DNA from: Sphaerolaimus hirsutus
Taxonomy: Eukaryota > Nematoda > Chromadorea > Monhysterida > Sphaerolaimidae
NCBI GenBank assembly: GCA_964036195.1
Contig: OZ038456.1
Span: forward strand, 2,666,001 to 2,730,000
Direction of reading: 5' to 3'
Length of the DNA stretch: 64,000 bases
Part shown: positions 1 through 64,000 of the stretch, one piece after another
Position numbering within the stretch: the stretch's first letter is position 1
How the letters are laid out: each line of letters opens with the position of its first letter
Made by a program: the position numbers and the translations under genes
The notes under the pieces: generated by a model
What the model was told of the DNA's origin: nothing
Seen by the model: only the letters and a program-made list of their open reading frames with translations
Database searches by the model: none

Positions 1-430
1 GTGATACTGGATTTTTGGACGTATCCAGGATTTTTGAGCGGGGGGGGCTGCTTGTTTACGGAGGCCGGCGAGGGGGCCGAAAATTTTAGCTACATAGTGG
101 CTGAATGGCGCCATGGCGCTGGCGCCATTAGTAGGCGCCACGCCATGGAGCCATTGGCGTTGGCGCCAGCGCCATGGAATGCTGTATATGTATGTAAATA
201 TACATACAAAACAGCAAAAAGTTCAACATTGAGTGTATTTATAGCGATTTGTGGCCACATGGAGCAAATCTGATGACAATACCTTATGTCTGGTGAAGAA
301 TGCGCGCTTGCGCGCAAAATTTTTGACGCTGACGTTGAAAAAGTCGCATTTTCCGGTCACTTTCTGGTCTCGACCCGGGAGGGGGGGGGCTGCAGCCCCC
401 CCCCCCCCGCCCCCCCTGGATACGGCCCTG
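1..430. mobile_element. hAT-type miniature element (CAGGGACGTATCC ends), left end damaged
   Basis: Inner left end is GACGTATCCAGGATTTTTGA and the right end is CTGGATACGGCCCTG. It has G and C runs and a GGCGCCATGGCGCTGGCGCC palindrome core. It is the same family as 15483-15926, 30337-30777, 35633-36060 and 38143-38561, but no duplication is visible on the left. Confidence 0.75.
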
Positions 431-1600
431 GTGCTAACCTAAATACAAGACCCCAGTAAAAAGACGCAGCTATTTTTAATCCCGATTGAAATGTACCCAC
501 ATGGCGCAGATTTTGAAGCCGTCTGAAAAGAAAGCGAAATACCAGTACGCCGGCTTGAATAGCGGCCGTCCGAATACCGGCAGACCGGCCGTTGGCAAAA
601 AGTGATACTTTTACCTATTTTTTTCCACTGTACTTTGCATTGGCAAAGTTTGTGACTCACATTTGTTGTTGTTTGAGGTGTTTTCTGCAGTTTTTCTTTC
701 CTATGGTTTTTTTTCCGTGCGAGATACCTCGAACATGCAAACAATGTGTTGAACAGTTTTTTAGTAGCACAGTGATGTCATGCATTAGATTATGTTTGGT
801 TTGGTTGTAAAATTGAACATTCAAATTCTGCACCTGTGAGCAGAATACTGGTGGTATTATGGTAGTATTTTTACTCTCATAAAACGGACACTTTCCGGAA
901 AAAATACTACCATAATACCACTTTTTTCTTTACTTGGAACGAGGGTGGACATAACCACCCTTCCCATAGGTTCAATAGCTCCTAGTTCAATAGTTCAATA
1001 CCAGTATTCTGCTCCTGTGTGGACAGCTTTTTTGTTGGAATTATTGAGCATAATCTAATGTTTTCATTTTTGTGTTATATGGTGTGCCGGGAAACAGCAT
1101 TCGCACACATGTGAAAAGTTATATATTTTCGGCATTTTCGTATAAACCAAAACCATTTCACATCCTTTCTCTGCGTCGACATCTTTTGGATTTTTTTGTA
1201 ATTTACTATGTATGTAAATTTCTACATGTAAATTGCTGCCTACCACCAAATATGCAAAATTCTCACTGAAAGTCGATGCAGATTAAGGTAGCATGGAAGA
1301 TTTTTTTTTCTTCAATTTTTCATGTTAATGCAGAACCCAAACCTAACAATTTTTTGTGTTATTTTATGGTTGAACTTCCAGTGTTGTTCCATCGGAAAAT
1401 GTACGACCCCTCGCTTTCTCGGATCTATTTTTTTCCTTTGAGGATACTTTTTTCTTGAGAAGGATAACGTGTTTCTCTATATTTTTAGTCACGAATACTT
1501 CAAAATTTGTTGTCGTGTGATCTATATATTTACATAAACTGCGCGCAAAAAGTCGCTATTGCTATGAATGAAATTGTGTCCATGGTATGAATTGAGGTGT
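431..1600. other. Intergenic stretch without a recognised gene
   Basis: Contains a small inverted-repeat element at about 830-1018 (AGCAGAATACTGGT and its inverse, with CCTGTG on both sides). The rest is T-rich sequence. No convincing coding exon on either strand. Confidence 0.55.
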
Positions 1601-1607
1601 CACCCTG

Positions 1608-1768
1608 GGGGCAATCCCAGACCCTGTAAAATGTCAAATTTCATGCAAACTGTCAAACGTCATGGAAAATGCTCTGTAAAATGGCAAGCACGTTTGCCAT
1701 TTTCCAGGGCATTTACCATGACCCTAGACACTTTGCATTTGACATTTTACAGGGTCTGGGACTGGCAC
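1608..1768. mobile_element. Introner-family copy, upstream of the SEC14-like gene
   Basis: Compact 161-bp copy with ends GGGGCAATCCCAGACCCTGT and the complement of GTGCCAGTCCCAGACCCTGT. It is flanked by CTG at 1605-1607 and 1769-1771. On the minus strand it reads CAG then GT ... CAG, the same intron-like arrangement as the copy at 41959-42350, but no gene is seen on that strand here. Confidence 0.82.
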
Positions 1769-2249
1769 CTGACTGGGGGGGGGGTCTCAAAAATTTTTCA
1801 AAGTTATTTTTGCGCGCTGTATCGCTGTTTCTTTCCTTTAAAACTTTATTAACTTTATCGTATGTGTTGAGCATAACTACTACGGAAATGTCAATAGTTT
1901 AGGTTTACTGAATGTTCGAGTATGTGACTTTAATACTGTTCATTATTTATGTGGACATGTGCATTACTCTTGTACGTGTTAATGTATTTGAACACAATAA
2001 TTGTCTAGTGTCTAATTTTTTATTTATTTTTCTGTATATTGACTATTTTTTTATAAATATTCAGTATCGATGTCGTGTGAAATGAATCTGATGATCACAT
2101 TAGCGCCAAATGTCAACTTTTTTTTCTGCATGTTGTGAACCCAGGCTTATCAACCCAATCTTATCACAGAATGCAGACTGGCTTTACTGATTAAATTCAC
2201 TAAATGCGCAAAAGCTTGTCTAATAGTAATTAACTTTTTATTGTATCAG

Positions 2250-5200
2250 ATGACCGGACAATCAGGGCCCAATGATGATGACATTTTGTTGCTCCGTCAG
2301 GAATTGCAGGACTTCATTCCAAAGGTCAATTTAGAATTCAATATGTTCTACACTACTGTGCAGGGTAGTTGAGACGGTCCACTCGTAGAGAATAAAGGCT
2401 TGGTGCGGCCGCGTTTTTGTAAAAGTAAAAAAGTTTTGTAAAGCAGCGTTTACACGCTTTCGTGTGCCGACAAAAAAGTTTGGTGGAAAAGTTCCATAAT
2501 TCTGGAATTAAGTTTCATATATGCAAGAAAAAACGGTGAATTGTGCTCACTAGTTATGTGTACACACATGCCAATTTGCAGATAATTTGAGCATGTCGTT
2601 CACGAATTATAGGCAATTGAAAATGAATTTTAGTTGTCGGTTCGGTTTTCATTTTGAAACCGAACCGACAACTGAAATTCATCTTCAAATGCAAATAAGT
2701 TTTGAACGACAGGCTCAAATTATATGCAAATTGGCATGTGTGTAAACTTAACTAGTGAGTATACTTCACTGGCTTTTCCCGCAGATATGGAACTTTATTC
2801 CGAAATTATGGAACTTTCTCGCTTAACTTTTTTGTCGGCACACAAAACCGTGTAAACAACCCTTAAAAGTTTTGTGAAAAAGGTTTGGTGCGGCCGGTTT
2901 GTAAAAAAGAAATTTTCATTATGCGAGCCATTCAAGTTTAAAGCCCAACTACGCCATTTCTTGACGGATGTGGACAGTTCAACACTTCAAATCATAGTAA
3001 CAGTCCAAAGTTCCTAGAATGTGCAGTCTCAACGACTGAGGCCTTCGGTTCATGTAAACCCGGTGTGCATGTAGACCCTTATTTTCACTCAAAATTGCTA
3101 ATTTTCATACCTTTTGATAGATTTCACCTTCAACATCACTAGTTCATGTGTTTTATTGTCTATTTTCAGTTATTTTTTGTAGTATATGTGCTTATATACC
3201 CATTTTTAGTAATTTTTCACTTTTAGCTATTTTTCTACCTTTTTTCTGCATCTTGAAAAAGCCTTTATATTGAACCCCATGAATCCCCAACCCCCCAAAA
3301 CGATTTTTGCCAGCTATCTATCCCCTCTGAGGAGCGAATACCTATCGATCAAACCCCCTGGAGGGCCAAAATCTAGAATACCCCTGACATTCACAGCGGG
3401 TAAACATGCACAGAGGCACAGACCCGTCTCAACAATTCTACGCGGTAGTGTATTTTTCACCCCGTTTCAACTTGGAAATGTGCCAACATAATTACCGCCT
3501 GCAGGATCTCGATACCGACCACAATTTGGCTAGATGGCACATAGCTTATGGGGGTGATCTGGCCAAAATACGCGAGAATTTCGCCAATTATGTGCATAGT
3601 CGGGCGGCGGCCGGTTATGATGAACCAGATTTGCTGGTAACAATCTATGATGTGTGTTGGTGGTGGGCACGCTTTGGTGCGGTTCTGGTGCCAGTCACAG
3701 ACCCTGTAAAATGTCATGTGTAGGGTTCAAACGGGATCCCGATACCGATCCCGAGAAACTCCAAAGTCCGGGATCCCGATCCCGGAAAAATTCGTGGAAA
3801 TTATCAAAAATGAAAAAACGACGTTTTTGCATGCAACGTTCATTCCCAGCGTTCATTTTATGCCACGTTTCTGACATCCAACAGTGTTTTTAGACCTTTA
3901 TGAACAACTGTAGATGCCAAAACCTTGGCCAAAATCTCTATCCCAAGACCCCAATCCCGATCCCGAAAAAATGCCAATCCCGATCCCGTGACCCCAATCC
4001 CGATCCCGTGACCCCAATCCCGATCCCGATCCCGAAATCTCAAAAAACCAATCCCGATCCCGAAAAGTCAATCCCGTTTGAACCCTAGTCATGTGTAGTA
4101 TGGACATCATAATCTATAGTTCTCAAATCTTACGTTTTTGTATCCAAATCTAACGTTTAAGATAAGATTAGGATAATATAGGATGATTTACAGGGTAAGA
4201 TAAAAATAAGATACTTGACTGGGTCTTCTACATGACAATTTACAGGATTTTCACATGACATTTTACAGGGTTTTTTTACATGACATTTTACAGGGTCTGG
4301 GACTGTCCCCTAGTGTTGCTTTTAACACTAGCTGTGGGCGATATGGCTATTTGTTGGATAGCTTTGAGGCATCTTTTATTAGCTTATTAACTGCAGCATT
4401 TTGTCCCTTTCACAACGCTTCATATTCAGATAAACATGCCTCGCTTCGTGAAACTGAACTCGTCAGTCCAAACACACTAGTTGACATCTAAATTATGTCA
4501 ACTAAATTCTGCTAAATTTTGGTAAATTACTTGACTCCGACTTTTCTATGTGATAGAGCATGGTTATAAAATTAACTGTGAACTAAATTACACAAATAAA
4601 TTTTCTGAAAGCATCACACTTGACAGAAACAATGAAAATTAAGTGTCGCGATATAAAATTATCGTGGCACTTTCAAATGTCATTATTTAAAACACGGTTT
4701 ATTTTGAATAGTGACACTTTATTTTAATTTTAAGCGTGATGCTTTGAAAATTATGTTTGTGTTATTTAGTTGACATTCAGTTGACACGAATTTTCGTTGT
4801 CAACTAGTGTGTGTGGCGCCATTAACCCAACTTTTATCCCAAAAACGCAGCACCCAATCTGCAAAAAATACCTGCCCTACCTGTCTTTGTCGCGCTTGGA
4901 CGAGCGCGCGTTCAACGAGCGCGACAACACCATCGTGTATGTGCAACATTTGCGGCACATCGACATGCACAAGATCCTCAAATTCGTGCCGATGACTGAC
5001 TGGTTGCAGCTGTTTTTCTTGTCCAATGAATATAATTTGAGATTGGTTTTGAACAAAGAAAGGGAAATTGGCAAGCATGTTGCTATGCAGGTGTGTGGGC
5101 TCATTTTTTTTTGTCTGGGGTATTGGCGCCACGCACGCTGAATGTCAACTTTAGTTTGTCAACTAAGTTTTAGTGAATTATGCAATTTCAACTTTCCTAT

Positions 5201-8200
5201 CAGCTGGTAGAGCATAGTTAATTTAACATCATGCCACTTGATGTTCGATGTTTCTGTTAAGTGTGATGCATAGGGTTGGCCGATGTTTTTTTATAAACTT
5301 TTTTTTTTTAAACGTTTTTTTTTTTAAAAAACATGACGTCCGAAATGTTTTTTTTTTTTTTAAAAACATCGGCTGAAATTTTTAGTACTAAGCACTAGGT
5401 ATTTTGCAAAATTTTTGCGCGCAAGCGCGCATTTTCACACACAAATTGACATTGGTGGTTGTTTTCATTGGTTTTGTTGCATTTTTAGTATCAAAACATC
5501 CATTTCTATGTGCTACCATGGGTGAATAAGCCGACATATGTTGCTGTAATATATAATATTGTGGTAATGTGCTTCCATGTACCTCCACAATGTGTAACTT
5601 CACTCCCAAAGTAACAACCTCCTTTTATAACCTTGTTTGATCACCATTCCGTGCCAAACTTTACCTGAAGTCACGAACATTCGACTATAAGGTGATATAC
5701 GAACGATATGTCGACGAAAAATGGATATTTTTGACACAAATCACCACTTATAATGCTATCCCATGGCTCCACAGCCATTATATGGTCATATTTAACATCA
5801 CAGAGTATTGCCAGTGTCTGATATACCTATATATGTTGACACTAGGTCATATCTGGGAGCTTTAAAAAAACGTTTTTTTTATTAAAAACGTTGTTTTTTT
5901 AAAAAACATTGAGTTAAAAAAAACGTTTTTTTTCCAACCCTAGTGATGCATTAACAATTTTTATGTGTTATTTAGTTGACACGAATTTGTGATGTCAACT
6001 AAGCGTGTGTGGACCCAATGCGGCCACGCGCGCTAGTACACCATCGAAATTTTGGAAACTCATAAATATGTTTTGAACACATTTGGGTTTACCAGGGTTT
6101 GCGTCAACAGTAGTTCACAGACTCCTCAATTTGGTAAACTCAAACGTGTCCAAAAAAGATTTACGAGTTCCCCAAATTTATGTGGTGTACTATTTGGCAC
6201 AGTGCCAATATGGTGATTCTGCCATGCAGCTCATATTCGATCTCGATGGCTTTCACGTGGCTGACTATCTGAATCCGTTTTGCCCGCCGCTCAAATGCGC
6301 CGGCTATATGTCTATGATCTGGTTGAATTGGTATTCGGAACTGGTAAATTCCTTTCGTCTGTGTCGTTGCTTTTTTGTTTAATAAATTGGGGAAGTGTCC
6401 GGTACGGTGTGTAACCAAAAGCTTAAAAATACTTCAAATTGTTACTATAAGGGCGTTGGCGCCTATGGCCCCACACATACTAGTTGACATCGACACCAAA
6501 TGTCAACTGGTTCCGATCTCAATTCAAAGCTTGCGTTTGAACGTTGTTCGTCGGCTCGTCAGCAAGCTTTGAAACGGGATCGGCACCAGTTGACATTTGG
6601 TGTCGATGTCAACTAGCGTGTGTGGGCCCATTAAGGATAGGGTGTCAAAAAATTTTTTTTACGGAAAACGGAAAGGTAAAAAATTTTCACTTTACTGAAA
6701 ACGAAAATGGAAAGGTAAAAAAAAATTTCTGCCGAAAAACGGAAAGGTACAAAAATTTCACTCAGCAGAAAACGGAAAGGTAAAAAAAATTTATTGGCCG
6801 GAAAACGGAGACTGGCCAGGTAGTTGGGATTTCCAAGCAGAATCGAGCCATCGGCAGCAAACATCTTGACTCTGAGTTTTGTGAGCATGTCTCTCTCTTC
6901 ACATCTTTGTGAGCACGTCTGATACAGATTTGGATACAGATAAAAATAATGAATGACACAAGAACCTGGTAAAAAAACACCATAGTGGAAAAAGATAAAT
7001 ACAGATTGGAAAAATAATGGAAAAATGCCAGAAAACTGAAAATCGAGTCAAAAAATGGAAAAATGGCCTGGAAAAATGGAAACGGAAAGGTAAAAATTTT
7101 TCAGCCGGAAAATGGTAAAATGGGCCGGAAAAACGGAAACGGAAAGGTAAAAAATTTTCAGCTGCTGGAAAACAGAAAACGGAAAGGTAAAAAATTTTCC
7201 TGCAAAAACGGAAAACAGAAACGGAAACGGAAATTTGACACCCTAATTAAGGAGGCCTTGTTCAAGAATATGTCAAATTTTTCTTTTGCGGGTTTCCTTG
7301 TTTGTTTGTTTGTTTGTTGTTGTTTTTTTTTTTTGGGGGGGGGTAAACTTTCTCTGAAATCGCTTCAGATACATATATAGCTGGACTATCCTGGGAGGGG
7401 GTCAAGGGATAGTAGCCAAAAAGTTTGCCTCCGGGATAGATAGATAGCTGGGCAATTTGCCCCCCCCAGTAGGGTTCAAACGGGATTGACTTTTCGGGAT
7501 CGGGATCGGGATCGGGATTCACTTTTTGAGATTTCGGGATCGGGATCGGGATTGGGGTTTCGGGATCGGGATCGGGATTGTTTTTTTGAGATTTCGGGAT
7601 CGGGATCGGGATCGGGATTGGCCGGGATTGGGGTCACGGGATCGGGATCGGGATTGGGATAGGCATTTTTCCGGGATCGGGATTGGGTTCTAGGGATAGA
7701 GATTTCGGCCATTTTTCTGGCATTCACAGTTGTTCATAAAGGTCTCAAAACACTGTTGGATGCCAGAAAAGTGGCATAAAATTGACGCTGGGGGTTTGCA
7801 TCCACTTTTTTGCATGCAAAAACGTCATTATTTCACTTTTTATAATTTCCACTAATTTTTCCGGGATCGGGATCCCGGACTTGGGAGTTTCTCGGGATCG
7901 GGATCGGGATTTGAAAATTTTCGGGATCGGGATCGGGACTGGTAAATCCCGGAATTTCACGGGATCCGGGATCGGGATCGGGATCCCGTTTGAACCCTAC
8001 CCCCCAGCCCCCAACCCCCCCCCCCCCTTCTCTCGCTGCTGCACTCAAAATTGCTTAATTCAACTGTATTGCTCACATTCAATGTTACAACGTTTGCAGA
8101 TTCACAGCATTGTGGTCACCAACGCCCCAAATCTGGTCTCCAAATTGTGGGCAATTATATCTCCATTTTTGCCGCACACTCATCGATCTCGCGTGCACTT

Positions 8201-10719
8201 TACTAACGATCCGAAGGAAATTCTTAAACATCTTGGCAATGAGCCAGAAATTATGCCGGCCACATTTGAAGGCGGTAAATTGCGAGATGATAGTGGCTGG
8301 TCTAAGGGGAGGGAGGGTGACTGCGTCAATGAGCCGAAAGTAGTGAGTGTTTAATGTTTTTTACGAATGTCAACTTTTTAAACAAATTTTCATTTGACGA
8401 CATCGGTGGGGTGGCAGAATTTACTGTACCGTACCGTTTACCGCAATTTTCGACATTTACCGTACAGAGTACCGCAATTTTCGAAATTTACCATACGGTA
8501 TCGTTTACCGCAAAATATAAAACTTACCGTACCGTACCGTTTACCGTAAAGCCGTACCGTTTGCCATCCTATACATCGCAGCGTCAAATGTGACCAAATT
8601 TGCAGGTGGGTGATGCCGAATTGCAGTCAGTGTGCCAAATTTGGGCTGAGAAGTGTCTCTCGCCGAATCCAACTAAACACAGCATAAAGTCCGGGAAGAG
8701 TTTTACGGTCCGTCTGTTTTCTGAAGTGCTTCGTTTGCTCAGTGTGTCTCAGTGATTTTGCATGAGCAATGATAAATTGCATTTGTGTATGCCATTAATC
8801 CATTTAAGATGTTCAAATTGTTCAAACGGGATTTTTTTATTTCCCGGTTTCCGACATGAATACTGGTCAGAAAATACCGTATATCCTCGAGTAAACCCAA
8901 CCCCTCGAAAAATTCCCTTTCAAAAAACTCACCTTGTTACCTGGCGTAGGAAAAAATGCCCCCCCCCCTCGAAAAACTCCCCCCTCTTTGATGGATGGGA
9001 AAGAAATCCATGTATAAAAACGTAGTTAATTACGAAAGCGCAATGGCCAGTAAAAAGACAAAACCAACAATTATTTTCCCGGCACCTCAGGTAATACGGA
9101 CTTGCGTAGATCTGAACTCAGATGCTGAACTGCTATGGCATTTTTCGGTCAATGGCGATGTTACGTTCCATGCATTCTATGTGCCACAAAATGAGCTTCC
9201 ACGGGATGAAAGTTAGTTTTTTGTTCTGTTTTGAAAAGTGCGTATGGTATATTCTCTACGTTGGCGGCCCACACACTTATAGACACCTGTGTGTCAACTG
9301 GTTTGTGTCAACTCAGATTTAGTGATGTAAAGGCACCGGGGCACCGGTGCCCCGGTGCTGGGCACCGAAGGGCACCAGCACCGGTGCTGGAGCGGTGCCA
9401 TTGCAATCTTCAGGGGTGCCATGCCGGTGCCGGTGCCATTTTTTTCAGAATAGCACTGGTGCGGTGCGGTGCCATTTTTTTGCCGGTGCCAAAGGTGCTA
9501 GCACCAGGGCCAAAGTAAAAGGCACCGGGAAAGGCACCAGCCAAGGCTTCATGTGCTGTGCAATTTTGTCCATAGTATGTGCTTATTCATATTTCAAAAA
9601 ACAGCGATATATTTACCCAACCGTTTTTGCCTATTTTGTAACCCTCCCATCAAATAAATATACCTACTGTGAAATACATTATACCCGATACGTGAACTGA
9701 TGAGTGAATATAAAATTTTGTAATATTTTAAATCATTTTTATATTTGATATTTATCTTACTTTTTTGTTCAAAATTTGTTGTCAGTTTATGACAAAGATA
9801 GTTCCATTCTCTGTACAACAACGACTCCGATCAGTAGACAATAGTGGCTATGGACATTGTAGTGAATTAAATATTTTATCTTTCATTTGTAATCATTGTA
9901 ATTGCTTCATAAAAGTGATTTCCACATCATTCTGATCATTTTAAGTGCTCAACCATCAAAATCGGTTGAAAATTCATGGCAATATGCACTTCCAAAGGTG
10001 AGACCACTGAGAAACTGCCCGATATTTACTTCAGAAATTCCAGCCCGGTGCGGTGCCTTTCGGTGCTAGCACCGGCGACCCGCCGGTGCCCTTCGGTGCC
10101 GGTGCCATTTTTTCCGAAAGGCACCGGTGCCGGTGCGGTGCGGTGCCATTTTCTGGCCGGTGCCCCAGGGTGCCAGGTGCCCTTTTCATGCGTTGGCAAA
10201 GGTGCCGGTGCGGTGCGGTGCCATTTTTCCCGGTGCCTTTAACATCACTACTCAGATTTCGGCTTCACACCGCACAGCGATCTCCAAATGCACATGCAAT
10301 GTTGAAAAATAAATATTACGGCAAGTGCATTGGAAGGTCGTTCTGCGACGAGTACGCGTGAAACAGAAATCTGAGTTGACACAGACTACTTGACCCACAT
10401 GTGTCAACTAGTTTGTACTGCTTTTACATTTTTTTGTGCAGGTGCCAAAAATAGTGATCCCAAAACTTGGTGCGATCTAGATGGGAAATTGCTCAAATAT
10501 GCAATCTTCAGTTCAACATTGAAACCCTCCGAAACTTGGAAAGAGGCCAAATGGATCTTTCCGAAGTTGACATTCAGCACGCCTAACTTGGCTGAGCAGC
10601 ACTGCATGAAAATTGACAAAGAAAAGCCTGGGATATATTGTTTACATTTTGAAAATGCATCATCATCGTGGTTTGCACTGCAGTTGGAGTATGATGTTAG
10701 AGTTCTAAAGAAAAATTAG
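2250..10719 (+). CDS. SEC14-like protein with CRAL-TRIO and GOLD domains (8 exons)
   Basis: Proposed exons are 2250-2324, 3505-3636, 4851-5090, 6203-6343, 8100-8342, 8606-8707, 9091-9211 and 10442-10719 (TAG), giving about 443 residues; vertebrate SEC14L2 is about 400. All phases agree (phase 0 except the last intron, phase 1). Residues 1-69 match the CRAL-TRIO N-terminal helices (LQDFIPK joined to DLDTDHNLARWHIAYGGDLA). Residues 70-275 match the lipid-binding fold, with LIFDLDGFHVADYL and IHSIVVTNAPNLVSKLW as landmarks. The C-terminus is a GOLD domain (LLWHFSVNGDV, then GIYCLHFENASSSWFALQ). Family role: binding and transfer of hydrophobic ligands such as phosphoinositides or tocopherols, at cytosol-membrane interfaces. 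The start ATG follows TCAG directly, so a non-coding 5' exon is possible. Donors GTCAAT (exon 1) and GTCCGT (exon 6) are atypical. The paralogue within the SEC14L family cannot be decided. Confidence 0.87.
2394..2899. mobile_element. Inverted-repeat element, relative of 12003-13183 (SEC14-like intron 1)
   Basis: Outer GGTGCGGCCG flanks, then GTTTACACG and TGTGCCGACAAAAAAG facing inverted counterparts at 2835-2860. Confidence 0.7.
3688..4309. mobile_element. Introner-family copy in intron 2 of the SEC14-like gene, split by a hAT element
   Basis: Ends are GTGCCAGTCACAGACCCTGT and the complement of GGGACAGTCCCAGACCCTGT. The flanks are CTG (3685-3687) and CTA (4310-4312). A hAT-type element at 3721-4087 is inserted inside it. 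Confidence 0.8.
3721..4087. mobile_element. hAT-type element with internal CGGGAT hexamer arrays
   Basis: Ends are TAGGGTTCAAACGGGATCCC and its inverse. The duplication is GTCATGTG. The interior is mostly CCCGAT repeats around a unique core. It is inserted in the introner copy at 3688-4309. Confidence 0.92.
4465..4822. mobile_element. CACACTAGTTGAC-type element ending 28 bp before SEC14-like exon 3
   Basis: Left AACACACTAGTTGACAT and right GTCAACTAGTGTGTGTGG. Inner arms run AAATTA...TTTCAAATG. Confidence 0.72.
5125..6018. mobile_element. CACGCTGAATGTCAAC-type element interrupted by a hAT (SEC14-like intron 3)
   Basis: Left GCGCCACGCACGCTGAATGT and right GTCAACTAAGCGTGTGTGG, with the element 5271-5942 inserted within it. 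Confidence 0.65.
5271..5942. mobile_element. hAT-type element with AAACGTTTTT arrays (SEC14-like intron 3)
   Basis: Ends are TAGGGTTGGCCGATG and CCAACCCTA, with perfect duplication GTGATGCA. It is inserted in a CACACACTAG-type element. Confidence 0.92.
6465..6631. mobile_element. TA-target miniature element, CACACATACTAG ends (SEC14-like intron 4)
   Basis: Homologue of 17951-18117 with the same GACACCAAATGTCAACT arms. Its right flank hosts the hAT at 6638-7245. Confidence 0.82.
6638..7245. mobile_element. hAT-type element with GGAAACGGAAAGG arrays (SEC14-like intron 4)
   Basis: TAGGGTGTCAAA and TTTGACACCCTA ends, with perfect duplication ATTAAGGA. Confidence 0.92.
7470..7999. mobile_element. 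hAT-type element with internal CGGGAT arrays (SEC14-like intron 4)
   Basis: Same TAGGGTTCAAACGGGAT ends, with duplication CCCCCCAG. The internal GGGATC arrays create long false open frames. Confidence 0.92.
9320..10250. mobile_element. hAT-type element with GGTGCC/GGCACC arrays (SEC14-like intron 7)
   Basis: TAGTGATGTAAAGGC and GCCTTTAACATCACTA ends, with perfect duplication CTCAGATT. Confidence 0.92.
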
Positions 10720-10756
10720 ATTATGTTCAGACTTCGCAATTTGCTAGTGTAGGTTA

Positions 10757-10979
10757 GGGCCCACACACACTAGTTGACATTGCAAATTTGTGTCAACTGA
10801 ATGTCAACTAAATAACACAAACAATTTTTAAATCATCACACTCAACAGAAACAGTGAAAATTAAGTCGAACGCTATAAAGTGAACTATGCTGTATCACAG
10901 CTGTAGGAAAGTTAAAATCATCAAAAAACCCAAAATTTAGTTGACACGGCTTTTGATCTCAACTATTGTGTGTGGGTGT
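10757..10979. mobile_element. TA-target miniature element, CACACACTAGTTGAC ends
   Basis: GGGCCCACACACACTAGTTG and the inverse GTGTGTGGGTGT end, flanked by TA. It lies just downstream of the SEC14-like stop codon. Confidence 0.82.
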
Positions 10980-11111
10980 TAAGTGCTGTTGTTAGAGTGG
11001 CATTTATTAACATACTTTTTATACATATTCTTTCTGGTGATTGACAGTCTGTGATGTTTTTATGACGGTTAGCATTGAAAAAATCATGAATTTTTAGAAA
11101 ATATAATTAAA

Positions 11112-11528
11112 TACCGTATTACCTCGAATTAACCCCCCCCCCCCCTTGAATTAACCCCCTCCCCTCGAAATACCCCCCTAAATTTCGGCTGAGGAAATAA
11201 TAAACCCCCCCTCGAAATACCCCCCTAAAATTGAGTGTAACGTGAACGTACATGACAAATACCGCAGTTTGTTATCTGTACAATGCAGAACACACGTTAA
11301 AACTGATGATTAAGTGACGTTAGGGAAGGGTTTTTGTGTATATAAAGTTATATATGCCTATAAACACATACATCTACGTAAATGTTTGATTTTTCAACGT
11401 CTGCGTATGGGGAATTTCCAAAAATTTCTGGCGAAATAATAGACCCCCCCCCCCCCTCGAATTATCCCCCCTCAAATTTTGCTGGCGAAATAATAAACCC
11501 CCTGGGGGTATTTCGAGGTAATACGGTA
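11112..11528. mobile_element. TACCGTA-ended element with CCTCGAAATACCCCC repeats
   Basis: TACCGTATTACCTCGAATTA and the inverse GAGGTAATACGGTA, with several internal copies of CCTCGAAATACCCCC. Located between the SEC14-like gene and GPATCH11. Confidence 0.8.
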
Positions 11529-12002
11529 TAATCTCAGAAAATCTATCAAGAAAAGTATTCTTTTAATTCTTTTAACTATTTAAATCTCTCTCAAAAAACC
11601 CAGAAAAAAAAAATAAATATAAATATCAGCATTTGAGATATTTTCTAATATTTTTAAAAATCTCTGAAAATCTCTCAAAAAGAAAATATAATTTAATCTC
11701 TCTAGAAAATCCTGAAAAAATATAAATCTCAGAAAATCTTATATTTTTAAAATATAAATCTCAGAGATTTTTCAATGCTAATGACAGTACAATCGTGATT
11801 CGGTTTTGCAACTTGGCACCTTCGCGAAGTTTTTCTATTTCGCACACATGATTTATGCATTTTTCGTGGTTGGTGGTTTTTATAAGTTACAAGCTCCCCT
11901 CCAACCACAGTTTTTTGCTTAAATACGCAATATTCATGTTCAAATTTTCCGACAACTTCTGTCTGATAAAAATATCTATTCAACTATTATTGGAAACGTT
12001 AT

Positions 12003-13183
12003 AAGCGGCGTTTACACTGTCACCTGCGGCGACAAAATTTTTTTGGCTTTCATGTCATGAAAGACAAAAAAAATTTGTCGGCACACGTGATAGTGTAAAC
12101 GACAAGTGATAGTGTAAATGAACATTTCTAACAGAGTCGACAAGTGTTCTGTAAAAGAACTTCTCTGAAGCACCATTGTCCATCGAAGATAAATATGAAG
12201 TGACAGCGAAAAAAGTAGCGAAGTTGAGTGTCTGATGTTGTCACGGTTGGATTTGCACGAAGGTTTCACACGTTTTCTGTGCCGACAAAAAATTAGTTAG
12301 AAAGTTCCATAATCCCGGTATAAAGTTTCATATCTGCACGAAAATGCAGTGAAGTATACTCACTAGGTAGTTGAGTGTACACACATGCCAATTTGCAGAT
12401 AATTAGTGATTGTCGTTGAAGTTTGACAATAAATTTCATTTGTCGGTTCAGTTTTAAAATGGTTTTCAAAAATGGATTCATTCAAAATGTGTGTGGCATG
12501 TGTGTACACTCAGCAAGGGAGTATACAGGGGTGGGCATCTTCAGTTACCGCTGGGAAAATGCGATAGATTGAGCTACGGTTGAGCTATCAGAATGAAATT
12601 TTAACACAATGGAGTAGACTCCATAGGACACCTATTCTGAAGTTTGCAACCCAAACGGCCACATTTTGGGTGAGTTGTGGAACACACGGTTTTTAGTGTA
12701 ATTTTGTGACTTGGCGTCACCCATAGGATAAATCGAGGGTGGCATTTGAGGGGGGGGGCATCGGTCGTTGGTGTCGTCCCATTCTGTCGTACATCGGCCG
12801 ATTTTGATGCCCTTTGAGTATGTTGTGGTCGCGCCTACTACCAAATTCTTTTTTTACTCGAATAGTCCCCCAGTCCCGAGATAAGGGGGGTGAAGTCACA
12901 AAATTACACTAAAAACTGTGTTCCACAACTCCTCCAAACTGTGGCCGTTTGGGTTGCAAACTTCAGCATAGGTGTCCTATGGAGTCTACTCTATTGTGTT
13001 AAAATTCCATTGTGATAGCTCTACTGTAGCTCAAGCTATCGCGTTTTTCCAGCGGTAACTGAAGATGCCCACCCCTGTACATCACTGCTTTTTGATGCAG
13101 ACATGGAACTTTATTCCGGAGTTATGGAAATTTTCACTTGTTTTTCTGTCGGCACAAAAAAGTAAGTGTAAACGTCGCTTAAA
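12003..13183. mobile_element. Inverted-repeat element with GCGTTTACAC ends and GCCGACAAAA blocks
   Basis: Left AAGCGGCGTTTACACTGTC and right GTAAACGTCGCTT. Shares the internal TGCCGACAAAAAA and ACACATGCCAATTTGCAGAT blocks with 2394-2899. It fills most of the SEC14-like/GPATCH11 intergenic region. Confidence 0.7.
12526..13077. mobile_element. CAGGGGTGGGCAT-ended inverted-repeat element
   Basis: Ends CAGGGGTGGGCATCTTCAGT and its inverse, with long inverted arms. The ends are typical of hAT elements, but I see no clear 8-bp duplication. It is nested in a larger GTTTACAC-type element (about 12003-13183). Confidence 0.75.
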
Positions 13184-13351
13184 TAGTGAATGTGCAGTTG
13201 AAAGGCTAGTAAAAGACTGTGGGTTTTTCACGAATCGTGCTAGATTGTTTTGGTAAACTCTGATGTTGTTTTTCGGTTAAACTACGATCCCCTCAAAATC
13301 TACCTTGTATCCACTTCTCATCATAAAAATAAAAATTCAAAATTTGCGAAA

Positions 13352-16300
13352 ATGCGGCCGCAGTGCTCCGGGTTTGGCAGCGACCAGGACGATGACGATT
13401 ACATGTCCATGGATATGCTCAAAGCAGCGGAAAAAGTCAATCGTCCCGGGGTCTCGAGAACTGCTGAAGCCAGGCGACATTTGCGGGTTGGTAGCTGGTT
13501 TCCTGTGTGCAACCGATTTTTGGCACAGTGCCAACTTGTCTTTTTCTGCGTCTGATCAGCTGGCGCGGCGCAAACAAGAACCTAGCACTCGCTGGCGGCA
13601 GCTTCCCAAGGCGCAAATGGAGCAGGACTGCAGGAGGGCTGCTTTGGATACGCCCATCAGCCAGGAGTCTAAGGGTATTCTTTTTCAATGTTGATTTCGT
13701 TGAATGGTTGCCATGGCTAAAGTTTTGCGTGTTAAAGGTTTCGCTTTGATGGCCAAAATGGGTTACAAACCGGGCACGGCGCTCGGAAAGGAACCGCACA
13801 GCGATACCGCGCTCAAAAAGCCCATCGATATTGATATAAAGGTAGGTGCAGCTATTTTTTAATGCCTTGACTAGGGCTGGGAATTTCAAAATTTTTGGGT
13901 TCAAGTATTGGGTCCAGAAAAGTTCGGGTTCGGGTATAGGTCCCTACAATTTTGCGGGTATCAGGTTTGGGTATTGAGGTCGGGTATCGGGTTTGGGTAG
14001 TAGAGTCGGTTTCGGTTCCAAGAAATGTGCGGGTGTCGGGTCCGGGTCGGGTTAGGTTCCTACAGGGGTCTCCTAGGGGGGGGGGCTGGGGGGGGGGCTG
14101 CCCCCCCAAATCGGCCAGCTATCTATCTATCCCGGAGGCCGCTCAGCTATCTATCTATCCCGAGGCAAAATTTTTGGCTACTACCCCCAAAGGCCCCCCC
14201 CCCAAATCGCTCAGCTATCTATCTATCTGGAGTGGTTTTTGAGAAATTTTGCCCCAATTTTCGCTCAAAATCACCAATTTTCGCACCTTTTTATAGTTTT
14301 TCACCTTCAAAATCGTGCTTTCCGGCTATATACATGGTTATATACCTATTTTTAGCCATTTTATACCTAATTTTGGCTACTTTTAACTAGGGATGGAAAA
14401 AAAGCGCTTTTTTTTAACGGCCCGCTTTTTTTTTTAAAAGCGCTTTTTTTTAAAAAAAAATGCGCTTTTTTCGCTTTTTTTCAAAAAATGTCGGGACGTT
14501 CACTAAAAAGCTCCCAAATATGGTTCCGTATCAATATATACAGGTATATCAGACAAGTGGCACTACTTGTGATGATATATAGCCATAGAATGGCTGTGTA
14601 GCCATAGGATAGCATTATAAGTGGCGATTTCTGCCAAAAAAAATACTTTTAATTTTGACTCATCATGTATATCGCCGTTTGTGAATGTTTCGCGACTTCA
14701 AGTGAAGTGAGGCATGAAATAGTGCTTAATGCTTATAAAAAAGGCTATAAGAGAAGGATAATACATTGAGAGTAATGTTTTACACTGTAGAAGTATGTGG
14801 TAGGACATTGGCTGGATATTCTATGCTACACTAACATATCACTACTTATTATTACATGATAGCATACAGGAATAGAAGCAATGGAACAAAAAATGCCACA
14901 AAACCGATGAAAACAACCACCAGTGCTAATGTGCATGTGAAGTCGTGCGCTTGCGAAGGGTTTTCCAAAATACCTAGTGCATAAGTACTGAAAAAATTTT
15001 GCCAGCGCTCTTTTTTAAAAAAAAGCGCTGGGACCCTTGCGCTTTTTTTAAAAAAAAGCGGCGTTTTAAAAAAAAAAAGCGCTTAAAAAAAGCGCTGGCC
15101 ATCCCTACTTTTAACTGATTATTAGCGATTTTTTCCCCTTTCTGCCTTCTTAACCTTGAAAAAGCCTATATATTGTGCCCCCGCGAGCCCCCCCCCCCAA
15201 GCCCCCCCCCAAAAAAAATTTTTTCAGCTATCTATCCCTCCGGAGGAGCGATTTGCTATCTATCCAGCCCCCGCGAGGGCCAAAATCCTGGAGACCCCTG
15301 GGTTCCTAACCCTAGCCTTGACTGATAATATTCAACCTTTTGTGTCTGATTTGCAGTCTGATCGAACTGGTTTGGGTCACAGTGCTGAGGAGAAAAAACG
15401 TCGTGATGAACGCATGCAAGCGTATATTCGCGCTGTGTCGAAACGGGCCAGCCAAAATGTTAGTGGGACCGATGGATGTTACCAGGGACGTATCCAGGAT
15501 TTTTGAGCGGGGGGGGGGCTGTTTGTTTACGGAGCCCGGCGAACGGGGGGGGGGGCTCAGCCCCCCCCCCTAAAATTTTACCTGTACAGTGGCGGAATGG
15601 CGTCATGGCGCTGGCGCCATTAGTAGACGCCACGCCATGGCGCCATTGGCGTTGGCGCTGGCGCCATGAACCGCTGATATGTATGTAAATATACATACTT
15701 ATGGAGAGATGGGCACGAAATTCAACGTATTTTACAGATATTTGAGGGAACAGGTGCCGATCTTCCAATAATCCCGTGGACGGTGGAAAAATGCGCGCTG
15801 GCGCGCAAAATTTTTACATAGCACCTTGGAAATTAGTACCGAAAACGGCATTTTCCTCGATTTTTTCCGGTCTCACCCAGGAACGGGGGGGGGGCTGCAG
15901 CCCCCCCCCCCCTGGATACGTCCTTGGATGTTACTGTTGCGCTGAGTGCCACTGGATTTTTCGGTTGATTTTTATTTAAAGGTGGTTTTAATGAAAAGGG
16001 GTCAATTATTTCAGCATAGGTAAATACTTTCATTGCTTCACATATTTCTCGAATTTTGACGTGGCCATTTGAGGAATTGCCAAACGTGCCAAAAATTTGT
16101 AGGTCCTGAAAAATAGTGATTGAAATGTGCAATTTTGCGATTTCAACTTGTAAAACAAAAAAGAAGCAATTTTACGATTGTAACTCGTGATTTTTATGTG
16201 CAAATTGCAGAATTTCCATTTGAAACCGATTCAAATACCAGCGATTCTGCATTATAAAATAAGCAAATTTTCACTGCTATCTTAGAGCAACTAAATATTC

Positions 16301-17462
16301 ACTAAACTTGAGTATTTAACATTTCGTATTTTCTGTTTTTCTTCATCTAATATAGTTTATTACTTTTTGCAGGATGATTTGATCGCTTCGTACAAAGTGC
16401 GAAAAAAGGATGAAAGCACGTTGAAGTTGATGTTTTCGGATTTGAAAAAGAGCCAAAAAGTGTGCAGAGAATTGGACATGAGGTTCGCATCGTAGAGATT
16501 AAAAATAGCTAGCGATGGGCTAATAGCAGCTACAAATATATATACCGTATATTCTCGAATAAGTCCACAGTGGGGGTTTTTTTATCAGTCTTTTAGACTG
16601 GATGGATATTCGATGGAGTCGAGTAATTTTTTGGTCAGAATTTTGCATTGTTTTTTTGCGTAAAGGTCTCCCCACTTATCAAAATGGGGGTGGGTAGGTG
16701 AGTTTCGAGTAGGGTTCAAACGGGATTGACTTTTCGGGATCGGGATTGTTTTTTTGAGATTTCGGGATCGGGATTGAGGTCACGGGATCGGGATCGGGAT
16801 TGGCATTTTTTTGGCCAATGTTTTGGCATCCACAGTTGTTCACAAATATCTAAAAACACTGTTGGATGCCAGAAACGTGGCAAAAATGAACGGTGGGGGT
16901 TTGCGTTCACATTTTTGCATGCAAAACGTCGTTTTTTCACGTTTGATAATTACCACTAATTTTTTCCGGGATCCGGATCCCGGACTTTGGAGTTTCTCGG
17001 GATCGGGATCGGGACTGCTAAATCCCGGAATTTCACGGGATCCGGGATCGGGATCCCGTTTGAACCCTAGTTTCGAGTCGGGGGGTTATTTTCCCTCAGT
17101 CAAATTCAATTCCTAATCACAACATTGATCTTTCCAGAGAGGACGCATTGGCGACCCCTGTGGAAGTTTGGTACTGGCCAGCGGACCATTCTATATCTGT
17201 TGGCGCTGTGCCAAAAGACTCCTGTGATGACCCCGGGGGCTATTCTGCTAAGAAATCAGTGAAGAATGAGCATGATGAACTAGATTATGATTATCGTAGC
17301 TTGGACATTCCTGAGTGTTTGGAAAAAGTCACAGTTTACCTCCGTGCCGAGCATTTTTACTGCGTCTGGTGTGGTGCTCAGTTTAATGATTTGAATGATT
17401 TACAAAATTCGTGCCCTGGAGATTGTAGGCTTTCGCATGACTGTGATAATGAAGATTTGTGA
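13352..17462 (+). CDS. GPATCH11: G-patch domain-containing protein 11 homologue (6 exons)
   Basis: Exons are 13352-13486, 13560-13674, 13738-13841, 15357-15458, 16373-16482 and 17138-17462 (TGA), for 296 residues; the human protein is about 285. Phases 0,1,0,0,2 all join cleanly. The N-terminus has the acidic DDDDYMSMDML stretch. The G-patch is at about residues 83-103 (GFALMAKMGYKPGTALGK). It is followed by a charged helix and a C-terminal Cys-containing domain (YLRAEHFYCVWCGAQFNDL, then CPGDC), as in vertebrate GPATCH11. The family is nuclear; G-patch proteins typically recruit and activate DEAH-box RNA helicases, and the partner here is unknown. Introns 1 and 2 are short (73 and 63 bp) and free of repeats. 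Introns 3 and 4 were enlarged by hAT elements. Donors GTTGGT, GTTAGT and GTTCGC have T at +3. The identification is firm because every exon aligns in order. Confidence 0.95.
14063..15300. mobile_element. Middle hAT-type element of the nest (AGCTATCTATC type)
   Basis: CAGGGGTCTCC and GGAGACCCCTG ends, with perfect duplication GGTTCCTA. The AGCTATCTATCTATCCCGGA segments are typical of this family. Confidence 0.92.
14388..15107. mobile_element. Innermost hAT-type element of the nest, AAAAGCGCTTTT arrays
   Basis: TAGGGATGG and CCATCCCTA ends, with perfect duplication CTTTTAAC (14380-14387 and 15108-15115). Confidence 0.92.
15483..15926. mobile_element. hAT-type miniature element in GPATCH11 intron 4
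   Basis: Ends are CAGGGACGTATCCAGGATTT and CCTGGATACGTCCTTG. The 8-bp duplication GATGTTAC is perfect (15475-15482 and 15927-15934). Confidence 0.92.
16710..17069. mobile_element. hAT-type element with internal CGGGAT arrays (GPATCH11 intron 5)
   Basis: TAGGGTTCAAACGGGAT ends, with perfect duplication GTTTCGAG. Confidence 0.92.
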
Positions 17463-17934
17463 ATGAAGTGTCGTGTATAAATTATTGGCTGTTTCAAATG
17501 CTTTGAATGGAGATGCACTTGATAAATATTTAGCAAAAATTGGAATGATTGTGTGGTATAATGTGCCTGCGCACACTAGTTTTCAACCGAAATTTGGAAA
17601 CTCATAAATCATTTTGGACGCGTTTGTGTTTTCTAGAATGAGCTGTCCGTCAACTTACAGTTCGTTCTAGAAAACTCAAATGCGTTCTAAGTTGATTTAT
17701 AAGTTTGCGAAATTTCGTGTGAAAACTGTTTATGTACTTTGCGCGCTAGTGCGCAGGCACATTGATAAAAATTATACATTATAAACGTGCGAGAAATCGA
17801 CACAACACAACAATGCACTTCAAATCTCGTTTTTCGAAGCTCCTGTTTTTTTCACACGGTCAAAACTGCCTTGGTCCTCTCTGTGCCTTGGTCCCTTGAT
17901 ATTCATTTACATTTACAAAGTAAACATTGGCTAA

Positions 17935-18524
17935 TACCGTATTTCTTCTAATGGGCCCACACACGCTAATTGACATCGACACCAAATGTCAACTGATGTC
18001 GTTCCCGATACAAAGCTTGCTGACGAGCCGACGAACGACGTTCAAACGCAATCTTTGAATTGGGAACGGAACCAGTTGACATTTGGTGTCGATGTCAACT
18101 AGCGTGTGTGGGGCCATTAGAACGGCATACCTCCGATAGAACGGCACCTCCAATACAACGGCAGGTTTTGGCACATTTTTGCGCTCACGAGAACGGCAGC
18201 CTCCAATTGAACGGCACCTCCAATAGTACGGGAGGTAGAAAGTATGTGGGGGGTATGCCAAAACACAAAAATAGATATAAAAAATTAATATTGAGAATGT
18301 TCAAAGCATTCAAATAGGTATTAAATCTACAAATTGATGCCCTGATATAAAAATATTGCTCAAACTTCATTAAAACTAAGGCTTTGTTGAAATGAAAATC
18401 TGAATGAAATTGGTGAAAAAAATTAGAACGGCAACCTCCAATAGAACGGCACCTCTAATAGAACGGCGGGTAAAAAGTTGACGAAAAAATAGAACGGCTC
18501 TCTTCTATTAGAAGAAATACGGTA
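17935..18524. mobile_element. TACCGTA-ended element with TAGAACGGCA repeats
   Basis: TACCGTATTTCTTCTAATAG and its inverse, with repeated CTCCAATAGAACGGCA. It hosts 17951-18117 and fills the GPATCH11/CWF19L1 interval. Confidence 0.8.
17951..18117. mobile_element. TA-target miniature element, CACACACGCTA ends
   Basis: ATGGGCCCACACACGC and GCGTGTGTGGGGCCAT, flanked by TA. It carries inner inverted GACACCAAATGTCAACT arms and is nested in the TACCGTA element at 17935-18524. Confidence 0.85.
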
Positions 18525-18592
18525 ATAGCTCCAAAACCACGTTTACATTGCCATCAAATCACTGCCCAGTGTTGCAGTGTCACATCGGCAGC

Positions 18593-21500
18593 ATGACATC
18601 GATGTCTGGCAACAGAAACGTGAGGGTGCTGGTGGCGGGCGACGTGTGCGGTCGCGTGGCCCAGTTGTGCAGGAAGGTGACCGCGCTCGACAAGAAGGTT
18701 GGCTTTTGTTGGATGCTCACATACGTTTGGGGGCTTGAAATGTGTGCCAAAACGGTTTTTGACCAAAAAAAGAAGATTTTTGCCTGTCTGCAGACTAGTT
18801 TTCACTTGTATTTATAAGGTTGTGACTTCAGCTTAGTTATAGTTTCTGCCCGAATTCATGCCCCGTTTACTAGTGGAGCGGAAACCATGTTTCTGTCAAC
18901 TGAAAGAATTCTTACAGTTGACCAATGTTCAACCATTATGCGAATCGCGAAGTTTTTCTATATGAGCCTCGAGGAATATTTCTTCTGTCGCCGATTTAGA
19001 AATAAGAAATAAATGCCCTTTCCCCGATTTAATTCCCTTTCCCCAAATTTAAAAACTGCCATTTTCCTCTCTGAACTGAATTCACTCCAATCATTACAAT
19101 CCCAGACCGGTCCATTCGACCTACTTCTCTGCGTGGGCCAGTTCACGCCGCCTTCCACCGACACCGAAACCGACACCGACACCGCGACCGCAAAACAGTG
19201 GTGGTCGACGCTGCCCCTCCTGCCCGTGGCCACCTACATACTCAGCTCTGCGGATGACGTTCGCGCAGCGGCCGAGTATTTTCCTGGAGATGGATCGTCT
19301 TGTGAATTGGCTCCGAATTTGACGTATTTGGGGCAAAAAGGTTGGGTTTTAGCGATTTGGATTTGACAGTGTTCAAAGTGACTGATTGGCGCACCGCACA
19401 CTGCCTTTTCGAGTTCAGCGTTCGAACGTTTTTTGCCATCTGCTGAACTAAAAACGCGGAACCTCCAAAAGCGCTGAACTCCAAATTGTCCGGACGATTA
19501 AAATTAGGCGGTTTGTCAATTCACCAAGTGAAAAATTCGGACGATTTGGCGCGCTGAAATGATCTCGAACACTGAACTCCGATTTCAAACGCTGAACTGT
19601 GAAGATAATTCTGGAGTACTGGACGGAATTACAAGTGGATTGGTGTCGCTGGGCCATGCGGCCACGTACACTAGTAAATTATGGGGCAGTCCCAAGCCCT
19701 GTAAAGTGTAAAGTAAAGTAAAGTGTCAAATTTAAAGTCAAATTCAAAGTAAAGTGTCAATCAAAACACAAAAGAAAAGTTTTTATTACTGAACTTTGCA
19801 TGACAATTGACAGTTCACGTTGCATTTGACTTTAAATTTGACACTTTACTTTGCACTTTACAGGGCTCGGGACTGCCACCATAACTTCCCAAATATGTTT
19901 ACGAGTCAACATAAAGTCCCAGTACATCGTGATGTTCTATGTACCGTATTTCCTCAAATAACCCCCTCGAAATACCTACGTCACGAAGTACACCCCTTAA
20001 AATGGGAACTATGAATTTATTAGCCCCTCCCCAAAATTGAGTGTAAAGAGAACGTAAATAGAAAAGCTGCGGTTTGTGATTGTGTAGTGCAGAACACACA
20101 CTAAAACAATGCCTGTGATGCGTTAGAACAGGGTAGGGAATGTGTCTATAAACTCTTATACGTGGTGCTTATTGTTGCATTTTTCTACGTCTGTGTACGT
20201 TACAAACAACAAATTAGTACACTGGAAGTTCAAAAAAAATTTGGTGAAATAATAAGCCTTGTTTACCCCCCATCAAAATCTCACTCTGAAACAATCACCC
20301 CCGGGAGGTATTTTGAGAAAGTATGGTAGACATAAAATTTACAATGACAATGGAAAAACATTCTCAATAGATTTTTATGTCACCTCGTATAGCTCATATA
20401 GCTCCTTTCATTGAAGGTTTGTTAGCTTTCAAGTGTAGTTAGATAAATAATTACATATTGTATAAACAAATGGCTAGGTTTCAAACAGGATTGACTCAAC
20501 GGGATCAGGATTGTTTTTTTTTAATTTTTCGGATCAGAATTAGCATTCCAAAAATCTACCGACATGTTTTATTTTAAAAAAATGTATTAAGATTTTTTTT
20601 TGAAAAAGCCAGTCCGATCCCGAGATTTACAAAATCCCAATCCCGATCCCGAAAAAAAGCCCCGATCCCGATCCCGAGATTTTCAAAATCCCAATCCCGA
20701 TCCAAAAAAATCATAGATGCCATTTTTCCCAGTCTCGATTATGGTTGAAAAAAAAAGGTTTTTTTTAATGCCATGTTTTTAAAAAAAACAACCTTTTTTT
20801 AATTTTAAACGTTTTTTAATTTAAAAAAACGTTTTTTAAAAAGCTCCCAGATATGGCCCTGGGTCAACATATATAGGTATATCAGACAAGTGACAATACT
20901 CTTGTGATGTTATATATGACCATATATTGGCTGTGGAGCCATGGGATAGCCTTATAAGTGGTGATTTGTGTCAAAAATGCCCATTTTTTGTCAACATATT
21001 CATCTATCGCCTTATAGTCAAATGTTCGTGACTTCAAGTGAAGGTTGGCACGGAATAGTGATCAAACAAGGTTAAAAAGGAGGTCGTCACTTTGGGAGTG
21101 ATGTTACACACTGGAGGTACATGCAAGCACATTCCCTGAAATTTATATACTACAGCAACATATGATGGCTTATTTACCAATGGTAGCACATAGAAATGGA
21201 TGCTTTGGTGTTAAAAATGCCACAAAACCAATGAAAACAACCACCAATGTCAATTTGTGTGTGAAATTGCACGCTTGCGTGCAAAATTTTTGCAAAATAC
21301 ATAGTGCTTAGTACTAAAAATTTTGGCTGATGTTTTTTTTTAAAAACGTTTCGGACCTCATGTTTTTTTGATATTTTTAAAAACGTTGTTTTTTTAAATA
21401 AAACGTTTAAAAAACATCGGTCAACCCTAGTAGTATATAATATTCAGATAATGTGCTTCCATGTACCTCCAGTATGTAACATCACTACCAAAGTAACAAC

Positions 21501-24500
21501 CTTTTATAACCTTGTTTGATCACTATTCTGTGCCACACTTCCCTTGAAATCACAAACATTCAACTATAAGGTGATATAAACAGGGTGCACGCCAGGTCCG
21601 CCACCCAAATTCTGAGTCGGTGCCGGACGCCATATCTCCAGTTGTAGTGAGGGGATTTATTCGAAATTTTAAGGGCATATACTCGAAACCCACCCATTAC
21701 TATACACGGGCTGCGGAAGGTCGGCGACCCACCTGAGTGTGGGTCGCCGTATAAATGAATAGTTTTTTTGAAAAAATCGCTGTCCACGCGAGGTCCGCCA
21801 CCCGTTGTTTTTTTGATATAACGGGCTGCCAAACTAAAACTGTTGGGGGGAATTGATCGAAATTTTGAGGGGGTGTACACGACACTCCCCACTACTTTTC
21901 GCGGAAGGTCGAGCCTCCTGGCGACCCCCCTGAGAGTGGACCGCTGGAAAATAATATGATATTTTTGAGAATTCGCTGTCCAGGTTTGGCACTGGACAGC
22001 AAAAATTAAAATGACATTAGAATGTCCCTTGGAGGGCAATGTATACCACTGTAAAAAGTGTGTATTCAAAAAGCAAATTTTAAAATGAAGATTTGATCTG
22101 GTTCGAAAGTGTATTTGACACCCATACACAAGTTCCAGATTAAATTTCAATTTAAGTCAAATCTTTAATACACACTTTTAAAGCTGGTTTACGATGCCTT
22201 CTAGGAGATGATTTAAGGTAAAAATTCGCATAAACAACATTGCCCCAAAAATCAACCATGGAGGAGATTTGATGGGGTCACTGTAATGATGTCATCGATG
22301 ACATCATTCCAGCAACAAAATTCGCCTTGTGGGACAGCTTTTGTGTTGACCCCCATCAAATCTCCTCTATGGTTGATTTTTGGGGTAATGTTGTTTACAC
22401 GAATTTGTACCTTAAATCATCTCCTAGAACACATCGTAAACCAGCTTTAAAAGTGTGTATTAAGGATTTGACTTAAATCGAAATTTAATCTGGAACTTGT
22501 GTATGGGTGTCAAATACACTTTCATACCAGATCAAATTTTCATTTTAAAATTTGCTTTTTTAATACACATTTTTTACAGTGGTATACATTGTCCTCCAAG
22601 GGACATTCTAATGTAATTTTTATTTTTGCTGTCCAGTGCTAAACCTGGACAGCGAATTCTCAAAAATATCATTTTATTTTCCAGTGGTCCACTCTCAGGG
22701 GGGTCGCCAGGGGGCTCAACCTTCCGTGAAAAGTAGTGGGGGGTGTCGTGTACACCCCCTCAAAATTTCGATCAATTCCCCCCAACAGATTTAGTTTGGC
22801 AGCCCGTTATATCAAAAAAACAACAGGTGGCGGACCTCGCGTGGACAGCGATTTTTTCAAAAAAAACTATTCATTTATACAGCGACCCACACTCAGGTGG
22901 GTCGCCGATAGTGATGGAATGGCGCCATGGCGCTGGCGCCATTTGAGGGCGCCAAAGGGCGCCGCGCCATGGCGCCATTGGCGCTTGGCGCCCTTTTTCT
23001 GTGGCGCCCTTGGCGCCTGGCGCCCACATTCTGAAAGGCGCCATGGCGCTTGGCGCCCTTTTTCCGTGGCGCCTGGCGCCCTGCTTTTTAAGGGCGCCAA
23101 AAAGGCGCCAGCAGGGTTTCAAGGTGAGTGCTGTATAAATGGAAAAAAGATGAAAAACGCATTCATGGATGATCTGAATTTGCCAGAAAAATGGACGAAG
23201 TGGTGTGAGTGGGTATAAATATTTTGTGCAACGGTTCATCAGATGTGTCTGACAGATCAGAAAACGAGAATGATGGAACGTTGAACTTGCAAAATCATAA
23301 ATCAACGGATTCAAATCGTTGCAATTCCGTTTTTTGTCCATTTCGAGGAACATGATTGGAAAAGTCAATTTGAAGTGAATGGATTGTTGTCAAATGACAA
23401 TATCCATTGTGTTTGAATTGTCATGTGTATTTTACTCGAATGTTTTTGTTGCTAGTGTTGTCTTTGTTCATTACACCCGCGAGAACGCAAATTAAGTAGT
23501 GAATGCATGTACTAGGGTGCTGTAGAAACACTTTAAACACACGCAGGGTGTTGTATGCACTTATTCATCCTGGCGCCCTTGGCGCCTGGCGCCCTATTTT
23601 TCAAATGGCGCCATGGCGCCCTTGGCGCTTGGCGCCCTCTTTCCGTGGCGCCCTTGGCGCCTGGCGCCCGCTTTCCGAATGGCGCCATGGCGCCCTTTGG
23701 CGCCATTGGCGCCTGGCGCCCTTTTTTCTGGCGCTTTTCCATCACTACTTATTGATTTTCATCTTCAAAATCATTAAGTCATGTGTTTTATTGTTTATTT
23801 TCAGCATGTCGAGTATAATTAGATGTGTTCCGGGTCAACATGCGGGATGGGTTTACATGCGGAATAGTGCAGTGCCTATATATTGACGCAAGGCCATATC
23901 TGTGAGCTTTGAAAACAACGTTAAAGAACATAGCGTTGAAAAAACAACGTTTTTTCCCAAATGCCCTATCTCATTTTCTGGGAGCTTTGAAAAAAACCGT
24001 TAAAAAACATAGCGTTGAAAAAACAACGTTTTTTCCCAAATGCCCTATCTCATTTATATATGTATATATATATATATATTATTCAAACACTATTTTTATT
24101 TACAGTGATGTCAATTTTTTAAGCATTTTGCCAACTTATCATACAGGGAATTTTCGAAATTACCTGTCCCAGAAAAACTCAACCCACTGGTCCCTAATAT
24201 TAATCCCCCAATCTCAATCCCATTTGAACAGTAATCCCAATCCCATTTATACCCTACTTACTCTTGTTGCTTAATTCAAACTGTTCGGACGTTTTTTTTA
24301 AACAGGTTGTTGATGATTCCGGTTGTTGAAAGTTAGACGCGGAACTGCAAATTCATGCATTTGAGAAAATTTGCAGAAACTCAAAAATAAATGATTTTTG
24401 GAAAAACTTGTCTCTCTTCTTTTTTCAAGCTTAAATACCAGTCAAATACACATTCAAATTTTATGAATGTATCTCACATCATGAATGAGATACATATCAT

Positions 24501-27500
24501 TTCACAAGAGTAGCACGGCCGCTGAACTCGACTCATGCGCTGAACCTCGACGCGGAACTGCGACGCTGAACCGCCGGATGAAAGTGTTCGGACACTTTCA
24601 TTTTGAAAAAAGCTGAAATGTCGAGTTCAGCAAATGACGAAAACAGGTCAAAAATACACCTAAATCTGTCCGAATTCGTCCGAACGTTTTGAAAAATCAA
24701 TATGGCGGCCGTTAAACCGCTGAACTGAAAGCGTCCGAACCGCGGATAGCGAGTTCCAATTCAGCGGATTTCAAACGTTCGAACGCTGAACGTCCAAAAT
24801 CAGTGTGCGGTGCGCCATTGGGCCCCCACACACTGGATGTCAACTGAATTCGTGTCAACTAAATGTCAACTGAATTTAAGTGATACTGTGATTTCAACTT
24901 ATCTATCTGATAGAGCATAGTTAATTTTACATCATGACACTTCATTTTCATTGTACCTGTTAAGTGTGATGCTTTTTACGAACTTCTTGTTTTATTCAAT
25001 TGACACTGAGTTGACGCGAATTTGCGATGTCAACTAGTGTGTGGGCTCATTGATGGAAAAAACAACGGTTCTTGACATTTTTTGTTTCGCCGTCCCCTTT
25101 ACCGTGCGTCCGGCAATTCACATACTAGCTTACTGGTAGGCAAACGAAAATTGAGAACATCTTTTCAGTGTTTTTGATTAAAAAATGCGTGATTAGAAAA
25201 GCGCCTTTCAAAAAATCCATTTTATATTTTGTAACGGCAGAACAAAATTATGCTAATGTGTCTGCGGTAACAGTTTGGAAGACCGTAAAATAATTACCTA
25301 GATGTATCCTAACTTCACCAGAACAATTCGAAAATACAAAAAATTTAGTAAAAAATTAGAAAATTAAAAAAAGAACATTAGAAAAGTATTCAAAAAAATT
25401 CGAAAACTAAATTCAAATATTCGAAAACTATTTTCATTGAAAAAATCGTGAAGTCATTTTAGAAGAAAATAAACACTTTTTCCGGAGGGTTGTCATTAGG
25501 GTGTCAAATTTCCGTTTTCCGTTTGCCGTTTCCGTTTTCCGCAGGCAAATTTTTTCCGTTTTCCGTTCCGTTTTCCAGCTGCTGAAATTTTTTTTCCGTT
25601 TTCCGGTCACCATTTTTTCCCGTTTTTCCGGCTCATTTTCTGTTTTCCGGCTAAATTTTTACGTTTTTCCACCTTTTTCCGTTTTCCGGCTCAATTTCCA
25701 GTTTTTTCGCCTTTTTTTCTGTTTTCCACCTCAATTTTTTGTTTTTGCGCGTCATTTCACCCTTTTCTGGCTCAACTTTCTGTTTTCTGTTCCAGCCAAA
25801 CTGGTAAACATTCATGCAGATTGTCAATTATGTAAAAAAAAATTTTTTGTTTCCAGCAAAATTTATGCAAATTTTTCCCACTTCCAGCAAAACTTCAGCA
25901 AATTTTATCCATTTTCTGGCAAAATTTCAGCAAATTTTTCTGTTTCCATGCAAATTTAATTTTTCCGTTTCCGTTTTTCCGGTCCCTTTTTCCGTTTTCC
26001 GGCCACTGAAAATATTTTTCCGTTTCCGTTTTCCATCAAGTGCAAATTTTTTTCCGTTTTCCGTTCCGTTTTCCGGCCGCTTAAATTTTTTTTTCGTTTC
26101 CGTTTTCCGTAAAAAATTTTTTTGACACCCTAGTTGTCATCGTTACTTGCTCGGAGTATCCCGTAATAACTGGTAAAATTCACCGCTATGTCCAAGTTGA
26201 CCATCAAACCTTTTTCAGGCATCTTGACCACGGCGCACGGTCTCACAGTAGCCTACCTTTCTGGCACTGTGTCAGCGCCGGTGCACCCCTCAACGAACAG
26301 ACTGAACCAACCCCCTGAATTGGGTCAATTCGATGATACACAAGTGGAGGAAGTTGTACAGTTGGCTACCTGCAGCAGTGACTTTAGGGGGGTTGATGTG
26401 TTGCTCACTGGCGCCTGGCCTAGTGATGTGCAGAAATATGCTCCGAAGGGGTTGGTTTTTTGGGGTGCCATTCACTTTTAAATGAGTCAAACTTGGGTTC
26501 AAACGATCTGGCTTTTCGATATCGATATTCGATTTTTTCAGCATTTTCGATATCGATATTTATATGAAAAATAGTCGATATCCGATACGATATATCGTTA
26601 CATCCTTATTCAAAATCATTGAACTTGAATTTATTCGCTCAGGCCATCGAAATTTCTCCGCTCCTACGACTCTGTGGCAAAACTGGCAGCCGTTGTAAAG
26701 CCGAGATACCACTTTAGCTCGGGAAATGGCATATTTTTTGAGCGGCCGCCATACAGGTATTTGAAAGACTCCGCCCCATTTACCTATATTGAACGGACAT
26801 AACGCTATACAATGAATGCTACCATACTTTGATGAATACGGTTGCGTGAAAAATTGTGCACCAAATTCACCCAAAGTGGGTGCATTTAATCTGATAAAAA
26901 ATTGTTACGTCTGTTCGTTTATTCAGATGGGATATGGTAGATTTCATTGTAAGGTGCACCGTCAGTTGAAAACAAATATACTCGGCAGACACGATACTCT
27001 ACAAACAGATAGGAGTTATGTCTTCGGCTGGCAGACGGCCAGCCGAAAACTTATGGAAGACGTGATGACGACTAAGTGATATGGCGACGAAAGTGATCAC
27101 GTCATGGTGGAGTGTTTCCTCCGGAAAAATGTACGGCCTAATGTCATCCGAGTATACAGTGTGAAAAAAATTTAACGTTAGCTGGCCGCAGGAACCACCG
27201 CGTGCTACAAGAAACTGCGTTGCACTGCAGCAGATTTATCGCGCTCGCGCCGGTGAACAACGAAAAGAAAGAACGATGGTTGTACGCGTTCAATATTACG
27301 CCCATGAAATTTTTGAATCGGTGAGTGAAATTACCGTAGTTCTTCTAATAGAAGAGCGCCGTTTTACATTTTTCTTCGTGGTTGACAAAATGTGTCAAAA
27401 CGTGCCGTTTTATTGGAGGTGCCCTCCTATTGGAGGTACGCCGTTCTATTAGAAGTAGTACGGTAGTAAAATGTAGTCAATGTAAAAATGTCAAAAAAGT

Positions 27501-30500
27501 GTGTTGGATTCGAACCTGATATGACCATTTCATCCAACCGCAGCGCGGAGCTGTGCGCGCAGCCGCCGGACGCAGGTGAATTTCCATACGCCGCCGCGGT
27601 ACAACGAGCTACTGAAAATCGAACAGCCAGGTATACGCCCGCCGCGGCGGCGGAAAATTCCGAGTCTCAGGGTAAAAAAGGTGCTGGAAAGCAGTTCTTT
27701 TTTGATATGGAAAGTGGGCCGGATAAGGAGGATAGAAGGAAGGGCGGACAGAAACGGAGAATGTGGGAGGGTGGGTTTTCGCATAGGATCGTTGTTGGCT
27801 TTCCAAAAATCTAAAGTAGTGATGTGAAAATCGCCAGAACAGTCAATGGCGCCAGAGCAAAATGGCGCCAAACGCCAGAAGCGCCATGGCGCCTTTCGCT
27901 TTGGCGCTAGCGCCATGCGCCAGCGCCAGGCATTTTGTTCCTGGCGCCGGTCCAAACTAGCGCCAAGCGCTATGGCGCTTTTCATGGGCATGGCGCCAAG
28001 CGCCAATGGCGCCACAGGAAAATAGCGCAAAGCGTCAAAGGCGCCATGGCGAGTTTTTATCATATTTCCAGATAAATTTAATCATATTTATTTTATGAGA
28101 CGGAAATCTATTACATTTTTTATATTTATTTATATTTTTTCTCTGCATTTCTTCAGAGACATTTAAATGATCCAATTGTTGATATATTTTCTGAGCTTGT
28201 AACAAATGATATTTTCTGAAAACCACCAATTTTTGTAACGCTAGTCGCCGTTTATACGTTGCACCGTCGCGACTTCTCTCGTCAACTGCCAATTCCCTGT
28301 CCACTCATTTTCTCTCCAAAATCACAGACCCTGACGCACCAACCAAAAATCCAAAACACCAAATCGACCCTCAGTCGTGCTGGTTCTGTCTGAGCAACCC
28401 CAAGGTGGAGAAACAGCTGATCGTGAACATCGGAGAATTGTGCTACTTGGCCATGCCCAAGGGGCCGTTGAATGATGGCCATGTGATGATACTCAGCATT
28501 TGTTTGTTTGGGTTTTATGGAGTTTTTTTGTGAATGAATTAATCTTGTTCTGCATCAATGCCCACGTTTGCTTAAACAGTGACATTGGACATGTTTTAAA
28601 TTGGTGAGGTATTCGAATTGTCTTTGGACAAATGTGTGTCAACTGGTCTGTGTCAACTCAGTTCACGGTTCACGTGTCGCGCAGCGATCTTCCAATGCAC
28701 TTGCTTTAATATTTATTATTCAACATTGCCGCATGTGCATTTGGAGATCGCTCCGTGACACGTGAAGCCGAAATCTGAGTTGACACGTACACAAGTAAAC
28801 CCGGTGCACAAGTAGCAAAAGTAGTAGAAGGGCGCCATGGTGCGGCGTACTTTGGCGCCCTCGAATGGCGCCATCCCATCGTTAATCTTGTGTATAGTTG
28901 TTGTTTTTGGAGGGGGGGTCGCAGGGGTTCAATATATGGGGTTTTTCAAGCTTAAGAAGGAAAAAGGGAGAAAAGTCGCTAGATACATATGTAGATAGCT
29001 GGAGCGTTTGGGGGGAACCCCATCCAACTCCCCATACTGAACCCCTGCAGTGCCCATGAAGACCCAGTGCTCAAGTATGGAGGCCGTACCTAAGCACCGG
29101 GTCTACATTGGCACCGGACATTGTTACTTGTGCACCGGGTTTACTTGTGCACTGGTCCTGTGTCAACTAGTGTGTGGGCAGCCATTAATCAGCGATGCAA
29201 CACGTACAGTCCAACGAGTTGCACAGCACTCACGCTCGTAGTTGACTAATCAAATGTCTATTCACTTTGACCGCAGCCCACGTTCAATCCTGGCTGGATG
29301 CGGACGAAGCGACCCGTATCGAGGTGGAAAAGTATAAATCGGCGCTGGCCCAAGCCGCCGCCAGCCAAAAATGCGGCTTGGTGACTTTTGAGCGCAACTA
29401 TAGGACGCAGCACATGCAAATCAATTGTGTCATGGTGCGGTTCATTTGTCAACTTTTTTAACGTTTTTTCTTTCTACCAAAGGGGTCTCCAAGATTTTGG
29501 CTCTTGCGGGGCTGGATAGATAGCTGAAAAAATTTGGGGGGGGGGGGGCTCGCGGGGGCAAAATATATAGGCTTTTTCAATGCATAGATGGCAGAAAAGG
29601 GGAAAATCGCTAAAAACAGGTTAAAAGTAGCTAAAATGGGCTGAAGATGGGTAAAAATAGGTATATAAACATGTGTATAGGCGAAAGCCACGACTTTGAA
29701 GGTGAAAAACTACAAAAATGTACAAAAATTTGCGATTTTGAGCTAACATTTGGGCGAAAGGTAGGTAGCTGGCCGATTTGGGGGATAGATAGCCAAAAAA
29801 TTGGCCTCCGAGATGGATAGATGGCTGGGGGATTTGAGGGGGGGCAGCCCCCCCTTAGGAGACCCCTGTTCTACTATAACCCTCTGAATTCACTTGACAC
29901 AGGTTCCTGATTCCATTGACGGCAAGGCATTTGAGGAAGCGTTACAAGCAGAGGCGGAAATTAGTCAACTTGAATTGATCGACCTTCCGCCTGATGCAAC
30001 TCTGAATGAAATTATGACATCAGGTAATGTGAATGGCTACTGGCCGGAAAACAGCAGGGGTTCATGGACATAAACACGTACCGTATTTCCGCGAAATACC
30101 CCCCTCGAACTAGGGTTCAAACGGGATTGACTTTTCGGGATCGGGATCGGGATCGGGATTCACTTTTTGAGATTTCGGGATCGGGATCGGGATCGGGATT
30201 GGTATTTTGAGATTTCGGGATCGGGATCGGGATTGGCCGGGATTGGGGTCACGGGATCGGGATCGGGATTGGGATTGGCATTTTTTCGGGATCGGGATTG
30301 GGGTCCTGGGAAAGAGATTTTTGTCACTGTTCTGGCCAGGGACGTAGCCAGGATTTTTGAGCGGGGGGGGCGGATTGTATACGGAGCCCGGCGAACGGGG
30401 GGGGCGGCGCCCCCCCCCCCCCTAAAATTTGACCCCTGTGTGAAAGGAATGGCGCCTTGGCGCCAGCGCCATTCGTAGGCGCCGCGCCATGGCGCCATTG

Positions 30501-32349
30501 GCGTTGGCAATGGCGCCAAATACCGATGTACATGTATGCATTTTACATACATATACAGCGACCGGGCGGGACAGATTTTGGGTGCTTTTTGTCCCAAACT
30601 ATAGGTATCAATGAAATATACGGTAGGGCGACGAAATGCGCGCTTGCGCGCAAAATTTTTCCTAGCTACCAACAAAATCGCTTTACGGAAGTGCCATTTC
30701 TGGCATAATTTTTTGTCCGACCCAGGAAGGGGGGGGGGGCGGCCGCCCCCCCCGCCCCCCCCCTGGCTACGTCCTTGGTTCTGGCATTCACAGTTGTTCA
30801 TCAAGGTCTCAAAACACTGTTAGATGCCAGAAAAGTGACATAAAATGGACGCTGGGGGTTTGCGTTCACATTTTTGCATGCAAAAATGTCATTTTTTCAC
30901 TTTTTATAATTTCCACTATTTTTTCCGGGATCGGGATCCCGGACTTGGGAGATTCTCGGGATCGGGATCGGGATTTGAAAGTTTTCGGGATCGGGATCGG
31001 GATTGGTATTTTTGGATTTCGGGATCGGGATCGGGATCGGGATTGGGGTTTCGGGATCGGGATCGGGACTGCTAAATCCCGGAATTTCACGGGATCCGGG
31101 ATCGGGATCGGGATCCCGTTTGAACCCTACCTCGAACCCCCCCCCCTCGAAATACCTCCCTCAAAATGGCCACTATGAATTTATTAACCCATCTCAAAAC
31201 CCACTCCCCCTCGTTTAACCTAGGGTTGGCCGATTTTTTAAAAACGTTTTTTATTAAAAAAAACGTTTTTTTTATTTAAAAACATGACATCCGAAATGTT
31301 TTTTTTATTAAAAACATCGACCCAAATTTTTAGTACTAAGCACTAGGTATTTTGCAAAATTTTTGCGCGCAAGCGGGCAATTTCACACACAAATTGACAT
31401 TGGTGGTTGTTTTAATTGGTTTTGTGGCATTTTGAGTATCAAAGTATCCATTTCTATGTGCTACCATGGGTCAATAAGCCGTCATTTGTTGCTGTAGTAT
31501 AAAATATTGAGGTAATGTGCTTCCATGTACCTCCACAGTGTGTAACTTCACTCCCAAAGTAACAACCTCCTTTTATAACCTTGTTTCATCACTATTCCAT
31601 GCCAAACTTTACCTGAAGTCATGAACATTCGACTATAAGGCGATATACGAACGCATCGACAAAAAATGGATATTTGACACAGATCACCACTTATAATGCT
31701 ATCCCATGGCTCCACAGACATTATATGGTCATATATAACATCACAGAGTATTGCCACTGTCTGATATACCTATATATGTTGACACAAGGTCATATCTGGG
31801 AGCTTTTAAAAAAAACGTTTTTTATTAAAAAAACATCGAGTTAAAAAAAACGTTTTTTTTTCCAACCCTAGTTTAACCCCCTCAAAATTCTCACTCCGAA
31901 ACAGTCACCCCCCGGAAATACGTTTATTTTAAAACGATCTTTTATTAAATAAACCAATTTAAAACACACTGGCTAAAAAAGCAATGGTAATTTGTTCTAT
32001 GCTTATTTATTGGGTATTTACGTCATACGTTTTACGTTAAAATAGACGTTTCCTACAATACATGACAAAATCTCGATACCCAAACATCCCCTCACCCCCA
32101 GGAGCGCCCTACTTCCACATGTCTCTGCCCAATGGATCCTCCTACCTAATCCGTCAAATGCGCGGCTTCCCGCTGCACTTCGGCCGGTCGGCCCTGTGCA
32201 ACGTGCGCGTGCTGAACGAACCCGACAAGGTGGACTGGAAGCTGTGCGACGTCGACGCGACGCAAATGCAACGGTTGGTGGACGGGATGAGGCAGGTTTT
32301 CAAGCCGTTCGAGTTTGTTAAGGATGATAGTGATGGGGATGATGGGTGA
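18593..32349 (+). CDS. CWF19L1: CWF19-like protein 1 homologue (10 exons)
   Basis: Exons are 18593-18697, 19106-19340, 26219-26450, 26643-26756, 27192-27320, 27544-27770, 28328-28501, 29277-29434, 29903-30023 and 32102-32349 (TGA), for about 580 residues; the human protein is 538. All ten phases agree. The N-terminus is the metallophosphatase-like fold ([31 protein letters not shown]). Exon 5 ([20 protein letters not shown]) has no ATG and is easily missed. Exons 7-8 form the CwfJ C-terminal domain 1, with CWFCLSNP and NDGHVMILS, then LVTFERNY. Exons 9-10 form domain 2 ([12 protein letters not shown] to KPFEFV). The family acts in late spliceosome disassembly and intron turnover (yeast Drn1, which works with the debranching enzyme Dbr1). 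An upstream in-frame TTG is ignored; ATG 18593 or the ATG at 18602 is the start. Intron 2 is 6.9 kb of nested transposons. Donors GTTGGC, GTTGGG, GTTGGT and GTTTGT are atypical. Confidence 0.96.
19683..19879. mobile_element. Introner-family copy in CWF19L1 intron 2
   Basis: Ends are GGGGCAGTCCCAAGCCCTGT and ...ACAGGGCTCGGGACTGCCAC. The internal repeats are of the GTAAAGTGTCAAAT type. The flanks TAT and CAT are not a clean duplication. Confidence 0.75.
20471..20716. mobile_element. Degenerate GGGATC-type element in CWF19L1 intron 2
   Basis: GGTTTCAAACAGGATTGAC start with decayed CCCGAT repeats. No target duplication was recognised. Confidence 0.5.
20736..21432. mobile_element. Degenerate copy of the AAACGTTTTT-type hAT element
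   Basis: Shares the unique core of 5271-5942 (TATATAGGTATATCAGACAAG in inverse orientation) and the right end GTCAACCCTA. The left end has decayed and no duplication was found. Confidence 0.65.
21722..22908. repeat. 1.2-kb near-perfect palindrome (foldback-type element)
   Basis: The left arm starts CGGCGACCCACCTGAGTGTG and the right arm ends with its complement. Matching blocks continue inward, including GTGTACACGACAC and GGTTGATTTTTGGGG, to a centre near 22296 (GATGTCATCGATGACATC). A partial extra arm lies at 21590-21721. It is in CWF19L1 intron 2. Confidence 0.85.
23559..23746. mobile_element. hAT-type element with TGGCGCC repeats (CWF19L1 intron 2)
   Basis: The right end is GCTTTTCCATCACTA. 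The duplication is CTTATTCA / CTTATTGA (7 of 8). Arrays of GGCGCCCTTGGCGCC. A related piece begins at 22910. Confidence 0.7.
24820..25051. mobile_element. CACACACTGG-type element (CWF19L1 intron 2)
   Basis: GGGCCCCCACACACTGG and GTCAACTAGTGTGTGGGCTC ends. Internal inverted GTCAACTGAAT arms. Confidence 0.72.
25497..26132. mobile_element. hAT-type element with TTTCCGTTTTCCG arrays (CWF19L1 intron 2)
   Basis: TAGGGTGTCAAA and TTTGACACCCTA ends, with perfect duplication GTTGTCAT. Inverse orientation of 6638-7245. Confidence 0.92.
27817..28050. mobile_element. TGGCGCC-array element in CWF19L1 intron 6
   Basis: Starts GTAGTGATGTGAAAATCGCC and is filled with GGCGCCA/AGCGCCA repeats. The right end has decayed. 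Confidence 0.6.
29480..29871. mobile_element. hAT-type element of the AGCTATCTATC type (CWF19L1 intron 8)
   Basis: AAGGGGTCTCC and GGAGACCCCTG ends, with duplication TTCTACCA / TTCTACTA (7 of 8). Confidence 0.8.
30111..31129. mobile_element. hAT-type element with internal CGGGAT arrays, carrying a nested hAT (CWF19L1 intron 9)
   Basis: TAGGGTTCAAACGGGAT ends, with duplication CCTCGAAC. It is interrupted by the element at 30337-30777. Confidence 0.9.
30337..30777. mobile_element. hAT-type miniature element nested in a GGGATC-type element
   Basis: Ends are CAGGGACGTAGCCAGG and CCTGGCTACGTCCTTG, with a perfect duplication GTTCTGGC. It sits inside the element at 30111-31129. Confidence 0.92.
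31221..31870. mobile_element. hAT-type element with AAACGTTTTT arrays (CWF19L1 intron 9)
   Basis: TAGGGTTGGCCGAT and CCAACCCTA ends, with perfect duplication GTTTAACC. Clearly homologous to 5271-5942. Confidence 0.92.
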
Positions 32350-34095
32350 GGTGATTTTGTCGGGTGTGTGTGCATTTATATCGGTCAGGCCTATTATGCA
32401 TGTAAACCCATTACGCATGTAAACCCATACGCATGTAGACATATTACAGACACATTATACCGGCATGGGTAAGAAATGTGAACGGCTAACCCCACCCTGA
32501 ACCGCCCAGCTAGCTATCTATCTATCCCAGAGGCAACTGTTTGGGGGTACGTCCCCTGAGTAGTCCCCTGCAAATTGCCTAGCTATCTAGCTATCTGGAG
32601 AGCTTTTGAGCAATTTTACCCTAATTTTCATACTTTTTATAGATTTTACATGTGTTTTATTGCATATTTTCAACATGCCGGGTATAGTTAAATGCGTACT
32701 GGGTCTACATGCGTGATGGGTTTACATGCGTAATGGCACAGGGCCTTTATATCCATGTTCGGTTGATGGCTTGTAGTTTTGGTCGATACATAGTTAGAAG
32801 TTACCGTGTATCCTCGAATAAAACCACAGGGGTGTTGTTTCGTCAGACTGGACAGTTTTTCAAAAGGGTGAATTTTTTTCCTCACTCAGCTAAGAGGGGG
32901 AATGATGAGTTGGGATGATGATGGTGAGTTGTTCGAGGGCATTTTATAAGATGGTTCACGGTAAGTACTTTATAGTTGCAATTGCGCACTTTGTCAATCA
33001 ATAAATCATAAGCGAAGTAACTGATAGGCCACCTGATAAGTAATTTGTTAAGTGAGAGATTGAGGATACTGTAGTCATAAAATATTGAAGTCAATATATC
33101 GCACATTTATCAAAATTCCTCCAATTAATTATTTTGATCTAAAATATTGAACATTTTGTTTTGACTATGTGCATTAAGTCACGGTTTAGCCCATGAGATG
33201 TTAAAACGCACGATGTTATAAAGCACCAGTATTGTGCAACTAAAAACCCTAAAAAAAGGGTTCTAATGATTAATTTATTGGGATAACTTGATCTCGGTGT
33301 ACAAGTAGATTTTGTGGATATATTTAAGCGGCGGTCACAGTATGCCGCATGTCAACATTCACCACGAGTCATAATTCACTGGAAATATTTATAAATACCA
33401 ATTTTTGCAGGGTTCAGTTGCTTTTTAGCTTTTTTATTTCGTAACGGTAAAGGAGATTTTTTGTCACTGCCGACAAATGTGCAAAAATTGTTATTTGTCA
33501 GTATTCTGAGTGAATAATGGCTAGTGGTGCGTATAACGAAAACACAACATGAACATACCTACGTTTTCATCCCAAACTGGACAATTTCATTGACTTTCTG
33601 AACTGAAACATTGTGCCTACACACACTAGTTTTCACCGTGACTTCGTGTGAAAACTGAAATTTTTTAAAATGCAAATTAAAAATCACTGTTGAATGATTT
33701 GATTTTATTTAAATTTGGGTTAAAATAAATGATAGTTAAACTTTGGAAATTTGAAAACTAAAACACATAGAGCATACAAAATGAGTAGGCTGGATGTGGC
33801 CATGTGGCCATTTCAGTTTTCACATCGGTCACGGTGAAAACTAGTGTGTGTAGGGCCATTGTCATAACACAAACAACACAGTGTGAACGCCGCTTTATGT
33901 ACCTGAAAAGTGCCTAAAGCACACATGATGTACGCTGTAAGTTGAACCGCCTGAGTAGATTCTATGTAGCCTAAAAAGCAGACCGAAAGATCCCATACAT
34001 TTACTTCATAATATTAGCCTGATCATGGATTCCGTATCCATGATTTTCTTCATTCTTCCTTGTGGTTGGTGCACCCATCAAAAAATGAAGTGCTC
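32350..34095. other. Intergenic stretch 3' of CWF19L1
   Basis: Holds a GTCTACATG-type element (32385-32745) and a CACACACTAGTTTTCAC inverted-repeat element (33614-33860). Otherwise AT-rich unique sequence with no supported gene. Confidence 0.55.
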
Positions 34096-34098
34096 CAG

Positions 34099-34574
34099 GT
34101 GCCAGTCCCAGACCCTGTCAAATGTCAAATGTCAAGCAAATTGTCAAAAGTCATGTCAATTGCCCTGTAAAATGGCAAACTTCATTTCTTGGTGGATGCG
34201 CAAGACCCAAAAGGAGTCGGAAGATTATGGATATGAGATACACTGACAGGCTATGATGAAGTAAATGTAAAGGATTTTTGAGTTTGCTGTTTAGGCTGCC
34301 TAGCGTTAAGGGCATTGCCATCGAAGCATAAGCCCAGCCGCCATTGTGGTCAGCTTTTAGGGCGGTCATGTTCTATACAAGATGCGCGGGTTCGATTCCC
34401 GCCTGTGGCAGTGCAAATTTTGCACTCTTTTTTGGGATTTACTCTGGCGGTTCAAGTTATAGCGCGTATCACATGTGCCATAAGTACGCGATCACATGAA
34501 GCAGCATTCCAGGAATTGTCGACGTATGGCATTTTGCATAACATTTGACATTTTACAGCGTCCGAGAGTGGCAC
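34099..34574. mobile_element. Introner-family copy between CWF19L1 and the GPCR gene, carrying a tRNA-like segment
   Basis: Ends are GTGCCAGTCCCAGACCCTGT and ...GAGAGTGGCAC, flanked by CAG at 34096-34098 and 34575-34577. On the plus strand it would be a ready GT...AG intron. The middle holds a tRNA-like sequence at 34340-34410. Confidence 0.8.
34340..34410 (+). tRNA. tRNA-like sequence, probably a SINE head or tRNA pseudogene
   Basis: GCCATTG pairs with CTGTGGC over most of an acceptor stem. A perfect T arm (GCGGG TTCGATT CCCGC) contains the B box. The anticodon stem is imperfect, with an extra loop base, and the D arm is poor. It lies inside the introner copy 34099-34574. A working tRNA is unlikely. 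Confidence 0.4.
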
Positions 34575-34988
34575 CAGATCGTGCCCCGTGTGTCCGTTGA
34601 GTGCGAGCCACTTGGGTCCTCGCTGCATATGAATGTTTTTTTGTTGCTTTTTTCAATGCTTTATGATTAGTTCTCTCTCCCCTATCAAAGGTTCAATGGA
34701 TTGAACATGACATTTTAGATTTCGCATCCGCCAAGCGTGTTTTTGCATTCATTTGTGTGTACGCCGATTTTGGCGACGTGTATTATGAGGTTTGACGCAG
34801 GCGGATTTTTTGTTTCCAAAAAATTTCGACAGTGCTTAATTTATGGGTGGTCAAAAAAAGGATCATTTTTCAGCCATTGATTTATAATAATCGGTGAAAA
34901 AAGTGACCGAGATGCGGTCAACTCCAAATAGATATGTATCCAGATCGGAAACACGTAATAGGATGCGAAAACACGAAATGCCCGAAAA

Positions 34989-35273
34989 TGGCCCCACACG
35001 CTAGTTGACATCAACACCAAATGTCCACTGGTTCCGTTCCCAATTCAAAACTTGCGTTTGAACGACGGCTCGTCAGCAACCTTCGTATTTGGTGTCGATG
35101 TCAACTGGCGTGTGTGGGCTAGTAATGGAAAAGTGGCATGGCGCTTCTGGCGCTTGGCGCCATTTTGCTCTGGCGCCATTGGCGCTTGGCGCTAGGGTTC
35201 GGAAAAGCGCCGTGGCGCTTTTGGCGCTTGGCGCTAAAGTCCTGGCGCCTTTTCCATCACTAGTGTGGGCCCA
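34989..35273. mobile_element. CACACGCTAG-type element hosting a hAT insertion
   Basis: Left ATGGCCCCACACGCTAGTTG and right GGCGTGTGTGGGCC. The hAT at 35120-35262 lies in its right end. Confidence 0.75.
35120..35262. mobile_element. Short hAT-type element with TGGCGC repeats
   Basis: TAGTAATGGAAAAG and CTTTTCCATCACTA ends, with perfect duplication GTGTGGGC. The target is the end of a CACACAC-type element (34989-35273). Confidence 0.9.
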
Positions 35274-35317
35274 CTGCCACTCTCAATGCCGATGCCGCGG
35301 CGCTACAAATGCTCACT

Positions 35318-38300
35318 TCACCTCGGCCTGGCATCGATGGACGCGTTCGAATGCCGCAAGGGCAGTTCCGTATCTTCCGACTCGATTTCGTTGTCTCCGC
35401 ACAGCATGTTTCTGCACCGCTTTACACTCGGCATGATGACCGCGTCGACGAAATACAGCACGTTGCCCTCTTTGAAGTGGTGCGGTCGCTTGCGCGCTAC
35501 ATAGGCTTCGTTGTTCAGCTCGGAGTGTCTGCGCGATGATGGGCCTGAACGTGGAACACTGCAAGAATAGGATCGTGAAGCGTGTGAAGCGGTCTTTTTA
35601 AAGACACGTCACACATTTTCACACACTTCACGCAGGGCCGTATCCAGGGGGGGGGCGGGGGGGGGGGCTGCAGCCCCCCCCCTCCCGGGGCGAGACCAGA
35701 AAGTGACCAGAAAATGCGACTTTTTCAACGTCAGCGTAAAAATTTTTGCGCGCATGCGCGCATTCTTCACCAGATATAAGGTATTATCATCAGATTTGCT
35801 CCATGTGGCCGCAAATCATTAAAAATGCTGTGCTTTTTGCTGTTTTGTATGTATATTTACATACATATACAGCGTTCCATGGCGCTGACGCCAACGCCAA
35901 TGGCGCCATGGCGTGGCGCCTACTAATGGCGCTAGCGCCATGGCGCCATTCCGCCACTAGGTAGCTAAAATTTTAGGGGGGGGGGGCTGAGCCCCCCCCC
36001 CTCGCCGGGCTCCGTAAACAAGCAGCCCCCCCCCGCTCAAAAATCCTGGATACGTCCCTGACTTCACGTGATTTGGCTTCCCCATGACGAATAACCCCTG
36101 GCAACAAACAGCCCTGGGCAACTGCGCTCAGTAAACAATTGTGTGCGCACGATGGTGCAGCGAACGCCCCTGGACAAGTGCGGCACATGCACACGCATGC
36201 CGTTGCCCCAGGGCGCTTGCCAGGCTGGCGCCAAAGGCGCAGCGCGTTTCTACATTCTGTGAGTGCACCGATTAGCATTCCAAAAATGTTGTGTTCTTCA
36301 GAAAACACAATTTTATATAATCTTGGAAAATTTATCACAAAAAATTTAAGCAGCAGTTGTCTAGGGATTTTTCATTGCGCCCGCACAGTTGTCCAATGAG
36401 CGCAGTTGTCCAGGAATGTTCGTTGCCCACAGATGCTGGTCCTTCCACACATATCACCTATCAACATGATGAGCAAAGCACCATTGTAGCATACTTAGCA
36501 AGGTTTGTGAAGCGTTATTATGCGTCTGGAGGCACAGCGAAGTGTCTTTACACTGGCACTGCACGCCTGCGTGACTTCGCCGTGCGTCATCCATTTTTTG
36601 CTGTGTCAAATGTCACTAATTTGGCAAGTGTCACTTAACATGCAAAAAATATGATCACGCGTTTAAAATACATTTGACGTGACACATTTCGACATTTTGA
36701 ATTTTACATTTGACACATCTAGACATTTTGCCGAGTGCGAGAATGGCCTCAGGTGGCTGACGACCACCTCGTCAAGTGCAAGTAGAATGTCGAGTCACTT
36801 AACAAGTGAACTTATCTGACAGTTTCACACATCGCTCCTGTTCAACGATATGTAGTCGCGTCTGTGCATGAACACGAGCAGGGTTCAAACGATATATCAT
36901 TCGAATATGGATTATTTTGTAATATCGATATCGAGGATCCATATCGAATATCGAGTTTCAGAAAAAATTAACGTCTATCGATATCGAAAAGTCGTAGGCC
37001 ATAGGCCGTCTGAACCGTAGGAATTCGCGGTGATGGCGCACCTGATCACGAGCCACACGATGGGCAGGAGCATGGACAGCCAGAAGTTCATCCCGCTTAT
37101 GATGCTGATGCTCATCACCAGCGCCGCCCTGAGATTCACGTCCACCTTTGACAGCGCCGCACTAATCACCAGCATGTAGATTAGGTATAAAACCAAGAAT
37201 GTCACCCAGCCTAAAAGTGGAATATGAGCTTGCGTAGTTAATGCTTTTGAGGAATATTAGTGGCCTAATTTTTGTGTTTTACCTGTGGCTGCATACTTAG
37301 CCTGTGTGGCTAGATAGAGGAAGGGGTTGGCCATTGATTTGAGTAGATAGAGACCACTGAGCAACAGGAACAGTAGGGGGAAGATCATAAGCATCAATGT
37401 ATGCCAGTCACTGTTAGCACTGTGAGTAGTGAGGTGGTCATGTCAGGGGTCTCGAATGGGGGGGGAGTTACCCCTCCCCCCAAACCGCCCAGCTATCTAT
37501 CCATCCCGGAGGCCGCTCAGCTATCTATCTATCCCGGAGGCAAAATTTTGGGCTACTACCCCCTAAACCCCCCCCCCCCAATCGCCCAGCTATCTACCTA
37601 TCTGGAGCAATTTTTGAGAAACTATACCCCAATTTTTGCTCAAAATCGCTATTATTCATACCTTTATATAGATTTACACCTCCAAAATCACTGGTTCATG
37701 CGTCTAACTGCCTATTTTCAGCCATTTTAAGTACTATATGTCTTTATATACCCATTTTTAGCCATTTTTCATCTACTTTTAGCGATTTTTCTCCTTTTCC
37801 TCCCTTCTATGCCTATATATTGAACCCCCGCGACGCCCCCCCAACCCCCCCCCCCAGAAAATTTTTCAGCTATCTATCCCTCCGGAGGAGCGATTTGCCA
37901 TCTATCCAACCCCCGGGAGGGTCGAAATTCAAGATACCCCTGGGTCATGTTTATCTCACACTCCACTGTAGGGTTGGGACTATAGATCGTATCGGATATC
38001 GACTTTTTTCATATCAAATATCGATATCAAAAATTTTGAAAAAATATCGAATATCGATATCAAATATCGACCATTTTTCAATATTCAGAAATGATATGGT
38101 AGATTTCAGTGAGGACTCAAAAGTAAAACATGTTACAGACAGCAGGGACGTAGCCAGGATTTTTGAGCGGGAGTGGCTGATTGTATACGGAGCCCGGCGA
38201 ACGGGGGGGGGCGGCGCCCCCCCCTCCCCTAAAATTTTGCATCTGCAGTAGGGGAATGGCGCCATTAATATGCGTGACGCCATGGCGCCACTGGCGCTGG

Positions 38301-41300
38301 CATTGGCGCCAAAACAGCTGTATATGTCTGTATTTTGCAGGCATATACAGCGACACAGATACGGAATTTAGGGGTTTTTACTGGCTCTGAGGCTGTCGAT
38401 ATTTGTCAACTGAAAATATATGTTGTGTGACGGTAACATGCGCGCTTGCGCGCAAAATTTTTTCAACCTGCGATAAAATCGTCGTCTGGAAGTGCCAATT
38501 CTGGCACATTTTTTGGCCCCACCCGGGAAGGGGGGCGGCCCCCCCCCTGGCTACGTCCTTGACAGACAGTGAGCATTCCCTTTCACTAGTCAAAACTGGC
38601 AATGTGGTATCTTGTCACACCAGCCTCAAGTTTTTGTTTGGAATGCTTATTCAGCTGTGTTGGGAATATTTATCACCACCAAAAATCAAATTTTAAACCT
38701 GAAAATGCTGATGTGCTGGTGTTTTGCAAAATAACCTAAGCAATTAGGTAGCTTACAAGTATGAATTGTAATGTCTGCCAATTATTATTTGTCTGATCCA
38801 TTTGATTCTTCATGTTTACCTAGATACCAATTTAGTTGTCGTGAACTTTATTTAAAGCACTTTATCAATCCTATTTACATATCAGTAAGCGGATGATCAA
38901 CCATGTTTGTGACCAAATGGAAGTATATGCCATTTGAAATATGCCTTGGTTTACCAAAAGAAAAATATCAAAATATCGAATATCATGTATATTTTCATAT
39001 TGAATATTGATATCGAGGGTCCATATCGTATCGATATCGAATATCGAGTTTCAGGAAAAAAAATCAAGTATCAATATCAAAAAGTTATATCGTCCCAACC
39101 CTACTCCACTGACCTCTCACTATGGGCCCACACACTAGTTCACATTGCAAAAAATGTCAAGTGAATGTCAACTAAATAACACAACTAAAGTTTTAGAAGC
39201 ATCACACTCAACAGACAAAGAAATTTAAATAAATTATCACGATAGAAACTTCACTGTGCTCTATCACATAGGAAGTTTTAAATTGAATAATTAACCAAAA
39301 TTTAGTCTAACAAATTTTGATGTCAACTAGTGTGTGATGGAGGTTGCCCTACAGGAAAGGAAGTGTAACTGGATGAGCTTTCCCACCTGCACCAGTAATA
39401 GTAGTCCTCCTGTTGTAAGTCCTCTTGCCAGAGGATTTTGGCGGGTGCCCACAACACCCAGACTACAACACAGACCATGTGACATGCAGTAGCACACAGC
39501 AGCAGCAGACCACTGGCCAATTCACGTGCAGCTGGTTCTTGCTCCGGTTTGAGCAATTGTCCTGCCACAGTGGTGAATGTATTGCAACAAGTAAATGTGA
39601 ATGGAGTGGTCAGTGGGGGTAGTACACTATTGTGCAGAATAGTTGAGACTAACCATTTTTAGAGAAAATAGAGGCTGGGGGTTCACCACACTTGTGCTTC
39701 TCTTTTTTCATACCTTGCCTTTAATATTTAAGTATTTATGTTGAAGTTAACGGATATGGAGACCACAAATTTCTGCTTGAATAATCCTCAAGTTCCAAGT
39801 GGAGTAAATTTTTTCCATAAAATGTGGAGTGGATATCATGCAAGACATGCGAAGTCTCACTATTTTCTGAAACACATAAAAACTGAAAGAAAATGTACCT
39901 ACTCACACAATATTTGAAAATAATAATCATCATGTGGTGGTTAATCCATGCTTGTGATCAACCCCCATGGTACACACTAGGGTTCAATTGGGACCAGTTT
40001 TTCAGACCAGGACCATAAATTTTCTTATGTCAGGACTGGGGTGTCAGGACTGGGACCGGGACTGGGACTGGGGTATCGGGACTGGGACCGGGACCACCTC
40101 AGTCCCAGAAATTTGCCGAACCATGTACTGGGACCATGTAAAAATAAGCTGTAATATGTGAGTGTGGTATATAATATCCAGCCAATGTGTTTCATGTAGT
40201 ATTTCCACTGTGTGGAACACCACTCTCAACGTATAAGCTTTTTCTGATAATACTTCTCATGTCTTGGCAGTACCACTGAAAAATTCCGGGACCGGGACTG
40301 GGTGGTCGGGACCGGGACTGGGGTGTTGGGACTGGGACCAGGACTCGGAGCGCCCCAGTCCTGACTTTTTGCTGAACCATGTACCGGGACCATATGGTAC
40401 ACACATACGGTATCCTAATCTTGTGCTCATTTAACATTTTGAATCTTTGCAAGGTCAAACATGCAGTGTGTGCAGTCTCAACTATTCTGCACAGGTGGTG
40501 TATTTTAGGGGGGAATTGGGGTATCGTGTAGTTGACACACTTTGAACAGCGGTGACAAGGCGTAGGTACCAGGGTGGTCTGGCGAGTCTGACGGCCTTGA
40601 CGAGGGCGACGGCGTGCGCGAGGGCGAGCAGCGAGCTGGAGCTGACCCAGCCGCAGGTGCACATGAGCGGCGAGCTGGACGGCAGCTGCAGCCCCTGGCA
40701 GCCGAACAGCAGCGCCAGCACGACGCACTGCGCCATGCTGAGCACCGGCGCCGACGCGCCCACGATCGGCGTGCCGTAGAACTTGACCAGCACCCACAGC
40801 GACAAGCCTGCGATTGCATCTGCTGTCCGAGCAAAGCATCACCTACTATTTATAGTTGTTTAAATGTATGTAAACTGGTGGAAAATTCAAACGAGAAAAT
40901 CGCTTAATTGTATTCTACAAATACCACATGCAAGCTGTTAGGCTTTCATCATTTGTGAGGGTGCCCCCAAGTATTTACTATATATACCCTAGGGGGCACC
41001 CCCCCGGGCCATCCTTGGTGCAGAGAAAAATATATATAACTATTCACATTTTTTCTGGAAAATATAAATGAGAATTCCATACAAATTGGGGCCAGAATTG
41101 GCTTGCTCGGTGTCAGGGGCAACATATCCGTACAGGGGCGTGCCATGGGGTGCCACTTGGCATGTATGTAGGCAAATGTTGTGGGTACCCCCACAACAAA
41201 TGGCAGCCATATTGGGCTGCACATTTCCCTGTGAGATTTTTATGAAAAATGAGGTACCTGATTTCTCATTTAAATGTTCTACCAGTTTACATTTACTCTA

Positions 41301-44300
41301 AAAATACATATTCTCTAGTAATGAGCAAATACATTTACATTTCTCTTGCAAAAGTACCTATACTCATATTTACTCATGTACTGTACTAAAGTACAGGAAA
41401 TGTGTTTCAGAAATTTCAATATGGGACATACAAAATTACTACACTGTTATTTAACAAATCAAGTGCTCAGATTAAATATTAAAAACACATCTGTCATGTC
41501 TTCCAGTGTAAGAATATAAAAAGTACTCACTTTTACATTTTCATGGCAAAAAGTTTTTTCACTTATGTTCACTCATAACATGAGTACAAGTAAAGAAATT
41601 ACTTTACATTAACTTTAACATTACAGTAAAGAACTTTACATTTTCTGTACTCAGGTAGTGAATAACAAGAAAGTATTTTACATTTGCATGAACTTTAAAA
41701 ATTCCAGTATATTTCACAACTCTGGTAGCTACCCACAGTTGCCACCATGTGAGCATTGGATAACACCTGTCCCACAAAAATCTAAATCACCCAGCATTGA
41801 AATTATCCACTGGCTGACATTTAGCTCTCAAGTTATCCATTTTTAGTTAAAAACACAGGTTTCTAAAAAATTTAACATTAGGTTGAGGGAGGGCACCTGC
41901 AGCTGCGATGCCCAGCACGCAGACAGCAAAGATGACATACAGCACACTTTTCGGCCTGGGGGCACTCAAGACCCTGTAAAAGACCCTGTAAAGTGTCAAA
42001 GACACTGTAAAATGTCAGGTGTCATGTAAAAGACCCTGTCAAATGTCATGTAAAAACCTTGTAATGTGTCATGTGTATCCAAATCTTGTCTTATCATACC
42101 CAAATCTTATGTTTTTGTATCCAAGTCTTTTTTTTTATGAAGATTTGAATACAAAAAAATAATATTTGGATATGATAAAATATGATTTGGATACACATGA
42201 CACATTACAGGGTCTTTTTCATGACATTTGACACTTTACAGGGTTTTTCACATGTCACATGACATTTTATGGAGTCTTTTACATGACATACGACATTTTA
42301 CAGGGTATTTGACACTTTACAGGGTCTTTTACAGGGTCTGGGAGTGGCACCTGAGCACGCTGCTTGGTTGAGATAATATGCAACTTGTCCTATCTTCTGT
42401 AGGTTTCCATTGCGAGGGACAATATTTGCATCTGTTTGTTGTGCCATTCAGATATTCGAATAGGTGAGTGCAGTTTTCGCAGCGACCGCAGCATTGTCCC
42501 AGACTTTCGAAGTAGCTCGCGCCTGCATCGGGATGATGGGATTAGGGATGGCCAGGGGCCAGTTCCGCAAGTGGAGAAGTGTAATGAAAAGTGAAAGAAA
42601 TAAATAAAAATAAAAACATAAAGAGTGAATTCTGACGTAGACAACATTGTTTCTGATAACGGTTGTGATGATGTAGTGGGAAATGTGTGAGTTTTGGCTT
42701 GCATCGGAACTTTGGAATTGAAAGTTTCCCCCTATTCAAAAAACTTCACATCAAAATTTCACTTCTCATTTCACTTTGCTTTTCACTTGGGAGTTTGGGG
42801 AGTTCTTGGTTGGATGTGGGAGTTTGGTTGGATTAATAATTGGATTGAATGTTGATTGGCAGTGTGCCAGCTTAGCTTCAATGTCTATTTTGAGAGGAAT
42901 GCAAAATGGTTTCCACAAAAATGTTTTGTCTGGTATTAGATAGACTCACCTGTACAAATTGGCATACATTGTGTCAGTTGCCAATATAGACCAGATTTTG
43001 TGTGCCACCAAGGCATTTCTGCAATTTTATCAGTAAACAGGTGCATTGTGGGTATATTGACCTCCAAATTTGTCCATGTCACATTTGTATTGTACCTGAA
43101 TGTTTCTGTTGTTTTTAGCAAAGGTGACATATTATAAAAAAAATATACAACCTGAAAACATAACAACCTACTCCCCAATGTAATTCCATTTTCCATTGAC
43201 AAATTGCTTTATCACATAGTTGGGTGTACCACTGGTGCTATCATTGTAGAACAGTCCATTGGAGGACATCTTCTGAAGGCCCCTAAAGCTGCAATTGATT
43301 TATGGCACATGTCAAGTTTCATTGGGTTTTTTTAGTGTTGGAAAAATGCGTGGCGTTATTTTGCTCTGGCACTTGGCACCATGGCGTTTTTGGTGCTTGG
43401 TGCTATTTTTGTGTGGCGCCAGAAACAAAATGCCTAGTGTCTGCGCATGGCGCTAACTCCAAAGCAAAAAGCGTCAGGGCGCCATTGTTTGCTCTGGTGC
43501 CATTGGCGCTTGGCACTTTTGTCCGTAAATACACCATGGCGCTGTTGGCACTTGGCACCGAAGTCCTGGCCTATTTTCCATCAATAGTTTAACTTCCAAA
43601 ATAGCATAGATTTAACACGTTTTACATATTTTTGTAAATACGCAAAGTTTCTAAGCCATCATTGGAATTTAAATGTGAAATACCTCGGGTCATTTTGTCG
43701 TACCATGCGACGTATTTCATCATAGACGATCGGCCCAGATACTGTCTCGCTAAAATTGTTACACGTTGCATTTGATAAACTGGTGTTGCAAAAGTTGTCA
43801 TGGAGGTTGCCCAGTGCCGCTGCAAGAATCATCACCTGTGTAGCCGCACGTGATTATGCACTCTGTGCGCATTTGATCCATAGTAAACTACTGGCAGATT
43901 TAAATGGGAATTTATGAAAATCTTTTAATTAAAAAACAACTATTATTTAAAATTCCAGGTAAGAATGGCCAGCGCTTTATTTAACTGCTTTTTGAAGTGC
44001 AAGGGCCCCAGCACTTTTAAAAAGCGCTGGTAAATTTTTTGTAGTACATAAATAGCACTAGGTAAATATTTTTTAAACGCAAGCACGCAATTTCACCTTT
44101 AAATTACCATTATTTTCACAATTTTTTAAAAGCGCTTTTTTAAGAAGCGGGTCGTTAAAGCGCTTTTTGCCTAAAAAGCATCCCTAATCCCACATGCAAG
44201 TAGTCAAAATTTTGTTTTATGTAGGGTGGAGGTACCCCCACTATATTACTAGAGAGACATCCTCCATTTTATGGCTAATATTTAAAAAAAATTGGCACAC

Positions 44301-47300
44301 TTGTTTTTCAGTGCTGTGGTGTGAGGGCCACATGACTCATGAGGGTGTCCCTGGGGATTGGTGAGTCACACAAAGACCTTGGTAGCTTGCATGGCTGCAG
44401 CATGCTTTCAAATTGATTTTTTTTAAATTCCCCTTTATAAAAATGCTACCAGTCTACATAGACTGAAAAAAAAAATTTTCAACTGACTGCATCGTAAATG
44501 AGTTGGGGCTTGCGGACAATCATTTCATCGCTGTCATCGAAATCCCCAATGAAAGTCTCGTTGCCATAGCATTTCGGCAAATTTTCTGAACAGTTGCATT
44601 GCATACCATGCCAAAACTTGACGTCATATTTGGATATCTGAATAAAAATAAGCTATTTACAGTTTTACCTCAAAATATTCCCCCCCCCCCCCCGGGGGGT
44701 GATTTATTCAGAGAGAACACTTATTAGAACATATTTACATAAATGCAATCTTTGAACGGACTATTTCTGTATTATTATGCGCCATGCAGCAGTTGTGCTG
44801 CCGCATAATGTGTTCTGCCATCCACGGGCTCAAAACTTTCAAATCATCCATCCTATTGAGTGGTAGATTTCCCAAATATTCACTAAATCCTTTCAGTTCT
44901 CTTGTGTCAACAAATGTGCCTATTGTGCCATTCAATATGTCCCTCAGGGAATCTGGTATCTGAAATTCAGTTATTGTCTTGTGGGATACCATGATAAATT
45001 GTGTAAATCACTGTTCATTTTGTTTAATCCATATACCACTTGCTCAATCATTGCTAATCAACTTGAATTTAAATCATCCTGTGATAAATAGTTTTCAATT
45101 TCCCAGATTGCAAAATGACAGATCATCTCATCCATATCAGTTCATTTACAATGAAATGAATTGAAAATTCATTTGAAACAATAGATACCTTCTTCAACAG
45201 TTTCCCCTGTCAAAAGTGATTTTCCATGGGAACTATTGATAATAGAAAATGTACCCCAGATTTTGACCTCCACGGGGGCTCTCAGATGGATAGCGATTCC
45301 CCCAGAGTGATACAGTAAATCCTCAAATAGCCCTTCGAAAAACTACCCCTTCAAACCCCTTCTACCCCCCTCCACCCCCTTCTACCCAATGACTGCCCCG
45401 GATAGCTGAATGGGGTCGGTAAAAATAACCGACTTGAATACCCCCCCCCTCTTTGATGCGTGAAAAAGTCCCAGTAGACCCCTGTATATGAGGATTTATG
45501 GTAGGTTATTGAGCTGTAGAGGGTACTCACCTTTATGTCAGCGCCGTCAACCCATACAAATTGGAATTGTAGTCTGAGGTTATTGTCATTGTTTGCATAT
45601 CGACGTCTTTGCTCCCGTTGCAGTTCAAAGAGCATATTTTGTGCGGTATACCAGTGCACAAACAGCAGAATTACCGGTGCCTGGAAGGAAAGTATCATGT
45701 AATTTTGTCCAACATGAATGTCGATATTATATGTATATACTATACACCAACAGAAGGCCAGGGCCCAGTTCCGCAAAATGAGAAGTGAGAAGTGAAATGG
45801 CAAATGCGAAGTAAAAGCGCAAAGGCCAAGTGAATTGGCAAGTGAAATGGCAAACGCAAAGAGAAATTACTTTTTATTTTTTTACTTCGCTTTTGCCAAT
45901 TCACTTGCCGTTTCACTTCACCTTTGCGGGGTTTATAAGTTCATAGTGCCCATTTTGAGGGGGGGGGTATTTCGAGAAAATACGGTAGATATATTTTTTT
46001 GCAGCTGACCTGATGCTTGATGTAAAATCTGCTCTTGATGTCATCCCATCGGCCATCTGACACTTGAAGGAAATTCTCAATGCAAATTTGCTTTGAATCT
46101 CTGTCTCGAGTCCTAATTATTTGTTCAAATGACCTTTTTAAGCCGACCCCATACTCGCTGGTTTCATAGATCACACTCACATGGCACCACTTCATTGCGA
46201 TGAGTAAATCATGCACCATGCTTGCCTGAGTTGAGACTAGAGATGTTAAAAGCGCCAGAACTTTGGCGCCAAGCGCCAGAACTTTGGCGCCAAGCGCCAA
46301 AAGCGCCATTGTGCTTTTCCGACCCCTAGCGCCAAGCGACAATGTCACCAGAGCAAAATGGCGCCAAGCGCCAGAAGAGCCATGGCGCTTTTTGCTTTGG
46401 CGCTAGCGCCAAGCGTTATGGCGCTTTTTGATTTGGCGCTAGCGCCAGCGCCATGGCGCTTTTACATCACTAGCTGAGACTAGTTTTTATTCATGTGATT
46501 AACGAATGTGATAAACGTCAACAGCTTTCCCTGAAGTAGTTCTTATACTTTTTCGAAAGATATATGCATTGGAAGTATAATACCACATACAATTTTCTAC
46601 TGACAAAATGCTAAAAAACTAAAGTAAACGTTCATCCCAACTCAGCAATTTTTTGAGATAGCTAAAATGAGTACTAGGTAGGTAGGTACTCAGTATCCGA
46701 GTATGCGTACTTTTTACATGAAATGAATGTTTTCACAGTCGAGAAATTATATTTCTATGCATTTCCGTTTAACCCTTCCGTTGTCTAACCTGATAGTAAT
46801 CAGGGGGCAGTCCCAAGCCCTGTAAAGTGCAAAGTAAAGTGTCAATCAAAACAAAAAAAGGAAAGATTTTATTACTGAACTTTGCATGACAATTGACACT
46901 TTACTTTGTATTTGACTTTACATTTGACACTTTACTTTGCATTTGACTTTACATTTGACACTTTACCTTACACTTTACAGGGCTTGGAATTGCCACCAGA
47001 TGGGCAGATCCTCAGGAAAAATGGGAAGTGATCCTGATCATCAAGCGTCGACGAACTTTCATCTGTTCCAATAAGGGGAATGCAGAATCCCTGTGATTTT
47101 TATAATATGGTTGGCGGTATGTATTTTAGGTAATACGTACTTGTTAATTTACCATATTTCCTCGAAATACCCACCTCGAATTACCGCCCCCCTCGAAATA
47201 CCCCCAGGTCTTTTCGAGCTGAAGAAAAAATAAACTCCCCCCTCGAACCCCCCCCCCCCCGTCTAGAATGAGGTATACTCGGCGTACATGATACTCTGCC

Positions 47301-50300
47301 CTCGCACTGATTTATGTCTCGTGTTGGAAGCGTGCCAATGATTGTTAAATCATGCGATTTCCATAAAAAGATGAAAAAATTTATCGATGTGAATATGTAA
47401 ATGAAAAACATTATTACAACAATCAACTTTGTCATGTTTTTATGAAACTCGCACGCGTTAACCATCGTTGGCACACTTCCAGCGGGAACCACGCGTGCAA
47501 GGTGTAAAGTAACCGGAGTATACATTATGTATACAATGCACGTGATGTTTTTATCGATGCCAATATGCGTCGCAACTACACATAAATAAGACTTGTTTGT
47601 GTAGCCATCTAGGTATGTTGATATTTTACATCTAATTGTATCCTGTTTTGTCACTTTTATTACCAGTTTTGGGTACGTAAAAGCTGATGTTTACTACGAT
47701 CCGTCTCGCAAATTTCTGGGAAATAATAAAACCCCCCGTCCGATAAGCCCCCCCCCTCAAGATACCCCCCCCCCTCAAAATTGCCACTCTGAAAACAAAC
47801 CCTGGGGGTATTTCGAGGAAATACGGTATAATTAAAATTTATAATTACTTCCAATAAAATGTGAACGAAGCATTGTTAAGTTCCTACTCTGAAAAATCCG
47901 GTATTTTTAACTTTGCCTGAAATTTGTCACTTGACAGCATGCGGGATCGGTATCCGAGAACTAGTGATCTGCTATACTCCAGTCACTTTACACCCTGCAC
48001 GCTTGGTTCCCCTTGGAAGCGTGCCAACGATATTTTGACGCATGCGATTATCACAGAAAGTTGAACAAAGTCATCTCTGTTATAACGCTATACGTTAACT
48101 TATTCACAACAATGACTTTTCATCTTTTGTACAAAAATCATATTGGCACGCTTCCAACGTGAGACATAAATGAGTGCGAGGGCAGAGTATCATGTCCGCC
48201 GAGTATAACCTGCGTTAAATAAGACACGTGCTTGGCCATCTCACTGTTGAATGCTCCAGTCACTGCGACAATTTCACCACTTTGCGGTTGAGCTTCATTG
48301 TCGGTATCACTCTCAGTGCAATCGGTGTCATCACTGCAATGGACATTTTCGACAATGTCATTCTGCGACAACCACCTGTGCTGCGTGCGGCATTCATGCA
48401 TTCATTTAGGGATTGGTATACTCTGCGGACAGCACACCTAGTCTGAAAACCTACCATAATTTAATGAATAAAATCTTGTGATAAATTTTGTAATTTATTA
48501 TTCCATAGTAAAAACGAAATATTATGATGAAAAACTGTATAATTTTTGGTTCATTATTCAGATGGGTGATGGTATGTTTTCATACTAAGTGTGCTGTCCG
48601 CCGCGTATATTTAAATGTCAATTTAAATACCTCTCTGGCAGACCGTGTTTAAAAAAATACGTACAGTATTTCCTCGAAGTCCCCTCCACCCGCCTTGAAT
48701 CACTCCCCCCTCAAAAACTGTGACGGTAAAAGAACTCCCCTGGGACTTCTTCGAGGATTTGGAGTAATTTAAAGCAAATGGAAATTATACATGTTTACAT
48801 ATTTATCTTCTATTTGTTATTTTGCAATTCTGTACTTTGTGTAAAGAACTGAACTAAAGAAAGAACTAAAGAACGACAATAAGTTTTCGAGACATAAGTG
48901 TCGAAAAAGTATTGTACAATACATTAGGTGTTTACAAATAGTTACATAATTTGTGGCTTTTGGCATTTTGCCAACAACTTACTTTAGTAGTATCGCACGT
49001 GTCGTCGGGCAGGAATCTGACAAGTCGCTGCAGCGCCAGCGGCGGACTGTAGCACGAGTCTATCATTTGGGCGCCCAACTCTATGTCACGTCCGGATTGC
49101 CTTCGATGGCAAAAATTGTATACCGTATTGCCTCGAAGTACCCCCCCCCCCCCCCACCCAGGGGGTTTATTATTTCGCTAGCAAATTTCCAGGGGGGTTA
49201 ATTCGAGGGGGTCTATTATTTCGCCAGAAATTTCACATACTCAGACGTAGAACAATCTAACAATTACATTGTTGTATATGTGCTTTTAGACATATATAAC
49301 TGTAAAAAATATATATACTGTAAATCCTCGAATAAGTCCCCCCTCGAATAACTCCCCCCTGTAAACTGACTGAGGAAAAAATAACTCCCCCCCTCGAATA
49401 ACTCCCCCCTCTTTTATGGGTGGGAACGAAGTCCGCGTATAAAAAATGTAAAGTCAGCGGACATTTCACCCTACAAAATCGGAGAGTTAGAATTCGCTCG
49501 TGAATAGAGCGAACAACGAAACTTGTGTCCCACGCGGACGCTAGAAATTGAAAAAGAAAATCATATTAAAAGAAAAATGGACCTTTCGCTGCGTCCGTGC
49601 ATGCCACGCCCCAGCTATCTACATTTTCAACGTTGCTCTTAAAGAATTTGACCGTTCAAACTACCGTTTTACCGTTCAAACTACCGTTTTTGTTTTTATT
49701 TTATTTTTCATTCGTTGGCTCCATTCCAACAGAAGAGAACTTGGCAGCCGGCCAAAATTTTGCAATCCGCTTTTAAATTGAATAAAATAGGCGAATAAAA
49801 TATATAAACAGAAATAGCGATTATGAAGGTGAAAATTGGCAAAGCGAAGCAAGTTTTAACGATGTTTAGCTAACTTTCAGTTTTCACTCTCATTTGTATA
49901 ATACGCAACTGGTATCTGGGATAAGGGTTAAGTTTTCATACGTGACCTAGGGTTCAAACGATATGACTTTTCGATATCGATATTCGATATTCGATATTTT
50001 TTTCTGAAACTCGATATTCGATATCGATACGATATGGAACCTCGATATCGATATTCGATATTCGATATTGAAAAATGGTCGATATTCGATATTCGATATT
50101 CGATATTTCGATATTTTCGATATTCAATATTGCGATTTGCTTTTGGTATAGCAAGGCATATTTCAAGTGGCATATTGTATTTTCATGTGGTTGCACACAT
50201 GGTTAATCATCTCTTTACTGAAATGTGAATGTTACATGTGATTTAAAAAGGTTTACATCAGTCAAAAGTAGAACATGGAAGAAAAACATGATGAACCAAA

Positions 50301-52712
50301 GTGTATCAGACAAATAACAATTGGTAGATATTACAGTTCATACTTATAACCTAATTGCTTAATGGCATGTTGCAAAAAATAGCATATCAGCATTTTCTAG
50401 CTCCAAATTCAATATTCGATATGAAAAAATGGTCGATATCCGATATTCGATATTCGATACGATATATCGTTTGAACCCTAACGTGACCCGATCTATTCCA
50501 ATGGTTAAAATATTGCGTCACAATCCTAATGACGACATGCACTCTCCACTGGAGAGACTGACGCAAATGTTTGTAGGGCGATACGTCTGCCGACTTTATG
50601 TATGTATATATGTTCATTTAAAGCATTCATTATTTTGCAGTTTATGCACACTAGCATTGATTTTATTGCGTGAATTACGGGATTTCTATTCTGGCTCACA
50701 CGTTTATGCAGCCTACTTGATCCCATTCAGATGATATACTGATCAAGTATTTTATCAATCTTCCGACGGAAAAATAACTCCCCCCCTCGAACAACTCCCC
50801 CCTTGAATAAGTCGCCCCTCAAAAAATTCTGAGGAAAAAATAACTCCCCCGGGGACTTTTTCGAGGATTTACGGTATATATGCATATAAACCCTGCCCTA
50901 ACGTCAGTCAGTCATGGTTTCAACGTGTGTTCTGCGTCATACAGATCACATACCGCGGTATTTGTTCTCTACTTATTTGTTATTTCCTCAGGCAAAATTT
51001 TGGGGGGTATTTCAAGGTGGGGTAATTCGAGGTAATACAGTATTTACAAAAAAATATATATATAAAAATGTCTGCGCTCTACAGAACCCTGTTTTGGCAG
51101 CCAATAGATAGACTTACCTGAATTGTTCATTTGCAACGTTTAAGGAGTATAGGAACGCTTGCGACATAATCACATTTTCGATTGCGGTATTCTGCGCGAT
51201 TCGTGAAATTGGTTACAGACTTATGGCATACATTAAATACGGATTTAAAGATACCGTATTTCCTCGAAATACCCCCGGGTGTTTATTATTTCGCCAGCAA
51301 ATGTTGAGGGGGTTAATTCGGGGGGGGGGGGTTATTCAAGGGAGGTTTTATTATATCCTCGGTAATTTTGTGAAGGACCATAGTAAGGACTAGGCTCATA
51401 TACATACCCAAAACAGGTAATAAATGTGACCAAACAGGATACCTATATTTGGACATTTCTATGTCTACACAAACCAGTCTGTCTAGCTGCTATGCAAATT
51501 GGCTGCTATTAAGACATACTGTACATTGTATCCATGATGTACATCATTCCAGACAGTTAATTTGATGGGGGTATTTGTTCCCCAGCTTGCTCAGACCTGG
51601 GGGTATTTCGAGGGTGGGAGGTCAATTCGGCGAGAACTCGGCCGTAAAGTAAAAGTAGAAAAAATTTTACTTTACGTTTTCTGTATTCAGGTGTGACTAA
51701 AAATAAAATACTTTACGTTTACGCTTACTTTGAAAAGAGTTCAGTACTTTTAACAACTCTGCCGTAATGATGCCCGGCCTAAAGTAGCACCCTCTACTTT
51801 ACGGCTGGGTTTACTTTACGGCCGGACCATCCCCAATCGTGTGTGAATCACGTGATAGAATCTGTGATCTTAGATACACACGTAAAGTCGGCGGACATTT
51901 CACCCTACAAAATCGGAGAGTTAGAATTCGCTCGTGAATAGAGCGAACAACGAGACTTGTGTCCCACGCGGACGCTAGAAATTGAAAAAGAAAATCATGT
52001 TTAACGAAAAATGGACGTTTCGCTGCGTGCGTGCGTGCCGCGCCCTAGTTATCTACATTTTCAACGTTGCTCGTAAAGAATTTGACCTTTCAAACCACCG
52101 TTTTACCGTTCAAACTACCGTTTTTGTTTTTATTTTATTTTTCATGCATTGGCTCCGTTCCAACAGAAGAGAACTTGGCAGCCGGCCAAAATTTCGAAAT
52201 CCGCTATTAATATGAATAAAATAGGCTCACAATAGCTATATAACCATGTATATAAACAAAAATAGCGATTATGAAGGTGGAAATTGGCAAAGTGAAGCAA
52301 ATTTTAAAGATTTTTGGCTAACTTTCAGTTTTCACTCTCATTTGTAGAATACGCAACTGGTCACTGGGATAAGGGCCAAGTTTTCATACGTGACCCGATC
52401 TATTCCAATGCTAAAATATTGTGTCACAATACCTAATGCCGTCATGCACTCTCCACTGGAGAGATTGACGCAAATGTTTGTAGGGCGATACGTCTGCCGA
52501 CTTTATCTAAGAAATACGGTATTACCTTATCAGCTCAAGGATAAAATACTCACCGTTGAGCAGATGTCCAATGAATTCCGAGATGTAAAATGCCCATCGA
52601 AAAGTGCAGCAATGTGGACATTGCCAGCGATTTCGTATTCCGCAATCAAACTGTCGCAGTATGTAGCTGAAATTATCAGCCAAAACAGGCGCACTATTCG
52701 AGGTAGCAGCAT
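35318..52712 (-). CDS. Class C (metabotropic glutamate-like) G protein-coupled receptor, complete, 19 exons
   Basis: Exons in transcript order: 52712-52554, 51191-51118, 49100-48983, 48380-48210, 47090-46997, 46236-46010, 45680-45531, 44959-44762 (or -44837), 44637-44488, 43835-43684, 43282-43172, 43095-42950, 42522-42351, 41955-41897, 40807-40541, 39561-39387, 37419-37283, 37210-37042 and 35528-35318 (TGA), for about 954-979 residues. Exon 1 encodes a signal peptide (MLLPRIVRLFWLIISATYC). Exons 1-12 form the Venus-flytrap ligand-binding domain (NVHIAALFDGHF; EIVAVTGAFNS; FVWVDGAD). Exon 13 is the cysteine-rich linker (CCGRCENCTHLF). Exons 14-18 hold seven membrane segments, including FYGTPIVGAS and the extracellular-loop-2 cysteine in YYWCR. 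The tail is about 70 residues. Exon 5-6 splicing is disturbed by an introner (see findings); the ancestral reading includes an 11-nt piece at 46800-46790 and an exon 6 start at 46225. The exon 8 donor is ambiguous. Confidence 0.9.
35633..36060. mobile_element. hAT-type miniature element in the last intron of the complete GPCR gene
   Basis: Ends are CAGGGCCGTATCCAGG and CCTGGATACGTCCCTG, with a perfect duplication ACTTCACG. Confidence 0.92.
37434..37952. mobile_element. hAT-type element of the AGCTATCTATC type at the edge of GPCR exon 17
   Basis: CAGGGGTCTCGAA and TTCAAGATACCCCTG ends, with duplication GGTCATGT. It begins about 20 bp upstream of the exon on the coding strand. End coordinates are approximate. 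Confidence 0.82.
37969..39103. mobile_element. hAT-type element with CGATAT arrays, carrying a nested hAT (GPCR intron 16)
   Basis: Ends are TAGGGTTGGGAC and GTCCCAACCCTA, with perfect duplication CTCCACTG. The element at 38143-38561 is nested inside. Confidence 0.9.
38143..38561. mobile_element. hAT-type miniature element nested in a CGATAT-type element
   Basis: Ends are CAGGGACGTAGCCAGG and CCTGGCTACGTCCTTG, with a perfect duplication ACAGACAG. Confidence 0.92.
39122..39340. mobile_element. CACACTAGTTCACATTG-type element (GPCR intron 16)
   Basis: Left TGGGCCCACACACTAGTTCA and right GATGTCAACTAGTGTGTGAT. Confidence 0.72.
39979..40397. mobile_element. hAT-type element with GGGACC/GGGACT arrays (GPCR intron 15)
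   Basis: Starts TAGGGTTCAATTGGGACC. The flanks share GTACACAC on both sides. The internal hexamers are GGGACC and GGGACT, a variant of the GGGATC type. Confidence 0.75.
41959..42350 (-). mobile_element. Introner copy that is exactly intron 13 of the class C GPCR gene
   Basis: Ends are GGGGCACTCAAGACCCTGTA on the left and the complement of GTGCCACTCCCAGACCCTGT on the right, with internal inverted ACCCTGTAAA / TTTACAGGG blocks. The target duplication is CTG on the plus strand (41956-41958 and 42351-42353), which reads CAG on the coding strand. The spliced intron runs from 42350 to 41956, that is the element plus one CAG. The element gives the GT donor and the duplication gives the AG acceptor. 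Confidence 0.9.
46238..46472. mobile_element. hAT-type element with TGGCGC repeats abutting GPCR exon 6
   Basis: TAGAGATGTTAAAAGCG and CGCTTTTACATCACTA ends, with duplication GTTGAGAC / GCTGAGAC (7 of 8). On the coding strand its terminal A plus the first G of the duplication form the AG before base 46236. Confidence 0.85.
46804..46996 (-). mobile_element. Introner copy inserted in exon 5 of the class C GPCR gene
   Basis: Ends are GGGGCAGTCCCAAGCCCTGT and the complement of GTGGCAATTCCAAGCCCTGT. The target duplication is CAG on plus (46801-46803 and 46997-46999), which reads CTG on the coding strand. The element's terminal GT abuts coding CCATCTG exactly. Because the duplication reads CTG in this orientation, no AG is created at the far end. 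Flanking coding sequence resumes at 46800. Confidence 0.87.
47150..47829. mobile_element. TACC(G/A)TA-ended element with CGAAATACCCCC repeats (GPCR intron 4)
   Basis: ACCATATTTCCTCGAAATAC and TTTCGAGGAAATACGGTA ends. It hosts the GTATACTC-type element at 47274-47525. Confidence 0.75.
47274..47525. mobile_element. Copy of the GTATACTC-ended element
   Basis: Starts GGTATACTCGGCGTACATGA and ends GTAACCGGAGTATAC. The interior has CGTTGGAAGCGTGCCAA-type inverted blocks. It is nested in a TACCGTA-type element in intron 5 region of the GPCR gene. Confidence 0.65.
47972..48209 (-). mobile_element. Second introner-like family: GTATACTC-ended element flush with the exon 4 donor of the GPCR gene
   Basis: The coding-strand end GTTATACTCGGCGGACATGA is immediately next to exon 4 (ends 48210) and supplies its donor. 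The other end is ...ACTGGAGTATAG. The flanks are CTG on plus (47969-47971 and 48210-48212), that is CAG on the coding strand. Related copies are at 47274-47525, 52970-53214 and 60588-60840. Confidence 0.65.
49451..52506. repeat. Duplicated block (49451-50600 and 51884-52506)
   Basis: Both start at GTCGGCGGACATTTCACCCT-like sequence and share about 620 bp. The shared sequence includes the TAGAATTCGCTCGTGAATAG block and the CTCTCCACTGGAGAGA palindrome. The first copy carries the extra hAT element 49948-50480; the second does not. Confidence 0.85.
49948..50480. mobile_element. hAT-type element with internal CGATAT arrays (GPCR intron 2)
   Basis: Ends are TAGGGTTCAAACGATATGAC and its inverse, with perfect duplication ACGTGACC. 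A duplicated locus near 52388 preserves the empty site. Confidence 0.95.
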
Positions 52713-52969
52713 CGCTGGAATTCTTACTGCGGATGGTGATTTGGTTCGGAAAAATCGATGATTTTGGGAAAATATAGTTGAATATAATATAATAAGAAAA
52801 TCTCTCAAAACGAACATAGAATAAAATCTCTCTGAAAAGACGCATAGAAAGGCATAATATAATGCAATCTCTCTCGAAAAACCTGGATATATTATCAATA
52901 AATGTAATATTTTTATCAATATAAATCTCCCAAGATTTTTCAATGTGGTGTAGCGATCTGAGACTACCC

Positions 52970-53214
52970 AGGTATACTCTGCGGACGTGATACTCTGCCC
53001 TCGCACTCATTTATGTCTCACGTTGGAAGCGTGCCAATAATGCCGAGCATGCCATTTTTGAAAAGATCATTGTTGTGATTAAGTTAACGTATAGCGTTAT
53101 AACAAAGATGACGTTTCTACTTTTTTTAATGAAATCACATCCGTAAAAAATCGTTGGCACGTTTCCAGGTGGAACAACGCATGCAAGGTGTAAAGTAACT
53201 GGAGTTTACCGGTT
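52970..53214. mobile_element. Copy of the GTATACTC-ended element 5' of the complete GPCR gene
   Basis: Begins GGTATACTCTGCGGACGTGA and ends GTAACTGGAGTTTAC. The flanks CAG and CGG are near-matches to a 3-bp duplication. Confidence 0.65.
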
Positions 53215-53583
53215 GCGCAAATGGCAAAGTTCTGATGATAAAAATGATTTTTAATAAAATTGTATAAAATTAAGTTATTATAAGTTATAGTTAAAAGTAA
53301 TTTAAGTTATTTAAGTAAGTTAAGAGTAAAAAGTACTTAATGACACCTCTGAATCAATCTATTTGCCTACTGCGTTCGTCGAGGAACTGCGTCATAATTA
53401 CGCAAGCAAAGCACCGATAAAAGTTATGTTGTATTTATGTAAAAAAATCTATAAAAAGGTGTACCTATACTTATTTATGTACCATGTTTTCCCATGTACC
53501 TATCCTGGTTGCCAGTGCTGATAAAGCATTCACTGAACACCTGATAAGGTCTATAATAGTTATATACCGTATTACCTCCAATA

Positions 53584-54246
53584 TAGGGATGGCCGGTGTT
53601 TTTTTAACGGTTTTTTTCAAAACAGGCATCGAAACCGTTTTTTTAAACAGCAGCCAAAAAATTTTGTACTATGTACTAGGTATTTTGCAATTTTTTTGCG
53701 CGCAAGCGCGCAATTTCACATACACTTAACCATTTGTGATTGTTTTCATTGGTTTTGAAGCATTTTTTAGTGTGAAAGCTTCCATTTGTTCATGCTATTG
53801 TGTCACAATAAGCCGTGATATGTTAGTGTAGCATATAATATCCAGCCAATGTGCTCCCACATACTTCTACAGTGTGATTCATCACTGTCAATGGATTAGC
53901 CTGATATCATAACCTTGTATAAGTGCTATTCCATGCAAAACTTGACTTGAAGTCACAAACATTCGACAAAAGGCGGTATATGTAACAAGTGGACAAAAAA
54001 TGGATATTTTTGACAGAAATCACAACTTATAATGCCATCCCATGGCTCCACAGCCATTCTGTGGCTATATATAACATCACAAAGTACTGGCAATTGTTTG
54101 ATATACCTGTATATGTTGACCCATAATAACCATATCTGGGAGCTTTTAAAAAAAACGTTTTTAATTTATAAAACGTTTTTTTTATTTTAAAAAAACGTTG
54201 TTTTTTAAACAGGGTCGTTAAGAAAAACGTTTTTTGGCCATCCCCA
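53584..54246. mobile_element. hAT-type element, TAGGGATGGCC ends
   Basis: Homologous core to 5271-5942. The duplication is CTCCAATA / CTCCAATC (7 of 8). Confidence 0.85.
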
Positions 54247-54535
54247 CTCCAATCTAAAGTATACCTTATACTGATTTCGTCAGCTTTTTCAGTGTTGTGA
54301 CATAATTATATTAGAATTTAGAGGGTACCTCATATTAGAGGTATACCTTATATTGTTTTCGCCAGATTTTGCAAACATATAACAACAGTGTACAACAACG
54401 CAATTCATTTTATCAAAATGGAATGTGACAAAATGGTGAACCAGGCCAAATAAAGCGTAATAATAAGGCCTTTACAACTTGCACAGAGTTGGCATCGTGC
54501 CCTTCGGCACCATTTTCATGCTTGTCCAACATATT

Positions 54536-55109
54536 TACCGTAAATCCTCGAATAAGTCCTCCCCCTTGAATAACTCCCCCCTATGTTCAATGCAACTAAA
54601 TCGTCTCACATAAAAAAACATTTCGATGAAGCCAGGTGTAACGATGGCAAACCCTCTTGAGAAGTGACAAGTGAAATGGCAAAGGCGAAGTAAAAGCGCA
54701 AAGGCCAAGTGAAATGGCAAGTGAATTGGCAAGTGAAATGACGAAAGCGAAGAGAAATTACTTTTTTATTTTATTTTTTACTTCGCTTTTGCCAATTCAC
54801 GTGCTGTTTCACTTTGTCTTTGCGCTTTTACTTCGCCTTTGCCATTTCACTTATCACTATCTCATTTTGCGGAACTGGCCCCAGATAGACCAAAAAAGCC
54901 ATGGTCTGATTCATCGAATGCGAAGGCGAGTGCTGCGTATGCAACGAAAACACAACTGAATGTTGTCCTGAGAGCGGCGATGTAGGTATAAGTATGTACT
55001 GAATATTCTGAGGAAAAAAACAACCCCCCCCCCCCTCGATTAACTCCCCCCTAAAAATATTCTGACGAAAAAATAACTCCCCCGGGGACTTATTCGAGGA
55101 TTTACGGTA
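54536..55109. mobile_element. TACCGTAAATCCTCGAATAAG-ended element
   Basis: TACCGTAAATCCTCGAATAA and its inverse, with CTCCCCC runs. It hosts an inverted-repeat element of the GGCCAGTTCCGCAA type at about 54640-54885. Confidence 0.75.
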
Positions 55110-55359
55110 GTTTGTTTGGCAATGGTTTTCATTGTGTTATGCGTTTTGGCACACAGCCAGCTGTGTCTTATATTAGAGGTGTGCCTTATATTGGAAGTAT
55201 GCCTTATATTGATTTCGTCACGTTCAAAAAAGCCAAAAGTTATACCTTGTATTACCTTATATTACCAGGGTACCTTATATTGGAGGTAATTCAGTAATGA
55301 TTGTGTTTTCATCATAACATTTTTCTGCATTCCATTGTTTGATGGTGGTGGTGACATTG

Positions 55360-55588
55360 AGCCCACACACACTAGTTGACATTGCAATTAAACTGAACGT
55401 CAACTAAATAACACAGAAACAATTTTTAAAGCATCACACAACAGAAACAATGAAAATTGAGTGTCACTAAGTATTTAAAATAAACTGTGCTCTATCACAA
55501 AGGGAATTTGCAATCGCAAAATTTACCACAATTTCGTTAAATTTAGTTGACACGAAATTTGATGTCAACTAGTGTGTGTGGGCCCATT
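55360..55588. mobile_element. CACACACTAGTTGAC-type element 5' of the complete GPCR gene
   Basis: AGCCCACACACACTAGTTGA and GTCAACTAGTGTGTGTGGGC ends. Confidence 0.78.
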
Positions 55589-55775
55589 CTGGCGGGTGGC
55601 GGTAGAAAAACCACAAAATGATGTGGCACCAGGCACCAGCATATCATCACAGGTAATTGATCAGAAGTTTTATGTTTTGTGTTGAGCCTGAATGGATGAG
55701 GGCGTAGTGTACAAATGCACAAAAGTGTACAAAAAAGTTATCAATCCTAACTGGTGAGTGGCGATATGCTATGTC

Positions 55776-56593
55776 TAACGATGGCAAAAACACACATTAA
55801 ATACGGAAACTCATTGAGTTTCTGTGTTTTTGTTTAACACAGAAACACGGAAACTCAACCATTTTGAAAAACACGGAAACTCAAATGAGTTCTTTTTTGG
55901 AGAACACGGAAACACGGAAACACAGAAAATATGGAAATGTTTTTTGAGTTTTTTTTATCTAAGCAATTGAAGGCACAAAATTTGAACTGAACAATGTTTG
56001 TATGTGCATACATAAGGTATGCATGTATGTATAGTGTGTAAATATGTACATAGTATCCAAGTTTAACGATGAAATAAGTATCCAAAAAATAATGGTGTCT
56101 GCAACTCCTGGTGGACAATATTAGGGACTGTGATCGAAGTGTTGAGGAGTGTCCACCAGGGTCTGCTAGCTCACACAATTGAGCTGAGGGCTCCTCATCT
56201 CCCAAGCTGTCAAAGGTATTGGTCACCCATTTGGAACTACCTCCAGTAAACTAACGAAAATTTGAAAATTTTCCAATACACAACAAAACATATGCAAGAC
56301 CAGTACATATTTGATAAGAACACCACTGTTTCAACAGTAAAATGCTGTAAAATGCAACTTTTTGTAAAACAATTCGAGTTTTTACCAAAAAACTTGAGTT
56401 TTTATCTAAAAACTTGAGTTTTTACTAAAAAACTTGAGTTTTTATGAGAAAACTCAAGTTTTTTCAAAAAACACAGAAATAAAACACAGAAAGTCAAGTT
56501 TTTTTTGTGAAAAAAACTCAAAACACAGATATTCATTTTTGAAAAACTCAAAATACAGATAGTGTTTTTATTTTGAGAACTCACCCATCGTTG
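55776..56593. mobile_element. hAT-type element with GGAAACAC / ACTTGAGTTTTTA repeats
   Basis: TAACGATGG and CCATCGTTG ends, with perfect duplication GCTATGTC. The interior holds a non-repetitive minus-strand open stretch at about 56090-56226. Confidence 0.88.
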
Positions 56594-56705
56594 GCTATGT
56601 CACCAGTGACGCTGGTTTGGCACTGGTACTTATTTATGTTAGCTCGTTGCTGTCTGGTCTTCCATGTATTTAGACTACCAGTCTCTGGTCCGCAGTGTCC
56701 AGTGT

Positions 56706-56806
56706 ACCTAGTGATGTAAAAGCGTCATGGGCTAGCACCAAAGCAAGAAGCGCCATGGCGCTTTTCGCGCTTGGCGCCAACCAAAGTCCTAGCGCTTTTT
56801 ACATCA
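56706..56806. mobile_element. Short hAT-type element with GGCGC repeats
   Basis: TAGTGATGTAAAAGCG and CGCTTTTTACATCACTA ends. GTCCAGTG is present on both sides with a small offset. Confidence 0.7.
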
Positions 56807-57030
56807 CTAGTCCAGTGTGATAACACTGGCTCCCATAGGGTCTCATCTTTATCTCTCAATTTATTGCACAGACAGTACAGTCACACAGGTATTTTTGTTT
56901 ATTGACAATCAAGTAAATAAGTAAATATATCACTTGTAATCCGATAATGGAAAGAAACAGTTTGCAGTTAGGTTGCAGTGACACGAAAATGTAAGCACGA
57001 GCAACCTACAGACGCATGCCTGTTCCCATG

Positions 57031-57354
57031 TGGCAATCCCCCCTGTAAAGTGTAAAGTAAAGTGTCAAATGCAAAGTCAATTGTCAAAAGTAAAGTCAAA
57101 TGTCAATTGTGTATCCAAATCTTATTTTTCGACACAAGATTTGGATACAAAAACATAAAGTTTGGATAAGAAAAATAAGATTTAGATACACAATTGATAC
57201 TTGACTTTACATTTGACACTTTGCGTGACAATTGACATTTGACTTTGCATTTGACTTTACATTTGACACTTACTTTACATATGACATTTGACATTGCATT
57301 CTACTTTACATTTGACACCTTATTTTACACTTTACAGGGCTTGGGACCGCCCCC
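57031..57354. mobile_element. Introner-family copy upstream of the complete GPCR gene
   Basis: Ends are TGGCAATCCCCCCTGTAAAG and ...ACAGGGCTTGGGACCGCCCC, flanked by ATG at 57028-57030 and 57355-57357. The interior carries inverted GTAAAGTGTCAAATG blocks. Confidence 0.75.
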
Positions 57355-57661
57355 ATGCCTATAGTGGTTGTCCTATAAACTGCATATTTACTGTACACAG
57401 TGACAATAATGCTTGCATTCAATTCATGCCCAATGTTTTAATCAGGGTCCCGACGTAAAAATATGAATGTTAGATTCGGTTCCAGGGGAATTTAGTCCAT
57501 TTCGTTCTTTTTGATTCAGCGCCAGTTGCCCCAAAAAGCTTCTCATTTGGTCCAAAATAAATAATTCAGATCATGGGGGTGTAGAATAGAATGGGTGGTG
57601 CATTTTTATCACCACTTTTATCCTTACACGGTGAAAACCTGCTTGAAAGAGCTTTGTTATC

Positions 57662-58065
57662 TACCGTATTTCCTTGAAATACCCCCTTGAATTAACCCCC
57701 TTGAAATATCCCCTTGAATTAACTCCCCTTGAAATACCCTCCGTCTAGAATGATGTAAATACATCATGTATCCAATGTACATGATGTACCTATTTATTGG
57801 GGTCAAATCTCAGCGCAGCTATACATGGAGTAGTTTGTATAGCTGTCTATGTTTGTATGTTCTAATAGGTACGTCCCTTTTGGTGATGTTTATTACCAGT
57901 TTTCGGTATGTAAAAGCCCATTCTTTACACGATATTTACGAAAATTTCTGTTGAAATAATAAACCACTCCCTCCTCGAATAAGTCCCCCTCGAAATACCC
58001 ACCTCCCTCAAACTCTCCACTCTGAAAAAATTAACCCCCTGGGTGTATTTCGTGGAAATACGGTA
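57662..58065. mobile_element. TACCGTATTTCCTTGAAATAC-ended element
   Basis: Ends TACCGTATTTCCTTGAAATA and GTGGAAATACGGTA. The internal repeats resemble TTGAAATACCCCC. Confidence 0.78.
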
Positions 58066-58686
58066 TTCATATTAGGTTACCTAGTTCATTTAACAATTGA
58101 GGCATCTACCTATTTACTTGAGGCATCAAAGTAAATTAGTCAAAATTTGGCAAAGTATTCGAGGCCTCGAAATGGCATCTGCATAGAATTGGTCCGGTCA
58201 TTATTCATATTGTTTCGTGTTGAATTCATGATTTCATAAGCGTTGAATTTTGACACCTTTCTTTGAGAAAAAAATTTGACGAGGGTTGATCGAATTATGC
58301 GACTATTTAAATATCTTGCACAAATTTTGTGCGCGGTTCACACGTCATTCTGAAAGTCACAAATTTCTCCGGTCGCCTTTTTGCTCATGGCATCCGTCGA
58401 TTGACTTGCTGCAGTGCTGAAAAATGTAGGGGAGCATAATTATACAATGACTTATTGTCTCACTCAAATTGCTTCGAAAAACGGACTTTTACCATTAATT
58501 TAATGTCCACTCAATCTAAACGAACGTTTGCACTAAATTTCCACATCTCATCGATTCTTGTACCAAAGAAATGTTTATTATTACGGTATTTCTGTGTGTG
58601 TGAGAATTTCGCAACACTTGAATAGCAATAATCAATTGATTTTACTCATCATGTTGCAGAAACATCCAGTGCAAGGTGTTTATGTG

Positions 58687-58988
58687 GTGCCAATCTCAGA
58701 CCCTGTAAAGTGTTAAGTAAAGTTTCAAATGTCATGCAAAGTGACAATTGTCATGACAAATGTAATGTAAAGTGTCAATCGTCATGTAAAGTGTCAATTG
58801 TGTATCCAGATCTCATGTGTTTTTTGGATCCATATTTTATTTTTTTTGTATCCAAATAATACTATCTCACATAACATTTGCATCCAAAACATAAGATTTG
58901 GATACATAATTACAGTTTGCATAACATTTGTCATGATAATTGACACTTTGCCTGACAATTGACACCTTACATAGTCTGGGACTGGCCC
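58687..58988. mobile_element. Introner-family copy at the 3' end of the partial GPCR paralogue
   Basis: Starts GTGCCAATCTCAGACCCTGT and ends with a GTCTGGGACTGGCCC block. The flanks are GTG (58684-58686) and CTG (58989-58991). On the coding strand the terminus facing the exon is GGGCCA rather than GTGCCA, so it cannot act as a donor, and the reading frame runs into it. Confidence 0.75.
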
Positions 58989-61900
58989 CTGGTCGGTGAT
59001 AAATAAATACACACCCGCAATCCAGCATTGGGCTAGAATGTCGGCCGGACTGAGTTGACAAGTCTTCTGCAATGGCCGGCTCTGTAGGGCGCACCATATT
59101 GGACACTTTCCGGATCCTGGGCATGATGACCGCGTCGACGAAGTACAGCACGTTGCCCTCGGTGAAGTGGCGCGACCGCTTGCGCGCTACAAACGCCTCG
59201 TTGTTCAGCTCGGCGTGTCTGCGCCACAGCCATGGTGTTATTTACATCGAATGTAGGGGGGGGGGGGGGGGCTGAGTTGTTAAAAGTACTGAACTTTTTT
59301 AAAAGTAAATGTAAACGTAAAGTATTTTTCTTTTACTCACCCCTGAGTACAGAAAACGTAAAGTATTTTGAAAATACTTTTACACTGCGTAAAACATGAG
59401 TAAAATACTCTTTTCAGAGAAAACGTAAAAACGAGATTTTTTCCGGAGAAAACGTAAAAAACGGGTATGTTTTCTCATAGAAAACGTAAAAGTTAGTATC
59501 TTTCTCAGAAAAAGGTCTGTATTTTTCGAATTTTTACTCTGATATACAAAAATATGTGTTTTTCTCTCCTGCTAAGTATTTCTTATGAAAATATCTTATG
59601 TTTGTCACTTTTTGTTTTGCAAAATGACATTTTCTGTCCCCTAAAAATAAGTTTTCTGTACTCGCGTACTTTCAAAAAGTACGCGAGTAAGTGAGTAACG
59701 GTATTTTCCTCGCGAGGAAACGTAAACGTATTTACGCAGTACTCGAGTATCCGTAATTATCGAGTAAACGTAAATACGTCTTAACAAATATGGTGGGGAG
59801 TAGTGATGTAAAGGCACCGGGGCACAGGTGCCCCGGTGCTGAGCACCGAAGGGCACCAGCACCGGTGTCGATGCGGTGCCCTTTCGATTTTAAGAGGTGC
59901 CCTACCGGTTCCGGTGCAATTTTTTGAGAATGGCACTGGTGCCGGTGCGGTGCGGTGCTATTTTTTGGTCGGAGCCCCAGGGACCCTGGGCCAGGGTGCC
60001 AGGTGCCCTTTTCACGCGATGGGAGAGGTGCTGGTGCGGTGCGGTGCCATTTTTCCCGATTCCTTTGACATCAAAAGTAGGGGGGGGGGGTGATTCCGCA
60101 TATTTATCATGAAGTGATTAACACTTTTCCAAGTTATGGAGAGCGGAAAAAGATTGTTGACACTTCTTATCACCGGCGACATTGCTTGTTAATTTTGCAG
60201 AATCGGTTCGGCAACTGCCTGTGGCAGCCCCACACCCTGTAAAGTGTCAACTTTTAAGCAAAGTGCCAACCATTCGTAAAAAAAACTCCTGCCAAAAGTT
60301 TAAAAGCCAGTAATAAAACGTTTTCTTTTTTTCTTTTGACACTTTGCATGACATTTGACACTTTACAGGGCGTTGTCGACGGGTCTGCCTTCTCAGCGTT
60401 GGCGGTGCCGCACCTGAGCACGAGCAGCACGATGGGCATTAGCATGGACAGCCAGAAAATGATGCCGCTGATGATGCCGATGGACATGACCATCGCCGCC
60501 CTGTAGTTCACATCGATTTGCGGCTGTAGGAAGAACATCGGCACTGCGAACATGTACAGCACCACGAACGTGAACCAGCCTGCGCTTGGTATACTTGGGT
60601 TACTTTACACCCTGCACGCGTGGTTCCCGCTGGAAGCGTGCCAACGATTGCTTTACGCATGCAATTTTCATTAAAAAAATTGAAAAAATAATCGTTGCTA
60701 TGACGCTAAATGTTAACTTATTCACGACACTGATGTTTTCACCCTTAACACAAAAATCGCATGCTTACTCATCATTGGCACGCTTCCAACGTCAGACATA
60801 AATGAGTGCGAGGGCAGAGTATCATGTCCACCGAGTATATTAGGTAAATGTATAAATATATTTTAATAAAAATTTAAACAAATGTGGTAGGTATATACTA
60901 CACATACTAGTTATTCGCCGAGATTTCGAAGAAAAAATGTGGAAAACTCGTAAATCAGCTTTGAACCTCGGTATTTTAAGAACCTAGAAAAACCACACCT
61001 GCAGCCTAGGAGTCTTCCGGAATGAGTGAATTTTAATGTTATCAATTTTGAATTTTATCACAAATAGTTGACAGACACCTCCACACATACAGACCACCAA
61101 ATTTGACAAAATACTCACCCGCAGCTGCATACTTGGCTTGCGTAGCTGGGTACACAAAGGGGTTGCCCAGTGATTTCTTCAAGTAGCCGCCACTTATCAG
61201 CATGTACAGAACGGGACAGAACATGATAACCAAAGTTCGTCCATCGCTGTTGGCGCTGCAGTTTATGCACATGTGTTTTTCAACGTGGGTGCATAATTCT
61301 ACACAGGGGACGCACATATTTCCATGTGCAGTGGCATCGACGCGTGTGCCACAGTGGCTCCGCCCACTCGCACCTGCCTGAAGGTTTCTAAATCGCACGC
61401 GAAAACGCTCACCCATGCGCGCGTTTCATTTTATCACATACACACTTGTGATTAAGTAAACAAAAGCGCGCACAACAAGCCTGAGCGAAAACGCGTATTT
61501 CATTGCACGTCGCTAGTGCACCAATCAAAGCAAAAAATGCGTGTGTGATGCGTCGGGATGCGAGGCTGGATGCGCGTGAAGCGGCGCGCTTCCACACGCT
61601 TCACCTAGCTTCACCAACGCTTCACCCGCTTCCAAAAATGTGGAAGACACTTCACGCTGCTCAGCGCTTCCACAAGCTTCACGCACGTATACATTTGCGT
61701 GCCAGAACCAAATTAAAAAGCGTGAAGTGTCTTCACAAAAAATTTTGTGAAGCGTGTGGAAGTGCAGAGCAGCTTGGTGAAGCGTCGGAAAGCGTCGGCG
61801 TGAAGACACTTCACCGCGCATCCAAACACCTATTTTTTGCTGTGAATGAACATTGCGTGCGAGTCGAGCGGAATGATGCACACCAAAATATGTGCGTTCC

Positions 61901-62854
61901 CCGTTTTACCATTCACCTGCACCAGTAATAAAAGTTCTCATTCTGTAGGTGCCTCTCCATGCTGATGCACGCGGGCGCCCACAACAGCCAGATCACGACA
62001 CAGATCAAGTGCAGCGCGATGGCGCACAGCAGCAGTAGGCCGCTCGGCAGCACAGACGTCACGGCTGTCCAGCGATGTTCCAATTGAAGTTTGGAGACGC
62101 GCTCTGCGGGCGTTGCAAGCATTCAAACGAAATTATGGTACTTATTACGGCAAGCGCATTGGAATACCCTAGAAATACCCCCCCCCGCCCCCCGCCCCCC
62201 TGTGCCTGTGCCTGTGCCTTTGTTTTTTGGCGCCTGAGATCACGACACGACATTCACCCCCCCCCCCCCCGCCTGCCCGCATGGCATGTAGACCCCCCGC
62301 CCCTACCTGCTTGGCATATAGCCCTACGCGTCCGCTTCGCATTTACGCCACGGTCCCCTTGGCATATTTATGGCACTGGGTGACTGGGTTGCCAAGCGGG
62401 TCTAGATGCCAAGTGGGGAGAAATTGATGCCATACAGGTCCAGATGCCAAGTGGTTTACATGCCATGGAGGCCCACCCCCCACATTACCTCTATGAAAAA
62501 ACCCAGGGGTAATTCGAGTAAATATAGCGCTTGAAAAAATCAGTAATTTATCACAACTCTGGTGATCACGATTTCTCCGAAACACACTGTGCACGGCGGT
62601 GACGAGGCGTAGGTACCAGGGTGGTCTGGCGAGTCTGACGGCCTTGACGAGGGCGACGGCGTGCGCGAGGGCGAGCAGCGAGCTGGAGCTGACCCAGCCG
62701 CAGGTGCACATGAGCGGCGAGCTGGACGGCAGCTGCAGCCCCTGGCAGCCGAACAGCAGCGCCAGCACGACGCACTGCGCCATGCTGAGCACCGGCGCCG
62801 ACGCCCCCACGATCGGCGTGCCGTAGAACTTGACCAGCACCCACAGCGATGCAC
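58867..62854 (-). CDS. Class C GPCR paralogue, 3' part only (TM2 to C-tail)
   Basis: Exons are 62854-62588, 62103-61917, 61255-61119, 60579-60414 and 59218 to about 58867. They correspond one-to-one, with the same phases, to exons 15-19 of the receptor at 52712-35318. They encode GASLWVLVKFYGTPIVGAS, TM4 with YYWCR in the second extracellular loop, TM5 (CPVLYMLISGGYLKKSLGNP) and TM6-7 (GWFTFVVLYMFAVPMFF and on). The tail begins HAELNNEAFVARKR. The last exon reads open from 59218 to a stop at 58867, but its final third is introner-family sequence (58687-58988), so the true C-terminus may differ or be spliced. The extracellular domain and TM1 are absent from 62855-64000 and should lie beyond the window. 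Exon 62854-62588 is nearly identical to its paralogue, while the neighbouring exons are much more diverged. Confidence 0.87.
59793..60080. mobile_element. Degenerate GGCACC-array hAT element
   Basis: Starts TAGTGATGTAAAGGCACCGG and ends CCTTTGACATCA. No clean duplication. Confidence 0.65.
60222..60390. mobile_element. Degenerate introner-family copy in the penultimate intron of the GPCR paralogue
   Basis: The left end TGGCAGCCCCACACCCTGTA follows CTG. The right side is ACACTTTACAGGGCG and then loses similarity. It lies about 25 bp inside the intron, not flush with the splice site. Confidence 0.6.
60588..60840. mobile_element. Copy of the GTATACTC-ended element beside an exon of the GPCR paralogue
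   Basis: Begins GGTATACTTGGGTTACTTTA and ends CATGTCCACCGAGTATAT. On the coding strand its end lies only about 8 bp before the acceptor of exon 60579-60414. Confidence 0.65.
61490..61820. repeat. GAAGCGTG / CACGCTTC repeat block (GPCR paralogue intron)
   Basis: Many direct and inverted copies of CGCTTCAC and GTGAAGCG. A short relative is at 35570-35632. Confidence 0.6.
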
Positions 62855-62884
62855 CTATAATCACGTCCACTGTGCCACCAAACG

Positions 62885-63670
62885 ACCCTGTGCCTCTACG
62901 CATGTAAACCGGGCATGCATGTGGACTGGCATGCATGTAAACCCGCTACACATGCAGATCGTCCTACATGCGTACTGGGTCTACATGTGTATTGGGTACA
63001 CATGTACCTCGTCCTACATGTTAGACCCACCATGGGGGGTGCCTGTGTGCACTTGCAGGGGTGCTGACACAATTTGGCGACAGGGGTAGTGATGTCAATA
63101 GTGGCCATGCCATGGCAGCAACCACTTTGTTGCACATGCTACTTCCTACAGAGAGCTTTTAATGCAATTGTCAGTTACTACAGTATGCTGATGGGTGGCG
63201 TGAAGATCTGTTGAAATGATGAGATGAAGATGCCATTGCTGTTGAAATTCCATATTATGCTTACTTATCACAGCAAATCTTAAATCCATTTAACTCACTA
63301 TGCAGTTAATTTATTAATTGACATCACTGCCTGATTGCTCCATATAATGTTGCCACTGGAGATACCAAGCAGTGCCCCCCAGTGGCGCCAGATTGTGTCA
63401 GCACCATCTTCTGTGCACTCTGTGTTAGCTTTACCATGCTTAAACCCCACTTTTGTTGCCCCAGCTGATCTCCTTCCCATACACATGTAGACCCGGCACA
63501 CATGTAGGACCAGCTACATGCATAGCGGGTCTACATGGGTAAAATTACATGTGTGGGGGAGATAATAACATGCGTGCTGGGTGTGAGCACATGTGAGTCT
63601 GGTCTACATGAGTGCCGGGTCCACATGTGTACCGCGTCGACATGTGTGGTGGGTTTACATGTGTAATAGG
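62885..63670. repeat. TACATGTG / GTCTACATG repeat element at the window's right end
   Basis: Multiple copies of GCATGTAAACC and GGGTCTACATG in both orientations around a unique centre (63100-63480). Relatives are at 32385-32745 and 23820-23870. I found no exon of the GPCR paralogue here. Confidence 0.6.
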
Positions 63671-64000
63671 CCTGACTCCCACCAAACCACCACTAATCAA
63701 TACCTAAAGCCAAATTCCATTCACGTGTAATGCGCATAAGCTGTGTCCAACACACTTGACAAATTAAAATCTGTATGTATAAAACTATTTTCACACAAAA
63801 TTTCTTTTTTTGCAAAGTTCTATGTAAATCTTTAGACTCAGTCTCCGTTTTCTGGCTTCTTATTATGTTTTTGACATTTTAAAACATTTTTCAACCAGCA
63901 TTTTTTCCTCTGACAATGATATGCTTTCTCCTACTCAGGAGTCTAGTAGTGGGTAGGGGTTGGGGGTTGTGACTTGTGAAGCATGCATCCAATTTACCGT

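Follow-up and report, generated by a model that had tools for sequence, protein, structure and literature searches.

A palindromic MITE with a CWG target duplication as a putative introner in a class C GPCR gene

The window, which is the whole stretch of 64,000 nucleotides that was analysed, carries a class C GPCR gene on its minus strand. As the original prediction had it, the gene belongs to this receptor class: profile searches returned ANF_receptor (9.9e-12) and 7tm_3 (1e-6), the latter at 29 bits, under the Pfam curated cut-off of 33.5, with a match that begins just past the join described below. The exon encoding the cysteine-rich linker (42351–42522) was placed by its reading frame, with its start set by eye, and ends in phase 2. 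The exon in which TM1 begins (41897–41955) was placed by frame and by the 7tm_3 match of the joined exons, with its end set by eye at its own donor, CAG/GTGCCCTCCC. Between them lies a single palindromic element of 392 nt, GTGCCACTCCC...GAGTGCCCC, at 41959–42350, with CAG at either side. One CAG (42351–42353) closes the upstream exon; the other (41956–41958) would form the 3′ end of the proposed intron and provide its AG acceptor. On the minus strand the order is ...GCGTGCTCAG / GTGCCACTCCCAGACCCTGT...ACAGGGTCTTGAGTGCCCC / CAG / GCCGAAAAG, and the proposed intron, GT...CAG, comprises 41959–42350 together with 41956–41958. An interval of 41955–42351 had been predicted; the observation stands, with the coordinates moved by a few bases.

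Taking out the element and one CAG leaves an open frame, ...DRTSCILSQPSSVLR / PKSVLYVIFAVCVLGIAAAG, that runs into TM1 of the receptor, so that the predicted element with inverted repeats, CAG duplication and restored frame is borne out. Read unspliced, the frame stops after six element codons (ORF ending SSVLRCHSQTL). Folded as RNA, 41940–42370 (431 nt) forms one long hairpin whose minimum free energy is −229.5 kcal/mol, where shuffled sequences average −90.4 (z = −23.6); this is far outside chance. This linker copy has the GT donor and AG acceptor of a canonical U2 intron (GT...CAG). By eye, its donor GTGCCA is a poor fit to GTRAGT, and the 3′ end of the proposed intron has no long pyrimidine tract. 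Because CAG/GT...CAG/G is also the usual splice consensus, the single CAG pair is weak evidence at this copy; it is the family data that make the case for an introner at 41959–42350. The next intron of the gene, from 41896 down to 40808, likewise begins CAG/GTGCCCTCCC and may, judged by eye, be an old, decayed introner.

A second copy, from a related subfamily (GTGGCAATTCCAAGCCC...GGCTTGGGACTGCCCC), lies in the same gene at 46804–46996, also on the minus strand and flanked by CTG on both sides. It interrupts the ligand-binding domain between LRICPS and DYYQ, and the ANF_receptor match (PF01094, 9.9e-12) extends across its join. Upstream of it is a ligand-binding-domain exon (46997–47090; sequence and profile match, start by eye), and downstream is the remainder of that exon (46790–46803), which includes the right CTG (46801–46803) and is followed by the donor GTTAGA. 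Canonical GT-AG ends are absent from CTG/CTG members such as this one. Elsewhere in the window, 62582–62881 matches the GPCR stretch 40535–40834 at 93%; the TM1 exon is seemingly absent beside it, and it is perhaps a partial duplicate.

Searches of the genome (348 Mb, 762 contigs) with at most one mismatch found 8,086 GT-type ends (4076+4010) and 7,256 GG-type ends (3618+3638), and control patterns made of the ends read backwards had no occurrences in the same genome. Family members have the form GTGCC...GCCCC, with inverted repeats and a 3-bp CWG duplication; read inward, one end is GGGGC and the other GTGCC. Among 82 end-paired copies, drawn from fetched loci and the window, the end types were GG/GT in 59, GT/GT in 7, GG/GG in 1 and other in 15. 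Most of those loci had been picked because they carried a GT end or resembled the linker copy, and the near-equal genome-wide counts are therefore the better evidence for asymmetric ends. The 3-bp flanks are identical in 46 of the 82 (23 CTG, 22 CAG, 1 ATG) and differ in 36, and the duplicated CTG and CAG triplets give CWG as the target. Flanking GC is highest at the insertion, 0.53–0.54 within 50 nt and 0.39 at 300–400 nt (50 copies, some duplicates), as for exons.

By these sequence features the family is likely to belong to NuwaI (PHIS/Harbinger). NuwaI transposons are described from 16 animal genomes (PMC4482050), with a CWG target duplication and inverted repeats that usually start GGG. 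The window family shares the CWG duplication; one of its ends starts GGG and the other, unlike NuwaI, GTG, and, again unlike NuwaI, it behaves as a putative intron.

Four more family copies lie in the window, at 1608–1768, 3688–4309, 34099–34574 and 58687–58988, with GT-strand flanks of CAG/CAG, CTG/CTA, CAG/CAG and GTG/CTG, respectively. The second subfamily, whose ends resemble G(G/T)GGCAGTCCCAAGCCCTGT, is found at 19683–19879, at 46804–46996 inside the GPCR gene and as an end at 57353. The window also holds a large inverted repeat at 21763–22865 (515-nt arms, 95%, 73 nt apart) and short arrays of CGGGAT units at 7460–7672, 16734–16812, 30101–30265 and 30951–31069.

By homology, ten copies could be assigned to genes, seven in all. 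Matches cross the join in eight of the ten, where frame and homology indicate, at the protein level, that removal restores the pre-insertion coding sequence; joins are exact (element plus one triplet) in nine. Two copies lie in OSCP1 (C1, about 3.59 Mb), where a match of 5.4e-61 aligns residues 17–189 to profile positions 1–173 and spans both joins. The frame of OSCP1 is otherwise open over 250 aa (exon model, 250 aa), with three further GT-AG introns by eye. One copy lies in an mGluR-like receptor (L037/L040, C13; 1.1e-28, residues 2–92 to profile 9–99), and two in chondroitin synthase (CHGN, L089), both with matches across the join (copy 1, 1.6e-12; copy 2, 6.9e-12). The B4GALT match (L028, 3.7e-9) is ungapped at the join. 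The match in a C2H2 zinc-finger gene (L077, 1.7e-5) also crosses the join, which is inexact: the right side reads GCCCC-TTG-CAG, with three extra bases (TTG) before the final CAG. Two cases are weaker, namely an LRR gene (L059), whose match (1.4e-5) stops at about the join, and the linker copy itself, where the match begins just past it. Besides the second GPCR copy, these make up the anchored set. All four other complete introns read by eye, three in OSCP1 and one in the GPCR gene, are GT-AG.

All ten anchored copies point the same way, with the GT end 5′ relative to the coding strand; six of them were picked without a sense reading (the matches in the 66-segment batch described next, the mGluR-like gene and the linker copy). 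That profile-search batch, which contained CHGN copy 2 and the LRR gene, covered 66 of 132 joined segments (37 sense, 29 antisense) drawn from 27 of 37 copies, 18 of them with both strands, and matches occurred in sense segments only, with none in antisense. For B4GALT and the other profile tests (OSCP1, mGluR-like, CHGN copy 1, GPCR and C2H2) sense readings were chosen, so that antisense exons could be missed. A separate scan took in 105 open frames on both strands; its table does not specify which members matched. In a profile search of ten proteins, L061, L064 and L085 had no family match and L078 had weak ones only (best 0.0078), and the L061 and L085 segments had no hits in a PDB search.

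An empty site is available for the mGluR-like gene. The C13 gene reads GREL/element/SYILL, and its paralogues L035 and L036, on C2 and C3, read RELSY and RELCF uninterrupted; an intron was therefore gained there. This comparison applies to the mGluR-like gene and not to the linker copy. Genes such as those for mGluR-like receptors, chondroitin synthase and B4GALT suggest that the host is an animal. Runs of six TTAGGG or six TTAGG had no occurrences in the whole assembly, which may lack telomeres or have a different telomere type.

To gauge the exonic share, a codon model was applied at 50 loci; these surrounded 51 exact hits, taken from the first 52 in the list for C1 with one hit skipped. The loci contained 57 copies. 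The right end could be recognised in 50 of these, and scores were obtained for 49, with the tested locus excluded from the model. Sixteen were called sense, 4 antisense, 8 ambiguous and 21 non-coding, so that many family copies lie outside exons. Among the sense calls, L073 + 1809 is a mis-pairing. As to the antisense calls, copy 1 of L077 is contradicted by the sense-strand zinc-finger frame, L045 has GT at both ends and hence no direction, L068 is a mis-paired copy, and L069 is merely weak; not all four are explained. Use of the codon model by itself for strand was rejected: a first version called OSCP1 copy 1 antisense, and a better-trained version was used. Extrapolation from this sample suggests an exonic share of one quarter to one third and some two thousand such introns genome-wide.

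Taken together, the sequence comparisons make it very probable that the intron at the linker was created by an introner, a non-autonomous MITE of NuwaI/Harbinger type inserted into a coding exon, which would be spliced out of the transcript. Similar introns at non-homologous positions, with the similarity reaching both boundaries, are seen in the end counts and in the ten anchored insertions in seven genes, one of which has three extra bases. The predicted introner, with a GT donor from the first bases of the element and an AG from the duplicated CAG, is upheld by the tests possible on DNA: exact boundaries, CWG duplication, near-equal GT and GG ends, and same-orientation copies splitting conserved proteins.

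Which target triplet, CAG or CTG, stands on the coding strand is set by strand chance, and about 45% of insertions leave CTG rather than CAG; counted exactly over the whole genome, left flanks were CAG in 1418 cases and CTG in 1183 (p=4e-6). A CAG acceptor had been predicted, which holds for the linker copy and overlooked this CTG half of the family, its more unusual part. In the codon-model sample, CTG/CTG accounts for 9 of the 16 sense-coding calls and CAG/CAG for 4, and homology places CTG/CTG insertions at OSCP1 copy 2, CHGN copy 2, B4GALT and the second GPCR copy. As read from their sequences, exact removal of CTG copies from a GT donor would require them to be GT-TG introns. Internal GT-AG pairs were rejected for these copies: with GT at 0, 6 and 18 nt from the start and ACAG 16 nt before the end, all combinations in the common end sequence shift the frame, a result reasoned from the sequences rather than scripted and limited to that end sequence, with deeper AGs outside its scope.

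The flanks suggest that some CTG ends have been altered. In a subset of copies with exact ends and a length of about 162–192 nt, left/right flanks were CTG/CTG in 33, CTG/CAG in 15, CAG/CTG in 7 and CAG/CAG in 67. If the left, exon-side triplet is taken as the original, the right-hand triplet is CAG in 15 of the 48 CTG-left copies and CTG in 7 of the 74 CAG-left copies (Fisher p=0.0034); the plain comparison of 15 v 7 gives p=0.13. Both mismatch rates are high, so point mutation may not be their only source; ectopic recombination or loose target cutting may contribute. A left CTG with a right CAG is seen in three copies read as exonic, in the mGluR-like gene, at CHGN copy 1 and at L078 (where the reading comes from the codon model only); each retains CTG in the exon and has CAG at the intron end. 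Two CTG/CAG copies from the same sample, L063 and L076, are non-coding by the codon model. The excess of CTG-to-CAG over the reverse is suggestive of selection for AG, a claim that does not include confinement to exons.

There is about an even chance that one animal family is giving rise to two predicted kinds of intron according to the strand of the CWG hit, with a host that tolerates both, many new GT-TG introns, and selection turning the intron-side CTG into CAG while the protein is left untouched. If true, intron birth followed by splice-site repair would be visible within one genome. It is possible, if rather unlikely, that CTG-type copies are instead left unspliced at TG, as harmful gene-breaking insertions carried by rare or heterozygous alleles, and that only CAG-type copies such as the one at the linker work. 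Such a reading draws on human TG acceptors, which PMC2374985 describes only as alternatives near an AG and not as constitutive sites, and on both the genome-wide surplus of CAG over CTG left flanks and the surplus of right-hand CAG on CTG-left copies. It has to contend with the predominance of CTG/CTG among the sense-coding calls and with OSCP1, whose long frame is otherwise open and includes the three further GT-AG introns. Furthermore, median divergence from the nearest sampled relative is 0.088 for exonic-labelled CTG/CTG copies and 0.097 for CAG/CAG, in a small list into which some palindromic copies were entered on both strands; the former are not much less diverged and would not clearly be younger.

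That an ordinary MITE landed in a pre-existing linker intron, with a coincidental agreement of element ends and exon ends, is improbable. By eye, introns are present within or close to the linker in three class C paralogues, and that of L040 lies a few residues away in the same phase, so that an older intron at this site keeps a small probability; CAG at both sides is, again, also splice consensus. Against this, both boundaries equal the target duplication of the family to the base, and the same agreement recurs at the second GPCR copy and at the OSCP1, mGluR-like, CHGN and B4GALT copies, while the intron positions of the paralogues differ from that at the linker.

Ciliates excise internal eliminated sequences from DNA. 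A comparable somatic excision by transposase, or structure-driven RNA processing outside the spliceosome, would account for CAG and CTG both working and would fit the near-perfect hairpin, the CTG/CTG copies with no AG at the boundary and the frame restored in 9 of 10 anchored copies by removal of the element and one CWG, yet it is very improbable, as direction should not matter to DNA excision whereas the GT end is 5′ on the coding strand in 10 of 10, the genome has nearly as many GG as GT ends, and the CTG-to-CAG excess fits a preference for AG; orientation-free DNA excision was rejected because the orientation of the anchored copies is one-sided.

The favoured explanation, intron creation by an introner, can be set out as a sequence of events. 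A MITE would insert into a coding exon and duplicate its 3-bp CWG target. Placed with its GT end first on the coding strand, the element supplies the GT donor, and the target copy after ...GCCCC forms the final three bases of that putative intron. The spliceosome would then remove the element with the right-hand target copy and restore the pre-insertion mRNA, with the near-perfect hairpin presumably pulling the two ends together. Ancestral ends were probably GGG...GGG, and the change of one to GT would have made the MITE survivable in exons. Insertions would start about half as GT...CAG, like the linker copy, and half as GT...CTG, because CWG is CAG or CTG depending on strand. The GT...CTG copies are probably spliced at the TG acceptor, at least enough to persist, and some may later change to CAG.

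The origin of new introns is an old open question, and here one family has thousands of recognisable copies in a genome whose animal genes are of the ordinary multi-exon kind. Its CWG target provides a natural comparison, in which the same element in the same genome receives an AG or a TG acceptor by strand chance. Such a comparison allows the tolerance of the spliceosome for a non-AG 3′ end to be measured, and the speed with which selection mends it. A route from harmless MITE to introner is also suggested, namely a change of GG to GT at one inverted-repeat end. The family, taken in the original prediction to be undescribed, may be so; full-text literature searches gave, among the matches listed, no title on it.

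Introners had been thought established in a few algae, fungi and other lineages; they are less rare than that, since Gozashti et al. (2022; PMC9860276) report them in 175 of 3,325 genomes, animals included. Among animals and land plants, the same survey places them in only two groups, both animal, and its families range from 5 to >2,000 copies. As there described, the introners of Micromonas, Aureococcus and others share with the window family a non-autonomous nature, in some cases inverted repeats and target duplication, and many copies. Similarly, one splice site is borne by the element and the other comes from the duplication, and removal mostly keeps mRNA length. Unlike these, the present family has a probably animal host and a CWG target, which yields AG in only about half of insertions. 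GT-TG introners have a precedent in Micromonas, where PMC3879977 gives classes IE-B and IE-D, with 25 and 6 members, GT-TG splice sites; here, as predicted from DNA, the TG is instead set by the strand of the CWG hit, and the family, a large one, would yield GT-AG introns too. In the tunicate Fritillaria borealis, according to PMC13326754, <10% of introns are GT/AG, and introner activity is one possible source of weak splice sites. An animal spliceosome that accepts unusual intron 3′ ends is what is proposed for the host of the window as well, with the difference that the four other introns read by eye here are all GT-AG. The kind of element, an introner, is already known; the variant seen here would be a family of Harbinger type that targets CWG, probably has an animal host and is predicted to use two kinds of acceptor.
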